From positions 1 to 64,000 of the forward strand of contig JAJFKU010000016.1 in NCBI GenBank assembly GCA_021773035.1: a DNA stretch of 64,000 nucleotides. The letters run 5' to 3'. A program made the translations under genes and the position numbers. The number at the start of each line of letters is the position of its first letter. The stretch's first letter is position 1. Positions 1 to 64,000 of the stretch are shown here, piece after piece. This stretch comes from Woeseiaceae bacterium. GTDB taxonomy: Bacteria; Pseudomonadota; Gammaproteobacteria; Steroidobacterales; Woeseiaceae. The notes under the pieces are model-generated. The model did not search any database and was not told the DNA's origin. It saw nothing but the letters and a program-made list of their open reading frames with translations.

Positions 1-164
1 ACCGGCGCTTTCTCAACCTGAGTACTGACAGGGCCTACGAGGCCGCTAAGTTGATGAGGTGAAGGCGCGCGGATGTCCATTGGGGCCCGGAGAAATCTAC
101 TCAAATCTCCACACAGAGGCCGGATACATGACTGCAACTGACAGCAGATTATAATAGCGATCCC

Positions 165-392
165 TGACAACCATTCGGTCATACAGGAAATAGTCCACGG
201 GGTCTCCACGCCGGCACGTTGACACAATTTCCTCGCGTCGAGCTTAGCATAGCCGGGAATGGCATCGATCCCGGCCTGCCGTAGCTTATCGACAATCTGA
301 TTTTCGAACTCCCGCTGCTGATCGGGGTCGCTCGAAATGTTCACTATCAACAGTCGTGAGTAGGTCTTCGACTCGCGAGACGGGCCCTCATA
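165..392 (-). pseudogene. Truncated, internally deleted copy of the lipoprotein gene at 7424-8047
   Basis: 165-392 aligns closely with 7612-7957 (shared TGACAACCATTCGGTCATACAGGAAATAGTCCACGGGGTCTCC and GATCCCGGCCTGCCGTAGCTTATCG...), lacking about 118 nt between ACAATTTC and CGCGTCGAGCT; no intact ORF reported here. Confidence 0.85.
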
Positions 393-531
393 TCTACGGA
401 GGACGCAGACCGCACTGAAAAGACTACATTATCTCAGTTCAACAGGGTTCAGATCGGGTTTTTCCTCTATCAGAAGATGACGGGGGGAAGCTGCGCGCGG
501 ATTCAGGATTCACAGTGTTGATACGGCACTT

Positions 532-1338
532 TCATACGAAGGCCTCGTCAACCACCTCTGGCGCACCGACACGCTCCTGACCGTCGAAGACCGTTCGGTA
601 TTGAAATCGCTCCGGATGATAGTCACAACGTAGAACGTCGATAACGTCGCCTCGTGCGTCGTAAGCACTTCGTTCCAGAGTTAAAACAGGATCGCCAGCC
701 AATGTCCCCAGGAGATCTGCGACATACGTTGAGTCTAGTGCCGTGCAACCGATAACCTGTTCAATACGGTGAATTTCCTGTCCGCTGTTCGTAATCAAAT
801 CATACCTCTGATAATCCAAGAGGTCTCGCTTCGTCACGCCACGTGGGAGATTGCGTGTCCAGCTCTGACAATAAGCGAACGGTCTCCCGCTTTGATCGGA
901 CCTAAGCCGCTTTACAAATAGTACTTTCTCACCGGCCGGCGCCTTCAGTTCGTCGCAAATCCCTGGCGCCGCGACTACTCTTTGCATATCCAGTACGGAG
1001 ACTACGCTGTTTTTGAACACTCCCGACAGGCGATCAAGCACGGAAGTCAACGAATTAGTTCCGTGCTCTAATCCTCCTCGGTAGATAACGATGCTGCCGA
1101 TCGCGCGCTTGCGCTCAATCAGGCCGTCGGCGGCCAGTTTGTCCAGCGCGCGCTTGGTCGTCACTCGGGATACTGAATACGCCTCGGCCAGCTTGGCTTC
1201 GCCGGCTACCCGGTCGCCATACGGAATCTCACCGGAAACAATACGCCTCTTGAGTTGAAGATATATCTGGTAGTAGAGCGGCATCGGGATACTCCGATGA
1301 ACGACATGGCAATTTCCCTTACTTGTGTCGTTGCTCAT
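532..1338 (-). CDS. GntR-family transcriptional regulator with UTRA-like effector domain
   Basis: N-terminal wHTH (PLYYQIYLQLKRRIVSGEIPYGDRVAGEAKLAEAYSVSRVTTKRALDKLAADGLIERK) followed by UTRA-like domain. Confidence 0.9.
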   Translation of the reverse strand: MSNDTSKGNCHVVHRSIPMPLYYQIYLQLKRRIVSGEIPYGDRVAGEAKLAEAYSVSRVTTKRALDKLAADGLIERKRAIGSIVIYRGGLEHGTNSLTSVLDRLSGVFKNSVVSVLDMQRVVAAPGICDELKAPAGEKVLFVKRLRSDQSGRPFAYCQSWTRNLPRGVTKRDLLDYQRYDLITNSGQEIHRIEQVIGCTALDSTYVADLLGTLAGDPVLTLERSAYDARGDVIDVLRCDYHPERFQYRTVFDGQERVGAPEVVDEAFV

Positions 1339-1534
1339 TCTAAAGACTGGTCCGGCCGAACCGCTTGCGACCGGCCTCGTGGGTATTGCTGTACAGGTAT
1401 TCCATAGGGCATTGTCATGCTCACAGTTCTATCCCCTGCCTTCTGCCTTCTTGAACATACGTCCGAACTAGCCTGTTATCGTATCCGGATCCTTGGTTTG
1501 TCTTCACGCGGCGCGATTCAGCGCGCCCAATCTT

Positions 1535-2350
1535 TCAAGCATCCGCTTCAGCGCTATCAAGAAATTCAAGCATGATCTGTGCAGCGGCTTCGGCATGCGC
1601 GTGCAACAGTCCGTGTCCCCACGATGGAAGATCCAATCGTTTCCCGTTTTTCATCAATGAATCAGCACGCTTGCTCTGCTCGAAACAATCGTCGTTAGGA
1701 TTCATCACCAATAGCGGATTGCCGATTTCCCCCAGGCGTTTCTTGTAGGTTGGTGCGTAGTTAAATGACGCACGATGACCGTGCTCATAGTTTTCGCCAC
1801 CTTTTAAATTCTCAGAAAGCGAATTGGCAGCCATCTCCAGGGTCATACCCGGCCCGCGGTGAAAGAGAATTCTCTCCCACATCGTACGAAACCGGCTTCC
1901 GCTTTCGTCCAGGGGAATAGGCGAATACTCGTTTGCTAACGCCGCAACTTCTTCCTCAGTAAACACCGGCGCCGATATATTGACTATGCCCAGGGTTTGA
2001 TCCGGTCGCTGATGCGCGGTTTCGACAGCGACCATTGCTCCGGTGTGAATTCCGACAACATGAATCGGCGAGTTCGTCAGAGAATCCGCCACCTCCCACA
2101 CACTGTTCGCATAATCCTCTACTCGCACCTGCGGATATTCCGGAGGGCGATCGGATTCTCCATACCCGGGATAGTCCAATGCAACTGCAAACCGGTCCCT
2201 CGCCAGGAAGGGCAATATCGTCTCGAAGGACTGACTGGACTTCGGACTCATGTGGCAACAGATGATTCCTGGCTTGGTCATCCGCCCTGGAATCACACCG
2301 CGGCAGTGAATCTGGCCATAGCGCCCGTCTAGATAAAACCGTCTCACCAT
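1535..2350 (-). CDS. Alpha/beta hydrolase
   Basis: DYPGYGESDRP, GIHTGAM nucleophile-elbow region, C-terminal SWGHGLLHAHAE. Confidence 0.85.
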   Translation of the reverse strand: MVRRFYLDGRYGQIHCRGVIPGRMTKPGIICCHMSPKSSQSFETILPFLARDRFAVALDYPGYGESDRPPEYPQVRVEDYANSVWEVADSLTNSPIHVVGIHTGAMVAVETAHQRPDQTLGIVNISAPVFTEEEVAALANEYSPIPLDESGSRFRTMWERILFHRGPGMTLEMAANSLSENLKGGENYEHGHRASFNYAPTYKKRLGEIGNPLLVMNPNDDCFEQSKRADSLMKNGKRLDLPSWGHGLLHAHAEAAAQIMLEFLDSAEADA

Positions 2351-2410
2351 ACCGATCGCATGAATACCGACAGCCTCCTTACCGCCTACTATGTCGCTGA
2401 AGTCTTGCCG

Positions 2411-4609
2411 CTACCGCTTGCCGCCGAAATTGTAGCGGAAACGAGCCTCCCACCGTCCTGGTGCGTTGTAATACAAGTCTCCGGAACCGAATGTCGATTG
2501 CACATACCGTTCGTTATCGCAGTTCGCACATTCAATAACCGCACTCCACACTCCACTATCCGCGGTCAACTCAGCACCGACATTAAAGAGCTGATAGTCG
2601 CCCGAAGGCGCCCGGTTTCTGGAGGTCGTGATGTGATCAGGCGTTGCGCTGAAATTAGCGCGCAGTTGTAAAGTGGAACTCAGGGCAGCAATAGGAATAT
2701 CGTATGCGCCGCCTAAAGAGATTGACCATTCGGGCGATCGCTTCACATCTGCGATATTGCAATCGGCGTCAAACGCGCCAAAGGATGCGTTCGGCACCGT
2801 GCAAGCGGCAAGTTCCGCGGCATCAGGTTTGTATTCGGCGTCTTGAATGCCACCGGCAAGGAAGAAATTAAAGCGCTCGGTCGGTTGATAGAAAAGCTCG
2901 ATTTCCAGCCCGACGTTTTCCATTTCGCCGGCGTTACCAATCAAGAAAGTACCGCCGCCGGTCGAGGTGTTGATCTGAAGATCCTCAATTTGCAGGAGAA
3001 ATGCCGTCGCATTGAATCTCAGGTTCTCAGTCGGTTGCAGTTTGGTACCTAGTTCATACGACCAAGCGGTTTCTGACTCGAATGGCAATAGGCCCGCTGC
3101 AGTATTGCCTCTCGCGTTCCAACCGCCGGTTCGAAAACCACGAGTGGCTGAACCGAACGCCATTACGTTCTCAGATGGCTTGTACTGCAATGCAAAACGC
3201 GGTGTAACGACATCCTCATCGAGGGTTCGCGGTATGCCTAAGGTATCAAGATTGGCGCTGGTCAGGTCCGTAATGTCGCCGACCGGGCGATTATCTGAAA
3301 CGTCAAACTCCTTCTCTTCACTGGTGAGACGAACGCCAACTGTAGCGGTCCATTGATCGGACAACGCGAAGTCGCCTTGGGCGTAGACAGCCATGTTTTC
3401 AGTCGTATTCTTGATGATGCGGTCACGTGACGGAGTCGCCGATGCAAAGTGCGCCGCCACGTCGGTCGTATTGTCTTCATCGAGGTAAAACAAACCTGCA
3501 ACCAGACCAAACCGGTCGTCAAGGAACGAGTTGACCCACTTAAGCTCGACGGAGAGTTGATCATAGTCGCCAACGTTGTCGATAATAAAGACGTCCTCCG
3601 GGCTATTCGGCAAGAACGCGCCGAAATCGGGGAGTGGGAAATTGACCAGGAAATCCTGGTCCAGCTGACGACTGCCTACGATCAGGTTGAAGTCACCTAT
3701 GTCCGTCTCCCAACCCAGGTTTGACGTGAAATTTGTCGACTCCGCTGAGTTTCCATAGGGAGCCTTCGATACCGCACCGGGGTAAACCGCACCGAGCCCT
3801 TGTGACAATATTGACGTGGACACCACATCATCACCAACCAGGGTGCCGGTTATGTTGGTCTGGGAATCGTCAATGTAGTCAGCTGTTAGATACCAGCTCA
3901 CGCGATCACTAATGTCCAGCAGCAAAGCACCGCGAACTCCTGTCGCATCTTTGTCATTGACGTCCTGACCAGTGACGTTGTTTTCAGCCCAACCGTCGTC
4001 TTCGATAATAAATGCGCTGAGCAATGCGCTGGCGTTTTCGTTAATCGGCAGGTTTACCGAGCCGCGAACGCTACGCCGATCAAACCGCCCGAAGCCGGCT
4101 TCAACTGATCCACCGAACTCTTTAGACGGTTTCGCCATAATGATATTGACGGCTCCGCCGGTATTATTCTTGCCGAAGAGCGTTCCCTGAGGCCCGCGAA
4201 GTACTTCAATTCGCTCGACGTCGAAAAAGCTGAAGTTGTTGGCGTTTTGCCGGGATACGAAGACTTCATCGACATACGTTCCGACGGCGGGATCAAAAGT
4301 CGGAAACGACTCATCCTGACCCTGACCGCGAAGATAGTACATCGTTGCGGAGCCCAGCGCTGTGTTGTTACCACCTTGCAAATTGGGAATCAGGTCGACG
4401 AGGTCAACTGCGCTTTTGATCTGAAGATCCTCAAGCGTATCGGGCGTAAACGCCGACACGGTGAGCGGTACATCGTTGATGTCCTGGGCGCGCCGTTGAG
4501 CGGTTACCACTATTTCTTCGAGCCCCTGCCCGATCGCATAATCCGGTAGCGCTGCTAGAACGCTCGCGACTGCTAAGGCGGCATAAAGACTTCTTGTAGT
4601 GGTGCTCAT
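2411..4609 (-). CDS. TonB-dependent outer-membrane receptor
   Basis: EEIVVTAQRR TonB-box region, plug motif RIEVLRGPQGTLFGKNNTGGAVNI, C-terminal barrel ending RFRYNFGGKR. Confidence 0.95.
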   Translation of the reverse strand: MSTTTRSLYAALAVASVLAALPDYAIGQGLEEIVVTAQRRAQDINDVPLTVSAFTPDTLEDLQIKSAVDLVDLIPNLQGGNNTALGSATMYYLRGQGQDESFPTFDPAVGTYVDEVFVSRQNANNFSFFDVERIEVLRGPQGTLFGKNNTGGAVNIIMAKPSKEFGGSVEAGFGRFDRRSVRGSVNLPINENASALLSAFIIEDDGWAENNVTGQDVNDKDATGVRGALLLDISDRVSWYLTADYIDDSQTNITGTLVGDDVVSTSILSQGLGAVYPGAVSKAPYGNSAESTNFTSNLGWETDIGDFNLIVGSRQLDQDFLVNFPLPDFGAFLPNSPEDVFIIDNVGDYDQLSVELKWVNSFLDDRFGLVAGLFYLDEDNTTDVAAHFASATPSRDRIIKNTTENMAVYAQGDFALSDQWTATVGVRLTSEEKEFDVSDNRPVGDITDLTSANLDTLGIPRTLDEDVVTPRFALQYKPSENVMAFGSATRGFRTGGWNARGNTAAGLLPFESETAWSYELGTKLQPTENLRFNATAFLLQIEDLQINTSTGGGTFLIGNAGEMENVGLEIELFYQPTERFNFFLAGGIQDAEYKPDAAELAACTVPNASFGAFDADCNIADVKRSPEWSISLGGAYDIPIAALSSTLQLRANFSATPDHITTSRNRAPSGDYQLFNVGAELTADSGVWSAVIECANCDNERYVQSTFGSGDLYYNAPGRWEARFRYNFGGKR

Positions 4610-4642
4610 GATCTACTCCCCATTTATGAACGGATCAAATAT

Positions 4643-5590
4643 CTAGTTGGCAATCGGTTGAATAACATGATGGACGACACCGTGCGGCCCCTCTATAAGG
4701 CACGACCTGATCTCGCCGTACGGCGGGTAAGAAACCCTGTCTGAACGGGCGAACACCACGGTGCCTGCGCGATCTGCAGCCGCAATGATGGCTTGAAGGT
4801 CATCGACAAGCAGCTCAACACCGACCAGCCCACGCATCGGCGGTCGTGATCGGCCTGCCAGTGATACGGCTCCGTTTATCGATGGGCCATAATCGATAAT
4901 TCCGAGATAAGGTGCCCGCAGGTCGGTGCCGATATTGGTCGCCGACAGGCTCAATGGCTCGTCTGCGCCAACCATCGCGTCGAAGCTTGCGTTTGTGAAT
5001 TCATAGCGATGCAGAGGAACGAAGCCGAAAATACTCTCATAGAAATCAAGCACGGCGGCAACGTCGCTAACCGGAGCCGAAATACTCTGTGGTTCGCTGA
5101 ACTGGTGATCTCGAGCCGTTACAAAATCCGAGAAAAAGTCGGCGGGGCCCGAAATGATGGCACACACAATATTATCCGGACGCCAAAAATGTGCTTCCCG
5201 AAATTCCCCTTCAGGGAGCGTGTACCGGGCGATGTCATCCTTGGGCGTATAACCCGCGTTGGTCAGCGTTTTGACAGATTCGTCAAAGTTGGGTGCATAA
5301 AAATCTATGACTTTGAGTGCGTCGAGGTCGGTCCCTCGATCCGCCGCACGAACAGTCTCATCGTGGGGTGGATCAATACACCACAGTCGAACACCAAAAT
5401 CTGTCGGCGTGCGCTGATAAAACATGGTCGCCATAGCGTGCTTATCCAGGCCCAACAAACTGCTTGTTTGGCCTGCGGATAACTGAGTCACTGCCGTTGG
5501 GTGCATCGAGAATGTCTCACCGAAAAAACGTTGGTGATCACGCAAATTTTGTACCGACAAAATCGGCCCGCGTATTCGGACGTTGGGCAT
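4643..5590 (-). CDS. Two-domain VOC (glyoxalase/extradiol dioxygenase-like) protein
   Basis: Tandem VOC-like repeats; start taken at MPNVRIRG inside the 4643-5629 ORF. Confidence 0.75.
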   Translation of the reverse strand: MPNVRIRGPILSVQNLRDHQRFFGETFSMHPTAVTQLSAGQTSSLLGLDKHAMATMFYQRTPTDFGVRLWCIDPPHDETVRAADRGTDLDALKVIDFYAPNFDESVKTLTNAGYTPKDDIARYTLPEGEFREAHFWRPDNIVCAIISGPADFFSDFVTARDHQFSEPQSISAPVSDVAAVLDFYESIFGFVPLHRYEFTNASFDAMVGADEPLSLSATNIGTDLRAPYLGIIDYGPSINGAVSLAGRSRPPMRGLVGVELLVDDLQAIIAAADRAGTVVFARSDRVSYPPYGEIRSCLIEGPHGVVHHVIQPIAN

Positions 5591-5688
5591 TACGGATTCG
5601 GTCCCCTTAATGCGACAGATGGCGATCAACGCCTGAATGAGCCCGACTATGTTTACAATCCGGGGGGGCTCGCCAACGACCGGGACGC

Positions 5689-5719
5689 CCTATCCTACAA
5701 CCAATGGTTGTAGGATAGG
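5689..5719. repeat. 31-nt near-perfect palindrome
   Basis: CCTATCCTACAACCA-A-TGGTTGTAGGATAGG, 15-bp arms, between LysR stop and VOC gene start. Confidence 0.9.
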
Positions 5720-5729
5720 CGGGCCGTGC

Positions 5730-6695
5730 TTAAGCAGGGTAGTATTTTTCGCAGATGTCTATGACAACGTCCCGGAGTACCTTGGCCGCCGGTTGTAGCT
5801 GCGCGCCTCGACGCGTGGCCACCAACGCCGGTCGATTCAGTGGTAACTCCTCCAGGCGATAGGCACTGTAAAGCCCCGCCTTCAATTCCGGGGCGACCAG
5901 TTCCTCTGACATAAGGCAGGCATAGTCGCCACGTATCAGCATTGATTTGGCCAAACTCAAGGAATCCAGATCAATGACATCAGCGGGAGGCTCGATACCG
6001 TGACTCGAAAAGGCCGCACAAATCGCATGCCATCGATCGGGCAATGATAAAGCCACTAGCCACGTGCACTCGCTCAAGTCCTGCAAACCCACAGATCCTC
6101 TCTTGACCAGAGGATGCTCCGTGCGCAGCACAACAGCGTCGTGCTCAACGTACAAGGTTCGGGTCTCAATGGCGGGGTCAGGTCTTAACTCAGTCGGTGG
6201 AGCGCTGACGACAAGGTCCAGCTCTCCTCTGGCCAGGCGCGGATAAAGGGACGCGGATGTGCCACCGACAATTTGCAGCCCAACTCCCGGGCGTTCACTT
6301 CGAAAACGCGAAATCGCATCGGGACCAATTCGAGGAAAAAACGACCAGCCAATACCAACCTGAACAAACCCTGCCGTTGATCCACGCATTGCACTCAGTT
6401 CCGCCATTGCCAGACGCGACTCTGACGTAATGATCTTTGCCCGCTTCGCAAGTGTGTGCGCGTAAATGGTCGGTTCCGCGCCGTGTGGCGTTCGTTCGAA
6501 CAGCGGCAAACCAAGTTGATGCTCAAGTTTCGCGACCGCTTTGCTGACCGCCTGCTGCGTGACGTGGCCCGCCTCGGCGGCGAGTCCGAAGTTTCCATGT
6601 TCGTAGACCCCAAGAAAGTGCTGTAGCTTCTGCGGATCTACAGCCCGTGACACGAACCGTTCGTGGCGTATGTCGGATTTCGGTTTCTTTACCAT
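5730..6695 (-). CDS. LysR-family transcriptional regulator
   Basis: HTH LAAEAGHVTQQAVSKAVAKLEHQLGLPLFERTPHG plus substrate-binding domain. Confidence 0.93.
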   Translation of the reverse strand: MVKKPKSDIRHERFVSRAVDPQKLQHFLGVYEHGNFGLAAEAGHVTQQAVSKAVAKLEHQLGLPLFERTPHGAEPTIYAHTLAKRAKIITSESRLAMAELSAMRGSTAGFVQVGIGWSFFPRIGPDAISRFRSERPGVGLQIVGGTSASLYPRLARGELDLVVSAPPTELRPDPAIETRTLYVEHDAVVLRTEHPLVKRGSVGLQDLSECTWLVALSLPDRWHAICAAFSSHGIEPPADVIDLDSLSLAKSMLIRGDYACLMSEELVAPELKAGLYSAYRLEELPLNRPALVATRRGAQLQPAAKVLRDVVIDICEKYYPA

Positions 6696-7023
6696 GCTGC
6701 CAATACTACCGCCTGAGAAACATCAATATGGAGAGTAGTTTAGTCCAAAGCTCACTATATTATGACGCGCCAGGAGAATATGCCGGTCTCGATATCGTAC
6801 TCGACGAACCGATTACTCTTGAGGTGCCGGACGGGTTCTTCATTGAAGACCAGGGACGACTGGCCGGCGGCGGCGCCATTACAGAGGTCGTGGCTAAGTA
6901 ATATCCCGGCGCCTGCGATGACAACGCCTTCGCAGCCTAAGTACTTCTCCGCATTGCAGATATACGCCGGTAGCGTAATTAGTAGACTGTGATTCGATAG
7001 CAATGCAAGGAGTGAACAGAGTG

Positions 7024-7413
7024 ATGGAGTTCGAACTGAACCGCGACACCGTTCGATTTATTGTCGACAAGGCACATGAATTTCACGGCAAAGACGACGT
7101 GAGTTTTGAGGAAGAACCCGAAGTAGCCGACGAGTTCTGGTCCGGTCAGGTAACAGCAGATTTTAGTGGCGATCCCTACTATCAGGAACTCAAGACCACG
7201 ATAGATGATCTGGAACCGGACCAGCAGGTTTCACTGGTCGCACTGATGTGGCTCGGCCGTGGCGATTTTTCGATGCATGAATGGCCCGAAGCATTAAAAA
7301 ACGCGGGAGAAAGCTGGACCGCCCATACAGCCGACTATCTGATTGGCACATCACTGCTTGCAGACTATCTCGAAGAGGGTTTGCAGCAATTTCAGGTAGC
7401 GCAATCGGAATAG
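7024..7413 (+). CDS. DUF3775-like protein
   Basis: MWLGRGDF....W.EAL..A...W..HTADYLIGTSLLADYLEEGL; start chosen at MEFELNRDT. Confidence 0.7.
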   Translation: MEFELNRDTVRFIVDKAHEFHGKDDVSFEEEPEVADEFWSGQVTADFSGDPYYQELKTTIDDLEPDQQVSLVALMWLGRGDFSMHEWPEALKNAGESWTAHTADYLIGTSLLADYLEEGLQQFQVAQSE

Positions 7414-7423
7414 GCGCCGGAAG

Positions 7424-8047
7424 CTAGCCTATCAACTCATCAAAACGTAGTTGGCGTATGATCGTATCGGCCTCCTGCTGCAATACCTCCGACATACTCG
7501 CTTTATCAAAGCAGGTCGACCGGATGGTCCAAACGCGTTCCTGGCTATCCGCGTCATAGAGGTTACTGATCACAATCACCGTATGCGCGAACTTGACCGA
7601 ATCCGGCTCCTTGACAACCATTCGGTCATACAGGAAATAGTCCACGGGGTCTCCGCGCCGGCACGTTGATACAATTTCTTCACGTCCGCCTGCCTTGTCG
7701 GCTTTGGTATCAACACTCGCGATGTGCGTGACGAGAATCCCGTCCGCGCCAAGCTCCTTGCTGACCTTGTCGATTTCGGCCTGCCGCAATCCATTGCTCG
7801 CGTCGAGCTGAGCATAACTAGGAATTGCATCGATCCCGGCCTGCCGTAGCTTATCGGCAATCTGATTTTCAAACTCCCGCTGCTGATTGGGGTCGCTCGA
7901 AATGTCCACTATCAACAATCTTGAATATGTCTTCGACTCGCGAGACGGGTCCTCATACAGCTTCACGACCTCACTCTGTGGCGCACAGGCACTGGAAAAC
8001 AAGCCAAGGATTACCGCTACGACGGCCGTTCGATTTAGATGGGACAT
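7424..8047 (-). CDS. Predicted lipoprotein (intact paralogue of 165-392 remnant)
   Basis: Lipobox FSSAC; conserved secreted domain of unknown function. Confidence 0.7.
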   Translation of the reverse strand: MSHLNRTAVVAVILGLFSSACAPQSEVVKLYEDPSRESKTYSRLLIVDISSDPNQQREFENQIADKLRQAGIDAIPSYAQLDASNGLRQAEIDKVSKELGADGILVTHIASVDTKADKAGGREEIVSTCRRGDPVDYFLYDRMVVKEPDSVKFAHTVIVISNLYDADSQERVWTIRSTCFDKASMSEVLQQEADTIIRQLRFDELIG

Positions 8048-8076
8048 GGTCTTTGTGCTCCTGGTTATCAGATTCT

Positions 8077-8289
8077 TCAGCCTTGAAGTGCCCGCTCGCG
8101 CTCGCTCTTGATACCCAGTTTGTGCATGAGCATGGCGGCGGGACAGAAACCGGTAAACGCGCTCTGAAAAAGATTTGCACCGACGAATGCCGTCAGCCAG
8201 ACGAAGTTCGGATGAACGTAGTACGTTAGTGCAAGTGAGAGTAAAACCATAAACCCTGCGAAGGCCATAATTGAACGTTCAAGTGACAT
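8077..8289 (-). CDS. DUF2892 (YgaP transmembrane-like) small membrane protein
   Basis: TAFVGANLFQSAFTGFCPAAMLMHKLGIK motif. Confidence 0.85.
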   Translation of the reverse strand: MSLERSIMAFAGFMVLLSLALTYYVHPNFVWLTAFVGANLFQSAFTGFCPAAMLMHKLGIKSERERALQG

Positions 8290-8304
8290 GATGCTGCTCC
8301 TGCT

Positions 8305-9588
8305 TTAGTAGTTGTAACGAACGCGGAAATAGATGTTGCTGTTATCCGCAAACTGATTGAAAAAAGTCGCTGCGTTGCTGCCGCCGAAAACACTCGCACC
8401 ACCGGTGAACGACCATTGGTCGCTATAGCGATAGCTAATCGCCGGCCGAATGTAGTAATCGCTGTCACTCGGTGAGTAAAACGTGAACAGGGATAACGTC
8501 AGCTTGTCCTGCTGCAGGCGATATGTGAGTCGATTCGTGAAAACGTGCCGAAACTCGTCTGGCTCAAGTGTTGGTGTGAGCGAGTTGTCTATCAGCTCGT
8601 CGTAGTCCTGCAGCCACTCAAGATAGTACTGAAATGCGACCGTAAGATTGGTGACAGCTTCCTGTTCGTAGCCAAGCAGCACGCGAACCTGATCGTTGGG
8701 AATACGCGGGTCGTCGCCACGTCGATCGTCGCGCGATGCATAGTACGTCGTCTCGGCATTGAACAAGCCCTTCCCCAACGTCCCTCGCATGCTCACACCT
8801 GCAGAGGTCAGCGGCGCGAACGTCGGTTCGAAACTTTCCGTGAGTGCCGAGGGCTGGTGGAAAAAGCCGTTGTAGGCATACAGTGCCCACTCGGTGCCGT
8901 TCACTGTCCGGAAAAGTCGCAATGCGAACTCGCCGTTCTTGAAATCGTCTTCCGGCTCTATACCGGCGAGCGGAGGATTGGGCGCGACCCGTTGACCGGC
9001 GAGCGGTGAAAAGAAGGAAAAACGCTCTCCATTCAGATACTCGTCGGCTGTAAATACCGGCGTCCAGGCGAAGTCGATGTTAACGACATTCGAATACCAG
9101 GTACTACGCACAGTATTCGATGGAGCTTTCAAATATTCGTCTTCGCGGCCAGCGAAAAAACTCACCCAGTCTTTCGGGAACAGGTCGTTGAGAAACAGTA
9201 AATCACCGGTGCCCCAGGTCAGCACCTGTCGCCCGGCCTTGACATCCCAGTTGGCGCGTGGCGAGAAGGCCAGTGTCAAATCGCGAAGCTCGGCATCAAA
9301 CTCCTGCAAATAGCTGTCATACCACGCCTCACCCTTGAAGCTGGCGTCGACTCGCTCACCACTCCATTGCGTCTCGGTACGCAGGCGAAAATCTCCAAGT
9401 GTTTGCCGCCGCCCCGTCTGTGCGTCTTCGTCCCAGCGGCTGCCGGCGGCTGCCTCAAAAAAACCGCTCCACTGCAGCCCCTCTTCCGCGACGTCGTCCG
9501 ACCATTCGTCGTCGCCCCAGTCATCGTTCTGCGCATAAGACCCCGCAGCCGCCAGCAGTGAGCACAACAAACAGGCTGTCAATCTCAT
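8305..9588 (-). CDS. DUF1302-like outer-membrane beta-barrel protein
   Basis: Signal peptide; KAGRQVLTWGTGDLLFLNDLFPKDW; C-terminal IYFRVRYNY. Confidence 0.75.
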   Translation of the reverse strand: MRLTACLLCSLLAAAGSYAQNDDWGDDEWSDDVAEEGLQWSGFFEAAAGSRWDEDAQTGRRQTLGDFRLRTETQWSGERVDASFKGEAWYDSYLQEFDAELRDLTLAFSPRANWDVKAGRQVLTWGTGDLLFLNDLFPKDWVSFFAGREDEYLKAPSNTVRSTWYSNVVNIDFAWTPVFTADEYLNGERFSFFSPLAGQRVAPNPPLAGIEPEDDFKNGEFALRLFRTVNGTEWALYAYNGFFHQPSALTESFEPTFAPLTSAGVSMRGTLGKGLFNAETTYYASRDDRRGDDPRIPNDQVRVLLGYEQEAVTNLTVAFQYYLEWLQDYDELIDNSLTPTLEPDEFRHVFTNRLTYRLQQDKLTLSLFTFYSPSDSDYYIRPAISYRYSDQWSFTGGASVFGGSNAATFFNQFADNSNIYFRVRYNY

Positions 9589-9597
9589 TCCCTGGCC

Positions 9598-10407
9598 TCA
9601 TTGATCGCCGGCTGGCCTCTTCAGCCAGTCGCGTGGCGGGCGTCGCAAAGAACGTTCGCTGAACACCGTCTCCGGCATGCCAATGTCGTAAGCAATGTAG
9701 CGAAACTCCATATTGGTCACACCATCGCTGTCCAAATCGCTAACACGGCTCTTCGTAACGGTCGGGTGACCGTCGATATCGGTCACCTCGAGAACTTCAA
9801 CGCGCCGATACAAACGGCCCGCCGCATTGCGGTACTCGATCTTCATCGGCAGGAAGGTTTTGCGATCGATCCACGTGACGTAACTCGCGAACTCAACGCC
9901 GGAGGAGTTCTTAGGCGTGTGTTCAAGTACGTACCATTCGTCACTCGTTTCAAGCAGCGTGTGCTCATCTTCGTCCGGACTCCGTCCCGACACGTCTTCA
10001 TAGAAATAGTGTGCGCCAACGAAACTGGTGCGCTTGTCGCCCGCCGAAATACGCTTCACAAGATCGAGCCCTGGCAGATAGAGCCAGCGGTCATCGTCCG
10101 TACCGACATGTTTCTTCACTAAAAAAACCGTGCCCCGAACATCCGAGGGCTGGCTGAAAACCACCAGGAAATCCTGATCCCGACTCTCTTCCACATCGCG
10201 CCTTAGCACGGTGAACTGCCGACGCTGCTGGCGACCTTGCGCGTCCTGAATAGTCATCCGAACCTCTGAACGTCCGTCGGCACCCGCGTAGTAGGCCGCG
10301 AGGTTTGCCTTTGACACGATGTCATCGGCGTCGGTTTCTGCATGAACATGGCCAAGCATTGCCAGCAGACCTGTGGCCAATAGTATCCGTCCAAGATCGG
10401 TCATCAT
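9598..10407 (-). CDS. Outer-membrane lipoprotein-sorting-like (LolA-fold) protein
   Basis: Signal peptide; LKAxxx LolA-like pattern FLVVFSQPSDVRGTVFLVKKH...DDRWLYLPGLDLVKRIS; overlaps RND gene. Confidence 0.85.
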   Translation of the reverse strand: MMTDLGRILLATGLLAMLGHVHAETDADDIVSKANLAAYYAGADGRSEVRMTIQDAQGRQQRRQFTVLRRDVEESRDQDFLVVFSQPSDVRGTVFLVKKHVGTDDDRWLYLPGLDLVKRISAGDKRTSFVGAHYFYEDVSGRSPDEDEHTLLETSDEWYVLEHTPKNSSGVEFASYVTWIDRKTFLPMKIEYRNAAGRLYRRVEVLEVTDIDGHPTVTKSRVSDLDSDGVTNMEFRYIAYDIGMPETVFSERSLRRPPRDWLKRPAGDQ

Positions 10408-12989
10408 TGCGCTCCTTCGGCTAACACGGTGCTATCCGTTGCCCCCGTTGTATTTTTTACAGTGGGAAAGAACCAGCGCGACATCAGACTCATCAGGGCC
10501 GGCAACAACAGCAGGGTACCCAGCCCGGAAATAGCCATGATCGCGGCCATAAATGCGCCTACCGTAACGTAGGGTACGAGCGACGCGAAAAACAGCGGCG
10601 TGAAACCAAGCGCGATAACGATCGCATTGCGTGCAATGGCCCGCGCCGGCTCTTCGAATATCTGCGCTGCCGCGGCGGCAAAGGAGCCCAACTCGTCGAC
10701 GAGCGTGCGCATTCTCTGAATAAAGTGAATGGCAAAGTCGACTGACAAACCCAGGGTTAGCGACGATAAGACGGCAATCGGCATGTCGTAGTACTTACCG
10801 CTCCAGCCTATCAGCCCGTACACCGCAAGAATGGTGACGGTAAGCGGCACCATCGCCAGTAGTCCAAACGATGGTGATCGAAACAACAGCGCCATCATGA
10901 AAAACACCATGACGAACGCACCCAGCAGGCTCTTCAGCATGCCCGCCACCATCTCGTCCTGCCACACCACGTTAATATAGGTTTTTCCGGCCCAACGGCC
11001 CGTCACACCACTCGGCAAGGGATTATCGGTGACGTAACGACTCATCGCCGCTATCACCTCGCTCATATCCTGATTGTCGCCACTCTTGAGCTGAACCCAG
11101 ATTGCCGTCGAACGAAAGTCCGGCGTTACCATGTGCCACAGGTCCTGCGGTCGATGCGAAGACTGAAACTGCAGCAGGGTTTGCGCAACGGCCGGAGACG
11201 TCGCCGGAACGCGATAGTCGGCGGCATCGCCGCCGAACAGCTCACGATTGACGACTTTCACGACATCCGGCAACGCGTTCGTCTTTCCGACCCCTCCTGT
11301 CTTCATCAGTGCGATCTGCAGCGATTCAACCAGATGCAAGGCTTCGGGGTTCTGAAAGTACTTACTGTCTGTCTGCGCCTTCTCGGCCAGGTTCATGAGA
11401 CTCTCAAGCGGCTCGGCGCCCTGCTCCGAGTCGAACAGCAAATCGTCAACGACCGCGATTATCGAGTCGAAGTAGCGCGGTATATCGCCGGCATCATCAC
11501 CGATGCGTTCGCGCAACTCAGTGACGTCTGCACCGTCTCGCTGCGCGTCGCCCGCGAGCACGGCTGCCGCACTTTTGAACTCGTCGATCTCGCCATCCGC
11601 CGCATGCTCGAGCACAAAAAATGCGTCGTAAGTCCCGGCGAAGTGTTCGTTCAGAACCCGGTCTGCAATGCGGATGCTGTGCGATTCCTTGAACCAGCGT
11701 ACCGGGTTGTCGTTGATCTGAATCTGCACAACACCGGCGACGCTCGCCGCAAGAACGCCAACGGCGATAATCGTAACGAGCCTGCCGCGCCCGAATGCAA
11801 ACCGTCCCGCCGCACGCAGGCCACTCGCCAACGGCGTATCGGCATCGCTACCTGCCTTCAGTCTTGCGAGACCCGCCAGACTTTCCGGCGTCATCCGTAC
11901 GACGTAGGCCGGAATGAATGCCATGGTGACAACAAAAGCCAGCAGCACACCGAATGCCACAAAGGCACCGAATATTTGCACGGGAGGAATTGGCGTCAGC
12001 AACAGCGATGCGAAACCCACGCTTGTGGTTAAGGAAGTGAACAGCATCGGCTTATACAGATGACCGACGACGCGTTCGATGCTTTGCCGGACGCTTTTTT
12101 CAGGATCGTACTCATCCGCGAACTCCGACATGATGTGCACGGAGTCAACCACGGCAATCGGCATCAGGAAAATCGGGATCATGGAACTCATGATGTGGAC
12201 AGTGAAACCGAGCCCGACCAGCAAGCCCATCGTGACTATGACCGTGATCATCGCAACGATCATGGGCGCCAGCACGAGCCGGGCGTTTCTGAAGAAGTAC
12301 CACATCAGCAAGAAAATCATCAGCCCGGCCAACGGCGCAGAGATGGCCATCTGCTGGAACATCTGAACACCAAACGTATCTTCCGCAACCGGAAGACCCG
12401 TGATGTGGAAGTCATCCTCGCCCTGCAGCTGATCGGCGAGCTCCCGGATCTCCAGCGAAATCGGATAGCTGAGGTCTTTGCTTTCGATCGGCACATATAC
12501 CGCGGCTGCCTGCCCGTCTTCCGAGACCAGCGTATTCATCAACAACGGCAGTCTTTCGACCGCTGATCGGATGCCGGCAGCCGCTGCCTCGTCCTGCGGC
12601 GCTTCCTTCATCATCCAGGCAAAGCGAATCTCGCCGGACTCACCCTGAGTGATGTTGTCCGACACCGCCAATGACATGACATCGGGTGGAATTACGCCGT
12701 CAATCGCCAGGATGTCGCTGCTGAGCTGGTGTAGAGCGCTCAGAGTCGTTTTGTTGTAGATACCCTTGTCGTTGACGATGCCAACAACAATCGCATCATG
12801 CAGTGCAAAACGTTCTTCGACGAGATCGTTGAAGACCCGGTCTGACTGGGTGGGCGGCAGCATATTTTCAGGATCGGTATCAATATGAATGCGCGGCAGT
12901 TGCGCCGCGAAAATCAGTGACAGCAATCCAGCCAGGACATAGATTACCCGCGGGCGTTTGATCGCCAGCAATGCGATGCTGTTCTTCAT
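10404..12989 (-). CDS. RND/MMPL superfamily exporter
   Basis: Two SSD-like membrane domains (SLTLGLSVDFAIHFIQR; MPIAVVDSVHIMSEF); start at MKNSIALLAIKRPR. Confidence 0.92.
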   Translation of the reverse strand: MKNSIALLAIKRPRVIYVLAGLLSLIFAAQLPRIHIDTDPENMLPPTQSDRVFNDLVEERFALHDAIVVGIVNDKGIYNKTTLSALHQLSSDILAIDGVIPPDVMSLAVSDNITQGESGEIRFAWMMKEAPQDEAAAAGIRSAVERLPLLMNTLVSEDGQAAAVYVPIESKDLSYPISLEIRELADQLQGEDDFHITGLPVAEDTFGVQMFQQMAISAPLAGLMIFLLMWYFFRNARLVLAPMIVAMITVIVTMGLLVGLGFTVHIMSSMIPIFLMPIAVVDSVHIMSEFADEYDPEKSVRQSIERVVGHLYKPMLFTSLTTSVGFASLLLTPIPPVQIFGAFVAFGVLLAFVVTMAFIPAYVVRMTPESLAGLARLKAGSDADTPLASGLRAAGRFAFGRGRLVTIIAVGVLAASVAGVVQIQINDNPVRWFKESHSIRIADRVLNEHFAGTYDAFFVLEHAADGEIDEFKSAAAVLAGDAQRDGADVTELRERIGDDAGDIPRYFDSIIAVVDDLLFDSEQGAEPLESLMNLAEKAQTDSKYFQNPEALHLVESLQIALMKTGGVGKTNALPDVVKVVNRELFGGDAADYRVPATSPAVAQTLLQFQSSHRPQDLWHMVTPDFRSTAIWVQLKSGDNQDMSEVIAAMSRYVTDNPLPSGVTGRWAGKTYINVVWQDEMVAGMLKSLLGAFVMVFFMMALLFRSPSFGLLAMVPLTVTILAVYGLIGWSGKYYDMPIAVLSSLTLGLSVDFAIHFIQRMRTLVDELGSFAAAAAQIFEEPARAIARNAIVIALGFTPLFFASLVPYVTVGAFMAAIMAISGLGTLLLLPALMSLMSRWFFPTVKNTTGATDSTVLAEGAQ

Positions 12990-14263
12990 CGAGCTCCCTT
13001 CAGCCGTTCCGCGCCTATCCACTTCATGATCTGCTTTTCGTAGAAAGGCTCATTCAGTCCCTGGCGCACTTTGCGCAGGAAGTACTTCTCGAACGCGATT
13101 TTCGCGAGGTGTACCCACTTGCCCTTTGCGGCGAAATTGATATTTCTGGGCGGAATCTGCGGCGACGCGATGAACGCAACACCGCTGTCGCCAAAGTCGG
13201 CCAGGCAGACCGCGTCCCAAGTAGCACGATGTGACAATGCGTCCCCCGAAATCGCGTCGTGTATGTTCTTCGCCGTCGCGGCGACCATCGACTCGATCAT
13301 GTATCCGGTCTTTGGCACACCGACCGGTAGCGGCGTCGGCCCGACCGGCGGTATCGCGATGCAGACGCCGACCGAATAGATGTTCGGATACGCCGGATTG
13401 CGCTGGAACTCATCGACGACGACGAATCCCCTGGGGTTGACGAGCCCGTCGACGTCGGCTACCACATCCACACCCTTGAAGGCCGGCAGTATCATCGCGT
13501 GACTGAATTCCAGTGAGTGCTGCCGCTTGTCGGCCCCCTCCTCGTCAACCTCGGTCAGCGCCATTTCGCCTGCGTCGATGCGATCAATTTTGGCGTTCGT
13601 AATCCAGTGAATGTGACGGTCGCGCAATTCCGACTCAAGCATACCTTTCGTATCACCCACACCATCGAGGCCAAGATGGCCGATGTATGGTTCGGGAGTT
13701 ACGAAGGTCATAGGAACACGGTCGCGCAGTTTTCGTTTACGCAGCTCGGTATCGAGAATAAACGCATATTCGTAGGCGGGGCCATAGCAGGAGGCCCCCT
13801 GGGCTGCACCCACGACTACCGGACCGGGTTTGCTTACGAGCGCTTCAAAGTCGCGCTGCGATCGCAGCGCATGACCGGTCCTGCAGATCGAGCTGGTATG
13901 TCCGTCCGGGCCCAGCCCCTCGATCTCGTCAAACGCGAGCTTCGGCCCCGTCGCAACGACAAGATAGTCATAGTCGACGACTCCACCGTCTGCCAACAGA
14001 ATCTGGTTTTTCTCCGGCAGCAGCTGACTCGCTGCCGTTGGGATAAACTCGATACCGTGTTTCTTGAATACCGGGATCAGATCAATCGTTATCTGTTGCT
14101 CTTTTCGCCAACCGACGGCAACCCAGGGGTTGGACGGCGTGAATTCGAATGTCGACTGCTCGTTGATGACGACCACACGATCTTCGCTTCCGAGCACCGA
14201 TTTGAGTTCGAATGCCTGTGAGACGCCGCCGATACCCGCGCCCAATACCACTGTTGTCACCAT
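12986..14263 (-). CDS. Sulfide:quinone oxidoreductase-like FAD-dependent pyridine nucleotide-disulfide oxidoreductase
   Basis: GAGIGG Rossmann motif, VATGPK, C-terminal SQR-like region; start at MVTTVVLG. Confidence 0.82.
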   Translation of the reverse strand: MVTTVVLGAGIGGVSQAFELKSVLGSEDRVVVINEQSTFEFTPSNPWVAVGWRKEQQITIDLIPVFKKHGIEFIPTAASQLLPEKNQILLADGGVVDYDYLVVATGPKLAFDEIEGLGPDGHTSSICRTGHALRSQRDFEALVSKPGPVVVGAAQGASCYGPAYEYAFILDTELRKRKLRDRVPMTFVTPEPYIGHLGLDGVGDTKGMLESELRDRHIHWITNAKIDRIDAGEMALTEVDEEGADKRQHSLEFSHAMILPAFKGVDVVADVDGLVNPRGFVVVDEFQRNPAYPNIYSVGVCIAIPPVGPTPLPVGVPKTGYMIESMVAATAKNIHDAISGDALSHRATWDAVCLADFGDSGVAFIASPQIPPRNINFAAKGKWVHLAKIAFEKYFLRKVRQGLNEPFYEKQIMKWIGAERLKGAR

Positions 14264-14312
14264 CGTGATTCCCCTAAGCGGATACAAAAAAGTAGACTTG
14301 CACTCAATGCTA

Positions 14313-14349
14313 TATATTCATAGTATCTAATTTAGATTGTATGAATATA
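14313..14349. promoter_or_regulatory. Long dyad, candidate ArsR/BigR/SqrR-type operator
   Basis: TATATTCATA gt ATCTAA t TTAGAT tg TATGAATATA between divergent flavoprotein and ArsR genes. Confidence 0.75.
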
Positions 14350-14383
14350 CGTAATTATCGCAGCCCGGCGGGATCAGGAAGCT

Positions 14384-14692
14384 ATGGCAAAACCTCAATT
14401 GGAATCGAATCAGCTGCGGCCGCACGCGGAGGACGCTGCGCGGCTGCTGAAAGCCATCGGCAACCCGAGTCGATTGATGATCCTTTGTACGCTGGTACAC
14501 GGCGAGTTCTCGGTAGGTGAACTGAACGACCGCGTCGATCTGTCCCAATCGACGCTGTCGCAGCATCTCGCCGTCCTTCGGCGCGAGGGCCTTGTCGAGA
14601 CACGTCGGGATGCTCAGACCATTCACTACTCGCTGCACAACGATGAAGTACGCACGCTGATGGACTGCCTGTACAAGATTTTCTGTGGCTGA
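14384..14692 (+). CDS. ArsR-family repressor, BigR/SqrR-like
   Basis: LLKAIGNPSRLMILCTL...SQSTLSQHLAVLRREGLV; two Cys (MILC, YKIFC) placed as in BigR/SqrR persulfide sensors. Confidence 0.85.
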   Translation: MAKPQLESNQLRPHAEDAARLLKAIGNPSRLMILCTLVHGEFSVGELNDRVDLSQSTLSQHLAVLRREGLVETRRDAQTIHYSLHNDEVRTLMDCLYKIFCG

Positions 14693-14810
14693 GCCTGGTA
14701 ACGTCGCGACTACGTAGTAGCCGTGATTTCGGCAGCACCTGTGGGGCTCTAGACTGGGCCGGTGTCTGGGCCGCCTCGCGCTGCCGAGCCCGCAGTCGCC
14801 GGAGTTTTGT

Positions 14811-15749
14811 ATGAAGTACAAGGATTATTACGATGTCATGGGCGTTGCCCGCGACGCCACACAGGCTGAGATCAAGCGCACCTATCGCAAACTCGCCCGT
14901 AAGTATCACCCCGACGTAAGCAAGGAAACCGACGCCGAACAACGTTTTAAGGATGTCGGCGAAGCCTATGCCGTATTGAAGGACCCTGAGAAACGGGCGT
15001 CTTACGATGAACTGGGTGCGAACTGGCAGAGCGGTCAGGAGTTTTCGCCACCGCCGGACTGGGGCTCGGGTTTTGAGTTTCGCGGCCGCGGGTTCTCTGA
15101 CGCTGACGATTACAGTGACTTTTTTTCCAGCCTGTTTGGCGAAGAATACCAGCACGCAACGGGGCAACGCAGTCATGGCACCGCGCACTCGCGAGGCGAA
15201 GACCACCACGCCAGGGTTGTGATCGATCTGGAGGACGCTTTCCAGGGCACGACTCGCAGTATCCAGCTACGGACGCCACGAATCGACGACAGTGGTCACA
15301 TGGTCACCAGTGAACGCACACTGAAGGTGAAGATTCCCAGGGGCGTTCGACCGGGGCAGCACATTCGTCTTTCCGGACAGGGGTCGCCGGGGCAGGAGCA
15401 GGCCGGTGACCTCTACCTCGAAATCGAGCTCAAGACCCATCGTATCTACCGCGTCGAGGGAAAGGACCTGTATCTGGAACTGCCGATAACTCCCTGGGAG
15501 GCCGCACTCGGGGCCCCGGTTGAATGCCCTACACCGGCAGGTGCCGTAAAGCTTGGTATTCCGCCGGCAACAACCACAGGGCACAAACTACGCCTCAAAG
15601 GACGCGGTATACCCGGTGACCCTCCCGGTGACCTCTACGCGATCGCGAAGATAACGACCCCCGCAGCCGACACCGAGGCCGCCAGGTCGTTATACCGGAA
15701 GATGCAGCAGGAGCTTCCCTACAATCCACGCAGCGAACTGGGAGTATGA
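14811..15749 (+). CDS. cbpA: DnaJ-class co-chaperone CbpA-like
   Basis: J domain with HPD (KYHPDVSKE), DnaJ C-terminal domain, no Zn-finger. Confidence 0.9.
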   Translation: MKYKDYYDVMGVARDATQAEIKRTYRKLARKYHPDVSKETDAEQRFKDVGEAYAVLKDPEKRASYDELGANWQSGQEFSPPPDWGSGFEFRGRGFSDADDYSDFFSSLFGEEYQHATGQRSHGTAHSRGEDHHARVVIDLEDAFQGTTRSIQLRTPRIDDSGHMVTSERTLKVKIPRGVRPGQHIRLSGQGSPGQEQAGDLYLEIELKTHRIYRVEGKDLYLELPITPWEAALGAPVECPTPAGAVKLGIPPATTTGHKLRLKGRGIPGDPPGDLYAIAKITTPAADTEAARSLYRKMQQELPYNPRSELGV

Positions 15750-16075
15750 CGCCAATGCAGAACGAAACACTGGGCGGCGAACTGATAGACGACGAGACAA
15801 CACTGACTATTCGCGAATTGTGCCGCGCCTGTTCGCAACAGACAGAGTGGATACTCGAACTGGTGGATGAAGGTGTGCTCGAACCGCTTGCCGGCATTGA
15901 AAAAGACATGGTTTTCTCTGCCGTTGAGCTGCGCCGGGCCCGCACCGCCATGCGCCTGCAACGCGACCTCGGCGTAAATCTTGCCGGCGTGGCACTGATC
16001 CTGGACCTGCTCGACGAAGTCGGCGCCCTGCGGCAGCTGTCAGGGAAGACCCACTATCTGGAAGTTGCTCGTTAA
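15746..16075 (+). CDS. cbpM: CbpM-like MerR-type chaperone modulator
   Basis: Adjacent/overlapping CbpA; MerR-like GVNLAGVALILDLLDEV. Confidence 0.8.
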   Translation: MTPMQNETLGGELIDDETTLTIRELCRACSQQTEWILELVDEGVLEPLAGIEKDMVFSAVELRRARTAMRLQRDLGVNLAGVALILDLLDEVGALRQLSGKTHYLEVAR

Positions 16076-16085
16076 CGGAAAACAT

Positions 16086-16496
16086 ATGCTGAGGAGAAAT
16101 CTGCAGGCCGGCGGCACCTACTTCGCGCTCGTTTTCGGCGCGGGATTCGCGCTGGCGCCACTGCGCGAGCTCTGGGCGATCCCGCGTTTTGGTGAACGTC
16201 TCGGCGAATTTCTGGAGATGCCCGTCATGCTGACGATCATCCTCTTCGCTGCACTGTGGACTGTACGCCGCTTCGTTATTCCCAACACGCCGGCATCGCG
16301 GCTGGCCGTGGGTTGCGTCGCATTCGCATTGCTGCTGGTAGCCGAGATCGGGGTTGTGCTGTGGGTACGCGGGCTCACGCTTGCCGACTACATTGCCAAT
16401 CGTGACGTCGTCACCGGCACTCTGTACCTGTTCTCACTGCTGTTATTTGCGCTTATGCCGTTTCTTATCGGCCGGTGGAGGCGAACAGACCGCTAG
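16086..16496 (+). CDS. Hypothetical integral membrane protein
   Basis: Four predicted TM segments; start at MLRRNLQAGG. Confidence 0.65.
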   Translation: MLRRNLQAGGTYFALVFGAGFALAPLRELWAIPRFGERLGEFLEMPVMLTIILFAALWTVRRFVIPNTPASRLAVGCVAFALLLVAEIGVVLWVRGLTLADYIANRDVVTGTLYLFSLLLFALMPFLIGRWRRTDR

Positions 16497-16506
16497 CGCG
16501 TTGTTT

Positions 16507-17895
16507 TCACTGCAGATCCACGCGTTGCCCCAGCTTCGCGATCGATACCGCCGCCTTATTATGATCGCGTAGTTTCAGCGCCAGCGCCTCTTGAGCCGCA
16601 GGTTCTCCGTGGACGAGGTATACCGGTGGCCGATTCCGGAAACTGGAATACCAGTCAAGCAGGTCCTTCTGATCGCCGTGAGCCGATAGACCGCCGATCG
16701 TGTGGACATGCGCCCTGACCGCATATTCGTCGCCCCACATTGTCACCGTTTTCGCGCCATCGACTAATCGGCGCCCCAATGTACCGGCGGCCTGAAAACC
16801 AACGATGACCACATGGCTTTCCGGTCGGCCGAGATTGTTCTTCAAATGATGTCGAATCCTTCCGCCGGTACACATGCCGCTACCGGCAATGATTATGGCG
16901 CCTGAGGTCTCCCGGTTTATCGCCATCGATTCTTCGGGCGACCGCGTCATTCTGAGGTTCGGCAATCGCGGCCTGAATGTATCCGTCTCAAAGAACTTCG
17001 CATCGTACAGGTCGCGGTGTTTGGCGTAGACCTCGGTAGCCTGTATTGCCATTGGACTGTCGAGGTAGATCGTCCAGTGACGCAAACCCCACTCGTCCCA
17101 GTGTTTCGAGAACAGATACAGCAGATCCTGCGTTCGCCCGACGGCGAACGAAGGAATCAGCACGTTTCCGCCCTCTTCTCGCGCCGCGGCAATGACCTGT
17201 CGGAATTCGGCCAGCGTCTCGACGAGATTACGATGCAAACGGTCGCCATAAGTGCTCTCCAGCACCACGCAGTCCGCTTCGCTCACTGTCGCCGGCGGTC
17301 GCATGACAGGGCTGTCCCTGGTGCCGAGATCGCCACTGAAGACCAGCCTGCGCTCGCGGCCGCCGTCACGGTAAATCAACTCTACGACCGCGGCGCCAAG
17401 GATATGACCTGCATCCAGGAAGCGCACACTCAAGCCCGGGACGATTTCCAGTTCATGGTCGTAGTCGACGCCGCGAAATCTCGTCAGGCAGGCCTCGGCG
17501 TCGGCTTTCGTATACAGGGGCGTAATATGGGATTCGCCGCGCTGGCGGCGTTTCTTGTTCTGCCACTCAGCGTCTCTTTCGTGCAAAAAGCCGGAGTCCG
17601 GCAGCATGATTTCGCACAACGCAACAGTCGCATGCTGCGTATAGATATTGCCGTTGAACCCCTGGCGTACCAGCAGCGGAATCCGGCCCGAGTGATCGAT
17701 GTGGGCGTGACTCAGCAGCACTGCATCGACCGCTGCCGGGTCGACCGGAAGTGCCTTGTAGTTTCGCGCTTCGTCTTCACTGCGGCCCTGAAACATCCCG
17801 CACTCGAGCAATACAACGTGATCGCCTGCATTGATCTGATACAAGGATCCGGTTACCTGCTCGGTAGCGCCGAGAAAGGTGATACTGAATGTCAC
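16507..17895 (-). CDS. Metallo-beta-lactamase-fold hydrolase, beta-CASP / RMMBL type
   Basis: SHAHIDHSGRIP, GDLGTRDSPVMRPP, SAHGDQKDLLDW. Confidence 0.93.
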   Translation of the reverse strand: MTFSITFLGATEQVTGSLYQINAGDHVVLLECGMFQGRSEDEARNYKALPVDPAAVDAVLLSHAHIDHSGRIPLLVRQGFNGNIYTQHATVALCEIMLPDSGFLHERDAEWQNKKRRQRGESHITPLYTKADAEACLTRFRGVDYDHELEIVPGLSVRFLDAGHILGAAVVELIYRDGGRERRLVFSGDLGTRDSPVMRPPATVSEADCVVLESTYGDRLHRNLVETLAEFRQVIAAAREEGGNVLIPSFAVGRTQDLLYLFSKHWDEWGLRHWTIYLDSPMAIQATEVYAKHRDLYDAKFFETDTFRPRLPNLRMTRSPEESMAINRETSGAIIIAGSGMCTGGRIRHHLKNNLGRPESHVVIVGFQAAGTLGRRLVDGAKTVTMWGDEYAVRAHVHTIGGLSAHGDQKDLLDWYSSFRNRPPVYLVHGEPAAQEALALKLRDHNKAAVSIAKLGQRVDLQ

Positions 17896-17933
17896 CGGCC
17901 GCTCACCCGCATCCGAACATCCGTGCAGCGTGC

Positions 17934-18539
17934 CTACGTCTTCTCGTAAACACCGAAGTAGACGAACGGTTTTCGGGCTCTCTGCCCCTGTGAAACATTG
18001 TCGGGCACGCGGTGTTCGACCGCATCCAGACTGCGCAGATAATCTGCAATGGCGTGTGCATCTTCGTCACTCAATATGCTGTATCCACGCCACGGCATCA
18101 CCAGACCCAGTCCGCCGCCGTGGCGGTCTTTCCCCGCGCGGATGGCATTGACAAGCTGATCGTCGCTCCAGCCGCCGATTCCGGTCTTGAGGTCCGGCGT
18201 AAGATTCGGCGCATAGAGTATCGGCGGAAAACGATACTCGAGCGGTGTCGTCAGCGCGATACCGACATCGGAGCCCGCCAGCGGCGCTTCGATGTCGGGC
18301 GTGCCAACGAGCGCCCCGTTAGTATGACAGGCGCCGCAGCCTAGCAACTCAACCATGTACTCACCGCGGCGAACGCTGTCACGGTTCGCGGGCGCGATTG
18401 CCGCGGTGTCAATCGTTGGGGCGTCCTGAATGGTTGCCGGCTTTCTTTCGATAAAACCTTCTGTCGGATCACGTGCCGTATCGGACGCACAGGCGACGAG
18501 TAGAGGTATCAGTAAGGCTGTTGACAGGCGAACTAACAT
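17934..18539 (-). CDS. Cytochrome c family lipoprotein
   Basis: CGACH haem motif, lipobox LLVAC. Confidence 0.9.
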   Translation of the reverse strand: MLVRLSTALLIPLLVACASDTARDPTEGFIERKPATIQDAPTIDTAAIAPANRDSVRRGEYMVELLGCGACHTNGALVGTPDIEAPLAGSDVGIALTTPLEYRFPPILYAPNLTPDLKTGIGGWSDDQLVNAIRAGKDRHGGGLGLVMPWRGYSILSDEDAHAIADYLRSLDAVEHRVPDNVSQGQRARKPFVYFGVYEKT

Positions 18540-18714
18540 GATTCGATCCCGTTGCGTTTACGAACGCCTATTTTTGCGCACTACCAATGGTGGGCAACAT
18601 GTCGGAAAACACGTACCACGGCCGGGTACGCATTTGTTCGGATGTCCGACAACTGTTTCGGCCGCCATTATTCAGAGAACAGGCACCGGTAATCTTTGGA
18701 GGCAGTGTCCCGCT

Positions 18715-19239
18715 ATGGCCGCGAACTTTATGGAAACACTAACAGGTGGACCTACGGTCTACATTCGACCCATTCGTCGCGACGATGTGGAACGGGAACG
18801 GCAGTTTGTCGATGGCCTTTCCGCACAGTCCAGATATAACCGTTTTCTGGCCGGCGTCAGTCACCTCACGCAGGGTGAACTTGAAAGCTTCTGCGATGTT
18901 GACCAGCACCGCAACATGGCCTTCGTCGCACTTGATCAAAGCGGTTCCGAGGATATACAGGTCGGCGTTGCCCGCTACGTCGCGAACGGCGAGCAAGCAA
19001 ATGCAGAGATCGCGGTCACCATCGCGGATGACTGGCAGGGCAAAGGGCTCGACGACGTGCTGCTGCAGCACCTGATCGACTTCGCGCGTGACAACGCAGT
19101 CGAGAGTCTTTACTCCATCGAACTGGCTAGCAACACCGCGATGCGAGCTCTTGCGCGACGGTTCGGCTTCGACTCAAGCAGGGATTTGGGCGACCCCGGG
19201 CAAATAGTCTACCGCCTGCAACTGGTCACGAAGGCCTGA
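18715..19239 (+). CDS. GNAT-family N-acetyltransferase
   Basis: IRPIRRDDVERERQFVDGLS...RYNRFL...DDWQGKGLDDVLLQHLI; start at MAANFMETL with upstream GGAGG. Confidence 0.85.
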   Translation: MAANFMETLTGGPTVYIRPIRRDDVERERQFVDGLSAQSRYNRFLAGVSHLTQGELESFCDVDQHRNMAFVALDQSGSEDIQVGVARYVANGEQANAEIAVTIADDWQGKGLDDVLLQHLIDFARDNAVESLYSIELASNTAMRALARRFGFDSSRDLGDPGQIVYRLQLVTKA

Positions 19240-19370
19240 TGTGGAAAACCACCTGTCGATCGCCGTCTATGTAATCACCGCAGCGGCCCCCCGAGGTCTA
19301 CGAATAGTGAGTCCGAAACGGTGGAGTAACAATCTCTTTATAGACTAACCAGCAAATCAAGGTATCTGGA

Positions 19371-19949
19371 ATGAACCATCGTGCCACTCTCGTAGTATTC
19401 CTGCAGAACATCCCGCTGCTTGCATTAGCCGTTGTTCTTGCGGGCTGCGTATCGATAAAGACAGGCTCTCACTACGACGAAACCGCGGACTTCTCTGCCT
19501 ACCGAACGTTCTCCTGGGTCAGCAAAACACCGTACATTTCTGCAGACAACGCGGTCCGCATCAGCCCGCTTGCCCAAAACAAGATTCAGGACGCTATTCG
19601 CGAACGGCTCGTACAGGCGGGATACACGTTTACTGAGAATCCCGCCAACGGGGATTTTCTGCTCGCCTATACGGTCGGCACGCGCGAAGAGATTCGCGTG
19701 GACTCCTACCCCGTCGCCTATCCCGGTACCTGGGGCTGGCATATCCATGGCAGCCACTACGTCATTCGCGAGGTCAGCGAACACCACTACACCAAGGGAA
19801 CACTCGGCGTCGATATCTTCGATGGACGTACTAACAAACCGATCTGGCATGGCTGGGCAGAGAAGACAATCACCGACAGTGATCGGCGTGACCCCGGTCC
19901 GGCGATCGACGAGGGCGTTAATCGGCTGTTTGAGGACTTCCCGAGATAG
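19371..19949 (+). CDS. DUF4136-like lipoprotein
   Basis: Lipobox LAGC; DFSAYRTFSW ... DGRTNKPIWHGWAEKTI. Confidence 0.85.
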   Translation: MNHRATLVVFLQNIPLLALAVVLAGCVSIKTGSHYDETADFSAYRTFSWVSKTPYISADNAVRISPLAQNKIQDAIRERLVQAGYTFTENPANGDFLLAYTVGTREEIRVDSYPVAYPGTWGWHIHGSHYVIREVSEHHYTKGTLGVDIFDGRTNKPIWHGWAEKTITDSDRRDPGPAIDEGVNRLFEDFPR

Positions 19950-19970
19950 CGCGTTGAGGAGTAAGCACGA

Positions 19971-20438
19971 ATGTCAGCAAGCGCATCAGACCGCTGGGTA
20001 AGGAAAACCTGGATTGTCGTCGCCGACGAGTCCGCCGCGGAGATTTATTCGCAGCTGGGCAGAAAAGACTCGCTGGTAGCCAAAATCGCACTCACCAATG
20101 CTGCATCACGGCAGAAACAGCGGGACATCAACTCGGACAGGGCCGGACGTTCATTCGACAGCCACGGTCAGGGGCGACATGCGCTCACAAAACAAGTCGG
20201 CCCGAAGGAGCAGGCATCGCAGCGCTTCGCGCACGACGTCGCGCACTATGTTGCCGACGGCATCATGAGAAAGGAGGCCCACAGCTACATCCTGGTCGCC
20301 GCACCAAGGTTCCTCGGCCTGCTGCGGAAAGAGTTCGTCAAGCTGTGTCCACAGGAACCTCTACTCACGATCGACAAGGAAGTTGTAGGACAGCCCGCCG
20401 CTACGGTCGCGGAGCTCATTGAAAAACACCGACGTTAA
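19971..20438 (+). CDS. Host attachment protein family
   Basis: WIVVADESAAEIY ... SYILVAAPRFLGLLRKEF. Confidence 0.8.
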   Translation: MSASASDRWVRKTWIVVADESAAEIYSQLGRKDSLVAKIALTNAASRQKQRDINSDRAGRSFDSHGQGRHALTKQVGPKEQASQRFAHDVAHYVADGIMRKEAHSYILVAAPRFLGLLRKEFVKLCPQEPLLTIDKEVVGQPAATVAELIEKHRR

Positions 20439-20462
20439 CGATTTGAAAACTGGAGCAAGACG

Positions 20463-20918
20463 ATGACCAAGCTTAGCGTGCTCATGATTCTGGCTGGATT
20501 CTCATTGGCAGTTGGTGGTTGCGACAGTGACCCGATGTCAGAAGTAGGCTTTCGACTGCCCGATGGCGATGCCAAGAACGGCCGCGAAGCGTTCCTGTAC
20601 ATGCAGTGCAATCAATGCCACACGATCTCCGGCGTAGAACTGCCCGTTGTTCCGCTTGCCGACCCACCCTATGTCGAACTTGGTGGCAAGGTATCGCAGG
20701 TCAAAACCTACGGCCAGCTCGTCACGGCAATTATCAATCCGTCGCATAAACTCGCGGATGGCTATGCGGAAGAACTGGTTTCCGAGGACGGCGAATCGAA
20801 CATGTACGTCTACAACGCCCACATGACCGTGCAGGAACTGATCGACCTCGTGGCCTACCTGCAACCTCTCTATGAAGTGACACCTCCGCAATATTACTAC
20901 CGCGTCTACCCTTACTAG
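20463..20918 (+). CDS. Cytochrome c lipoprotein
   Basis: Lipobox VGGC; CNQCH haem motif. Confidence 0.85.
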   Translation: MTKLSVLMILAGFSLAVGGCDSDPMSEVGFRLPDGDAKNGREAFLYMQCNQCHTISGVELPVVPLADPPYVELGGKVSQVKTYGQLVTAIINPSHKLADGYAEELVSEDGESNMYVYNAHMTVQELIDLVAYLQPLYEVTPPQYYYRVYPY

Positions 20919-20938
20919 AATTCGACGGAGACCCTGAT

Positions 20939-21886
20939 ATGTCGAAGAAAAACATACTCGTTATCGTCGAAAGCGACTGCAAACCAGAGCAAACTATCGA
21001 CAGGGCGCTGTACATAGCCGGGTTGCTTGAGCGCAAACTCGATATTCTGTTCTGCGAAACCTCCTACAGCGCCCTGCCCGGGGGAATCGCCGTATCGAGC
21101 GAGGCTGAAACCATACGACAACATATTCTGGAGTGGCAGGAGAATATTGCTGAGGAACTGGCGGAACCTGTTCGAAATGCCGGCAAGCTCGCGTCGGTGG
21201 AAGTACTGCTCGACCGTCCAATCGCCGACGGCATACTCGCGAAGGCGCTCGACACGGAGCCCTGCCTCGTCGTGAAGGGCACGCAGTTTCACAGCAGCGC
21301 AGAACGTAGCATTCTGGTCGATACGGACTGGCAGCTTCTCAGGAAGTGCCCGTATCAGCTGTGGCTGGTTAAACACCATGAGTTTCACGACGAACCACGA
21401 ATCGCTGCTGCAGTTGACCCAACACACGCGCACGATAAACCCGCGGCGCTGGATCAGATTATCGTCGAAGCGGCGCAGATGGTCGCGAAACTCGTAGGCG
21501 GCGAAGTCGAACTGATTCACACCTACATGCGCCTGTCCGCCGTCAGCAAGGCTGCAACAAAGGCCATGCGGCCTATCAAGCTTCCTATCGACGAAATCGA
21601 TCAACGCATCAAAACGGAACACAGAGAGGCACTCGACAGGCTGGCCGCCGGCAACGGCATCGACTCGGACCATGTCCACCAGCTACCCGGTCGGACACAC
21701 GACATACTGCCAAGCTTCGTGCGCGCCAACGGCATCGACCTCGTCGTCATGGGGGCGCTGGCGCGCTGGGGAATCAAACGAATGATCATTGGCAGTACTG
21801 CCGAGCGCGTTTTGGATCACCTGCCCTGCGATGTCCTGATCGTAAGAGACAACGGAACCTGCGATGAAATAGGCGGTATCGGTTGA
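20939..21886 (+). CDS. Tandem-domain universal stress protein
   Basis: Two Usp domains, C-terminal VMGALARWGIKRMIIGSTAERVLDHLPCDVLIVR. Confidence 0.92.
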   Translation: MSKKNILVIVESDCKPEQTIDRALYIAGLLERKLDILFCETSYSALPGGIAVSSEAETIRQHILEWQENIAEELAEPVRNAGKLASVEVLLDRPIADGILAKALDTEPCLVVKGTQFHSSAERSILVDTDWQLLRKCPYQLWLVKHHEFHDEPRIAAAVDPTHAHDKPAALDQIIVEAAQMVAKLVGGEVELIHTYMRLSAVSKAATKAMRPIKLPIDEIDQRIKTEHREALDRLAAGNGIDSDHVHQLPGRTHDILPSFVRANGIDLVVMGALARWGIKRMIIGSTAERVLDHLPCDVLIVRDNGTCDEIGGIG

Positions 21887-21976
21887 TGGATACCGCCGGG
21901 GCTTCGGGCACACGAAGTTGGTCGAGATAGCGGCCTAGCTTGTTTGTCGTTTGAATCGAGGATGGCTCAGTGGCGG

Positions 21977-22304
21977 TTCTGAGCACTGTTCTTGACCTCG
22001 ACACACTGGCATTTTCGCAGGGTCATCGGTCTGGCAGGGGTATACCGGAATGGCTCCCTGCGGTCCGCTTTATTTCCGGTATACCCCTGCCAGACCGATG
22101 CCTTGTGACAGTGGCCGGTGCATCCCGGTCAGAGCAGATACGAAGTGCTGACCGGACGACCACGTTAAGCGTGGTAAGCGGGCGGGAGAGAGAGTGCTTA
22201 CGGGAAATAAAGCGGACCGCAGGGAGCCATTCCCTGTAAGTACTCTCTCTCCCGCCCGCCTGCGCCGACTTTAAGTGTGTCGAGGTCAAGAACAGTGCTC
22301 AGAA
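21977..22304. repeat. 328-bp nested inverted-repeat element with mutually complementary hairpin loops
   Basis: Outer perfect 30-bp IR 21977-22006/22275-22304; perfect 27-bp stem 22024-22050/22074-22100; second stem 22178-22205/22231-22259; loop regions 22049-22075 and 22205-22231 are exact reverse complements. Confidence 0.95.
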
Positions 22305-22341
22305 AGACGACTAACGCGCAACCCGAGATCGAATATAAAAC

Positions 22342-23658
22342 CTAGGGCACCCCTTCGTAGATACGCACATAGTCCACCTCCATTCGCTGCGGGAATATCC
22401 CGTCGTCGATTCCCCCACCGGATCGCCCCCACATACCTCCCACAGCCACGTTGAGAATCACATGGAACGGGTGGTCATACGGCCATGACTCCCAACCGGA
22501 TTGCTCGTTTACGTAGACGAAATACAGGATGTTGTCCATGAAGACCCGAATCTCCTCTGGCGTCCACTCGAGCGCATAGACGTGAAAATCCGAGTCGACA
22601 CCATCGCTGAGAATTCGTCCTTTCCGCTGCTCCCACTTTGCCCAGTAGTACGCCTGATTGTGCACGGTCCCGTGAACGTGGTTCATCTGATAACCGACGT
22701 GCTCCATAATGTCGATCTCGCCCGAGTTCGGCCAGGCATCACAGCTGCCGCTGCCCTGCCAATCCTCACCGTCTTCACAGCTTGTCGAGTAACGGTAGGG
22801 GTCGCTGGGCAGCATCCAGATTGCGGGCCAGGTGCCTTTACCGGCCGGCAACCTTGCGCGTACCTCGAAACGGCCATACAGGAAATCACCTTTGCCATTC
22901 GAATGTATCCGGCCGGACGTGTACTCGGCATCCCGATAGTCCTCCTTGTGTGCTTCGATGATCAGCAGGCCACCCTCAACTCTGAGGTTCTTCGGGCGCC
23001 CGGTGTACGTCTGATCCTCGTCGTTCACCTTCCTGGACGGCCAAACATCGACCGTCCATTTATCGGCATCCGGTTCGCCATCGACATCGAATTCGTCAGC
23101 CCAAAGCAGTTTCCCCGCTGGCGAATTCCGATTTTTCAGGCGTACGACGACGGCGCTCAGTACCGGTCTCGACGATGACGCGTGGAAATCGATGTTCAGC
23201 TCCCCATCCTCCACGGATACATCGGGAACGGTAACCGACAGTGCAGACCGGGTCTTGCCGTCCCTGAATGACATGATGTCGAGATCGTCGACGATCCGGC
23301 GGTTTTCAGCGAACGCGTCAAATACGCGCTCCCCTCCCGTGAGATCCCGCGGCTCCGTGAACTTCAGCGTCACGTCATAGCGGCCGTTCGCGACCGGATA
23401 GGCAAGCTCGACGTCCCCCTCACGATAGCTTCGATAGATAAACGCGTCCTGCGACCCCTTCACCTCTTCCTGCCAGCCAACGTCACCGCCGCGAACGAAC
23501 TCCTCAGCGCGGTAGGTCGTCCCGTCCGCAGCGACAAACTGCTCACCACCGACATTGACCGCCCAGACGAGATCGGACTCCGAGCCCTCGGGAACGCAGC
23601 CGGAGGCGGCGAGAAATGGCAGTGCCAGCAGCACCCGGAGCAGCAATACAGGTTTCAT
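22342..23658 (-). CDS. GH16 endo-beta-1,3-glucanase (laminarinase-like) lipoprotein with N-terminal malectin-like domain
   Basis: GEIDIMEHVGY catalytic motif; lipobox LAASGC; start MKPVLLLRVL keeps the operator outside the CDS. Confidence 0.9.
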   Translation of the reverse strand: MKPVLLLRVLLALPFLAASGCVPEGSESDLVWAVNVGGEQFVAADGTTYRAEEFVRGGDVGWQEEVKGSQDAFIYRSYREGDVELAYPVANGRYDVTLKFTEPRDLTGGERVFDAFAENRRIVDDLDIMSFRDGKTRSALSVTVPDVSVEDGELNIDFHASSSRPVLSAVVVRLKNRNSPAGKLLWADEFDVDGEPDADKWTVDVWPSRKVNDEDQTYTGRPKNLRVEGGLLIIEAHKEDYRDAEYTSGRIHSNGKGDFLYGRFEVRARLPAGKGTWPAIWMLPSDPYRYSTSCEDGEDWQGSGSCDAWPNSGEIDIMEHVGYQMNHVHGTVHNQAYYWAKWEQRKGRILSDGVDSDFHVYALEWTPEEIRVFMDNILYFVYVNEQSGWESWPYDHPFHVILNVAVGGMWGRSGGGIDDGIFPQRMEVDYVRIYEGVP

Positions 23659-23693
23659 CGCACACGACCTCCAAAAGGTTTTCTCATTCTTGA

Positions 23694-23707
23694 TGACAGC
23701 GCTGTCA
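23694..23707. promoter_or_regulatory. Candidate LacI-type operator
   Basis: TGACAGCGCTGTCA perfect palindrome between divergent GH16 and CBM9-like genes. Confidence 0.85.
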
Positions 23708-23762
23708 ATAAAGCTTACAATAAGCACAGAACGAATACCAATATAGGTATAGAGGGGAAACA

Positions 23763-24527
23763 GTGACTAGTAGAAACGTCAGGCCATGGCGCCTTGCAGG
23801 CATGCTTTTGCTATTGGTTGCAACGGCATCGGTGGCGGGCACAGATACGCATTCTGCCGGGCGCACGGAGTATTTCGCGCCGAAGACCGAGGTCCCTCTC
23901 ACGATCGATGGCATCGCAGACGAGCGTGTCTGGGAATCGGCCGAATGGCGCGACATCAAGCATCGCTGGCTGGGGCCGGAGTACTCCTCTCGCGACTTTC
24001 AGGGGCGTTACAAACTCGCCTGGAGCGACGGCAGGCTCTACGTCCTCAGCGAGATCGTCGACGATGTACTGATCGATTCGCACCGCGACCCGCTGCAGCA
24101 GTACTGGGACGACGACTGCCTCGAGATCTTTATCGACGAAGACCGCTCCGGTGGAGATCACCAGTTCAATCACAACGCTTTCGCCTATCACATGTCCCTG
24201 GACAATCAGGCAATCGACATCGGCACAGACAAGCGTGCGCGTAACTATTCCCACCACGTCGAGAGCCGCTGGCGGCAACACGACGACAAACTCGTCTGGG
24301 AACTTGCCATTGACGTGTATTCAGACGACTACGTCGATACCTCTGCGAGTAACGAACCAGTCGCTCTCGTTGCCGGAAAGGTACTCGGCTTCATGATTGC
24401 CTATTGCGACAACGACGGTAGCGAATTGCGCGAGAACTTCGTCGGCTCCGAATCCGTGCCGGAAGGGCCTAAAGACCGTGGCTGGATCGATGCCGGCCTG
24501 TTCGGGTCACTGGTGCTGGTGGAATGA
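23763..24527 (+). CDS. CBM9-like carbohydrate-binding protein
   Basis: Signal peptide; LTIDGIADERVWESAEW...QYWDDDCLEIFIDEDRSG. Confidence 0.85.
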   Translation: MTSRNVRPWRLAGMLLLLVATASVAGTDTHSAGRTEYFAPKTEVPLTIDGIADERVWESAEWRDIKHRWLGPEYSSRDFQGRYKLAWSDGRLYVLSEIVDDVLIDSHRDPLQQYWDDDCLEIFIDEDRSGGDHQFNHNAFAYHMSLDNQAIDIGTDKRARNYSHHVESRWRQHDDKLVWELAIDVYSDDYVDTSASNEPVALVAGKVLGFMIAYCDNDGSELRENFVGSESVPEGPKDRGWIDAGLFGSLVLVE

Positions 24528-27500
24528 GTATGCAGGAAACGCGAACACCTGGCCGCGACGATGCAGGAAACGATTCGGTTAGTGGCGAGTTTATCGACCT
24601 GGCCGGAGAGCGATACTACGCCATTCGCAACGTTGACAGACTGGCGCCGTTTTTCATCAGTATCATTTCGCATGACGATCACTGGCTGTTCGTGTCGTCG
24701 ACCGGGGGACTTAGCGCCGGCCGGGTTTCCCCGGAAACCGCCCTGTTTCCCTACATCACCGTCGACAAGATTCACGAAAGCAGTATTCATACCGGCAGCA
24801 AAACCATACTGCGACTCGACATGAATGGCGTCGAGAGTACGTGGGAACCGTTCAAACGCGAGCACAGCGGGCGCTACGCCTTTACTCGCAGCATCTATAA
24901 AAATCTGCTGGGTAACAAGATCTGCTTCGAGGAAATCAATCACGACCTGCAACTCGCGTTCCGCTATACGTGGGCAAGCAGCGATAGCTATGGCTTTGTC
25001 AGACAATGCGAACTGGAGAATCTGAGTAACCGCGAGCTCAGCATCGATATGATCGACGGTCTGCAAAACGTTTTACCGGCAGGAACACCTCGATTCGCCC
25101 AGTCCAATACCAGTAACCTGGTAGATGCCTACAAGTGGAACGAGTTGGACGAAAACACCGGAGTCGCATCGTATGCCCTCTATTCCGGCATCACGGATCG
25201 CGCCGAACCCTGTGAGTCGCTGCGAGCGAACACGGTTTTCTGCCTGGGGCTAGAGGAGCGGCAAGTGCTTATCTCGTCCGGGCAGTTAGACAGTTATCGC
25301 GCCGGCAAATCAATCGAAAAAGAGCTGCGTCTGCGAGGCGTTCGCGGTGCTTACCTGGTCAGGCACTCGCTGCACCTCGCTGCGAACTCGAGCCGGCACT
25401 GGCAGATCGTCGCCGACGTAGAGAAAGACCAGCGAGACGTCGTCGCCCTTCAGGAACAGCTTGCGTCCCCGGACGTTGTTGCTGCCGCCATCGGGCATTC
25501 CATTGACAGAGGCTCGGACGAACTGGCCAGAATCATGGCCGGTGCCGACGCATTTCAGGCGGCGGCTGAGGAAAACGTCGTCGAACACCACTACGCGAAC
25601 GTATTATTCAATGTCCTGCGTGGCGGTACTTTCGACGATCAATACACGGTGAGATCTGCCGATTTCTCAGACACTATCCGGAATTTTAACGACACCGTGT
25701 TCGCTCGCAACCAGGATATGCTCGCAACGTTGCCGGAAAAGCTGAGCTTCACGGAACTGGCGAAAACCGTCGCAGACCAGCAGGACCCTCAGCTTGAACG
25801 CCTGCGGCGCGAGTACCTGCCAATTTTCTTCGGCCGGCGTCACGGCGATCCGAGTCGTCCATGGAACGAGTTCGCGATCAATGTCAGGGACAGCAGCGGT
25901 GAACGGCTGTTGTCTTACCAGGGGAACTGGCGCGATATTTTCCAGAACTGGGAAGCGCTCGCGATGAGCTACCCGGAATACATCGAGAACATCGTCGCCA
26001 AATTCGTTAATGCCTCGACGATGGATGGCTACAACCCCTACCGCATTACCAAGCAGGGTATCGACTGGGAAGTCGAGGAACCCGACAACCCCTGGAGCTT
26101 CATCGGTTACTGGGGCGATCATCAGATTATCTATTTGCAGAAGTTCCTCGAACTGTCACGAAACTTCCACCCGGATCGCCTGCACACGCTGCTGCGGGAG
26201 CCGGTGTATTCCTTTGCCAACGTGCCATATCGGATCAAACCCTTTTCGGCGCTGCTGGAAGATCCCAAGAGTACGGTCGAATTCGACCACCAGCTCGCCA
26301 ATCTGATTGAGTCCCGCATCTCCGCACTCGGTGCTGACGGCAAGCTCATACTCAATACGTCAGGAGAGGTCTACCAGGTAAACCTGCTGGAGAAATTGCT
26401 GCTCCCGTTACTCAGTAAGCTGGGCAATTTCGTCATTGACGGCGGTATCTGGCTCAACACGCAACGTCCGGAATGGAATGACGCAAACAACGCACTGGTC
26501 GGCCAGGGACTGTCGATGGTTACGCTCTACTACCTGCGCAGATACATAGACTTTATGCAAGAATTGCTCGCAGCGGAAACCCGGCCGGTCGCACTTTCAG
26601 TCGACGTCGCAACGTGGCTCTCCGAAACCTGCGCGGTGTTTTCCGCGTTTCGACTGCGACTGGATGGCAGCCCTGTCAGCCCCGAACAGCGATACGAGTT
26701 GTTTGCCGAACTCGGTAAGGCCGCGTGCCGGTTTCGGGCATCGATCTATGCAAAGGAATCCTTCGCCGCTACGGTCGAACAGGCACCGGCGGCAATCGCC
26801 ACACTATTGGATGACGCGCTAACGGCGATCGACCACAGTATCGGGACGAACGTACGCAAAGATGGCCTGTACAACGCTTACAACCTATTGCAAATTCACG
26901 ACGATGCCGTCACAGCAGACTCGCTGTACCCGATGCTTGAGGGGCAGGTCGCCGTCCTGAGTGCCGGAGCTGTTGCACCAGAACATGCCAGCGACATCGT
27001 GGCGGCATTGTTCGACAGCGATATTTATCGCCCTGACCAACAGTCGTTCATGTTGTATCCGGACCGCCAACTGCCAGGTTTTCTCGACAAGAACCGCATC
27101 CCGCTTGAAGATGCGACAGCGATACCTTTGCTGCGGGATATGCTGGCCAGCGGTGACGAGCGCCTGGTCGTTCGCGACGCGCGCGGTGCCTGCCGTTTCA
27201 ACGCCGATTTCACCAACGTCGGCCAACTCAATACCCGGCTAGACCACCTTAAAGACGTTTCCGCCAACGAGATTGAGGCCGCTCGCGAAGCCCTGCAGAA
27301 TCTGTACGAACGGGTATTCAGACACCAGGAATTCACCGGGCGCTCCGGCGGCATGTTCGGGTTTGAGGGACTGGGGAGTATCTATTGGCACATGGTGTCA
27401 AAACTACTGCTCGCCGTTCAGGAGAACTTCTTTAGCGCGCTCGAACAGGGCTCGGACGAGGCCGTTCAGCAACGCCTCGCCGAGCAGTACTACCGCATCC

Positions 27501-27997
27501 GTAAGGGCATCGGTTTCAACAAGACACCGGCCGAGTACGGCGCCTTCCCTACTGATCCGTATTCTCATACGCCAAAACACGCCGGCGCCCGCCAGCCCGG
27601 CATGACCGGTCAGGTTAAAGAAGAGATCATCACCCGCTTTGGCGAACTCGGCATTCGCATCGCCGCCGGCCGGGTTGATTTTCGGCCGCGACTGCTGCGA
27701 GCGCGCGAATTCGTTGATAGACCACGACCGTTCAGGTACCTCGATGTCAACAATCAGTGGCAGCAATTGACTGTGCCGGCAGCCGGTCTGGCTTTTACCT
27801 GGTGCCAGATTCCGATTGTCTACCGACTTGAGAACGCACATGAACCGGGCTTGCTGATCAGCGGGGACGACGGCAGCGGACAGACGCTGCCGCAGCTATC
27901 GCTTTCGGCTCGGCAGAGTACCGAGGTATTCCGCCGCAGCGGCCGCATCAAACAGATTACCGTCACGCTCCAGGCAGACATGTTGTTCGCCGAATAG
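24524..27997 (+). CDS. Large GH94/GH161-like phosphorylase (probable beta-1,3-oligoglucan phosphorylase)
   Basis: 1157 aa, no signal peptide, WNDANNALVGQGLSMVTLYYLRRY; within a beta-1,3-glucan locus. Confidence 0.75.
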   Translation: MSMQETRTPGRDDAGNDSVSGEFIDLAGERYYAIRNVDRLAPFFISIISHDDHWLFVSSTGGLSAGRVSPETALFPYITVDKIHESSIHTGSKTILRLDMNGVESTWEPFKREHSGRYAFTRSIYKNLLGNKICFEEINHDLQLAFRYTWASSDSYGFVRQCELENLSNRELSIDMIDGLQNVLPAGTPRFAQSNTSNLVDAYKWNELDENTGVASYALYSGITDRAEPCESLRANTVFCLGLEERQVLISSGQLDSYRAGKSIEKELRLRGVRGAYLVRHSLHLAANSSRHWQIVADVEKDQRDVVALQEQLASPDVVAAAIGHSIDRGSDELARIMAGADAFQAAAEENVVEHHYANVLFNVLRGGTFDDQYTVRSADFSDTIRNFNDTVFARNQDMLATLPEKLSFTELAKTVADQQDPQLERLRREYLPIFFGRRHGDPSRPWNEFAINVRDSSGERLLSYQGNWRDIFQNWEALAMSYPEYIENIVAKFVNASTMDGYNPYRITKQGIDWEVEEPDNPWSFIGYWGDHQIIYLQKFLELSRNFHPDRLHTLLREPVYSFANVPYRIKPFSALLEDPKSTVEFDHQLANLIESRISALGADGKLILNTSGEVYQVNLLEKLLLPLLSKLGNFVIDGGIWLNTQRPEWNDANNALVGQGLSMVTLYYLRRYIDFMQELLAAETRPVALSVDVATWLSETCAVFSAFRLRLDGSPVSPEQRYELFAELGKAACRFRASIYAKESFAATVEQAPAAIATLLDDALTAIDHSIGTNVRKDGLYNAYNLLQIHDDAVTADSLYPMLEGQVAVLSAGAVAPEHASDIVAALFDSDIYRPDQQSFMLYPDRQLPGFLDKNRIPLEDATAIPLLRDMLASGDERLVVRDARGACRFNADFTNVGQLNTRLDHLKDVSANEIEAAREALQNLYERVFRHQEFTGRSGGMFGFEGLGSIYWHMVSKLLLAVQENFFSALEQGSDEAVQQRLAEQYYRIRKGIGFNKTPAEYGAFPTDPYSHTPKHAGARQPGMTGQVKEEIITRFGELGIRIAAGRVDFRPRLLRAREFVDRPRPFRYLDVNNQWQQLTVPAAGLAFTWCQIPIVYRLENAHEPGLLISGDDGSGQTLPQLSLSARQSTEVFRRSGRIKQITVTLQADMLFAE

Positions 27998-28027
27998 CGT
28001 TTTTCGAATAGACCTTCAGGAACACAG

Positions 28028-28915
28028 ATGTCAAATCTCTATCAAAGAAAACTGTCCCTGGCCGGAATCGATGCCTCCAGCCTCTCTGTTGACGACTTGA
28101 AAGCGCTCGTCCGCAGTATCCTCGATGACGGAATTCACGGACTTTCATTCAGTCCCTATACCGAAGGCCAGGGCCCGGGCACACTGATCAGCGAGACGCA
28201 GATACGACAACGGCTGAGCATCATCCAGCCCCATGTGGAGTGGGTACGTTCATTTTCCTGCAAGGAAGGGAACGAACAAATTCCGGCAATCGCTGCGGAA
28301 AACGGCCTGAAAAACATGGTCGGCATCTGGCTTGACGACGACCGCGAGCAAAACGAGATAGAACTCGCCAACGGAATCGCAGTAGCGAAGGCCGGCCACG
28401 CCGACATCCTGGCCGTGGGCAACGAGGTCCTGCTGCGCGGTGATGTATCCGAAGACGAGTTGCTGGACTACGTCCGGCGCGTCAAGGAAGCGGTTCCGGA
28501 AACGACCGTGGGCTACGTTGACGCCTACTTCGAGTTCGTCGACCATCCGCGAATCACCGCAGCCTGCGACGTACTGCTCGCCAACTGCTACCCCTTCTGG
28601 GAAGGCTGTTCCGCCGAACACGCCCTGCTCTACATGAAGGATATGTACCGGCGTGTCCTGGACGTCGCGAACGGCAAGAAGGTCATCATCAGCGAAACCG
28701 GCTGGCCGAACATCGGAACGCCGACAATGGGAGCCGTGCCCTCATTCAAAAACGCCATCAAGTACTTCGTGGACAGCTATCAGTGGGCACAACAGGACGG
28801 TATCGAAATTTTCTATTTTTCGTCGTTCGACGAAGCCTGGAAGGTCGACGCCGAGGGCGACGTCGGCGCCTACTGGGGGCTTTGGGACAAAGACGGAAAT
28901 CCGAAATATCTCTGA
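28028..28915 (+). CDS. GH17-like beta-1,3-glucanase
   Basis: ILAVGNEVLLRGD and VIISETGWPNIG catalytic motifs; no obvious signal peptide. Confidence 0.88.
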   Translation: MSNLYQRKLSLAGIDASSLSVDDLKALVRSILDDGIHGLSFSPYTEGQGPGTLISETQIRQRLSIIQPHVEWVRSFSCKEGNEQIPAIAAENGLKNMVGIWLDDDREQNEIELANGIAVAKAGHADILAVGNEVLLRGDVSEDELLDYVRRVKEAVPETTVGYVDAYFEFVDHPRITAACDVLLANCYPFWEGCSAEHALLYMKDMYRRVLDVANGKKVIISETGWPNIGTPTMGAVPSFKNAIKYFVDSYQWAQQDGIEIFYFSSFDEAWKVDAEGDVGAYWGLWDKDGNPKYL

Positions 28916-29006
28916 CGCGTCCTACACAGAACGCAGGAGAGGCGTATCGGTCCGGTCTGATAGAAATACATCGACGAATTAGCAGCAGAAACAAAGACAT
29001 AATAAT

Positions 29007-29020
29007 TGACAGCGCTGGCA
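29007..29020. promoter_or_regulatory. Candidate LacI-type operator (imperfect)
   Basis: TGACAGCGCTGGCA about 50 bp upstream of lacI-type gene. Confidence 0.7.
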
Positions 29021-29070
29021 GAGTTGTACTTCAATAGCGCAGCAATTTGCCATGAGCGAGCCGAGTAACG

Positions 29071-30108
29071 ATGAGCAGAGCAACAATCTTCGATGTCGCA
29101 ACGCGTGCCGGCGTTTCGATAAAGACCGTATCACGGGTCGTCAACAACGAGCCGAATGTACGCGAGACCACGAAAGAACGCGTCCGGAAAGCTATTCGCG
29201 AACTCAATTACCGCCCTGATCGATCCGCCCGCAACCTGGCCAGCCACCGCTCGCATCTGATCACCCTGATCTACGATGACCCCAGTGCCTACGAGATACC
29301 CAGCGCCGGTTATGTCATTCGAATGCAGCAAGGCGCGCTTCGAGCGTGTAGAGACAACGATTGCGAACTACTGATCCACCCCTGTCGTTACCAGGATAAG
29401 GCACTTGGCGCTGAGCTGAAGACGCTGATCGAAAAAGTACGACCGGACGGCATCGTTCTGGCCGCGCCACTATCGAATATGCCAAACATCGTGCGCGCAA
29501 TAGGCGCCACCGGCACGCCGTTCGTCCGCGTGTCTTCCGGCAGGAAAAAAAACGGCAAACACTACTCCGTGTCAATGAACGACCGGGAATGCAGCGCCGA
29601 AATGACGCGCTACCTCGCGTCCCTGGGACACAAGAGAATCGCGTTTCTAACCGGGCACCCCAAACACGATGCCGTCAAGAACCGCTTTCTCGGTTATCAG
29701 GACGGCCTGCAGGAAAGCGGCGTGTCGTTCTCCGGGGATCTTGTTGAAGCCGGCGACAACTCCATCCGTTCGGGTGAGGCTTGTGCGGAGAAACTGCTGA
29801 GCCGAAAACGCCGGCCGACAGCAATTTTTGCAGCCAATGACGACATGGCCGCCGGCGTTATTCGTGTAGCGGATCGCCTCGGGATTAAGGTACCGGATGA
29901 ACTATCGGTCGCTGGCTGCGACGATATCGCGCTCGCACAACAGGTGTATCCGGCGCTGACTACGATCCGGCAACCGCTGGCGGCCATGGCAGAGCGGGCT
30001 GCGCTTGCGTTGATCGAACATTCGCGCGGCGGCTCTGACCTGGGGGGCGAGGATGTGTTCGCCGCATCCATGCAGATTCGCGAATCCACAGGCCCCGCGC
30101 CCGCTTAA
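29071..30108 (+). CDS. LacI-family transcriptional regulator
   Basis: ATIFDVATRAGVSIKTVSRVVNNEPNVRETTKERV HTH; periplasmic-binding-like domain. Confidence 0.95.
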   Translation: MSRATIFDVATRAGVSIKTVSRVVNNEPNVRETTKERVRKAIRELNYRPDRSARNLASHRSHLITLIYDDPSAYEIPSAGYVIRMQQGALRACRDNDCELLIHPCRYQDKALGAELKTLIEKVRPDGIVLAAPLSNMPNIVRAIGATGTPFVRVSSGRKKNGKHYSVSMNDRECSAEMTRYLASLGHKRIAFLTGHPKHDAVKNRFLGYQDGLQESGVSFSGDLVEAGDNSIRSGEACAEKLLSRKRRPTAIFAANDDMAAGVIRVADRLGIKVPDELSVAGCDDIALAQQVYPALTTIRQPLAAMAERAALALIEHSRGGSDLGGEDVFAASMQIRESTGPAPA

Positions 30109-30114
30109 ACGAAG

Positions 30115-31947
30115 TCAGCGAACGAAGCGAATACTGTCAAGGTAGACAGTGACCGCGGTCTGCCGGCCGCTTATCGTTACGACAAAACCCGACTTGATGC
30201 TCGACAAGTCGATTTTTTTCAGCGGCACGCGGTAGCGCTGCCAGTCGCGGGTCAGCACGATGCCTTCTATACTCGTCTTGCCGGAATCGGGGTATTTCCT
30301 GTCGCCTTCGAGCAGCCCGACGCCAAAGTTGACCCGCTCACCGCCGTATTCGCCCCTGGCCATGAGCTCCAGTTCCGTCGCACCGCTGAGGTCGTATCCA
30401 CCATCGAGGTCACCCCAGTTGTTCGGCGGGTCCTGCCAGGCCACCGCGGCCCAGCCGAAGGGTCCTTCGTATCGCATCCTGATGCTGTTGCTGCCCTCGA
30501 ACGGGTTATCGCCATGCTCACCGTCCATCGTGAGCGCCTCGTTGTTGCCCATCCAGCCGGAAGGCACCCACGGCATTCCGTCAAAACTGTCTTCGTAAAC
30601 AACGATCGGAAACCGCGTTCGAACTTCACCCTTCACCAACAGCGGAATACTGGCCGTTGCCGCACCGCCGCTGTCATCGTAGGCATATAAGAACAGCCGA
30701 TACGGTCCGGGTTCCCCGGGCATCCTCAAGGTCGCACCGCCGCTGTCGCCATGCAGCAAGGCGTCTTCGATATCCGGCAGATTCGGCCGGAAATCTCCGC
30801 CCGTTACGTATTCGGTCGATTCCGGGCGCAGCACCCAGTGCACCGTCACGGACGCCCCTTCAGGATCGGCGATGATGGCGCGGACCCGGACTTTATCACC
30901 CGGATCCAGTTCGGATTCCCCGTCCACGAGCAGCGCTTCGACCGTCGGTGCCAGGTTTTCCGGCCGGCGTCCCGACCACAGTTCCGTCATTACATCGATG
31001 GCGGAAAGGCGCGAACCATCGGGCAGGAACATACCGAACCAGGTCGCCGTGGCCTCCATCTTGAAACCCCAGGTAAACGCATACGAGCCGAGCGCGAATC
31101 CGTCGGCCTGCAGAACACCTTGCTCGTAGCTCCTGCGATAGGCGTCACCCTTCTCCGTGCTCGTCGGTTCCAGTGCGGCGCCCCAGCCGTTCTTCGCGAC
31201 TTCCCAGGGACCCGGCGGGCCGAATTCCGTAATGAGATAGGGCTTGCTGGCACCGGCCGAACGCAAGCGGTCGTACAAGGACGTCGCACCGCCGTAGGAA
31301 TTGATACCGTGTATGTCAATCGCCGGACTGTGTTTGTGCACACTGGCAACACGATCTCCACCAATTTCCGCGGTAACCGTCATGGTTGGATGATTGGGGT
31401 CGAGTGCCTGGACCATCGCGGCGACATCGTTTACTGCTTTCCAGATTGCGGGATTGTCGCCGGACTCAAAACCCTCCATTTCGTTGCCAAGCCCCCAGAG
31501 CAGGACCGCGGGGTGATCTTTGTAACGCAGCACAGCCTGCCGTGCGCGTTCCATCTGCGCGGCAACCTGAGTCTCGTCGCCGTAGTCGAAGCCGTGCCGT
31601 TCATGGCCCAGCCAGATACCGACGGTGACCGACAGACCGAGCGCGTGAGCTTCGTCGAGTAGCGCATCGATATTGTCGGCATCCCAGGTGCGAATCGAGT
31701 TCGCGCCCGCATGTGCCAGCTGCCGCAGCGAGTGGTTGCCGCCAGCACCCCGAACGAAATAGGGCTCTCCGCCGCGGAGAAGTTGCCAGCCTGTGTCCGT
31801 TTTGCGGAGTTCTACCGGTATTACTTCACAGAACGCGCTGTAAGGCACCAGCACCAGTGCCGCGGCAACAGTCGTCAATACCGGCCTGCCTGGGTGCAGC
31901 AAGCCGGTGGCAATCCTAGAAAGCGTTAACGGTAACCAGGCCATCAT
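30115..31947 (-). CDS. Secreted clan-A (GH2-TIM-like) glycosidase with C-terminal CBM-like module
   Basis: LWGLGNEMEG and LITEFGPPG acid/base and nucleophile motifs; start may lie downstream because the ORF overlaps the next gene. Confidence 0.75.
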   Translation of the reverse strand: MMAWLPLTLSRIATGLLHPGRPVLTTVAAALVLVPYSAFCEVIPVELRKTDTGWQLLRGGEPYFVRGAGGNHSLRQLAHAGANSIRTWDADNIDALLDEAHALGLSVTVGIWLGHERHGFDYGDETQVAAQMERARQAVLRYKDHPAVLLWGLGNEMEGFESGDNPAIWKAVNDVAAMVQALDPNHPTMTVTAEIGGDRVASVHKHSPAIDIHGINSYGGATSLYDRLRSAGASKPYLITEFGPPGPWEVAKNGWGAALEPTSTEKGDAYRRSYEQGVLQADGFALGSYAFTWGFKMEATATWFGMFLPDGSRLSAIDVMTELWSGRRPENLAPTVEALLVDGESELDPGDKVRVRAIIADPEGASVTVHWVLRPESTEYVTGGDFRPNLPDIEDALLHGDSGGATLRMPGEPGPYRLFLYAYDDSGGAATASIPLLVKGEVRTRFPIVVYEDSFDGMPWVPSGWMGNNEALTMDGEHGDNPFEGSNSIRMRYEGPFGWAAVAWQDPPNNWGDLDGGYDLSGATELELMARGEYGGERVNFGVGLLEGDRKYPDSGKTSIEGIVLTRDWQRYRVPLKKIDLSSIKSGFVVTISGRQTAVTVYLDSIRFVR

Positions 31948-32656
31948 TGAAGTCGGGCGGCGTCGCCGGCTTGTAAGTATATCCCCACTCCGCGAGCAGC
32001 GACTGCGCGTTCAGCGGGTCGCCCGGTATCAGGCGGACGAAGCCGGTCGAATCCGTCCGGTAAAGATCGTCGGCAACCTGTTCGTTAAGGTTGACCGAGA
32101 ACGAGACCCCGCCGCAGCACTCGAAGAACGTCACCGAACCGAAGAAGTTATCGAGATTCGACCGGTAAGCCTTCAACGCCTGCTCCTGAATCAGCGGATC
32201 GCTGTTGGCATCGAATAGCTCATGCAGAGCTCGCGCCGTGTACCACTGGTTTTCGCCGGACGGGAATCGTGCCAGTGCCGTCGCCCAGAGGTAGAAGCGC
32301 GCTTTCGCACCTGTCGGACCGCCGGGTATGTTGTTGGCCAGGTCGAACTTGGTTTCTGCATCCGCGGAATTAACGTTGAATTCGGTTGTAGCGACAGTGA
32401 TATAGGGATTTTCCGGGTCCGACAATACGCACTGCTCACCGTTAATGCCGACGTTGATGCAAGCCAGGTTCAACAAGGTGTCTGTTGGCAGGACGATTGC
32501 GTTGATCACCGTGCCATCGCCGCCAGCCGTTGAAGGTCCTTCGCAAGCACTGAGTACTGCCAGGCTCATGACAGCGAGTGTCAGGCTCTTGAACAGAGTC
32601 GGCCGGGCCACTTTTCGATGTTGGTTTTTCATAATCATAATTCCTTGGGCACGCAT
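31916..32656 (-). CDS. Lipoprotein of unknown function in glucan operon
   Basis: Lipobox AVLSAC; start may be MIMKNQHRK. Confidence 0.75.
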   Translation of the reverse strand: MRAQGIMIMKNQHRKVARPTLFKSLTLAVMSLAVLSACEGPSTAGGDGTVINAIVLPTDTLLNLACINVGINGEQCVLSDPENPYITVATTEFNVNSADAETKFDLANNIPGGPTGAKARFYLWATALARFPSGENQWYTARALHELFDANSDPLIQEQALKAYRSNLDNFFGSVTFFECCGGVSFSVNLNEQVADDLYRTDSTGFVRLIPGDPLNAQSLLAEWGYTYKPATPPDFNDGLVTVNAF

Positions 32657-32665
32657 ACTCGATCT

Positions 32666-35600
32666 CTAGAACATGTAGGTGAAATACAGAACTGTCTGGA
32701 ACAGATAGTCGTTTGTCCCATCACCGTCCGGGGTAACAGCTTCCGGGGAATCGCCATCCAGTGACCGATACAGGGCGCGAATCCCGACTTTCGTGGAGCG
32801 CAGCTCATCGCGTCGCTCATCAAGCAGGATGGAGTAGTCGATTTTGTACTGCTCCGGATAGGTCACGTTGAACTGCCGATGGAAGTCGTAGGGACCCCAG
32901 GCATCTTTCTTCGCGTAGCCGGAAATGATGTGCTTGCCACCAATAACAGCCTTGGCGTCGAGCGTGAAGAAGTCCCGTGTTCCACCGTTTGGATCGCCGG
33001 TTGACTGCTCATGCCCGCCGAGCAGACTCAGAATGTACTTACGACCGGCACGCGGATTGAAAACCATGCGGCTGGATGCTGTCCACACATCTTCAGATGG
33101 AAGACCGACACCAAAGGACGCATTCACGCCTGCAGGCTCGAAGAAGAACAGATGCGCGTCGGTAAACGTCGGGTACGCCGTGTAGTTCAAGCCAACGTTG
33201 AATGCGAACCTCGCATCCTCACGCATGTCGTTGTCCCAGGCATAAAAGGGGGTTGCGCCGGTGGGATCGTAGGTCACGAATATCTCGCCAGACTTCGCTT
33301 CGCGATTATCCAACACGGCAAAGGGATCGCTGTCCCGGTCGCGCGGCAGGATGCCTGGAAAAAGAATACCGCCGCCAATGGACGGAGAAATAAGCGGGTT
33401 CGCATCGACCAGGTTCTCCCGGTACAGCACACGTGGAAACACCATCCAGTTACCGAAATTCATCATTAAACCGGCATCGTATTCTTTCTTGTTACCCAGC
33501 CCGGAATACGGCAATCGCGTTCCAAACTCCCGCAGAGCGTTGCCGGCATCGGCGACAAGGCCCGCTTCATTCGCGGCAACGTAACCCAGGGCTCCGAAAA
33601 ACGGGAACGATAGCTTGACCTTGTAGCCCAGGGTATCGTCGTCGTCGATCTGGTCGGCGACGATATCGCCGTTTTCGTAGCGGTCATACAGGTCGTCGAC
33701 TTTTTCGGTCGCAGAAAGTATGCCGCCAAACTCCAGCTTGTATTTATCGGAAAACACTTTCGAACCGTACAGGGTCGTCTGACGCGACTGTCTTTCTGTC
33801 GCACCGGTCGAACCGGTACCCTCGTTAGCTCTCGCAATATCCTCCGAATGAATAAAGGTCCAATCGATCTTGCCGATGCTCTTTGTATAGCGAAGCACGA
33901 CCTTCGGGTTAGCGCCCCAATAAACTTCGGGTCCGGCGAGCACGGTCAGGCCTTCGAACTTCCCTTTGCCGCTTAGCTCGACACCCTCTGGCGCTTTCGC
34001 GTTCCAGATATCCATGCCGTCGAGGTCGGTTGCCTCACGAATCAGGCCGAAGAAATCGCCCTCGTAACCCCAGTGATAACGCGGCGTGTGATAGAACGCC
34101 GTTAAGTCGAAATGCTCGCCTTGATAGGTTGCATCGAAGTCGTAGATCTCGACTCGCTCGCGATCCTGAAGGGAAATTTCACGCGTAACGAAACCGACGC
34201 CCTCAATTTGTACGTCGGTTTCGATAATGAGCGGCAGGCCACGACGACCGTACTGAATTTCCAGCGGCTCCTTGTCGGCTACATTACCGAGAATGTTCAG
34301 CGTAAACTGGCCTTCGAAATTGTCGGCCGGCTGGAAACCGAAATCGAGGAATACCATCTGTCCATCGGAAAACTCAGTACCATTCTCGCCGCGTTCAGTG
34401 ATTGCCTGTTCAGCACCCTTCAAGACCAACTCGGCACGAACGCTGCCACCCGTGAGCCCGACGATTTTTTTCTTTTCCTTCGTCTCGGCCTTTAGCTGAC
34501 GTACTTCGCCCTTCAATGCATGGAATTCCATATTCATGTCGTCGAAGGCCTGATTGAATGCGGCCTTTTTGTGCATGTACGGGTCCATGTGCCAGACTTC
34601 GGACAATACGTCGTAGGCCATTCTCGGCCGCGCGGTATAGACGCCGTCGGAGTTTGTCGTGCCGAGCGCGGCAATCCCGAACCACTCCTCGTTCATGTTG
34701 TTCTTGCCCTCGGCCCAGTCGAACAGATAGGCCTGATTCGACCAGGAGGCGTTGTTGTCCTGAATATCGAGATTTTCGACCTGCAGGTACTTCCACCATT
34801 CATCGCGCCATTCAAAGACGAAACCGCCGATGGAGTTGCCTTCCTCGCCGTTACCGTAGGCTTTGTTGTACATCTCCTGCCACTGGTCTTTCAGAATGAT
34901 GGCCTGCGACCTTTGATCTTCTTCGAAATCACGTGCATTGAATGCATCGCTACCGAACTCGAAGAACACGACCGGCAGATCGAGTTTCTCATCCGCGTCT
35001 TTCCAAAGACCGGTAAAGCTCTTGCCGCGATAAGCGTTGACGCCAAGCACATCGAGGTCCGGGCATAATTCCGCGATCAGGTCGATATATTGAATATCGC
35101 CATTGACGATCGAAAACGGGTGATTCGGCGCAATCTTCTTACCGGCCGCCATAACCTCGTTGAAGAGGCTGTACAGGTAACGGGCTTTGGCGGTGTTCTG
35201 CTCGCCCTCCGGCAGGTTCTCGATTTCGAAGCTGGACCACGACAGTCCGTAGTTACTTTCGTTGCCGAAGGCGAACATCAGTACGCCCGGTACGTTCTTG
35301 TACTGGTCAACGAGTTCCAGCATGTCGGCTTTGAGTGTCGCTCGTGTCAGCTCATCCGAGTAGTCGGTAAACGGAACCCACTTCCCACCGACCGTATAAC
35401 CGTAACGTCCCATCAGCGGATTGACGACAGTCATGATGCCATGCTCGCGATAGATATAGGTTATCCACTTGGGAGGAACCATCGAGAAGGTGCGAATACT
35501 GTTGATACCGGCCGCCTTCATCAGCCCAAAGTCGTAGTCCAGCACCTTGCGAATAAAGTCGTCAGATTCGCCCCATAAGTTATAGGAGTAGTTCTGATTA

Positions 35601-35809
35601 CGTGGCGTATAACCCCATACGACGCCCTTTACATAGTGATCACGACCGTTAACCTGCAGCTTCCAGCCGTTTTCATCTTTGTACGTTGTCACAGTATCAG
35701 CGGCCTGCGCCTGTCCGGTCAGCGGTAAAGCAACAACCAGGACTACCGCAACACTGCTGCAAAGCCTCTTCAGGGTCTGGATCAAATTTAAACGCGTCAT
35801 AGCGATCAC
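32666..35809 (-). CDS. Clan-A glycosidase domain fused to predicted outer-membrane beta-barrel
   Basis: FGNESNYG and FFEFGSDAF motifs in the N-terminal part; coiled-coil-like linker; C-terminal alternating aromatic strands ending LYFTYMF. Confidence 0.75.
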   Translation of the reverse strand: MIAMTRLNLIQTLKRLCSSVAVVLVVALPLTGQAQAADTVTTYKDENGWKLQVNGRDHYVKGVVWGYTPRNQNYSYNLWGESDDFIRKVLDYDFGLMKAAGINSIRTFSMVPPKWITYIYREHGIMTVVNPLMGRYGYTVGGKWVPFTDYSDELTRATLKADMLELVDQYKNVPGVLMFAFGNESNYGLSWSSFEIENLPEGEQNTAKARYLYSLFNEVMAAGKKIAPNHPFSIVNGDIQYIDLIAELCPDLDVLGVNAYRGKSFTGLWKDADEKLDLPVVFFEFGSDAFNARDFEEDQRSQAIILKDQWQEMYNKAYGNGEEGNSIGGFVFEWRDEWWKYLQVENLDIQDNNASWSNQAYLFDWAEGKNNMNEEWFGIAALGTTNSDGVYTARPRMAYDVLSEVWHMDPYMHKKAAFNQAFDDMNMEFHALKGEVRQLKAETKEKKKIVGLTGGSVRAELVLKGAEQAITERGENGTEFSDGQMVFLDFGFQPADNFEGQFTLNILGNVADKEPLEIQYGRRGLPLIIETDVQIEGVGFVTREISLQDRERVEIYDFDATYQGEHFDLTAFYHTPRYHWGYEGDFFGLIREATDLDGMDIWNAKAPEGVELSGKGKFEGLTVLAGPEVYWGANPKVVLRYTKSIGKIDWTFIHSEDIARANEGTGSTGATERQSRQTTLYGSKVFSDKYKLEFGGILSATEKVDDLYDRYENGDIVADQIDDDDTLGYKVKLSFPFFGALGYVAANEAGLVADAGNALREFGTRLPYSGLGNKKEYDAGLMMNFGNWMVFPRVLYRENLVDANPLISPSIGGGILFPGILPRDRDSDPFAVLDNREAKSGEIFVTYDPTGATPFYAWDNDMREDARFAFNVGLNYTAYPTFTDAHLFFFEPAGVNASFGVGLPSEDVWTASSRMVFNPRAGRKYILSLLGGHEQSTGDPNGGTRDFFTLDAKAVIGGKHIISGYAKKDAWGPYDFHRQFNVTYPEQYKIDYSILLDERRDELRSTKVGIRALYRSLDGDSPEAVTPDGDGTNDYLFQTVLYFTYMF

Positions 35810-35859
35810 TCTTATATTCTTGAATTTATTTGGTTTCTAAAACGACAATAGTCATCTAC

Positions 35860-38800
35860 TCACGGTGTCACAATCGTCATGTCATCAAAGTAGAAGGTCC
35901 AGTTGGTCGGATCAGTCGCTGCCGCGCCGTTGACACCGTTATCAAAGATCAGCGTGATTGCAGTAACGCCGTTGCCGGTGATCCCGGTGAAGTCAAAACT
36001 CAGCTCTTCCCAGCCGGTGCCGCCGTGATTCGCGGTGATTTCGCCGACCGGGCCACCTTCCAACTTGAACAACACGGGCACAGCTCGTTGCGACCAGACT
36101 TTCATCGTAAAGGAAGTACCAGCCGGTACGTTAACAGTACTCGGCAAAGTAAACGTCGATCCGCCGAACGTTTGTCCGGCGAACTTCTGCATCTGACCGA
36201 CCTTCGGGCTGGTACCGGTTCCGTTCACCTGTGGATTATCGATGACCGTTGCTGCGCCGCCCTCAAAATCCGCGAAGGTATAAGGCGCTCCGGCATCTTC
36301 GAAATCGCTCATCAGCGTCGCGGTAGGCCCACCGCTACCGCTACCGTCGGTGAAGTTGATGTTGTCGAAGTAGACAATGTTGTCCTGAGCTCGTCCGCCG
36401 AGGTCGAAATCGGGGAACACGATCAGCTGATCGATATCGATGGCTTCGAACAGGCCGATATTGCCGGAGAAATCGAAACTGAGTTCCTCCCATTGATTGA
36501 CCAGCGTATTCGCGACCTTGATTTCCGGTTGCGCCCCGCCATTCGCTATCGCGAACTTCAAACCCACGTCACTGATGACCGTTTTCCAGACCATAATCGT
36601 GACGGTGCTGTTGGTCGCGTCGAGTGTCAGAGGACCGATATCACCGTGCGCCGTTTCAGCACCGGCGAACGGCTGCCCACCAACTCGTGCCGTGACCTGG
36701 GCGACGTTCGCCGATGTGTTCGCGCCTGACGGATCAGGGTTCGCGATTATTTGAACCGGCGGATTGTCCGCATTTTCAAAGACAGTCCAGGTGAACCCGG
36801 TACCAATACCGGCTGGCTCGAAGTCGATCGCCGCCACCCCGCTGCCGCCACCTCCTCCACCACCAGAGGTGATAGCAATGTCATCGAAGTAGAACGTCCA
36901 GTTGGTCGGGTCTGTTGCCGCTGCGCCGTTGACGCCATTGTCGAAGATGAACGTTATTCCCGTGACGCCGTTCCCGCTTATGCCGGAGAAGTCGAAACTC
37001 AGTTCTTCCCAACCGCTACCGCCGTGATTCGCCGTGATCTCGCCAACGGGGCCGCCCTCGAGTTTGAATAACACGGGTACTGCTCGTTGCGACCAGACCT
37101 TCATCGTGAAAGTACTGTCAGCCGGCACATCGACCGGCGCCGGCAGGGTCAATGTCGAGCCGCCAAAAGTCTGACCCACGAACTTCAGCATCTGCGCGAC
37201 TCTCGCACTCGTGTTGATACCCGTCGCGTCGGGATTGTTCTCCACGGTCGCAGCACCACCTTCGAAGTCGGAGAAAATGTACGGACCACCCGTGTCTTCG
37301 AAATCGACCAGGTCACTCACGTTACCGCCACCGCCGCAGCTACTCGTTTGTTCGATGTCGTCAAAATAGAAGGTCCAGTTCGCCGCATCGTTCTGCGCGT
37401 CGCCTGCAGTACCGTTGTCGAAGATGAGTGTAATTGCCGTCGCCGGCGCACCAACGGTCGTGCCACTGAAGTCGAAGCAGAGCACTTCCCAGCCGCTACC
37501 GGTGTGATTCGCAGTGCGCTCCTGGTTCAAACCCTCGAGCTTAAGAAGTACGGGCACCGCACGTTGCGACCAGACCTTCACGGAATAGATTTCGCCTGCA
37601 GAAAAGTCGATGGCTGCACCGAGATCAAGTGTGCTGCCGCCGAAAGTATCGCCGGCGAATTTCTGCATTCGTCCAACCATCGCGCTAGCGTTAATCCCAG
37701 TCGCGTCGGGATTGGCTACCACAGTCGCCACACCGCCTCCGAAGTCACTGAAAACAAAAGGACCGACGCCTTCAAAATCCGTTGATGCGGGGGCACCACC
37801 GCCACCACCACCATTACCGTCGGTAAAGCTGATGTTGTCGAAGTAAACGATGTTGTCCTGAGTTCTTCCGCCGAGATCAAAGTCGGGAAACACAATCAGC
37901 TGATCAATATTGGTAGATTCGAACAGGCCTATGTTGCCCGAAAAGTCGAACGTCAGTTCTTCCCACTGGTTGACGAGCGTGTTCGCAACTTTAATCTCTC
38001 CCTGCGCACCGCCGTTCGCGATCGCGAACTTCAATCCAACGTCACTGATCACCGATTTCCAGACCATAATGGTGACGGTGCTGTTAGTGCTATCCAGTGT
38101 CAGGGGGCCGATATCGCCATGCGCTGTTTCGGCGCCAGCGAATGCTTGCCCACCAACTCGTGCGGTTACCTGAGCGACTGTTGCGGAGGTGTTGGCACCG
38201 GACTGATCGGGATTTGCAACGATCTGTACGGGCGGATTGTCGTCATTTTCAAATACGGTCCAGGTGAATCCGGCGCCGGTAGCAGCCGTCTCAAAGTCGA
38301 TGTCAGCGGATCCACCGCCACCACCACCGCCGCCACCCGCTGCAACATCGATGTCATCGAAGAAGTAGGTCTCGGCCGGCGCGCCGGCCGTACCGAAGTT
38401 AAAGAAGATAGTGATTTTGTTATAAGTGGCTGCCGCGTTGAACGCCGTCGTGCCGGACACCTCGTTGGCAAAATCGAAAGTCAGCGTTTCCCACGTATTC
38501 GCTACCGTTGTTGCCGCCTCCGTTTCCACGGAAATCGACGGATCGGACGCGTCCTCAATCTTCAATCGAACCGGTACTCCGGCTGCCGGCGAATACACCC
38601 GCACCGTCATTTCGGTGTTCGCAGCATCCAGCGGAATTGCCGGGACCGCATTGTTCGCCTCGGTTGAAACCGTCGTACCGGCGAAGGTTTCTGCACCGGC
38701 AGCACGATTGACCTGCACGACCTGATTCGCGCCGTCTGCAGGATCCGTCTGCACGCTTGCGTCTTCCGCGCCGCCGAAACCGGTCAGCGTGTAGGTCGTG

Positions 38801-39984
38801 CCGGCGTCATCGAAAGTGATCGCCGAGAACGAACCGCCACCACCGCCGCCACCTGCAGCAACATCGATGTCATCGAAAAAGTATGTTTCCGCAGGTGCAC
38901 CTGCGGCGCCAAAGTTGAAGAAAATCGTCACTTTGTTGTACGTTGCAGCGGCATTGAATGCTGCGGTGCCCGCCGCTTCGTTGGCGAAATCGAAGCTTAG
39001 TGTTTCCCACGTGTTCGCTGCTGTTGTTGTCGCCTCCGTTTCCACTGAGACCCCGGGGTTTGAAGCATCCTCAATCTTCAGTCGAACCGGGATACCGGCG
39101 GCCGGCGAATACACCCGTACTGTCATCCGCGTATTCGATGCGTCCAGCGGAATCGTCGGAACTGCAGCATTCGCTTCGGTTGACACCGTTGTTCCGGCAA
39201 AGGTTTCTGCACCGGCTGCACGATTGACCTGCACGACCTGATTGGTACCACCTGTCGGGTCATTTTGCAGACTCGAGTCTTCCGCACCACCAAAGCCGGC
39301 CAACGTGTAAGTTGTAACCGCGTCATCAAAAGTGATCGCAGAGAACGTGCCACCACCACCGCCGCCGCCAGGCGGAACCAGCGTGATGTCGTCGAAGTAG
39401 AAGGTCCAGTTGGTCGGATCGGCAGCCGCAGCTCCCAGTGTGCCATTATCGAAGATCAACGTGATGCCGGTCACGCTGCCCGAAAGACCTGGCAGGGAGA
39501 ACGTAAGCTCTTCCCAACCGCTGCCGCCATGCGTTATCTCAATGCCGGAACCGGGACCCTGTGGTTCGGGCTGGAACAGCACCTGCACCGACCGTTGTGA
39601 CCAGACCTTCATCGTAAATGAGCTACCGGAGGCAACGGTTAACGGGGTTGGAAGCGTTAACGTTGAACCGCCGAACGTGGCGCCGCTTGTCGCCGCGAAT
39701 TTCTGCATCTGCCCGACTTTGGCACTCGGATTGGAGGTGCCCTGCTCGGGATTATCAACAATTGACGCCACACCGCCTTCGAATTCGGTGAATGTGACTG
39801 CCGGACACGCATCCTCAAAAGTAATGGCATCGTTGCAACTTGCCGGGGGTGGCGGAGGTGGGGGTGGTGCCGGCGTACCGAGAATTGGCTCTTTCCCATC
39901 GCCCTGGCCACAGGCCGCGAGGGCGAATACCGGAAGGATGATCGTCAGGATGCGGAATGAGCGCACGGAAGAAATTGATTGCAT
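35860..39984 (-). CDS. Giant lipoprotein of eight CBM-like modules separated by Gly-rich linkers
   Basis: Lipobox ALAAC, Pro-rich stalk, modules in order A-C-C-B-A-A-B-A, each ending YFDD/YFDN. Confidence 0.85.
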   Translation of the reverse strand: MQSISSVRSFRILTIILPVFALAACGQGDGKEPILGTPAPPPPPPPPASCNDAITFEDACPAVTFTEFEGGVASIVDNPEQGTSNPSAKVGQMQKFAATSGATFGGSTLTLPTPLTVASGSSFTMKVWSQRSVQVLFQPEPQGPGSGIEITHGGSGWEELTFSLPGLSGSVTGITLIFDNGTLGAAAADPTNWTFYFDDITLVPPGGGGGGGTFSAITFDDAVTTYTLAGFGGAEDSSLQNDPTGGTNQVVQVNRAAGAETFAGTTVSTEANAAVPTIPLDASNTRMTVRVYSPAAGIPVRLKIEDASNPGVSVETEATTTAANTWETLSFDFANEAAGTAAFNAAATYNKVTIFFNFGAAGAPAETYFFDDIDVAAGGGGGGGSFSAITFDDAGTTYTLTGFGGAEDASVQTDPADGANQVVQVNRAAGAETFAGTTVSTEANNAVPAIPLDAANTEMTVRVYSPAAGVPVRLKIEDASDPSISVETEAATTVANTWETLTFDFANEVSGTTAFNAAATYNKITIFFNFGTAGAPAETYFFDDIDVAAGGGGGGGGGSADIDFETAATGAGFTWTVFENDDNPPVQIVANPDQSGANTSATVAQVTARVGGQAFAGAETAHGDIGPLTLDSTNSTVTIMVWKSVISDVGLKFAIANGGAQGEIKVANTLVNQWEELTFDFSGNIGLFESTNIDQLIVFPDFDLGGRTQDNIVYFDNISFTDGNGGGGGGAPASTDFEGVGPFVFSDFGGGVATVVANPDATGINASAMVGRMQKFAGDTFGGSTLDLGAAIDFSAGEIYSVKVWSQRAVPVLLKLEGLNQERTANHTGSGWEVLCFDFSGTTVGAPATAITLIFDNGTAGDAQNDAANWTFYFDDIEQTSSCGGGGNVSDLVDFEDTGGPYIFSDFEGGAATVENNPDATGINTSARVAQMLKFVGQTFGGSTLTLPAPVDVPADSTFTMKVWSQRAVPVLFKLEGGPVGEITANHGGSGWEELSFDFSGISGNGVTGITFIFDNGVNGAAATDPTNWTFYFDDIAITSGGGGGGGSGVAAIDFEPAGIGTGFTWTVFENADNPPVQIIANPDPSGANTSANVAQVTARVGGQPFAGAETAHGDIGPLTLDATNSTVTIMVWKTVISDVGLKFAIANGGAQPEIKVANTLVNQWEELSFDFSGNIGLFEAIDIDQLIVFPDFDLGGRAQDNIVYFDNINFTDGSGSGGPTATLMSDFEDAGAPYTFADFEGGAATVIDNPQVNGTGTSPKVGQMQKFAGQTFGGSTFTLPSTVNVPAGTSFTMKVWSQRAVPVLFKLEGGPVGEITANHGGTGWEELSFDFTGITGNGVTAITLIFDNGVNGAAATDPTNWTFYFDDMTIVTP

Positions 39985-40125
39985 AACAACTCTCTGGATG
40001 GCTAGTCGGCAGTTAGATAACTGATTTTAATACTGTTTTTATGCCTCTATTGCTGACAAATTCGATTTGGAAGGCCCCCCAACTGCTCGAATTGTGACGT
40101 CAGCGAGTTAATAAATAGCAATAAT

Positions 40126-40139
40126 TGACAGCGTTGTCA
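40126..40139. promoter_or_regulatory. Candidate LacI-type operator
   Basis: TGACAGCGTTGTCA. Confidence 0.8.
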
Positions 40140-40148
40140 AAACTAAAC

Positions 40149-40162
40149 TGACAACGCTGTCA
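40149..40162. promoter_or_regulatory. Candidate LacI-type operator
   Basis: TGACAACGCTGTCA, centre 23 bp from the previous site. Confidence 0.8.
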
Positions 40163-40201
40163 TAAAATCTGCAAACTTGCCCGCGTTTGGGCTGGCGCGT
40201 T

Positions 40202-41152
40202 CTAGCTACCGGAATACACGCGGACGTACTCTACGTCCATCGTGACCGGAAATACCGTGTTGGCATCCGGTGAGCCGGGCAAGTTACCGCCGACCGCAAC
40301 GTTAAGAATAATGTAAAAAGGCTGGTCAAACGGTGCCGGGAATGCGGCAGACGGTGTCGACCACGAGTTTTGCATGGCGTACAGGACGCCGTCGACATAC
40401 CAGCGAACCTCGGTCGCGTCCCACTCGATCGCGTAATCGTGGAATTCTGCCGAGGCACTGCTCGGCACCGTGTAGGTGTTCCCGGTAAACACGTTGTTAG
40501 GAAACGCCGGGCCATGGTGCAGGGTTCCAAGCACATTGTTGCCGCCAGCAGCGTCGAGATTGACCGCTTCCATGATGTCTACCTCACCCGATTGAGGCCA
40601 CGGTCCGTAGACCTCATCCTGAGACAGCATCCAGAAGGCCGGCCACAGCCCCTGCCCCGCCGGCAGGCGCATTCTTGCCTCTATGCGGCCGTACTTGAAC
40701 GCGAATCGATCACGTGTATTGATGCGGGCCGAGGTGTAGTCGTACTGCGCGATCGCCTGCTCCAGTGCAGTGATCGTCAGCATGCCGTTGCCGAGCTGAG
40801 CATTGTCCGGCAGGTAGTATTGGAGCTCGTTGTTACCCCATCCCGGAATGCCATACTCGGTACCATCCCCGGTCTCGAAGAACCACGACTGAGGGTCCAG
40901 TTGTCCGCCATCGAATTCATCGCTCCAGACCAGCGTCAACGCCCCGCCTGCAGACACGGCGTTATTGTTCGCGGCCGTGAGTGTGGGGTTACCGATATTG
41001 ACATTGCTTTGCGGCGGCAGGATCACTGGCGGCAGCACCTCAACAGCGGATAGCAGGTCCGCCTGGTTACCGTCGCCACCGCACGCTGACAACAAGAACA
41101 ACGGTGCCAGTGCCATCACTACGCCTGGCGAGCTCGTTCTGAGTATTCTCAT
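40202..41152 (-). CDS. GH16 endo-beta-1,3-glucanase lipoprotein
   Basis: GEVDIMEAVN catalytic motif; lipobox LLSAC; start at MRILRTSSPG. Confidence 0.92.
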   Translation of the reverse strand: MRILRTSSPGVVMALAPLFLLSACGGDGNQADLLSAVEVLPPVILPPQSNVNIGNPTLTAANNNAVSAGGALTLVWSDEFDGGQLDPQSWFFETGDGTEYGIPGWGNNELQYYLPDNAQLGNGMLTITALEQAIAQYDYTSARINTRDRFAFKYGRIEARMRLPAGQGLWPAFWMLSQDEVYGPWPQSGEVDIMEAVNLDAAGGNNVLGTLHHGPAFPNNVFTGNTYTVPSSASAEFHDYAIEWDATEVRWYVDGVLYAMQNSWSTPSAAFPAPFDQPFYIILNVAVGGNLPGSPDANTVFPVTMDVEYVRVYSGS

Positions 41153-41230
41153 GGGTGGTTTCCATACGGTTTGAGCGCAGGAAACCATTTCCCTGCGCTA
41201 CGTGTAAGAAACCTCAATAAAGCAAGAATT

Positions 41231-41244
41231 GACAGCGTTGTCAA
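41231..41244. promoter_or_regulatory. Candidate LacI-type operator
   Basis: TGACAGCGTTGTCA upstream of GH16. Confidence 0.8.
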
Positions 41245-41264
41245 TTTTGCGACCAAAGTATCGC

Positions 41265-41465
41265 CTAGGCAGGCTGGCGGCGACCCATCCACCATGCCCG
41301 GCGACCCGGGCGTCCACCATCCCGGCAGGACTGCCGGGGTTCGTCCATGGGCTTTCTGAGTCGCTCGTGTAGAATGGCGGGCACTGCCGCGAATCCGGCT
41401 ACTGTCGTCATGCCACCCAGGCTTAGTGAGAACGCGTCAAGATTTTCATTCGGCTTTTTGAACAT
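41265..41465 (-). CDS. Possible small protein with Arg/Trp-rich C-terminus
   Basis: MFKKPNENLDAFSLSLGGMTTVAGFAAVPAILHERL...; GGAGAGAAGAC upstream of ATG. Confidence 0.4.
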   Translation of the reverse strand: MFKKPNENLDAFSLSLGGMTTVAGFAAVPAILHERLRKPMDEPRQSCRDGGRPGRRAWWMGRRQPA

Positions 41466-41592
41466 GTCTTCTCTCCGTAACACAGTGGTTACACTTGGAA
41501 TTACCGGCCGCTCCATGCGTCCGATAACGCACGATAGGCAGATCAGAGAAAACTCACAAACGAAAAAAAGTCAGCTTGACGCTGAAAAAAAT

Positions 41593-42483
41593 TCAGCCTG
41601 GCTGGCTAAAGTTTTGCAATATCCAGTCGCGCAATAAAACGACGCCTCGAGATGGAGACTCATCCTTCCCAACCAGGAAGTAGCTGACGTCAGCGACCAG
41701 CTCATGTGGAAACAGGCGCACAATACTGCCCTGCTTGAACCATTGCTCACCGAGCGGAACCGGCACGAGTGCCGCACCAATCCCGCGTTCGGCAGCCCGA
41801 ACGATGGCGATCATCGAATCGAGACGAATAACCTTGCTGTCGGCGGGCAATCGGACGCCCGCGCTTTTCGACCACTGCTTCCACGCCTTGGGTCGTGACT
41901 CATGGACAATCAACGGAAAATCACTGACGATTTCCTTGCGCTTGACGATCAGTTCCTTCTTGAAGTCCGGCGATCCGGCCGCGACCATCCGCAGCGGAAA
42001 CAGCAGATTGGATGTGCTGTTCTCCGGCGGCGCCTTGAACAAACGGATGGACAGATCGGCTGTTGGTGGAAGATGGTCGGACGATTCGTCGCTGGTGCCA
42101 ACCTGAATATCGATCTCCGGATGCGCCGCCGTGAACTCACGCAGTCTTGGAACGAAGTACTCACTGGCAAAGAACGGTTGTACCGAGATACGGACTGCCG
42201 TTCTCGGCTCGCTCTTCCGGTACCCTGCTACGACGCCATCAATCTCTTCAATGAGCGGGCTGACCTCTGCATAAAGCAGGCGACCGGTTTCTGTGAGGCG
42301 CAAATCACGATGACTGCGTTCGAAGAGCTGCAGACCGAGCTCTGTCTCGAGACTCTTTATCTGGTGACTGACTGCCGACGAGGTAATGAACAACGCCTCA
42401 CCGGCATCGCGAAAACTCTCGTATTGAGCGGCCGTGCAGAAAGTTCGCAGCCCGCGAAGTGAAACGTTGCCGGTACCGCTCAC
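41593..42483 (-). CDS. LysR-family (GcvA-like) transcriptional regulator
   Basis: HTH SFRDAGEALFITSSAVSHQIKSLETELGLQLFERSHRDL. Confidence 0.93.
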   Translation of the reverse strand: MSGTGNVSLRGLRTFCTAAQYESFRDAGEALFITSSAVSHQIKSLETELGLQLFERSHRDLRLTETGRLLYAEVSPLIEEIDGVVAGYRKSEPRTAVRISVQPFFASEYFVPRLREFTAAHPEIDIQVGTSDESSDHLPPTADLSIRLFKAPPENSTSNLLFPLRMVAAGSPDFKKELIVKRKEIVSDFPLIVHESRPKAWKQWSKSAGVRLPADSKVIRLDSMIAIVRAAERGIGAALVPVPLGEQWFKQGSIVRLFPHELVADVSYFLVGKDESPSRGVVLLRDWILQNFSQPG

Positions 42484-42489
42484 CGATTA

Positions 42490-43518
42490 TTACCTCATTA
42501 CTTGCTTGGGCGTGCGGTCGACATTGAACAGGCCCCAGTGTTTTTCGGCACCCAGTACATTGCCCGGATCGCCTTTCCAAGGCTCGTCGAACGCCTCAAA
42601 GAAAAACACGGTGATGTTCGTCTGCGTCGCCCAGTCGTTGAGTTCACTGAAATAGCGGGTTTGATTATCCTCACTCGCGCGGTCACCGAACTCGACAGCG
42701 GTCGTTGCCCATCCCGCTTCGAGAATTGCCATAGGTTTGTCGGGCAGCGCCTGATGAACGCGATCCATATTCTCGATCGTGTAGGCAAGCGCTTCATCAA
42801 TTGTCTTCTCTTCCCACGCCGGATACGTATGTATGCCGAGAAAGTCCACCTCGGCCGCCAGTGGCGCTCCGTCTTCGATCCACCATTCGTAGTTATCCGC
42901 AACAGTCACGGGTTGTTCGATTGCAGCCTTAACGATACGAACGTATTCGATCACCTTGGCGAGCGGCACCATGTGGTCGTTCCACTCGACGAGCGCCTCG
43001 TTGCCGACGTTGACGGCAACAACGATGTCGTCGAATTCATTAGCGAGACGAATCCCACGGGCGAGCTCTGCATCGTTGCGCAGAGCGTTCGCCGCCAGTT
43101 CATGATCCGGTATCGGCTCGTCAAGCCACGGGCATCCCTCGTGATTGCTGAACTCCGCATCGAGCCACATGCCAAGCAGAACCTTGATCGGCAGATCGTG
43201 ATCCCGAATCAGCTCGAGTGTCGTTACGGAGTTCTCCCCGGAGTCATAAAGGCGTATCAACGTAAAATTGTGCGCGACCAGAATTTCCAGGTCCTCCAGG
43301 ATTTCATCTTCACTCGGGTTGACAGCGCCATCACCACGGTCCGGGTGCTGACCTTCCCGAAACCCCGAATAAGCTACTGCCATCACCTCGCCATGCAAAA
43401 GATCGCTCGGCGATTGTTGTGTACTGCTCACTACTGCCATGGCCTCTTCTTCTCCTGGGGGGGCGCTACATCCAGCTATAGCAAGTGCAAGAATCGCAAA
43501 TAGTTTAAGAATCTTCAT
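42490..43518 (-). CDS. GH17-like glycosidase lipoprotein
   Basis: Lipobox AIAGC; VAVNVGNEALVEW; AILEAGWATT; FFEAFDEPWKG. Confidence 0.82.
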   Translation of the reverse strand: MKILKLFAILALAIAGCSAPPGEEEAMAVVSSTQQSPSDLLHGEVMAVAYSGFREGQHPDRGDGAVNPSEDEILEDLEILVAHNFTLIRLYDSGENSVTTLELIRDHDLPIKVLLGMWLDAEFSNHEGCPWLDEPIPDHELAANALRNDAELARGIRLANEFDDIVVAVNVGNEALVEWNDHMVPLAKVIEYVRIVKAAIEQPVTVADNYEWWIEDGAPLAAEVDFLGIHTYPAWEEKTIDEALAYTIENMDRVHQALPDKPMAILEAGWATTAVEFGDRASEDNQTRYFSELNDWATQTNITVFFFEAFDEPWKGDPGNVLGAEKHWGLFNVDRTPKQVMR

Positions 43519-43519
43519 G

Positions 43520-45751
43520 TCATCGACTCTCCAATCGAAATTCCGTTCTCAGCTGCGTTTCCGAACTGCCACCGGCCCAGACGTGGAACTCGCCGGGCTC
43601 GGTCACCAGCTGCCCGTCTCTCCCGTAGAATGACAGGTCGTCGGTGTGCAATCGAAAGTCCACCGTAACAGTCTCGCCAGGCTCGACGTGAACCCGCTGA
43701 AATCCTTTCAGCTCCTTCACAGGTCGTGTCACGCTGGCAACCGGATCACGGACGTATAACTGCACTACCTCCTCAGCCGCAACGCCGCCAGTGTTGCAGA
43801 CGTCGACACTGACAGTCACTTCGTCTCCCGGCTTTAGCTCATTCGCGCTCATGCGAATATGTCGGTATTCGAACTGCGTGTACGACAGGCCATGACCGAA
43901 CGCAAACAACGGCGTGAAACCCGCATCCAGATGAAATGCACTCATGCCCAGCGATGTTTGCGGAGCGCGTGTGTCGATATCGTCGATGTGGGCAATATTG
44001 TCCCAGGACGGTGGTTTACCGGTGTTTTTCTGGTTGTAGTAGATAGGAATCTGTCCAACCATACGCGGGAAGCTTACTGGCAGCTTGCCGGAAGGTGACT
44101 CGATACCAAACAGCAGATCCGCAATGGCCGGTCCACCCATAGCCCCCGGGTGCCAGGCAAACAGCAGTGCATCTACCTGATCGACAATATTCGTCAGCGT
44201 CAGCGGTCTTCCTGCCTGGATCACGGCAACGACCGGCTTACCGGTTTCGCGTATTCGCCGCACCAGCTCTGCCTGATCGCCGGGCAGGTTGATGTCGGCG
44301 CGTGAGTGGGCTTCCCCGGAGAGTATCGATTCTTCGCCGAGAAACAGAATCGTTACATCCGAATCGCGCGCCGCCGCCACAGCCTCATCGAATGCCTCGC
44401 TGGCCCTGCTGCGGGAGTTTTCCATCGCGCGAACGTAGCGGACGTCGGCCGCATCGCCGACAAGGCTGCGGAGCGCCTGCAGCGGGGTAACGCTGAGTTC
44501 CACGTCACCGTCGAAAACCCAGGTGCCGAGTTGTTGATAAGGCGCATCCGCCAGTGGACCGATGACAGCGATCGAGTTCAGTTCAGCGGCCGCCAACGGC
44601 AGTACGTTGTGCTCGTTTCTGAGCATGACAACACTCTGCGTTGCCGCCTGTTTCGCCGTTTCCAGCGCCCATCCATTCGCGACCGCCGGCAACTCTTCCG
44701 GTTTAGTGAACGCGTTCTCGAAAAGCCCGAGTCTGAACTTGGCGCGCAGAATATTCGCGACGGCGGTATCGATACTGCCGATACTGATCCGGCCCGCCTC
44801 GACGAGTTCGGCAAGATGCCCGCTGTAGGCGTCACCTGCCATTTCCATATCGACACCGGCAGTCGCGGCTTCGTAAGCCGACTCGCGGTCATTCTCCGTC
44901 AGGCCGTGAATCTGCAGCTGCCGAATCGAGTCCCAGTCGCTGACAACGAAACCGTCGAAACACCACTCCTCTCGCAACACCTGCCGCAACAGAAATTCGT
45001 TACCGGTGGCCGGCACGCCATTGAGGTCGGAGAAAGACGTCATCAATGTCGCTACGCCGGCATCGACAGCCGCGTTAAACGGCCGCAGATAAACGTTACG
45101 AAGTTCACTTTCCGGAATATCGGTAGTCGCGTAGTCGCGGCCGCTTTCAGCCGCGCCATAACCCGCAAAATGCTTGGCGCAAGCGGCTATCGAACCTGTC
45201 GCCGAGAGGTCCTCGCCCTGGAAACCCTCAACCATGGCCACCGCAAGCCTGCTCGCCAGGAATACGTCCTCGCCGAGGCTCTCGGCAATACGTCCCCAAC
45301 GCGGATCGCGCGATATGTCGATCATCGGCGCAAAGGTCCAGTTGATACCGCTCGCCGCCGCCTCGATAGCGGCAACGTGTGCGGCTTCCCTGACAAGATT
45401 GGGGTTCCATGTCGCCGCCTGGCCCAGCGGGATCGGCGCGACCGCCTTGAACCCATGGATAACGTCGCGGCCGACCAGCAGCGGAATGCCGAGTCGGGAT
45501 TCCTCCATCGCGATACGTTGCAGTTCGTTGACTGCGGCTACGTCGACGATATTGAGCACCGCGCCGATACGGCCGGCACGCAGCCCGTCGGCGAGATAGT
45601 CCGGCGCATATCCATCGCCGGCGTTCAGCTGGGACATCTGGCCGATTTTCTCGGCCAGCGTCATCTGAGTCAGCAAGGTATTAACCCGTTCTTCGATCGT
45701 GTTTACATCATTGCCGCGATTAGCCAGGGGAGCATTCATATTTGTCATCAA
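43520..45751 (-). CDS. GH3 beta-glucosidase
   Basis: GFVVSDWDSIRQL nucleophile motif; C-terminal fibronectin-III-like domain. Confidence 0.95.
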   Translation of the reverse strand: MMTNMNAPLANRGNDVNTIEERVNTLLTQMTLAEKIGQMSQLNAGDGYAPDYLADGLRAGRIGAVLNIVDVAAVNELQRIAMEESRLGIPLLVGRDVIHGFKAVAPIPLGQAATWNPNLVREAAHVAAIEAAASGINWTFAPMIDISRDPRWGRIAESLGEDVFLASRLAVAMVEGFQGEDLSATGSIAACAKHFAGYGAAESGRDYATTDIPESELRNVYLRPFNAAVDAGVATLMTSFSDLNGVPATGNEFLLRQVLREEWCFDGFVVSDWDSIRQLQIHGLTENDRESAYEAATAGVDMEMAGDAYSGHLAELVEAGRISIGSIDTAVANILRAKFRLGLFENAFTKPEELPAVANGWALETAKQAATQSVVMLRNEHNVLPLAAAELNSIAVIGPLADAPYQQLGTWVFDGDVELSVTPLQALRSLVGDAADVRYVRAMENSRSRASEAFDEAVAAARDSDVTILFLGEESILSGEAHSRADINLPGDQAELVRRIRETGKPVVAVIQAGRPLTLTNIVDQVDALLFAWHPGAMGGPAIADLLFGIESPSGKLPVSFPRMVGQIPIYYNQKNTGKPPSWDNIAHIDDIDTRAPQTSLGMSAFHLDAGFTPLFAFGHGLSYTQFEYRHIRMSANELKPGDEVTVSVDVCNTGGVAAEEVVQLYVRDPVASVTRPVKELKGFQRVHVEPGETVTVDFRLHTDDLSFYGRDGQLVTEPGEFHVWAGGSSETQLRTEFRLESR

Positions 45752-45870
45752 CCGTAAGCTACAGGACGTAGCCCGTATAAGGGGTTAGGGCGAGGCATCG
45801 ATGCAGGCGGCCACAGCCGCACGGACCGCTTCCACGCCTCGATCTCATCGTATAGCGTTTTAGCAATGTT

Positions 45871-45884
45871 TGACAGCGCTGTCA
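45871..45884. promoter_or_regulatory. Candidate LacI-type operator
   Basis: TGACAGCGCTGTCA perfect palindrome between GH3 and MFS genes. Confidence 0.85.
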
Positions 45885-45889
45885 ATTTC

Positions 45890-47395
45890 ATGGAGTATAC
45901 ACCTCAAAGAAGAAGACTCAAACGAGCCTGGGGGAAAGTATTGAGTGACGCCAATCATTACGTGACCGCTCCTGAAGATCGGATTCCGTTCTTTCAGAAA
46001 GTCATCTTCGGTGCCGGAGCATTCGTAAACAACATACTCGCCTACGCGATGGGCGGTATGGTTATTGTCCTCAACCTTGGCCTCGGGATGAATCCGGCGC
46101 TGGTCGGTCTGCTGGGTGCTCTTCCCCGTCTGACCGACGCGATTACTGACCCGCTTATGGGTTACATCTCGGACAACACTCGAACGCGCTGGGGCCGCCG
46201 ACGACCCTATATTTTCTGCGGCGCCATCGCCGTTGCCATCGTATTCGCGTTGCTTTGGCAACTGCCCGGCGGTATGAGCGAGGCTTTTTACTTTTGGTGG
46301 TTCCTGATCGGTTCGATCATTTTCTATCTTGCGTACACAATGTTCGCCACACCGTGGGTCGCGCTCGGCTATGAGTTGACACCGGACTATCACGAGCGTA
46401 CGCGCCTTATGGGCGTGCAGAATATCATCGGCAACCTTGCTTACATGATTGGTCCTTATTTCCTCGCGATCATGAACAGCAAGCTGCTCTTCGACAATAT
46501 GGTCGACGGCGCTGCCGGACTTGCAATAGTAATAGCGGTTTGTGTTGCGGCCATCGGCGTCCTCCCCGCCATCCTGCTGCGCGAGCGATTTGTCGCTGCT
46601 GCAGCCGTCGAGTCTGAGGAAACCGGCGCGAAAGTGAGTGCCGCCGCCGCAGCGATGCGAGCAGCCGGGGAGTTTTTCTCCGGCTTCGCGGCATCACTCA
46701 AGTTCAAACCATTTCTGAAACTTTGTGCAGCAACGTTTCTTGTTTTCAACGGTTTCATGCTGATCGCGGCATTCCAGACCTACGTGATAATCTATTTTGT
46801 GTTCGGTGGTGACACCGACCAGGGTGCCGTGTTCGCGGGTCACGCGGGCGCGCTGGGCGCATTCTCGACGCTCTTTATCGTCGCGTTGATCACGTGGTTA
46901 TGTCCGAAGTTCGGTAAACGACGTGCCTTCTATGTGACGACCGGTATATCGATGTTCGGTTACCTGCTCAAATGGGTTTGCTACACGCCGGAACATCCCT
47001 GGTTGCTGCTGATCCCCGCGCCGTTTATCGCGTTTGGTTTTGCGGGTCTGTTTACGTTGATGCCTGCGATGGTGGCCGATGTCGTGGACGCGGATGAACT
47101 CGAAACCCACGAACGGCGCGAAGGCATGTATGGCTCGATATTCTGGTGGGTCGTGAAGCTGGGAATGGCGGCAGCGCTGGCGGCTGGCGGTTTCCTGTTG
47201 AACTTCACCGGTTTCGACGTAACGCTTGGCGGCGACCAGGCCGAACAGACGATCTATATGATGCGCATATACGATATTTTCGTACCGATCCTGGCGTCCG
47301 GCATTGCGATATGGGCGATCGCGTCGTACACCATCACTGAAGAAAAGGCGCACGACGTACGGATGCAACTCGAAGCGCGTCGCGGAGCAGTCTAG
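45890..47395 (+). CDS. MFS / GPH-family sugar:cation symporter
   Basis: DAITDPLMGYISDNTRTRWGRRRPYIF; 12 TM-like; start MEYTPQRRR chosen to exclude the operator. Confidence 0.9.
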   Translation: MEYTPQRRRLKRAWGKVLSDANHYVTAPEDRIPFFQKVIFGAGAFVNNILAYAMGGMVIVLNLGLGMNPALVGLLGALPRLTDAITDPLMGYISDNTRTRWGRRRPYIFCGAIAVAIVFALLWQLPGGMSEAFYFWWFLIGSIIFYLAYTMFATPWVALGYELTPDYHERTRLMGVQNIIGNLAYMIGPYFLAIMNSKLLFDNMVDGAAGLAIVIAVCVAAIGVLPAILLRERFVAAAAVESEETGAKVSAAAAAMRAAGEFFSGFAASLKFKPFLKLCAATFLVFNGFMLIAAFQTYVIIYFVFGGDTDQGAVFAGHAGALGAFSTLFIVALITWLCPKFGKRRAFYVTTGISMFGYLLKWVCYTPEHPWLLLIPAPFIAFGFAGLFTLMPAMVADVVDADELETHERREGMYGSIFWWVVKLGMAAALAAGGFLLNFTGFDVTLGGDQAEQTIYMMRIYDIFVPILASGIAIWAIASYTITEEKAHDVRMQLEARRGAV

Positions 47396-47426
47396 CAGTA
47401 GTTTGGATTAGCGAAAGCAGTTTTGA

Positions 47427-48497
47427 CTACGGCCGTATCGTGCCCTCGGTGGTGGCGGCGCCCTGCTGCTTCAGTATCCGCGTGTGCTTCTCAAGCAGCC
47501 GTTCAGCCGCCTGGTGAACAATGTCTTTGGAAAAACCGCTCCAGAAAGCCGGACCGTCAGGCCATTCCCGGTCTGACAACGCCGCTGTGAGATCGCTAAT
47601 GACGTACCAGTTCGCCAGCGCGTGTGGGGAACTTTCCGTTCGCAGCGCGGCACTGGTGAAGCCTGTCAGCAAACGCTCGAGCTCACTGTCCGCGTATGCC
47701 AGCTCCGTCAGCTTGGCCCGATACTCCAGATCGGCACTGCCTATACTGGGAAAGATGCCGTAATCTGCGAAATGCCGGCCCTCATGTTTTAGATACGAAA
47801 CGAGAAATTTCTCCGCAGCACGATCATAGCTGTTCACTGCGAACAAACCGTCCGCGTTCGCCCATCCACCCGTACCGTGTTTACCCATCGTCGCAAACCT
47901 TAGCCACCCTTTCGAGATAAAGCCGTCGAGAAAGTTAACAGTAACCGGCTGTAGCGTATCGGTCAGTTCGACACCGTAGCTCACGGTCTCGTTTTCTCGC
48001 CAGATCATGAATTCCAGCAGCGGTGCCGTACGCCCAAGAAGTACGAAATATCCCCGTTTCTCAAGTGCTGCCTTGAGCGCTGCCAGGATGTCGCCGTCGT
48101 GGCTCGTGGAATCCCAGCCGTCATGGATTCTCAGCAAGTCGGCGACGCCCTCATATAGTGCCCCTTCAGATGCTGCAAGCCCCGAGGGTTCGAGCAGCGC
48201 TTCACGCCAGTAGTCCTGATACAGGTGAGCAGTTGCCCGCAGCAACTTGTCATCCGCGGCATCGAGGTCAAGGCCGGAGGTTCTGGCGATGAAGCGCGCA
48301 TGGAATTCGTCATAGTAGTCCTGCTCTTCGCGGCCACGAACCGTCTTGGACAGCTCGCGTTCAACCATCGACAGATCGCCTTGAAGCGCAAGGGCTCTGT
48401 AAGACGTCAGGAATCCTTCACCGCCATGATCAGGCGATTGCGCGCACGCAGGGGTGGCAACTAAAAGAAACACCGCAAAAACGTAGGTCTGATACAC
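47427..48497 (-). CDS. Secreted HExxH-containing hypothetical protein
   Basis: Signal peptide; SYLKHEGRHFADYG. Confidence 0.7.
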   Translation of the reverse strand: MYQTYVFAVFLLVATPACAQSPDHGGEGFLTSYRALALQGDLSMVERELSKTVRGREEQDYYDEFHARFIARTSGLDLDAADDKLLRATAHLYQDYWREALLEPSGLAASEGALYEGVADLLRIHDGWDSTSHDGDILAALKAALEKRGYFVLLGRTAPLLEFMIWRENETVSYGVELTDTLQPVTVNFLDGFISKGWLRFATMGKHGTGGWANADGLFAVNSYDRAAEKFLVSYLKHEGRHFADYGIFPSIGSADLEYRAKLTELAYADSELERLLTGFTSAALRTESSPHALANWYVISDLTAALSDREWPDGPAFWSGFSKDIVHQAAERLLEKHTRILKQQGAATTEGTIRP

Positions 48498-48568
48498 CGC
48501 TTTCCTCAGCCAGCATGGAATCTGTCGCCCGAAAATACGCCGATCCCCCTGGATCGTCTGGAACGTAA

Positions 48569-49306
48569 TTGATATCGGAGAGCAGGAGCCCGCGTCATGG
48601 CTTGATCTACGTACGCATCACGTTATTCTTGATACCGATGGTCTTTACTACTGAACATAGAAAACGCAGCGCCCTGCACGCGCACCGTCATCCGGAATCC
48701 TATGTCAGCCTGGTCTTGAAAGGCACCTATTCCGAGCAAAGTGTCGACGGCAATTATCTGCTGGAAGCAGGTACGATTGTCTATCATCCGGCCCACCATC
48801 GACACGCCAATACTTTTGAAAACAGCTCGGCTCTGGTGCTGAATCTGGGGGTAGAACTCACCCCGGACCTGCCGTACGCTGCGGCGAGCGTTCCACGCCT
48901 GGCGCGGTATCTGGAACGGATGATGACGAAGCGCTCGTCAACGCTCAAAGCGACCCTCGAGGAGCTCTTCGGTAGCAGCACAACCAAACCCAAGCTGACG
49001 CCTACCTGGATGCAGGGACTTGCAGGCTCGTTACGTGACACTACGAATCATCAGTCAATACACGATATCTGCCAGGGCCTGGACATTAGTCCCGAGCACG
49101 CCTGCCGGGAGTATCGCCGCCACTTTGGCGTTAGTCCCGGAGAGTATCGACGGGAGTTTCGCCTGCGAAGCGCTTGCGATGCACTATCCGCCGGTGTTTC
49201 TCCGAGTGCAGCTGCGCAGCAGGCAGGGTTCGCCGATCAGAGCCACCTCGGAAGAGTTATGAAAAACGCGCTTGGCAAGACACCGGCAACATACCCGTGT
49301 AAGTAA
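48569..49306 (+). CDS. AraC-family transcriptional regulator
   Basis: Cupin-like N-terminus (HRHPESYVSLVLKG); two HTHs, SAAAQQAGFADQSHLGRVMKNALGKTPATY. Confidence 0.92.
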   Translation: MISESRSPRHGLIYVRITLFLIPMVFTTEHRKRSALHAHRHPESYVSLVLKGTYSEQSVDGNYLLEAGTIVYHPAHHRHANTFENSSALVLNLGVELTPDLPYAAASVPRLARYLERMMTKRSSTLKATLEELFGSSTTKPKLTPTWMQGLAGSLRDTTNHQSIHDICQGLDISPEHACREYRRHFGVSPGEYRREFRLRSACDALSAGVSPSAAAQQAGFADQSHLGRVMKNALGKTPATYPCK

Positions 49307-49331
49307 ATTTCACGGCAGGCGCATTTACCGG

Positions 49332-50348
49332 TCACTCAAGAAATTTGCGAATACGCTCGGCAACAGCTTCGACTTCGCAGCTCGTTCCAATATGACCGCA
49401 GTTGCTTTCGTTAGCGAAATAGGCGGCGCCAAGTTCAGACGCCAGTAGCTTCCCGGGGTTCGGGTTGACCATATGATCGCTCGTGGTGCCTATGACCAGA
49501 ACCTCTGCAACGATGCTCTCCAGATAGGCGCTGCGGCTTTGCTCCGTCTCACCGAATACGTTCTGATCTATCATCGCCTGCAGTTGAGCAATGTAGTTGA
49601 AACTATTGCTGTCCTCACCCGCTGAGTTCGATTCAGCAACGAACTTTCCCAGGTCCTGCACTGCTACATTCTCAACAAAATAGTCAGGCGTCCAGAGTGT
49701 CAGCAGCGACAGGCGTGATACCAGCGTCAGTATATCGGCGTGGCTGTGACCACCTTTTTGCATGACGGTAATGACATCCTTATGTGTCTGCCATTGCAGG
49801 AGATCATAGGAGGTCATTGCGGGAGAACCGTCGATCGGGATCGCGTACTCCATGAAATCCGGGTAGCTGCTCATCCACTGGAACGTCTGCATGCCGCCCA
49901 TCGAGATTCCCATGACAACTTTTACATGCTCAAGACCGAGGTGTTCCGTCAACAGGCGATGTTGTGAATTGACCATGTCCACGATCGAAATCAACGGAAA
50001 CCCGGCATCGCGTTGCCCGCCAGCGTTCGATGGCGAGGTCGAAACGCCGTTCCCCAGCGCATCGATCGCGATGACGAAATAACTGTCGGTGTCGGCGAGG
50101 CTCCCCGAGCCGATGACCTTAAACTCGTGCAATTGCTCAGCGGTGCCGGTAAACCACGTTGGTATCACTAGAACGTTGGACCTGTCCGCGTTCAGGTTGC
50201 CGAAAGTCGCGTAGCCTACGCGCACGTTGCTAAGCACCTCACCCGACGTCAGCTGCAGGTCGCCTATATCCGCAAAATGCTGCTCGCCGCGAACCGCGGT
50301 ACTGAACAGAAAAACAAGCGCAAGTACTACACCGAACCGAGTATTCAT
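49332..50348 (-). CDS. Alpha/beta hydrolase, homoserine acetyltransferase-like family
   Basis: VVMGISMGGMQTFQW; TSDHMVNP; signal peptide. Confidence 0.85.
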   Translation of the reverse strand: MNTRFGVVLALVFLFSTAVRGEQHFADIGDLQLTSGEVLSNVRVGYATFGNLNADRSNVLVIPTWFTGTAEQLHEFKVIGSGSLADTDSYFVIAIDALGNGVSTSPSNAGGQRDAGFPLISIVDMVNSQHRLLTEHLGLEHVKVVMGISMGGMQTFQWMSSYPDFMEYAIPIDGSPAMTSYDLLQWQTHKDVITVMQKGGHSHADILTLVSRLSLLTLWTPDYFVENVAVQDLGKFVAESNSAGEDSNSFNYIAQLQAMIDQNVFGETEQSRSAYLESIVAEVLVIGTTSDHMVNPNPGKLLASELGAAYFANESNCGHIGTSCEVEAVAERIRKFLE

Positions 50349-51091
50349 ACCGATAGCTCCCGACCGGCACGCAGCAGGTCCTCTCTGGTGTCCACGCCGA
50401 TGCCAGGCCTCTCCACAGGCACAGCGACGCTGATTGTCATACCCAGCGCCAACGCACGTAGTTGTTCAAGTTGTTCGCTGATTTCCAGGGCAGACGGTTC
50501 CGCCGCCACGAAACGACGCAGCATTCCACAGCGGTAGGCATAGATGCCGTGGTGATGTAACGCTGTGTCCATGGCAAGTTCGATATTCGCCCGGTCCCGC
50601 GCATAAGGAATTGCAGCCCTGGAAAAGTAGATTGCACGATCATTGTTGTCACGTATGACTTTTACGCAACCGGGATTCTCGAAATCGTCACGACTCAGAA
50701 ACGGCGAAGCCAGCGTTGCGATATCCGCAGCGCCGTCGCTGAGTAGTGCAGCACACTGTTCGATCAATGCCGCGGGCATGGAAGGTTCATCACCCTGCAG
50801 ATTCACAACAATTTGCGCCTCGTCCCAATCCAGCACATCGGAGACCTCCGCGATTCGTTCGGTACCCGACTGATGATCGTCGCGCGTCATACAGACTGCA
50901 GCCCCGAAAGACTCGGCCACTACGGCGATCCGTTCATCGTCGGTCGCAATCACAACTTCGGCTGCGCCGCTTTCCACGCCGCGTTCATAGACGTGCTGAA
51001 TCATCGGCTTGCCATTGATCTCGAGCAATGGTTTCCCCGGCAGTCGGACCGACGCATAGCGCGATGGAATGACGACTACGAAGTTCGTCAT
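50345..51091 (-). CDS. kdsB: 3-deoxy-manno-octulosonate cytidylyltransferase
   Basis: VVIPSRYASVRLPGKPLLEINGKPMIQHVYERG. Confidence 0.96.
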   Translation of the reverse strand: MTNFVVVIPSRYASVRLPGKPLLEINGKPMIQHVYERGVESGAAEVVIATDDERIAVVAESFGAAVCMTRDDHQSGTERIAEVSDVLDWDEAQIVVNLQGDEPSMPAALIEQCAALLSDGAADIATLASPFLSRDDFENPGCVKVIRDNNDRAIYFSRAAIPYARDRANIELAMDTALHHHGIYAYRCGMLRRFVAAEPSALEISEQLEQLRALALGMTISVAVPVERPGIGVDTREDLLRAGRELSV

Positions 51092-52134
51092 TGTGACTCA
51101 CCGCAGTCGTCCGAGGATACGTCCAACGAGGCGTCCAGCAGCACCTCCAGGCGGCCGATCAGCGCTGCCGCATCTTTTGCATCCATCGTTAAATCTACCG
51201 GAACGAACCAATACTTATCCGCGATATGTCTGCCAAATTTAACGGCATCCTTCTCGGTCATGAATACCTCGAAATCATCGCCAAACTGCAGGTCGGCCGC
51301 CGCCAGTGGTGCGTGATCCGGGAAACTGTGCTCGATAAGCTGAATCCCGTGAGCCCGCAGCAGGTCGAAAAAGCGCTGCGGGTTTCCGATACCGGCCACG
51401 GCATGCACGGTCGAGCCCTTGAAAGCCTGTAGCTGCCTCGTTAACGAGCCATTCAGGCGCTGCGCCTCGGCGGCGGTCAGATCGAAACGAATAGCGTCAT
51501 CCACGGCGTCACCGCCATTCACCACAACCTGGTCAACACGGCTTAGCCTTGCCGGCGACTCACGTAACGGCCCGGCGGGAAGCAGGCGCCGGTTTCCAAG
51601 CCCACGTGCACCGTCAACGACGCAGATCTCGAAATCGCGCTCCAGTCTGAGATGCTGCAGGCCGTCATCGGCGACGATGACGTCTACCCCATCGTCGATT
51701 AACATCTCCGCAGCCCTGACGCGATCCGAGTCGACCGCGACCGGGCACTGTCCCCGCCTCGCCAGCAACACCGGCTCATCGCCGACGACAGCGGCATCGC
51801 TGTCCTCGTCCACCCGCATGGACGTGCCGGACTGACTGCCGCCGTATCCCCGGCTGACAATACCCGGGGCGAAACCTTTTTTGCGCAGTTCATTGACCAG
51901 CCAGATAACGGTCGGCGTCTTTCCGGTACCGCCCGCCGTAATGTTGCCGACAACAATCACCGCCGCCTCTGCTTTATGAGTCCGCAAGACGCCGCGACGA
52001 TAAAGCTGTTTGCGAACTGTCGTGACAAGCCAGTAGAGACCAGCGAGTGGCAGCAAGACCCAACCGAAGGCCGCATCCCCGTACCAGATCTTCTGAATCC
52101 ATCGGTAGCCCGTACTCACTGCCCGGCTACTCAT
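51088..52134 (-). CDS. lpxK: Tetraacyldisaccharide 4'-kinase
   Basis: VIVVGNITAGGTGKTPTVIWL; SRGYGG; DDGLQHLRLERD. Confidence 0.96.
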   Translation of the reverse strand: MSSRAVSTGYRWIQKIWYGDAAFGWVLLPLAGLYWLVTTVRKQLYRRGVLRTHKAEAAVIVVGNITAGGTGKTPTVIWLVNELRKKGFAPGIVSRGYGGSQSGTSMRVDEDSDAAVVGDEPVLLARRGQCPVAVDSDRVRAAEMLIDDGVDVIVADDGLQHLRLERDFEICVVDGARGLGNRRLLPAGPLRESPARLSRVDQVVVNGGDAVDDAIRFDLTAAEAQRLNGSLTRQLQAFKGSTVHAVAGIGNPQRFFDLLRAHGIQLIEHSFPDHAPLAAADLQFGDDFEVFMTEKDAVKFGRHIADKYWFVPVDLTMDAKDAAALIGRLEVLLDASLDVSSDDCGESQ

Positions 52135-53878
52135 CGCTGAACTGCATGCGGTACAGCGCAGCGTAGTGACCGTCCAGGGCGATCAGCTCGGCATGCGTGC
52201 CGGACTCAACAATACGCCCCGCATCCAGCACGATAATCTTGTCAGCCTTCTCGACCGTCGACAGTCGATGCGCAATAACAAGCGTCGTTCGGTTTTTCAT
52301 CAGCGCGTTCAGCGCTTCCTGAATACGCCGTTCTGAACGCGTATCCAGTGCCGACGTAGCTTCGTCGAGAATCAGCACCGGCGCGTTTTTCAACAACGCT
52401 CTACCGATCGCGATTCGCTGCCGCTGTCCGCCGGACAACAATACGCCGCGATCACCGACCATCGTGTCGAAACCGTTCGGCAGTTCGGCGGCGAAATCCG
52501 CGATATGCGCCGCTTCGGCAGCCGCCATGATCTCGTCATCCGAGCATGTTCGCAGCTGGCCGTACGCCAGATTGTTTCGAATCGTATCGTTAAACAAGAC
52601 GACATCCTGACTAACGAGGCTGATGTTGTCGCGGAGACTGCCGCGTGTGTAATCCGTAGTGGCAGTGCCATCCAGACGGATGCTGCCGGAATCCAGCTCG
52701 TAAAAACGCGGCAGCAGGCTCGCCAGGGTCGATTTGCCGCTACCCGAGTGCCCGACAATCGCCAGCGTCTTCCCGGCATTGATATCCACGCTGATGTCGT
52801 CGATGACGGCGCTATCGTCGTTACCATAGGAAAATGCGACCTTGTCGAAACTGACATCGCCGCGAATGCGTTCGGCGACGATCGTTCCTGAGTCCGCTTC
52901 GTCGGCTTCATCGATAACCGCGAATAAACTGTCGGCTCCGGCGACGCCGCGTTGCAAAGTGGCATTGACGTTCGTTATTCGGCGTACGGGCTGGAGCATG
53001 AGCATCATCGCCGAGAAAAACGCAATAAACTCGCCGGCGGTCAGTGAACCTTCAAGCGACTGCTGACTGGCGACATATATCACCATCGCAATTCCGAAGC
53101 CGAAGACAACCTGAGTTACCGCGACGCCGAAGGAGCGTACGCGAATGAGTTTCATGTTCTGCTTCCGGTTACCCTCATCGACGTCAGCCATTCGCTCCTG
53201 TTCGTATGCGAATCCGCCAAACGCCTTGACGACCGAGTTGCCACGAATAACTTCGTCGGTAACCTGCGTAACTTCACCAACAGAATCCTGAATGCGCCCG
53301 CTATAACGGCGAAAAGCGATGCCCAGCAATCGAACCAGCGCCGCGACAATGGGAAACAGGATTGCAACGAATATTGTTAGCGTCGGGCTGAAGTAAATCA
53401 TCACGCCGAACGCGGCAATTACTGTCAGCGTATCGCGAACCGCGATCGTGACTACACTGGTTACCGACTCGGCAACCATCTCGACGTTGTAGGTCATGCG
53501 CGACAGCAGCGGGCCGGCTGCCTGACTATCGAAAAACTTTATCGGCAGCGTCAGGAACTTATTGAAGACTTCCCGGCGCAAATCGCTGATGACGCTCCGG
53601 CCTATCCAGCCAAGCGATAACTCGGTCGCAAATCCGGACATGCCGCGCAGAACGAAAATACCCATGAAAGCGAAAGGTATCCATTTCGTCGTTTCCAGGT
53701 TCTTCGCAACCAGCGCCTCGTCGGTCAGTGGCTGCAACAACGCCACCAGCCCGGCTTCGATAACGGCCGTAGCCGCCATGCCGATGACGGCAATCGTGCC
53801 GATCAACTTGTGCGGCGTAACGTAGTGCCACAAGCGGCCGTAGATGACTCGAACTTCAGGATCGATGCGTTTGCTCAC
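52127..53878 (-). CDS. msbA: Lipid A flippase, ABC transporter
   Basis: Walker A GHSGSGKST, signature LSGGQRQRIAIGRALL, gene context. Confidence 0.95.
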   Translation of the reverse strand: MSKRIDPEVRVIYGRLWHYVTPHKLIGTIAVIGMAATAVIEAGLVALLQPLTDEALVAKNLETTKWIPFAFMGIFVLRGMSGFATELSLGWIGRSVISDLRREVFNKFLTLPIKFFDSQAAGPLLSRMTYNVEMVAESVTSVVTIAVRDTLTVIAAFGVMIYFSPTLTIFVAILFPIVAALVRLLGIAFRRYSGRIQDSVGEVTQVTDEVIRGNSVVKAFGGFAYEQERMADVDEGNRKQNMKLIRVRSFGVAVTQVVFGFGIAMVIYVASQQSLEGSLTAGEFIAFFSAMMLMLQPVRRITNVNATLQRGVAGADSLFAVIDEADEADSGTIVAERIRGDVSFDKVAFSYGNDDSAVIDDISVDINAGKTLAIVGHSGSGKSTLASLLPRFYELDSGSIRLDGTATTDYTRGSLRDNISLVSQDVVLFNDTIRNNLAYGQLRTCSDDEIMAAAEAAHIADFAAELPNGFDTMVGDRGVLLSGGQRQRIAIGRALLKNAPVLILDEATSALDTRSERRIQEALNALMKNRTTLVIAHRLSTVEKADKIIVLDAGRIVESGTHAELIALDGHYAALYRMQFSDE

Positions 53879-53896
53879 GTTGCTCGAAGTTCCTCG

Positions 53897-54319
53897 CTAC
53901 TCGCCGGGGTCGTTTACGGTGGCGATGCTGATCTGGGTAAAACCGAGGCGGCCGGCGACGTCCATCGCTGTCACAACGTGCTGGTGTCTGGCATCGGCAT
54001 CGGCGCTGATGGTCAGCGGCAAATTGTTTCTGCCGGCAGCGACTTTCTGCAGCGCGTTACGAATTGTCGCTGCTCGATTGTTGATGAGTTCGCGGCCGTT
54101 GACGAGATAGGTACCGGTCGCCGTGATCATGATGTCAATCTGTTCCGGAGGCTCTTCGACGATGCTGGAATTATCGGCCTGCGGCAGGCTGATGTTGATT
54201 TGCGATTGCTTCACGAAACTCGTCGAAACCATGAAGAAAATCAACAGCAACAAAACCACATCGATCAGCGACGTAAGATTGACCTCCGGCTGCGTACGGG
54301 CACGCAGACTGAGCTTCAT
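53897..54319 (-). CDS. exbD: ExbD/TolR-family biopolymer transport protein
   Basis: EVNLTSLIDVVLLLLIFFMVSTSF. Confidence 0.92.
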   Translation of the reverse strand: MKLSLRARTQPEVNLTSLIDVVLLLLIFFMVSTSFVKQSQINISLPQADNSSIVEEPPEQIDIMITATGTYLVNGRELINNRAATIRNALQKVAAGRNNLPLTISADADARHQHVVTAMDVAGRLGFTQISIATVNDPGE

Positions 54320-54936
54320 GCTACGCCCTTCTCGCTACGCCGGTGCAGCGCTTCCACCAGCTTGATGGCTTCTTTCTCCATGTCGACAACCAGGGTATCG
54401 ACACGAGTCCGATAGTAGCGATAGCCGATCAACGCCGGGATCGCTACGGTCAGTCCCGCCGCCGTAGTAATCAACGCCTCCGCAATACCGCCGGCCAGTA
54501 TGGTCGGATTGCCGACCCCGTGTGTCGTTATGGCCGTGAACACCTTCACCATGCCGATCACCGTGCCAAGCAGGCCCAGCAACGGCGTAATGGCGGCGAC
54601 CGTTCCCAGGGTTTCGAGATAACGTTCCAGCTCATGTACCACGTGCCGGCCGGTATCTTCAATCGAGTCCTTGAGAACCGTCCGATCGCGATTACGGTTC
54701 ATCAGACCGGCCGCAAGTATCTGCCCGAGCGGCGATCCCTGATGCAGCGTCTGAATCTGTTTCTGATCGAGCTGGTCTTTCTTCACCCAGCCCCAGACCT
54801 TACTCGTCAGATCTTCCGGAATGACGCGCTTTTGCTGCAGCGTCCAGAATCGCTCCAGAATGATGCCCATGGCGATGATCGCACACAGGACAATGGGCAA
54901 CATCAGCCAGCCGCCGGATTTTACGATCTCAACCAT
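54316..54936 (-). CDS. exbB: MotA/TolQ/ExbB proton channel family protein
   Basis: TPLLGLLGTVIGMVKVF ... AEALITTAAGLTVAIPALIGY. Confidence 0.93.
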   Translation of the reverse strand: MVEIVKSGGWLMLPIVLCAIIAMGIILERFWTLQQKRVIPEDLTSKVWGWVKKDQLDQKQIQTLHQGSPLGQILAAGLMNRNRDRTVLKDSIEDTGRHVVHELERYLETLGTVAAITPLLGLLGTVIGMVKVFTAITTHGVGNPTILAGGIAEALITTAAGLTVAIPALIGYRYYRTRVDTLVVDMEKEAIKLVEALHRRSEKGVA

Positions 54937-55014
54937 AGGAACCAGTACGAGGAGGAAAATGGAAATATACAGTGACGGCGGGCAAAATTCTTGTTGAAAA
55001 TGGCGCTTTTTCTG

Positions 55015-57327
55015 TCACCTGAAGGCTGGTCTGTCATGCCAGAATCGTTGTTGTAGCTTGCGCTGCTCGCGCAGGCGGCCGATACCATCGTCGCGGCATA
55101 GCTGGAGACTGACGGCACCGGAGGTCCCGGTATCGAGCACCTGTGCGCCCGCCGCTTCCCAGCGCCGCGTAACTCGGTCTCTTGGAAACCCCCAACGATT
55201 CGCGTAGGCAGCAGATGCGATCGCGAGATTCGGTCCTAGGCGGTTTACGAAAGCCGGGCTTGAGGAGCTCAGGCTGCCGTGGTGCGGAATCACCACGATA
55301 TCAGTCGCAGCGATACGACGCTGCACAAGCAGCCGTCGCTCCGCAGCAGCCTCGATATCGCCGGTCAGCAGCACACTGTGCTCGCCGACGCTGACCTCCA
55401 ACACGCACGACGAATCATTACCGTTGCGCACAGCTCCCGGCCCCGGGTGCAGAAAGCGAAAGAGCACGTCGTCCGCGCGCCACTGCTGGCCGTCGGCGCA
55501 TTCGATTGTCGGCATACTCTTACCTGGCAAGCGCTCACCGACGTAAATCCGGCCCGTATCGAACCGAGCTCTGATGGCGCCAACGCCACCGGCATGATCG
55601 TTATCCGCATGTGAAACAACCAGCCAGTCGATGGTGTCGATTCCCCGGTAACGGAGAAACGGCGCGATGGCTTGTGCGGCAGTGCTGCCGCCACCGCGAT
55701 AGGAAGCACCGGTATCGAACAATAGCGTTCGTTGCCGGGTTTCCAAGACGACGGACAGTCCCTGGCCAACATCCAGGACATGCATCTCAATACAGCCGCT
55801 GCCGGGCCTTGCCGGCTGGTGCAAAAATACCGCGAGCGCTGCAAGAAGCGCTACGGAGCGGCCGGGCCAACCGCGCGGCAACAACACCCAAAGTGCCGGT
55901 AGCAGAACGATGAGCCCGCTGCGGCCGCTACCGGCGACGGAGGTATCCGCGACCGGCAGCGCGGCGAACCAGGCGATGACGCTCTCTGTAACACTGATAC
56001 TCAGTGCCGAAAACCGCAGCAGCGCAGCACCGATCGGTTCCCAGATTGTCGTAAAAACCATACCCAGTAACGTGAGCGGTACGGTGACAAGGCTGAATAC
56101 GGGAACAACGATGAGATTCACCGCCGGTGCGAGCAGGGTTACACGCTGAAACATCGGCACCGTCAGCGGCATCAGCCCGAACAGCAGTGCGACCTGCATC
56201 GCCATCAGACCCCGGGTGCCGGCGATACACCGGCTGAGCGGACTGTTCGCGGGCCGGCACCGATAGTTTTGCGCATAGCGCAGCAGGACAATCACGGCCG
56301 CGAACGACAGGCTGAACCCGGGTGCCATCGATGCCAGCGGGTCCGCGACGAAGACCAGTGTCGCGGCCAGCGCGATTATTCGCACAGGATCGGGACGGCG
56401 ACGGCACAGATAAGCCACCGTCACCAAGGTCAGCATCAGGATGGCGCGCCGCGACGGCACGGCGAACCCGGAAATGAGCGCGTAGGCGGCTGCAACGGAT
56501 AAACCCGCGAGGATTGCACGCTGCAGATGGTTGCCCGGTATCCGCAGAATGCCGGATACCAGGGCCGCCGTCGCGAAGGCCGCTGCCGCTGCCAGGCCGA
56601 TATGCAAACCCGAAATCGCCATCAGATGACTCGTCCCGGTCTTCGCGTAACGCTCCCACTGTTCACGGGAGAGCAGATGCCGGGAACCCAGACCAATCGC
56701 GGCAAGCACCGCTGCGGACTCGCCGCCGGCGGCCTGCAGTGACCTGGCAAGCCTGTGTCGCACAGCGTCAAGCCGCGACAATTGCCCTGATTCGAGCCGC
56801 CGGTTGCGCGGCCCGGCAACGACATAACCACTGGCGTGGAGTTTTTGCCGGAAAAACCAGTTTTCCACTCGGAAGCCGCCGGGATTACTGCTGCCACGCG
56901 GCGCACGCAGGCGCAGCTCCAATTCCCAGACATCGCCGAACACCGGGGTTTGCTCCGGTTCGAACCAGCTGACCCGCGAGCGCGGTGGCAGCCGCAGGTC
57001 GCCGACGGGCTCCAGCAACATCGTCGTCGACATTCCGCGCCGCTGCGGGAAATCGGCAACTCTGACCTGGACGAGCATACTGTCGCCGGAAAACCGCGGC
57101 TTCAGGCGCGCGTCGATTACCTGGTTGCCCGCCACGACAAACAATACAAACCCGAGAAGCCCGATAGCGACACCACGAAGCTTCCTGACAGTAAGTAAAG
57201 CGATAGCTGCAACAAAAAGCATGCCACAGAGGTCCGAGCTTAACGGAACCCTGTTATGCTGCGCCGCGAATCCTCCTGCCAGCAACAGCAGTGAGCTCAA
57301 AACCATCCTTGTCGCAGTTGTCGGCAC
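55015..57327 (-). CDS. comEC: ComEC/Rec2 DNA internalisation protein
   Basis: Competence domain HLMAISGLHIGL; C-terminal MBL domain VSHADNDHAGG. Confidence 0.93.
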   Translation of the reverse strand: MPTTATRMVLSSLLLLAGGFAAQHNRVPLSSDLCGMLFVAAIALLTVRKLRGVAIGLLGFVLFVVAGNQVIDARLKPRFSGDSMLVQVRVADFPQRRGMSTTMLLEPVGDLRLPPRSRVSWFEPEQTPVFGDVWELELRLRAPRGSSNPGGFRVENWFFRQKLHASGYVVAGPRNRRLESGQLSRLDAVRHRLARSLQAAGGESAAVLAAIGLGSRHLLSREQWERYAKTGTSHLMAISGLHIGLAAAAAFATAALVSGILRIPGNHLQRAILAGLSVAAAYALISGFAVPSRRAILMLTLVTVAYLCRRRPDPVRIIALAATLVFVADPLASMAPGFSLSFAAVIVLLRYAQNYRCRPANSPLSRCIAGTRGLMAMQVALLFGLMPLTVPMFQRVTLLAPAVNLIVVPVFSLVTVPLTLLGMVFTTIWEPIGAALLRFSALSISVTESVIAWFAALPVADTSVAGSGRSGLIVLLPALWVLLPRGWPGRSVALLAALAVFLHQPARPGSGCIEMHVLDVGQGLSVVLETRQRTLLFDTGASYRGGGSTAAQAIAPFLRYRGIDTIDWLVVSHADNDHAGGVGAIRARFDTGRIYVGERLPGKSMPTIECADGQQWRADDVLFRFLHPGPGAVRNGNDSSCVLEVSVGEHSVLLTGDIEAAAERRLLVQRRIAATDIVVIPHHGSLSSSSPAFVNRLGPNLAIASAAYANRWGFPRDRVTRRWEAAGAQVLDTGTSGAVSLQLCRDDGIGRLREQRKLQQRFWHDRPAFR

Positions 57328-57354
57328 AGACCATCAAAACCGGACCGCCTGTCG

Positions 57355-57876
57355 ATGCCAAGACGCTTTTTTCGGAAGTTTACATTCAAACGCCATCAAG
57401 TCAGCGAGCAATGGTTCATGACGCCGTTTCGCCACCTGCTGCACGATCATCGTCTGTGGGGCATTCGTCGCAGAACCGTGGTTCCGGCGTTCGCGCTGGG
57501 CCTGTTTATCGCCTTTATGCCATTTCCGGGCCACACGCTGACGGGCGCCCTGCTCGCGCTGGCGTTTCGCATCAACATCCCGGTAGCTGCGCTGGCTACC
57601 TGGGTCAGCAACCCCATCACAATGTTCGTGATGTACCTGGGCGCCTATCAGCTGGGCAGCGCTATTCTCGATACACCGGAGCGTGAATTCGCCTTTGAAA
57701 TGTCCATTGACTGGGTGACACACACCTTCGTCACGATCTGGCAGCCCATGCTGTTGGGCTGTGTCATTCTGGGCGCCGCCCTGGCATTGGTCGGCTATAT
57801 CGCGCTGGATCTGCTCTGGCGCTCATCTATCGCCGACTACAAAACACGCAAGCGTAACAATCGCCGTGACCGCTAA
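57355..57876 (+). CDS. DUF2062 membrane protein
   Basis: ALGLFIAFMPFPGHTLTGALLALAFRINIPVAALATWVSNP. Confidence 0.9.
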   Translation: MPRRFFRKFTFKRHQVSEQWFMTPFRHLLHDHRLWGIRRRTVVPAFALGLFIAFMPFPGHTLTGALLALAFRINIPVAALATWVSNPITMFVMYLGAYQLGSAILDTPEREFAFEMSIDWVTHTFVTIWQPMLLGCVILGAALALVGYIALDLLWRSSIADYKTRKRNNRRDR

Positions 57877-57889
57877 CGCCCGAAAGGGG

Positions 57890-58576
57890 TCAGAGCTCTT
57901 TTGTTTTCAGCGTACCCTCCTCGAGCACCAGAATCCGATCCATTTGTGACGCAATCGAGTGGTCGTGGGTAACAATGACCAGGCTGGTCTTGAGTTCCTG
58001 ATTCAGCTCCAGCATCAGCTGCAACACGTGCCCCCCATTCCCGGCGTCGAGATTGCCGGTCGGCTCGTCGGCCAGCACCAGGCGTGGCCTGGTAATCAAT
58101 GCACGGGCGACGGCCGCACGCTGTCGCTCACCGCCCGACAACTCGCCCGGCTTGTGATGCAGGCGTTCTCCAAGCCCGACCTGTCCCAGGAGCTCCCTCG
58201 CCTGTTCGATCGCAGCCGCCTTCGGTTCACGCCGAATCATCAACGGCATCGCGACGTTCTCCTCCGCGGTGAACTCTGCCAGCAGGTGATGAAACTGGTA
58301 AATGAAGCCAATATTGCGATTTCTGAGATCGCCTTTCGTTGACTCGTCCGTACCGTGCATCGGCTTGCCGGCCACAAAAACCTCGCCTTCGTCGGGCTCG
58401 TCAAGCCCACCCATGATCTGCAGCAAAGTCGTTTTTCCCGACCCGGACGCACCGATAATGGCAACGCGCTCGGCTGCCTGTACTTTCAGATCTATACCAT
58501 GCAGCACTTCGAGCATCGACGCGCCTTCGTTAAAACGCCGTATAACGCCTCGACAGTCAAGAACCGGATCAGTCAT
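57890..58576 (-). CDS. lolD: Lipoprotein-releasing system ATP-binding protein
   Basis: Walker A GASGSGKTTLLQ, LSGGERQRAAVARALI; start MTDPVLDC. Confidence 0.93.
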   Translation of the reverse strand: MTDPVLDCRGVIRRFNEGASMLEVLHGIDLKVQAAERVAIIGASGSGKTTLLQIMGGLDEPDEGEVFVAGKPMHGTDESTKGDLRNRNIGFIYQFHHLLAEFTAEENVAMPLMIRREPKAAAIEQARELLGQVGLGERLHHKPGELSGGERQRAAVARALITRPRLVLADEPTGNLDAGNGGHVLQLMLELNQELKTSLVIVTHDHSIASQMDRILVLEEGTLKTKEL

Positions 58577-59816
58577 ATCGTAAAGCCTCAGCCGGTGCCG
58601 TCTTCGCGGCAACCCAGGCAGGGTAAAGGGTGGAAAGCAGCGCTAGCGCCAGTGCAATAACTGCAATCAGGGCGACGTCACCCAGCTGCAGGTCGGAAGG
58701 CAGGTCACTGATGAAATAGACGTCTGCTGCGAGAAACTTGATGCCGAAGGCGGATTCGAAGAAGCCGATAATGGATTCCAGGTTCAGCGCCAGCAAGACA
58801 CCGGCGACAACACCGACCAGTGTCCCGGTTACGCCGACAATACTGCCTTGAGTGACGAAAATCCTGAGGATGCTCACAGGCCGGGCACCGATCGTCCTCA
58901 AGATCGCAATATCGGACTGTTTATCTTTCACGACCATGACCAGTGTCGAGACGATATTGAATGCGGCAACCGCAATCACCATCATCAGGATTACGAACAG
59001 AATCGATTTCGTTATTTGAATGGAGCGAAAGAAGTTGACGTGACGGCGTGTCCAGTCACTGATCAAAACTTCCTTACCGTTCGCCAGGGCGACTTCACGG
59101 ACGATCGCCGGTGCCTCGTAAATTTCGGTGACCGCCAGCCGCAGACCTGACACGGCATCGCGTTTCCTGTACAGCTTTTGCGCATCGCCAATGTTGATAA
59201 ACGCAAGCCGCCGGTCAAACTCGTACATGCCGACCCGATACAAGCCGCTGACCGTAAAGCGCTTCGTTCGCGGCAGGATACCGGCCGGTGTCACCCTGCC
59301 CTCTGCCAAAGTGACCGTTACCTTGTCGCCGACGGTCACGTCCAACGCGGCGGCCAGCTCGACACCGAGGACAATGTTAAAGTCCCCGCCACGAAGATCG
59401 CCCAGAGCCCCTTCCTGCATCACGTTGGCAATACCCGATACCGCCTCCTCCTGCTGCGGTTCGATGCCACGTAATTCGACACCGCTGATCTGTTTCTCAA
59501 AAACCAGCAAAGCCTTGCCATCGACAAACGGCGCTACGGCGCGAACGCGGGGATTCAGAAGCGCGGTCTCGATCAGGTCGGCGGTATCTGCAAGCTCTCC
59601 TTCGACACCCTCGATGCTCGCGTGCGCGGTCATGGCCAGCAGCCGGTCTTTCAGTTCCCGCTCGAAACCATTCACGACAGACATCACGACGATGAGTACA
59701 GTTACAGCGATCGCGATACCCAGCATGGAAATAGCAGATATCAACGAGACGAAGCTGTTATTGCTCCGGGAACGTACGTAGCGATTGCCAATCCAGAACT
59801 CGAATCGATTACTCAT
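58569..59816 (-). CDS. LolC/LolE-family lipoprotein-releasing permease
   Basis: FEFWIGNRYVRSR...SFVSLISAISMLGIAIAVTVLIVVMSVVNGFERELKDRLL; MacB/FtsX fold. Confidence 0.92.
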   Translation of the reverse strand: MSNRFEFWIGNRYVRSRSNNSFVSLISAISMLGIAIAVTVLIVVMSVVNGFERELKDRLLAMTAHASIEGVEGELADTADLIETALLNPRVRAVAPFVDGKALLVFEKQISGVELRGIEPQQEEAVSGIANVMQEGALGDLRGGDFNIVLGVELAAALDVTVGDKVTVTLAEGRVTPAGILPRTKRFTVSGLYRVGMYEFDRRLAFINIGDAQKLYRKRDAVSGLRLAVTEIYEAPAIVREVALANGKEVLISDWTRRHVNFFRSIQITKSILFVILMMVIAVAAFNIVSTLVMVVKDKQSDIAILRTIGARPVSILRIFVTQGSIVGVTGTLVGVVAGVLLALNLESIIGFFESAFGIKFLAADVYFISDLPSDLQLGDVALIAVIALALALLSTLYPAWVAAKTAPAEALRYD

Positions 59817-59822
59817 CGCCAG

Positions 59823-61067
59823 CTACTCATAGCGCAACGCTGCGGCCGGGTTGACCAGCGCCGCACGCCTCGCCGGATACAAAGTAGCCAGGGACGTCAG
59901 CACGAAAGCCGACACCGCGATGATCAGGATGTCCTGCATTTCCGGGTCAGAAGGAATACGAGTCACGTAGTAAACATCGCCCGGCATTATCTGGAAACCA
60001 AGCAACTGTTCCAGAACCGGCACCACGGTCGGCACATTCACAGCCAGCAACACGCCCAGTGCAACACCAATCGCAACACCGGCCCAGCCGATCAGGGCAC
60101 CTTGTACGAAAAACACTTTGACGACACCCTGCGGTGACATTCCGAGCGTTCGCAGCACCGCGATATCCGTCGTCTTGTCGGTAACGACCATCACGAGGCT
60201 CGCGACAATGTTGAATGCCGCCACACCAATAATCAGTGACAGGATTAATGACATCATCATCTTTTCCAGTCGAATCGCACGAAAATAGCTGCCATTCTCA
60301 ACGGTCCAGTCACTGGTCTTGTAGTCACTGCCGAGCTTCTCTTGTAGCGATTGCGCGACGGCGGGTGCCTCCAGTACGTTGTCGGTACTAAACCGAACCG
60401 AGGTGACGGCCGTATCCTGACCGAGAATCTCCGCGACATCCTCTGCGTGCACCAACGCAAGTACGCCGTCGTGATCCTGCAGACCGGCTTCGAAAATTCC
60501 GCGCGTGATGAACCTCTCCAACACCGGTTCCATGGTCCCGTCACCACGCGGTTTTGGAATCAGCAGCACGACGCTGTCGCCGATTCGGGCACCGATATCG
60601 TAGGCCAGTATGCGACCGAGAATGATGCTGCGCTCACCGGGCTGCAAAACGTCCAGGCTGCCTTCGATCAGATTCATGCGCTCGCCGGATAACTCACGCT
60701 CGTAGTCCGGTACGACGCCGTGGACGATAACGGCAACGAGTTCCCTGCCCGACTGGATCATGCCCTCCATTTGCACGAACGGCGCCGCCGCTTTGACGCC
60801 GGGTTCGCCCTGCACCTCGTCAACCAGCGAACGCCAGCGCTCCGTCGGCCCCTCGCTCGCAGTCACCGAGCCATGTGCCGACATACTCAGCAAGCGGTCG
60901 CGAAGCTCGCCTTCGAAACCGTTCATTACCGACAGGATCACAATCAGCGCAGCAACGCCCAGCGATATCCCGAGCAGGGAAATCAGCGTAATGAATGATA
61001 CGAAGCGAGTACGCCGTTTAGCCCGTAGGTAGCGCATTCCGACGAAGAGTTCGACTGGATTTAGCAT
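59823..61067 (-). CDS. lolC: LolC/LolE-family lipoprotein-releasing permease
   Basis: ELFVGMRYLRAKRRTRFVSFITLISLLGISLGVAALIVILSVMNGFEGELRDRLL. Confidence 0.92.
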   Translation of the reverse strand: MLNPVELFVGMRYLRAKRRTRFVSFITLISLLGISLGVAALIVILSVMNGFEGELRDRLLSMSAHGSVTASEGPTERWRSLVDEVQGEPGVKAAAPFVQMEGMIQSGRELVAVIVHGVVPDYERELSGERMNLIEGSLDVLQPGERSIILGRILAYDIGARIGDSVVLLIPKPRGDGTMEPVLERFITRGIFEAGLQDHDGVLALVHAEDVAEILGQDTAVTSVRFSTDNVLEAPAVAQSLQEKLGSDYKTSDWTVENGSYFRAIRLEKMMMSLILSLIIGVAAFNIVASLVMVVTDKTTDIAVLRTLGMSPQGVVKVFFVQGALIGWAGVAIGVALGVLLAVNVPTVVPVLEQLLGFQIMPGDVYYVTRIPSDPEMQDILIIAVSAFVLTSLATLYPARRAALVNPAAALRYE

Positions 61068-61168
61068 CGGCTCGCATTAAACCACATTCAACGACTTGTG
61101 ACGCAGTTCGCATAGGGATGTGCGCCGAGCAATGCTATAGTTCCAGAATCACAATGGGAGTTGTACCA

Positions 61169-61444
61169 ATGATCAAGCTGCGAATCACTTCCGCAATCGC
61201 TTTGCTATTTGCGTTTGGTGCCCTGGCAAATGCTGACACCGTCAGGCTGGACGGTATGACCGCAGGGTCCGATGACGGACGCCCGTCGCGCGGCATGACT
61301 CAGGCGCGCGTTCAATCCAAATACGGCAGCCCGGATTCAGTTAGGGCGCCGGTTGGTGAGCCGCCAATTACGCGCTGGGAATACGCGGACTTTGTCGTTT
61401 TCTTCGAGCATGACAAGGTCATACACGCTGTTCTGAAGCGTTAA
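61169..61444 (+). CDS. Small secreted hypothetical protein
   Basis: Start at MIKLRITSAIA with signal peptide; GMTQARVQSKYGSPDSVRAPVGEPPITRWEY. Confidence 0.8.
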   Translation: MIKLRITSAIALLFAFGALANADTVRLDGMTAGSDDGRPSRGMTQARVQSKYGSPDSVRAPVGEPPITRWEYADFVVFFEHDKVIHAVLKR

Positions 61445-61460
61445 TCCGGTAAACAGAACG

Positions 61461-61490
61461 AGCCCGGGCCGGAAACGGCCCGGGCTTTTT
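61461..61490 (+). terminator. Rho-independent terminator
   Basis: AGCCCGGGCCG GAAA CGGCCCGGGCT followed by TTTT. Confidence 0.95.
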
Positions 61491-61542
61491 TATGTCTGTG
61501 TAATAATCGCGTCCCGCTGACCGAATCCGACCGAAATCCTGC

Positions 61543-64000
61543 ATGACCGAAGCAAAGCTCATTTCACCCAATCCAATCATACCCGGTGCCGGCAAAGAGG
61601 TCGGCTGGGGCCGACTGATCGGCGCAAGCTGCTCGCTGGCCGGCGCTGAACTGGCACAATTCCTCACTGGCGGGAAGACCCGCCCACTGCTGTTACTGGC
61701 AGAAGACCCCCGGCATGCCGACCAGCTGGAGGCCGAGCTTCGCTTCTTCACCGACGACCGGATTCCGGTGCGACACTTCGTCGAATGGGAAACGCTGCCG
61801 TGGGACAATTTTTCGCCACATCAGGACATCGTCTCGCAGCGCCTCAGTGTGCTCGCAGAGATGCCCGCGATGAGCAGCGGCATCATCATTGCGACGGCCG
61901 CTGCCCTGCACCAGCGCCTGCCACCGCTCGACTATGTCGCCGCCCGCTCGCTGGCACTGCTTAGCGGCCAGCGGCTGCCTCGCGAGGAGTTCACGCACTC
62001 GCTGATCAATGCCGGCTACCTGCGTGTTCCACAGGTTTCGGAGCACGGCGAGTTTGCGGTACGCGGCTCCCTGATCGACATATTCCCGATGGGCAGCGAT
62101 GCACCGGTCCGCATCGACTTCTTCGACGACGATATTGAATCCCTGCGCTACTTCTCGCCGGAAAACCAGTTGTCCGGCGAGAAAGTGGACTCCGTCCGCG
62201 TGTTACCAGCCAGAGAAATACCCCTGGATGAGGACGGCATTGCGACGTTTCGCCATAGCTATCGTGAGCGTTTCGAGGGCCAGCCCGGGAAATCCCGGGT
62301 CTACCGGGATATCTCGGATGGTATCGCTCACGGCGGCATCGAGTACTACCTGCCGTTGTTTTTCGAAACCACGGCATCGCTGCTGGACTACCTGCCCGCC
62401 AACAGCGTCGTGCTGAAACCCGATTCTCTGGATTCGCTGCTGCAGCAATTCGTCGGCGAGCTCATCGAGCGTTTCGCGATGTGCAGCCTGGAGCCGGAAC
62501 GGCCGATCCTCAGCGCCGATGAGACCTTTCTCGCTCCTGCAGCAATCCTCTCGCAGCTGGCTGAGTTTTCGTGTATCCGCTATTCACCGCAGTCTCTCGC
62601 CGGGCAGGTCGTCAACCACGACACCCGCATGCCACCGGCAATGAAAATCGAGACCCGCTACGAAGATGCCGCCGCCGCACTCATGCAGTTTCTGGAAACC
62701 TTTGACGGCCGCGTGCTCTTCAGTACCGATTCACCTGGGCGTCGGGAGCAACTGCACGACCTGCTCTCCGGTCGTGGACTCGATCTCTCCCGGATCGACA
62801 GCTGGCGGCAATTCTGCGAGGACAGCCACCGGATCGGCGTCGCTGTCGCACCGGTCGAGAACGGCGTACTGCTGCCCGGCGCAAAAACAGCGATCGTCAG
62901 CGAGCAACAGTTGTTCGGCGAACGCACACGAACGCACCGCCGCAAGCGAAAAAGTGATCGGGATCCTGAGTCCATCATCCGTCAGCTCAACGACCTCGAG
63001 GAGGGTTCGCCGGTAGTGCACGCAGAATATGGCGTCGGACGCTACCTCGGCCTGATCACACTCGACACCGGCGGCATAAAAGCCGAGTTTTTACACCTGC
63101 AGTACGCAGACGGCGACAAATTGTATGTGCCCGTGCACGCGCTTGAGCTCATTTCCCGGTACACGGGAGCCTCGCCGGACAACGCACCGTTACACCGCCT
63201 GGGCAGCGACCAGTGGGAAAAGGCACGTAAGCGCGCAATCAAAAAGATTCGCGACGTTGCTGCCGAGTTGCTTGATATCTACGCGCGCCGCGCCGCGCGA
63301 CCGGGGCACAGATTTCGCTGGTCGGAAAGCGACTATCGATCGTTCGAGTCCGGCTTCCCGTTTGAACTGACAGAGGACCAGGCACATACGATCGACGATG
63401 TACTCAAAGATCTTGGTTCCGAACAACCGATGGACCGCGTTGTTTGTGGCGATGTCGGTTTCGGTAAAACGGAGGTAGCGCTGCGCGCGACATTCGCCGC
63501 GGTACACGGCGGTAAGCAGGTCGCCGTGCTGGTGCCAACGACGCTGCTCGCGCAACAGCATGGCCAGACCTTTCGCGACCGCTTCGCTGACTGGCCTGTG
63601 CGCGTTGAAGTGTTGTCGAGATTCCAGAGTGCCAAACAGGTTAAGGACATAGTCAGCGGTCTTAAGTCCGGCAATGTCGACGTCGTTATCGGCACACACC
63701 GCCTGCTGGCGCACACGAAGGACATCCACGACGTCGGACTGGTCATTGTCGACGAGGAACACCGTTTTGGCGTACGCCACAAAGAGGCGATCAAGTCGCT
63801 ACGCAGCGATATCGACGTGCTGACGCTGACAGCAACACCGATCCCGAGAACGCTGAACATGGCACTGGGCGGCATTCGCGAAATGTCGCTGATCACTACG
63901 CCGCCCGCTGAACGGCTGGCGGTCAAGACCTTTGTCTCGGAGTGGAACGACGTAGTGATCCGCGAAGCCTGTTTGCGCGAGATCAAGCGCGGCGGCCAGG
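61543..64000 (+). CDS. mfd: Transcription-repair coupling factor Mfd (3' part beyond window)
   Basis: UvrB-like N-terminus, VVCGDVGFGKTEVALRATFAAV, DEEHRFGVRHKE, LTATPIPRTLNMAL. Confidence 0.97.
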   Translation, partial: MTEAKLISPNPIIPGAGKEVGWGRLIGASCSLAGAELAQFLTGGKTRPLLLLAEDPRHADQLEAELRFFTDDRIPVRHFVEWETLPWDNFSPHQDIVSQRLSVLAEMPAMSSGIIIATAAALHQRLPPLDYVAARSLALLSGQRLPREEFTHSLINAGYLRVPQVSEHGEFAVRGSLIDIFPMGSDAPVRIDFFDDDIESLRYFSPENQLSGEKVDSVRVLPAREIPLDEDGIATFRHSYRERFEGQPGKSRVYRDISDGIAHGGIEYYLPLFFETTASLLDYLPANSVVLKPDSLDSLLQQFVGELIERFAMCSLEPERPILSADETFLAPAAILSQLAEFSCIRYSPQSLAGQVVNHDTRMPPAMKIETRYEDAAAALMQFLETFDGRVLFSTDSPGRREQLHDLLSGRGLDLSRIDSWRQFCEDSHRIGVAVAPVENGVLLPGAKTAIVSEQQLFGERTRTHRRKRKSDRDPESIIRQLNDLEEGSPVVHAEYGVGRYLGLITLDTGGIKAEFLHLQYADGDKLYVPVHALELISRYTGASPDNAPLHRLGSDQWEKARKRAIKKIRDVAAELLDIYARRAARPGHRFRWSESDYRSFESGFPFELTEDQAHTIDDVLKDLGSEQPMDRVVCGDVGFGKTEVALRATFAAVHGGKQVAVLVPTTLLAQQHGQTFRDRFADWPVRVEVLSRFQSAKQVKDIVSGLKSGNVDVVIGTHRLLAHTKDIHDVGLVIVDEEHRFGVRHKEAIKSLRSDIDVLTLTATPIPRTLNMALGGIREMSLITTPPAERLAVKTFVSEWNDVVIREACLREIKRGGQ

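Follow-up and report, generated by a model that had tools for sequence, protein, structure and literature searches.

The window, a stretch of 64,000 nucleotides from a marine Woeseiaceae bacterium (GCA_021773035.1, contig JAJFKU010000016.1), contains a 328-bp element at positions 21977-22304. As the first-pass annotation of this DNA had placed it, the element lies between two convergent genes, a universal stress protein gene (20939-21886, + strand) and a GH16 gene (22342-23727, - strand); genes were called by a simple script based on codon usage. The position at the border of a glucan locus is incidental, and other copies adjoin hemE, murA and further unrelated genes.

Comparison of loci across genomes resolved the element into two 81-nt hairpin units in inverted orientation. 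They are enclosed by the outer arms A (21977-22007, + strand) and A' (22274-22304, + strand), complementary at 31 of 31 positions, where perfect terminal inverted repeats of 30 bp had been claimed. Arm A is divided into a conserved core (21993-22007; identity 0.84 over 12 copies) and an outer part of 16 nt that is particular to this copy (0.36). Hairpin 1 (B/B') occupies 22022-22102 with the - strand as its constrained strand, and hairpin 2 (E/E'), inverted relative to hairpin 1, occupies 22178-22259 with the + strand as its constrained strand; both correspond to matches of covariance model R1 (22022-22102:- and 22178-22259:+). The apical loops (22050-22072, - strand, and 22208-22230, + strand) both read TAAAGCGGACCGCAGGGAGCCAT and are near-invariant in 169 hairpins. 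Stem B/B' is exact (27/27, 22024-22050 with 22074-22100) and stem E/E' near-perfect (28/31, 22178-22208 with 22229-22259). The spacer (22101-22177, no strand assigned) holds two small hairpins at 22125-22155 and 22160-22174. The terminal repeats, the stems and the small hairpins had been recognized in the first-pass annotation and were found again, as was the mutual complementarity of the two loop regions (L/L', 34 of 35 positions, 22047-22081 with 22199-22233), a by-product of one loop that occurs twice in inverted orientation.

The single-stranded DNA fold of the element has a free energy of -134.2 kcal/mol, compared with -51.9 ± 3.9 kcal/mol for 100 dinucleotide shuffles (z = -20.9). In the minimum-energy fold of both strands A/A', B/B' and E/E' coexist, with A/A' closing a multi-branched structure. 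With the L/L' helix imposed, the fold is 28-41 kcal/mol less stable (-192.5 vs -233.9 on the + strand, -186.3 vs -214.0 on the - strand); the proposed competition between local B and E hairpins and a long-range A/A' plus L/L' fold is therefore unsupported. Cruciform DNA is possible as the acting form.

Structure of the hairpin unit

The repeating unit is a hairpin of about 81 nt whose apical loop reads TAAAGCGSASCGNAGSGAGCCAT on the constrained strand, nearly invariant in the 169 hairpins. The conserved loop, about 23 nt, is itself structured: a GNA triloop is enclosed by inner GC/GC and SC/GS pairs. Covariation links loop positions 10 and 16 (C-G 108, G-C 58, A-T 2, G-T 1), and position 8 follows them; G5-C20 is replaced by A5-T20 in one hairpin pair (L443 of genome G462). 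Stem length is mostly 26-31 bp (median arm 29 nt, interquartile range 26-31) and stem sequence is almost unrestricted. In a gap-free alignment of 59 diverse hairpins, two-sided changes occur at each of the 28 stem pairs, 85.6% of the pair cells hold standard pairs, and covariation scores 0.78, compared with 0.19 for shuffled and at most 0.20 for slid alignments.

Isolated helix mismatches, counted on the loop strand and once per stem family, comprise 33 G-T vs 7 A-C and 36 purine-purine vs 2 pyrimidine-pyrimidine cases, and tandem G-A is present among the non-canonical pairs of that strand. Because the mismatches are biased to G·T and purine·purine on one strand, it is the fold of the loop strand (TAAAGCG...GAGCCAT) that matters, and the constraint on this fold is also seen in place across species. 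The bias is consistent with a constraint that acts on the loop strand in its folded state, be it RNA or single-stranded DNA. The idea of a functional folded strand is supported for separate hairpins with one constrained strand each, and unsupported for the L/L' fold.

A match between the arms of the 81-nt unit and coding flanks was considered as their source and rejected, as the overlap found in a loose alignment vanished under strict scoring.

Copies, host range and orthologous sites

A BLAST search of the element against its own genome, the check proposed at the outset, returned 12 near-full copies with 85-95% identity, as well as several partial copies. Allowing up to 3 mismatches, the 31-nt L sequence was counted 28 times in this genome, and a single-hairpin covariance model gave 30 matches, a count in which the strict filter underestimates weak members. 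Identity among the aligned copies is 0.98-1.00 in the two loops, 0.82-0.94 in the stems, 0.79 in the spacer and 0.36 in the outermost 16 nt. Over the 12 copies stem B has 306 Watson-Crick cells of 306, with 5 pairs changed on both sides and zero intermediates, and it may also be corrected arm to arm; stem E, read on the + strand, has 37 G-T vs 10 A-C cells. In a compact subfamily there is a single hairpin-like core, whose loop contains a 21-nt insert, TCCCGTCAAGCGGGATCGAGA. This sub-hairpin, or a variant of it, is optional and occupies an identical position within the loop in several species (L300, L292, L393, L400, L411); copies on contigs C2, C16, C55 and C60 of the window's genome also carry it.

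The loop was found in the window's genome and in most of the 36 genus relatives searched, with one to more than 50 copies per genome. Outside the family, a single genome from a different family of the order had the loop in the same draw, and the remaining genomes of the order did not; the covariance model adds members in several further families of the order. In a class-wide draw of 387 genomes the loop was confined to the window's genus. The named matches, among those listed, are mostly Woeseiaceae and unclassified gammaproteobacterial metagenome-assembled genomes (MAGs), with a few MAGs labelled Coxiellaceae, Chromatiales, Rhodospirillales and Myxococcota, where contig labels can be wrong. 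The loop hairpin was absent from the viral contigs, plasmids and phages searched.

The units are often paired head to head, at about 140-158 nt, as in the 328-bp element. Among 44 adjacent hairpin pairs, 39 have the loop on the - strand in the first hairpin and on the + strand in the second, and 3 have the reverse arrangement. Spacing within pairs is mostly 135-158 nt, with a shorter group at 92-122 nt, and genome G570 carries tandem arrays of pairs with a period of about 339 nt. Two different loop types are combined in 7 of the 44 pairs and single hairpins are frequent in other genomes, both of which, together with the much weaker long-range fold, tell against the suggestion of a bistable or dimerising RNA held by L/L'. 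Hairpins are concentrated in convergent gaps (63/105 vs 66/234 in the background) and depleted in divergent ones (5/105 vs 48/234). Most are found past the 3' ends of genes, and of the 106 hairpins classified 1 falls inside a called gene.

Between murA and degS the window's genome carries a full element in a 356-nt gap, and a contig of a second genome (G014) stops inside the hairpin; the element is missing from the 28 other loci read at this site, whose gaps, where they were measured, range from -4 to 90 nt. Since the conserved C-terminus of MurA (...IRRVV and stop) falls within the outer arm next to murA in the window's genome, the inverted copy has to be the arm on the degS side. The copies inspected showed no direct target duplication, and the murA site has this inverted copy of its flank instead. 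At hemE about ten genomes are filled; their stems differ, the loop can face either way and the hairpins number one or two, and other genomes have a gap of about 10 nt with no palindrome. From filled and empty sites at hemE and murA in relatives it follows that the repeat inserts. The first-pass view of a structured mobile element lacking its own transposase is supported by these sites, by the dispersed copies and by the absence of a recurrent recombinase gene near them. In one genome (G235, L303) the loop of the hairpin downstream of hemE has diverged and reads ACATAAAGCGAGCGCAGCGAGACAGT; loop variants therefore exist beyond the patterns searched.

At rpsJ-rplC an orthologous pair of hairpins is kept in ten species, with loops 0.89 and 0.95 identical vs 0.67 for the spacer. 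Both partners have changed in place in 6 pairs of one stem and 11 of the other. Loop type and the 21-nt insert also differ from species to species, with no dependence on the stem. In the reduced 1.5-Mb genomes G004 and G011 (L390, L391) the rpsJ stems persist and the loops have lost or changed bases, as if a reader of the loop had been lost in these genomes. The distance from rpsJ to rplC is about 360-750 nt (L388-L437; own copy L411) and includes a conserved promoter-like sequence (TTGTAAT...TATAAT) and a strongly conserved leader of about 250 nt, for which reason an S10-type leader seems to be placed after rpsJ in this genus.

No transposase or recombinase recurs near the hairpins; the recurring neighbours are host genes (rpsJ/rplC, hemE, ABC transporters), and a neighbouring gene was rejected as autonomous partner on this ground. 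Over 60 genomes, including incomplete MAGs, an IS200-like Y1 transposase did not co-occur with copy number: it was not found in G035, G025 and G026, which have 23, 20 and 12 copies of L, and it is present in the L-free genomes G009, G018, G029, G031 and G036. The window's genome has a Y1 gene, and none was found beside hairpins. Between two facing hairpins 1.57 kb apart in G005 lies a 375-aa ORF (L438, 1083-2210), which had no Pfam match. The window gave no Rfam match at the gathering score, and six loci searched at E ≤ 1 gave only sub-threshold long hairpins, nearly all of them miRNA models. The tags GTAG and CGTC were found at the foot of 0-4 of 104 hairpins per tag and side, with about 2 expected. 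A literature search for the loop sequence or for Woeseia repeats returned no description of the hairpin repeat.

Possible explanations and related repeats

We consider it about an even call that the element is a non-autonomous chromosomal hairpin repeat of the order containing Woeseiaceae, putatively recognized in trans via its folded loop. Its spread and maintenance are probably due to a putative factor that recognizes the fold. Such a trans-acting factor would read the folded loop strand by its loop and by the length of its stem; most likely, in our view, it would be a hairpin-processing enzyme of single-stranded DNA that copies or pastes the pair. An enzyme of this kind is favoured on two grounds: at many sites the constrained strand differs from the sense transcript, and the paired hairpins have it on opposite strands. 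The element would then work as a REPIN does, a second pressure coming from the use that the host makes of some copies, and the long locus-specific outer arm at murA would have arisen by snap-back copying of the adjacent gene tail. Several observations weigh against this reading. No transposase recurs near the hairpins and Y1 does not track copy number; conservation in place at rpsJ exceeds the needs of a purely selfish element; the hairpins at hemE occur in either orientation and do not point to one transcript; and the perfect B stems without intermediates could reflect arm-to-arm copying in replication and not selection.

The main rival, which we regard as rather unlikely, is a structured RNA element whose loop strand is transcribed, the hairpin being bound by a protein or processed by a nuclease and its spread being secondary. 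G-U pairs, purine-purine mismatches including tandem G-A, the GNA triloop and the optional 21-nt sub-hairpin are RNA-like and all on one strand, although single-stranded DNA tolerates the same mismatches. A transcribed loop strand is further at odds with co-directional gaps, where 16 hairpins have it sense and 21 antisense (no strand preference), with the single hairpins at rpsJ, where it is antisense to that gene, with the opposite strands of the two hairpins of a pair, and with the lack of Rfam matches beyond chance long hairpins. The preference for convergent gaps, which are often filled over their whole length, and the persistence after rpsJ would suit a transcription terminator or 3'-end stabiliser of convergent genes that was duplicated over time. 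This is improbable, and the intrinsic terminator class was rejected, as T tracts after the stem are not enriched (2/112 and 4/112 vs a background of 4.2%); related genomes also lack any such hairpin at the same gap, and a nearly fixed 23-nt loop is unnecessary for termination.

Equally low is the probability of a REP/REPIN family moved by a RAYT, an IS200-like Y1 transposase. Inverted intergenic pairs near 3' ends, tandem clusters, compensatory changes and the Y1 gene in the window's genome all agree with it, against which stand the foot without GTAG or CGTC, stems of 26-31 bp and not 5-13, and the distribution of Y1, which is present in L-free genomes and was not found in L-rich ones or next to hairpins. 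Neutral palindromes, kept perfect by template switching in replication and with a loop conserved by conversion between copies, would account for the completely paired B stem with its double changes only, for the inverted copy of the murA arm and for the independent variation of loop type and 21-nt insert at a single locus. They do not predict the one-strand mismatch bias, the sharp stem length or the orientation rule, and are very improbable.

In attC sites and at the ends of IS200/IS605 elements the folded single strand is the recognized form, and the stem sequence of attC can vary. The repeat differs in its conserved loop, and its hairpins are not tracked by any Y1 or IS200 gene. ERIC consists of a single long palindrome. 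Like the ERIC/IRU elements (RU-1, PMC2759123), the repeat is a small mobile sequence present in multiple intergenic regions, in that case of a 127-bp class; its two loop-bearing hairpins set it apart from ERIC by description. With MITEs it shares a short, non-coding, dispersed form and inverted terminal repeats. The assignment as a MITE, offered in the first-pass annotation, is not retained in the strict sense, since the terminal repeats vary between copies in their outer 16 bases, no direct target duplications were seen and no matching autonomous element was found.

The repeat works like REPINs and BIMEs (PMC3116915, PMC3733652), with which it shares inverted hairpin pairs, a fairly fixed spacer, many intergenic copies, positions in convergent gaps or at 3' ends, tandem clusters (the G570 arrays) and compensatory changes. 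REP elements carry an unpaired GTAG or CGTC tag at the hairpin foot and a stem of 5-13 bp (PMC3733652), whereas the repeat described here has no such tags, stems of 26-31 bp and no RAYT link, and its conserved part is the apical loop, in place of the stem or foot. It is placed here among the dispersed palindromic repeats, as a variant that lacks three defining features of REPs examined in this analysis, the foot tag, the short stem and the RAYT link. A further reading is put forward tentatively and is judged possible though on the unlikely side: an undescribed recognition system in which a dedicated factor, of the host or of a mobile element, would read the 23-nt structured loop on one strand only, the stem below it being fixed in length and free in sequence, and would thereby copy or regulate sites in the chromosome, with no known transposase or RNA family involved.

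Well-studied dispersed palindromic repeats such as REPs are recognized by stem or foot; here loop and stem length are fixed and the stem letters nearly free, yet nearly always in pairs and strongly biased to one strand, which makes the repeat a clean natural experiment on selection for structure alone in a DNA repeat. The conserved loop provides direct bait for the factor that moves or uses such repeats. The filled and empty sites, the locus-specific exchange of loops and the inverted copy of a gene tail are testable cases of palindrome formation and evolution in bacterial chromosomes.

Some contigs end inside a hairpin loop (the end of C42 in the window's genome, L043; L319; L149), where the repeated loop is only about 31 nt long. 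Strong hairpins may be a hindrance to sequencing.

What the first reader, a model, noticed from the sequence alone, without database searches (positions are those of the whole stretch)
32666..35809. Apparent fusion of a secreted glycosidase to an outer-membrane beta-barrel
One 1047-aa ORF starts with a signal peptide and a clan-A TIM-barrel glycosidase region (NGRDHYVKGVVWG..., acid/base FGNESNYG, nucleophile FFEFGSD), then a short charged coiled-coil-like segment (FHALKGEVRQLKAETKEKKK), then about 570 aa of strand-rich sequence with a terminal aromatic residue (LYFTYMF), the usual mark of BamA-assembled barrels. This would tether the enzyme to a porin-like barrel, either displayed on the surface or in the periplasmic mouth of the pore. 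I do not recognise it as a standard characterised architecture.
Basis: partly seen in the sequence, partly recalled or inferred. Interest (0 to 1): 0.78.

Follow-up and report, generated by a model that had tools for sequence, protein, structure and literature searches.

The report
Sugar-cutting enzyme fused to membrane pore
A marine bacterium, and many distant relatives in at least eight other phyla, carry one protein that joins a sugar-cutting enzyme of the laminarinase type to a very wide outer-membrane pore, among genes for eating beta-glucans, so it is probably a combined gate and cutter for importing algal or fungal glucans.

Summary
Confirmed and extended. On the MINUS strand at 32666-35800 lies an intact 1044-codon gene: Sec signal peptide, clan GH-A TIM barrel (about 37-404), two helices, then an outer-membrane barrel (447-1044). 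AlphaFold gives confident models (whole protein pLDDT 86.5; barrel alone 90.3). I count 26 membrane strands with long/short loop alternation that puts both termini on the periplasmic side. The enzyme resembles GH158 laminarinases but is a separate, more distant lineage; acid/base E181 and nucleophile E281 are invariant in 69 homologues. The barrel matches no Pfam family. The fusion is not an artefact: it is in one frame in 78 of the 80 best loci from a scan of 85,488 genomes, at 37-72% identity, across at least nine phyla. Neighbours are a beta-1,3-glucan kit (GH149 phosphorylase, true GH158, GH16, GH17, GH30, GH3, MFS/ABC sugar importer, LacI) with usually no TonB receptor nearby, plus a lipoprotein gene directly downstream in 30 loci. 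Best reading: a TonB-independent (or TonB-supplementing) glucan porin with a tethered periplasmic beta-glucanase. Substrate, transport and side of the membrane are inferred. I found no description of it in the open literature held or in Pfam/NCBIfam.

The parts
32666..35800 (-). GH158-like glycosidase / 26-strand outer-membrane barrel fusion, 1044 aa
35699..35800 (-). Sec signal peptide, residues 1-34 (predicted by eye, AQA|A)
   Evidence: sequence; helix 3-28
34589..35692 (-). clan GH-A TIM-barrel domain, residues 37-404; nearest solved relatives are GH158
35258..35260 (-). codon of catalytic acid/base E181 (preceded by N180), invariant in 69 sequences
   Evidence: position equivalent to BuGH158 N136-E137 (PMC7157763)
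34958..34960 (-). codon of nucleophile E281, invariant in 69 sequences
   Evidence: equivalent to BuGH158 E220 (PMC7157763)
34466..34579 (-). helical linker, residues 408-445 (charged helix 424-442)
   Evidence: natural GH-only versions end within this segment
32669..34462 (-). outer-membrane beta-barrel, residues 447-1044, about 26 membrane strands; no Pfam family
31916..32656 (-). small lipoprotein (lipobox LSAC), gene directly downstream; homologue in the same place in 30 loci; possible barrel partner
   Evidence: no Pfam or NCBIfam match
30115..31947 (-). true GH158 endo-beta-1,3-glucanase (610 aa)
   Evidence: PDB 9oro GH158(Pro) E=1.4e-102, 6pal BuGH158 E=9.9e-55
35860..39984 (-). 1374-aa lipoprotein of repeated CBM-like domains, upstream in the same direction; candidate glucan-binding protein
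   Evidence: CBM_35_2 match; sequence
24524..27997 (+). GH149 beta-1,3-glucan phosphorylase (cytoplasmic)
   Evidence: NCBIfam equivalog NF058639 1710 bits; PDB 6hq6
28028..28915 (+). GH17, no signal peptide seen
   Evidence: PF00332
29071..30108 (+). LacI-type regulator (homologues in 22 loci)
   Evidence: sequence, cluster 7; not scanned with Pfam
40202..41188 (-). GH16 lipoprotein, probable extracellular beta-glucanase
   Evidence: PF00722
42490..45751 (-). GH17-like lipoprotein (42490-43518) and GH3 beta-glucosidase (43520-45751)
   Evidence: homology clusters 6 and 9, the latter shared with annotated BglX; not scanned with Pfam
45866..47395 (+). MFS_2 sugar symporter
   Evidence: PF13347 E=8e-58

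Best explanation
The protein is an outer-membrane uptake device for beta-1,3-glucan oligosaccharides in which the pore and a beta-glucanase are one chain. Surface GH16/CBM lipoproteins cut and hold the glucan; fragments pass through the wide 26-strand barrel; the tethered GH158-like domain at the periplasmic mouth cuts them at once, which keeps the inward gradient steep without TonB energy; periplasmic GH158/GH17/GH3 finish the work; an MFS_2 (or ABC) importer takes up the short sugars and the cytoplasmic GH149 phosphorylase, GH17 and GH3 use them. The small lipoprotein encoded directly downstream may be a barrel subunit, as LptE is for LptD. Shown by computation: the fusion, both folds, catalytic residue conservation, conservation across phyla, beta-glucan gene context. 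Inferred: substrate, transport, periplasmic side, gradient effect, lipoprotein role.
For: Single open frame through both domains in 14 near-complete relatives and in 78 of the 80 best loci from 85,488 genomes, at least 37% identity; no separate barrel gene seen in any genome searched with the barrel alone or its profile. AlphaFold pLDDT 86.5 whole, 90.3 barrel, pTM 0.74/0.84; Foldseek: GH158 first for the N-part, outer-membrane barrels including polysaccharide and sugar channels for the C-part. N180-E181 and E281 invariant in 69 sequences, matching residues whose mutation kills BuGH158 (PMC7157763). Neighbours across phyla: GH16 in 49 loci, GH149 in 31, MFS_2 in 31, GH17 in 27, GH30 in 22, plus GH3, GH1, SBP_bac_5, LacI, ROK. 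TonB receptor within the fetched flanks in only 3 of 78 fusion loci in that set, and none in the window's glucan cluster although the genome has 97. GH and barrel divergence are correlated, r=0.84 over 69 sequences. Both termini on the short-turn side: outer loops average 19 residues, inner turns 5.
Against: No biochemical or transport data. Model coordinates and PAE were not available, so barrel closure, pore openness and the position of the GH domain relative to the barrel were not measured; TM-scores to known barrels are low (about 0.4 at best). Many fetched flanks are short, so absence of a TonB receptor nearby is a weak negative. In the host's own order a TonB receptor sits near the GH149 gene in 6 of 15 fusion loci, so the barrel does not simply replace TonB transport there. 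Four relatives keep only the glycosidase, so the barrel is dispensable in some lineages.
Confidence: 0.62

Rival explanations
1. Autotransporter-like: the barrel exports the glycosidase through itself and displays it on the cell surface, with helix 424-442 lying in the pore; the barrel is a secretion and anchoring device, not an uptake pore.
For: Order signal peptide - enzyme - helix - C-terminal barrel is that of classical autotransporters; the helix directly precedes strand 1. Surface laminarinases are usual in such loci (BuGH158 is thought to be on the surface, PMC7157763).
Against: Classical autotransporter barrels have 12 strands and about 280 residues (general knowledge); this one has about 26 strands and 600 residues. 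No autotransporter Pfam match in ten diverse barrels. Extracellular cutting is already covered by GH16 lipoproteins.
Confidence: 0.18
2. The barrel is only a membrane anchor or scaffold for a periplasmic beta-glucanase and conducts no glucan; uptake runs through TonB receptors or general porins elsewhere in the genome.
For: 97 TonB receptors in the genome; a TonB receptor near the GH149 gene in 6 of 15 fusion loci of the order, and GH-only versions exist beside TonB receptors.
Against: A 600-residue barrel kept across at least nine phyla at 42% mean pairwise identity is costly for an anchor that a lipid tail could replace; in the wider set only 3 of 78 fusion loci have a TonB receptor nearby.
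Confidence: 0.12
3. Export rather than import: the barrel is the outer-membrane channel of a beta-glucan exopolysaccharide system with an attached trimming glycosidase, like AlgE, BcsC/BcsZ or PgaA/PgaB.
For: Foldseek's first barrel hit is AlgE; secretion channels with partnered glycosidases are known; some hosts (Thiomicrorhabdus, Myxococcus) are not typical laminarin eaters.
Against: No glycosyltransferase or polymerase turned up among the conserved neighbours that were scanned; they are hydrolases, a phosphorylase, sugar importers and LacI/ROK regulators.
Confidence: 0.06
4. Artefact: two genes joined by a sequencing error or by the ORF finder.
For: None found.
Against: Same continuous frame in dozens of independent genomes, isolates included.
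Confidence: 0.01

Closest known systems
GH158 endo-beta-1,3-glucanases (BuGH158, PDB 6pal; GH158(Pro), PDB 9oro)
   Same: Clan GH-A TIM barrel with the same N-E acid/base and E nucleophile; found in the same beta-1,3-glucan loci; best sequence and fold match for residues 37-404.
   Different: Only remote similarity (E about 3e-6 to 3e-7) while the neighbouring gene is a true GH158 (E=1e-102); BuGH158 has an Ig-like domain, not an outer-membrane barrel.
MFS-GH17 fusion FbGH17b (FORMB_24740) of Formosa, PMC6246565
   Same: A beta-glucan hydrolase fused to a transporter in laminarin loci; its authors call it a transporter-CAZyme fusion not described for other bacteria.
   Different: Inner-membrane MFS transporter with 12 helices, flavobacterial; here an outer-membrane barrel spread over many phyla.
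SusC/SusD and TonB-dependent receptors of laminarin PULs
   Same: Outer-membrane barrel encoded among beta-glucan genes; presumed job of passing oligosaccharides.
   Different: No plug, no TonB-receptor match and no SusD; about 26 strands instead of 22; carries its own glycosidase.
26-strand outer-membrane barrels LptD (with LptE) and MtrB (with MtrA)
   Same: Same strand number by my count; both among the Foldseek hits (Mtr complex 6r2q_B has the highest TM-score listed, 0.41/0.40); LptD also has a lipoprotein partner.
   Different: No detectable sequence similarity; no glycosidase domain; unrelated functions.
Polysaccharide and sugar channels AlgE, chitoporin ChiP, ScrY
   Same: Outer-membrane barrels that pass sugars; among the top Foldseek hits.
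   Different: 16-18 strands (general knowledge), no fused enzyme.

Membership tests
Clan GH-A glycoside hydrolases | TIM barrel with acid/base Glu (after Asn) behind strand 4 and nucleophile Glu behind strand 7 | tested here: met
   AlphaFold model; E181 follows strand 173-178 and E281 lies at the end of strand 277-282; N180, E181, E281 invariant in 69 sequences
GH158 | sequence similarity at family level to BuGH158 / GH158(Pro) | tested here: not met
   E=3.2e-6 single sequence, 3e-7 to 3e-6 with profile, part of the domain only, against 1e-102 for the true GH158 next door. A sister lineage, not filed as GH158
[quoted passage not shown]
   no assay possible
GH2 (as annotated by RefSeq for the Bacteroides homologue) | jelly-roll and Ig domains ahead of the TIM barrel; Glyco_hydro_2_C above the curated cut-off | tested here: not met
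   19.4 bits against a cut-off of 21 for the window protein; no N-terminal domains in the model. The Bacteroides homologue does pass the cut-off (35.5 bits)
Outer-membrane beta-barrel protein | signal peptide and an even number of amphipathic membrane strands with long outer loops and short inner turns | tested here: met
Any named porin or barrel family in Pfam | Pfam match | tested here: not met
   none in ten diverse barrels, up to E=10, except DUF matches below cut-off
TonB-dependent receptor / SusC | plug domain and TonB-receptor barrel profile | tested here: not met
   no TonB or plug Pfam match; not recovered by a TonB-receptor profile that found the window's own receptor at 2414-4612
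Classical autotransporter (type Va) | 12-strand C-terminal barrel, autotransporter profile | tested here: not met
   about 26 strands, no profile match

The most novel reading that the evidence does not exclude
A previously unrecognised, phylum-crossing class of outer-membrane glycan importer that works without SusCD: a 26-strand channel with a catalytic domain at its periplasmic mouth and a dedicated lipoprotein subunit, in which hydrolysis on arrival drives net uptake.
Probability: 0.4. Interest if true: 0.87.

Novelty: new variant of a known kind. Interest (0 to 1): 0.72.

Why it matters
Outer-membrane passage of oligosaccharides is thought to need either porins or TonB-powered SusC-type receptors. 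Earlier work on GH149 clusters noted some that lack an outer-membrane transporter or lack susCD (PMC5827456); this family is a candidate for that missing part, overlooked because annotation sees only a 'GH2 TIM barrel' and no database used here models the barrel. It would give a one-gene test of whether hydrolysis at the pore exit can drive uptake, and it bears on turnover of laminarin, a very large carbon pool. Cultured hosts exist (Flavobacterium, Epilithonimonas, Corallococcus, Myxococcus, Geomonas, Thiomicrorhabdus, Bacteroides finegoldii).

Tried and rejected
1) Frameshift artefact: rejected. 2) Exopolysaccharide export: considered because of autotrophic and myxobacterial hosts; neighbours are catabolic, so put low. 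3) 'Barrel replaces the TonB receptor': tested in the host's order by fetching regions around GH149 or barrel genes. A first pass with HMMER filters missed some receptors (L144, L146, L171); a rerun without filters gave receptors in 6/15 fusion loci against 10/14 loci without the barrel, Fisher p=0.14 (0.10 without short contigs), and 3/3 GH-only against 6/13 fusion loci, p=0.21. A trend only; not claimed. 4) Terminal aromatic residue as barrel mark: not conserved over the family. 5) Sequence search of the barrel against PDB: nothing but noise. 7) Literature searches for a glycosidase-porin fusion gave nothing apart from the MFS-GH17 fusion; the library lacks most subscription papers. 8) A PHROGs search gave only noise.

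Full report
OBSERVATION. The ORF at 32666-35809 is real and lies on the minus strand; the plus strand of the same stretch is closed by many stops. The likelier start is ATG at 35800, giving 1044 aa with a Sec signal peptide. It occurs once in the genome. The host genome has 5.38 Mb in 76 contigs; several of its closest public relatives are labelled Woeseiaceae, a marine sediment family for which laminarin loci with GH3, GH16, GH17, GH149 and GH158 have been reported (PMC12175321).

ENZYME HALF. Pfam gives only a sub-threshold GH2 TIM-barrel match. The best solved relatives by sequence are GH158(Pro) 9oro (E=3e-6; profile 3e-7) and BuGH158 6pal (profile 3e-6), then GH2 and a mannanase; by fold again GH158 first (E=2e-14). 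N180-E181 and E281 are invariant in 69 homologues and correspond to N136-E137 and E220 of BuGH158, whose mutation abolishes activity (PMC7157763). Because the gene next door (30115-31947) is a true GH158 (E=1e-102), the fused domain is better called a GH158-like sister lineage of clan GH-A than a GH158.

BARREL HALF. AlphaFold on an alignment of 69 sequences taken from the window and from the search for related loci gave pLDDT 86.5 and pTM 0.74 for the whole protein, and pLDDT 90.3 and pTM 0.84 for residues 408-1044 alone. Strand segments of six or more residues number 30; taking the two hairpins 704-717 and 882-899 as parts of outer loops leaves 26 membrane strands (my reading of the secondary structure). 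Loops alternate: mean 19 residues on one side, 5 on the other, with both termini on the short-turn side, i.e. periplasmic by the usual rule for outer-membrane barrels. Foldseek hits are mostly outer-membrane barrels (AlgE, TonB receptors, MOMP, chitoporin, Occ/OprD, LptD, Mtr complex), at low TM-score, as expected for a different strand number. No Pfam family matches ten diverse members. Coordinates and PAE could not be read, so closure and pore width are not measured.

FAMILY. Full-length relatives at 58-72% identity are in the same order and class, at 38% in Bacteroides finegoldii and Persicobacter. Of the best 80 loci, 78 have the barrel, in the same open frame as the enzyme wherever the contig holds both. 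Record titles include Gammaproteobacteria, Geobacteraceae (Geomonas), Myxococcota, Bacteroidota, Cloacimonadota, Gemmatimonadota, Eisenbacteria, Krumholzibacteriota, Zixibacteria, Delongbacteria and others, with isolates among them. Searches with the barrel alone, as sequence (399 genomes) or profile (100 genomes), found no separate barrel gene; the short pieces found lie on contig-end fragments. Pairwise identities of enzyme and barrel correlate at r=0.84, as expected if they travel together. Four relatives carry an enzyme-only version that stops within the helical linker, with no trace of the barrel after it, which marks a natural domain boundary.

CONTEXT. In the window, the gene stands in a run of same-direction genes: a 1374-aa CBM-repeat lipoprotein, the fusion, a small lipoprotein about 10 bases on, and GH158. 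Around them are GH149 phosphorylase, GH17, a LacI-type regulator, two GH16, a GH17-like lipoprotein, GH3 and an MFS_2 symporter. Clustering of neighbouring ORFs from 83 loci found GH16 in 49, GH149 in 31, MFS_2 in 31, GH17 in 27, LacI in 22, GH30 in 22 loci, with GH3, GH1, ABC binding proteins and ROK regulators in others. The small lipoprotein is directly downstream (from -82 to 79 bases), same strand, in 30 loci, from Woeseiaceae to Myxococcus. No SusC or SusD is annotated near the Bacteroides copy. TonB receptors are within reach in 3 of 78 fusion loci of the wide set (the profile came from the host's own receptors and could miss remote ones, and some flanks are short, but 49 large neighbouring ORFs scanned with Pfam also showed no TonB family among the 25 commonest). 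In the host's order receptors are commoner: 6/15 fusion loci against 10/14 without the barrel, not significant.

MECHANISM. The best-supported reading is a beta-1,3-glucan uptake porin with a tethered periplasmic glucanase. The gene context gives the substrate class; the topology gives the side; hydrolysis at the exit would keep the gradient inward without TonB energy. A 26-strand channel left open would harm the cell, so a plug is expected: outer loops, the GH domain itself, or the downstream lipoprotein, as LptE plugs LptD. These steps are inferred. Rivals are self-export of the enzyme, a mere anchor, and glucan export.

NOVELTY. Transporter-CAZyme fusions have one precedent that I could find, the inner-membrane MFS-GH17 protein of Formosa (PMC6246565). 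GH149 clusters without an outer-membrane transporter, and others without susCD, were noted in PMC5827456. I found no paper in the open library, and no Pfam or NCBIfam family, that describes a glycosidase fused to an outer-membrane barrel of this kind. Each half is of a known kind; the combination, its size and its spread are new to these sources.

Noticed in passing
window 31916-32656 (-): Small lipoprotein family without Pfam or NCBIfam match, directly downstream of the fusion in 30 loci; possible LptE-like partner of the barrel.
   Followed up: partly
window 35860-39984 (-): 1374-aa lipoprotein made of several CBM-like repeats with Gly-rich linkers; candidate surface glucan-binding protein.
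   Followed up: no
L064:9992-11332, L069:3268-4599, L163:1230-2567, L165:9132-10457(-): Relatives whose gene ends at the enzyme/barrel boundary (barrel lost); in the three longer contigs a TonB receptor lies in the same region.
   Followed up: partly
L026:11867-22900 (Bacteroides finegoldii, record filed as plasmid): Beta-glucan locus with the fusion, GH16, fimbrillin-like protein and BglX but no annotated SusC/SusD; the record carries valine-tRNA ligase and rpsA, so it looks like a chromosomal fragment filed as a plasmid.
   Followed up: no
own genome (G000): 97 TonB-receptor barrel matches in one 5.4-Mb genome, only one of them in the window (2414-4612, -).
   Followed up: no
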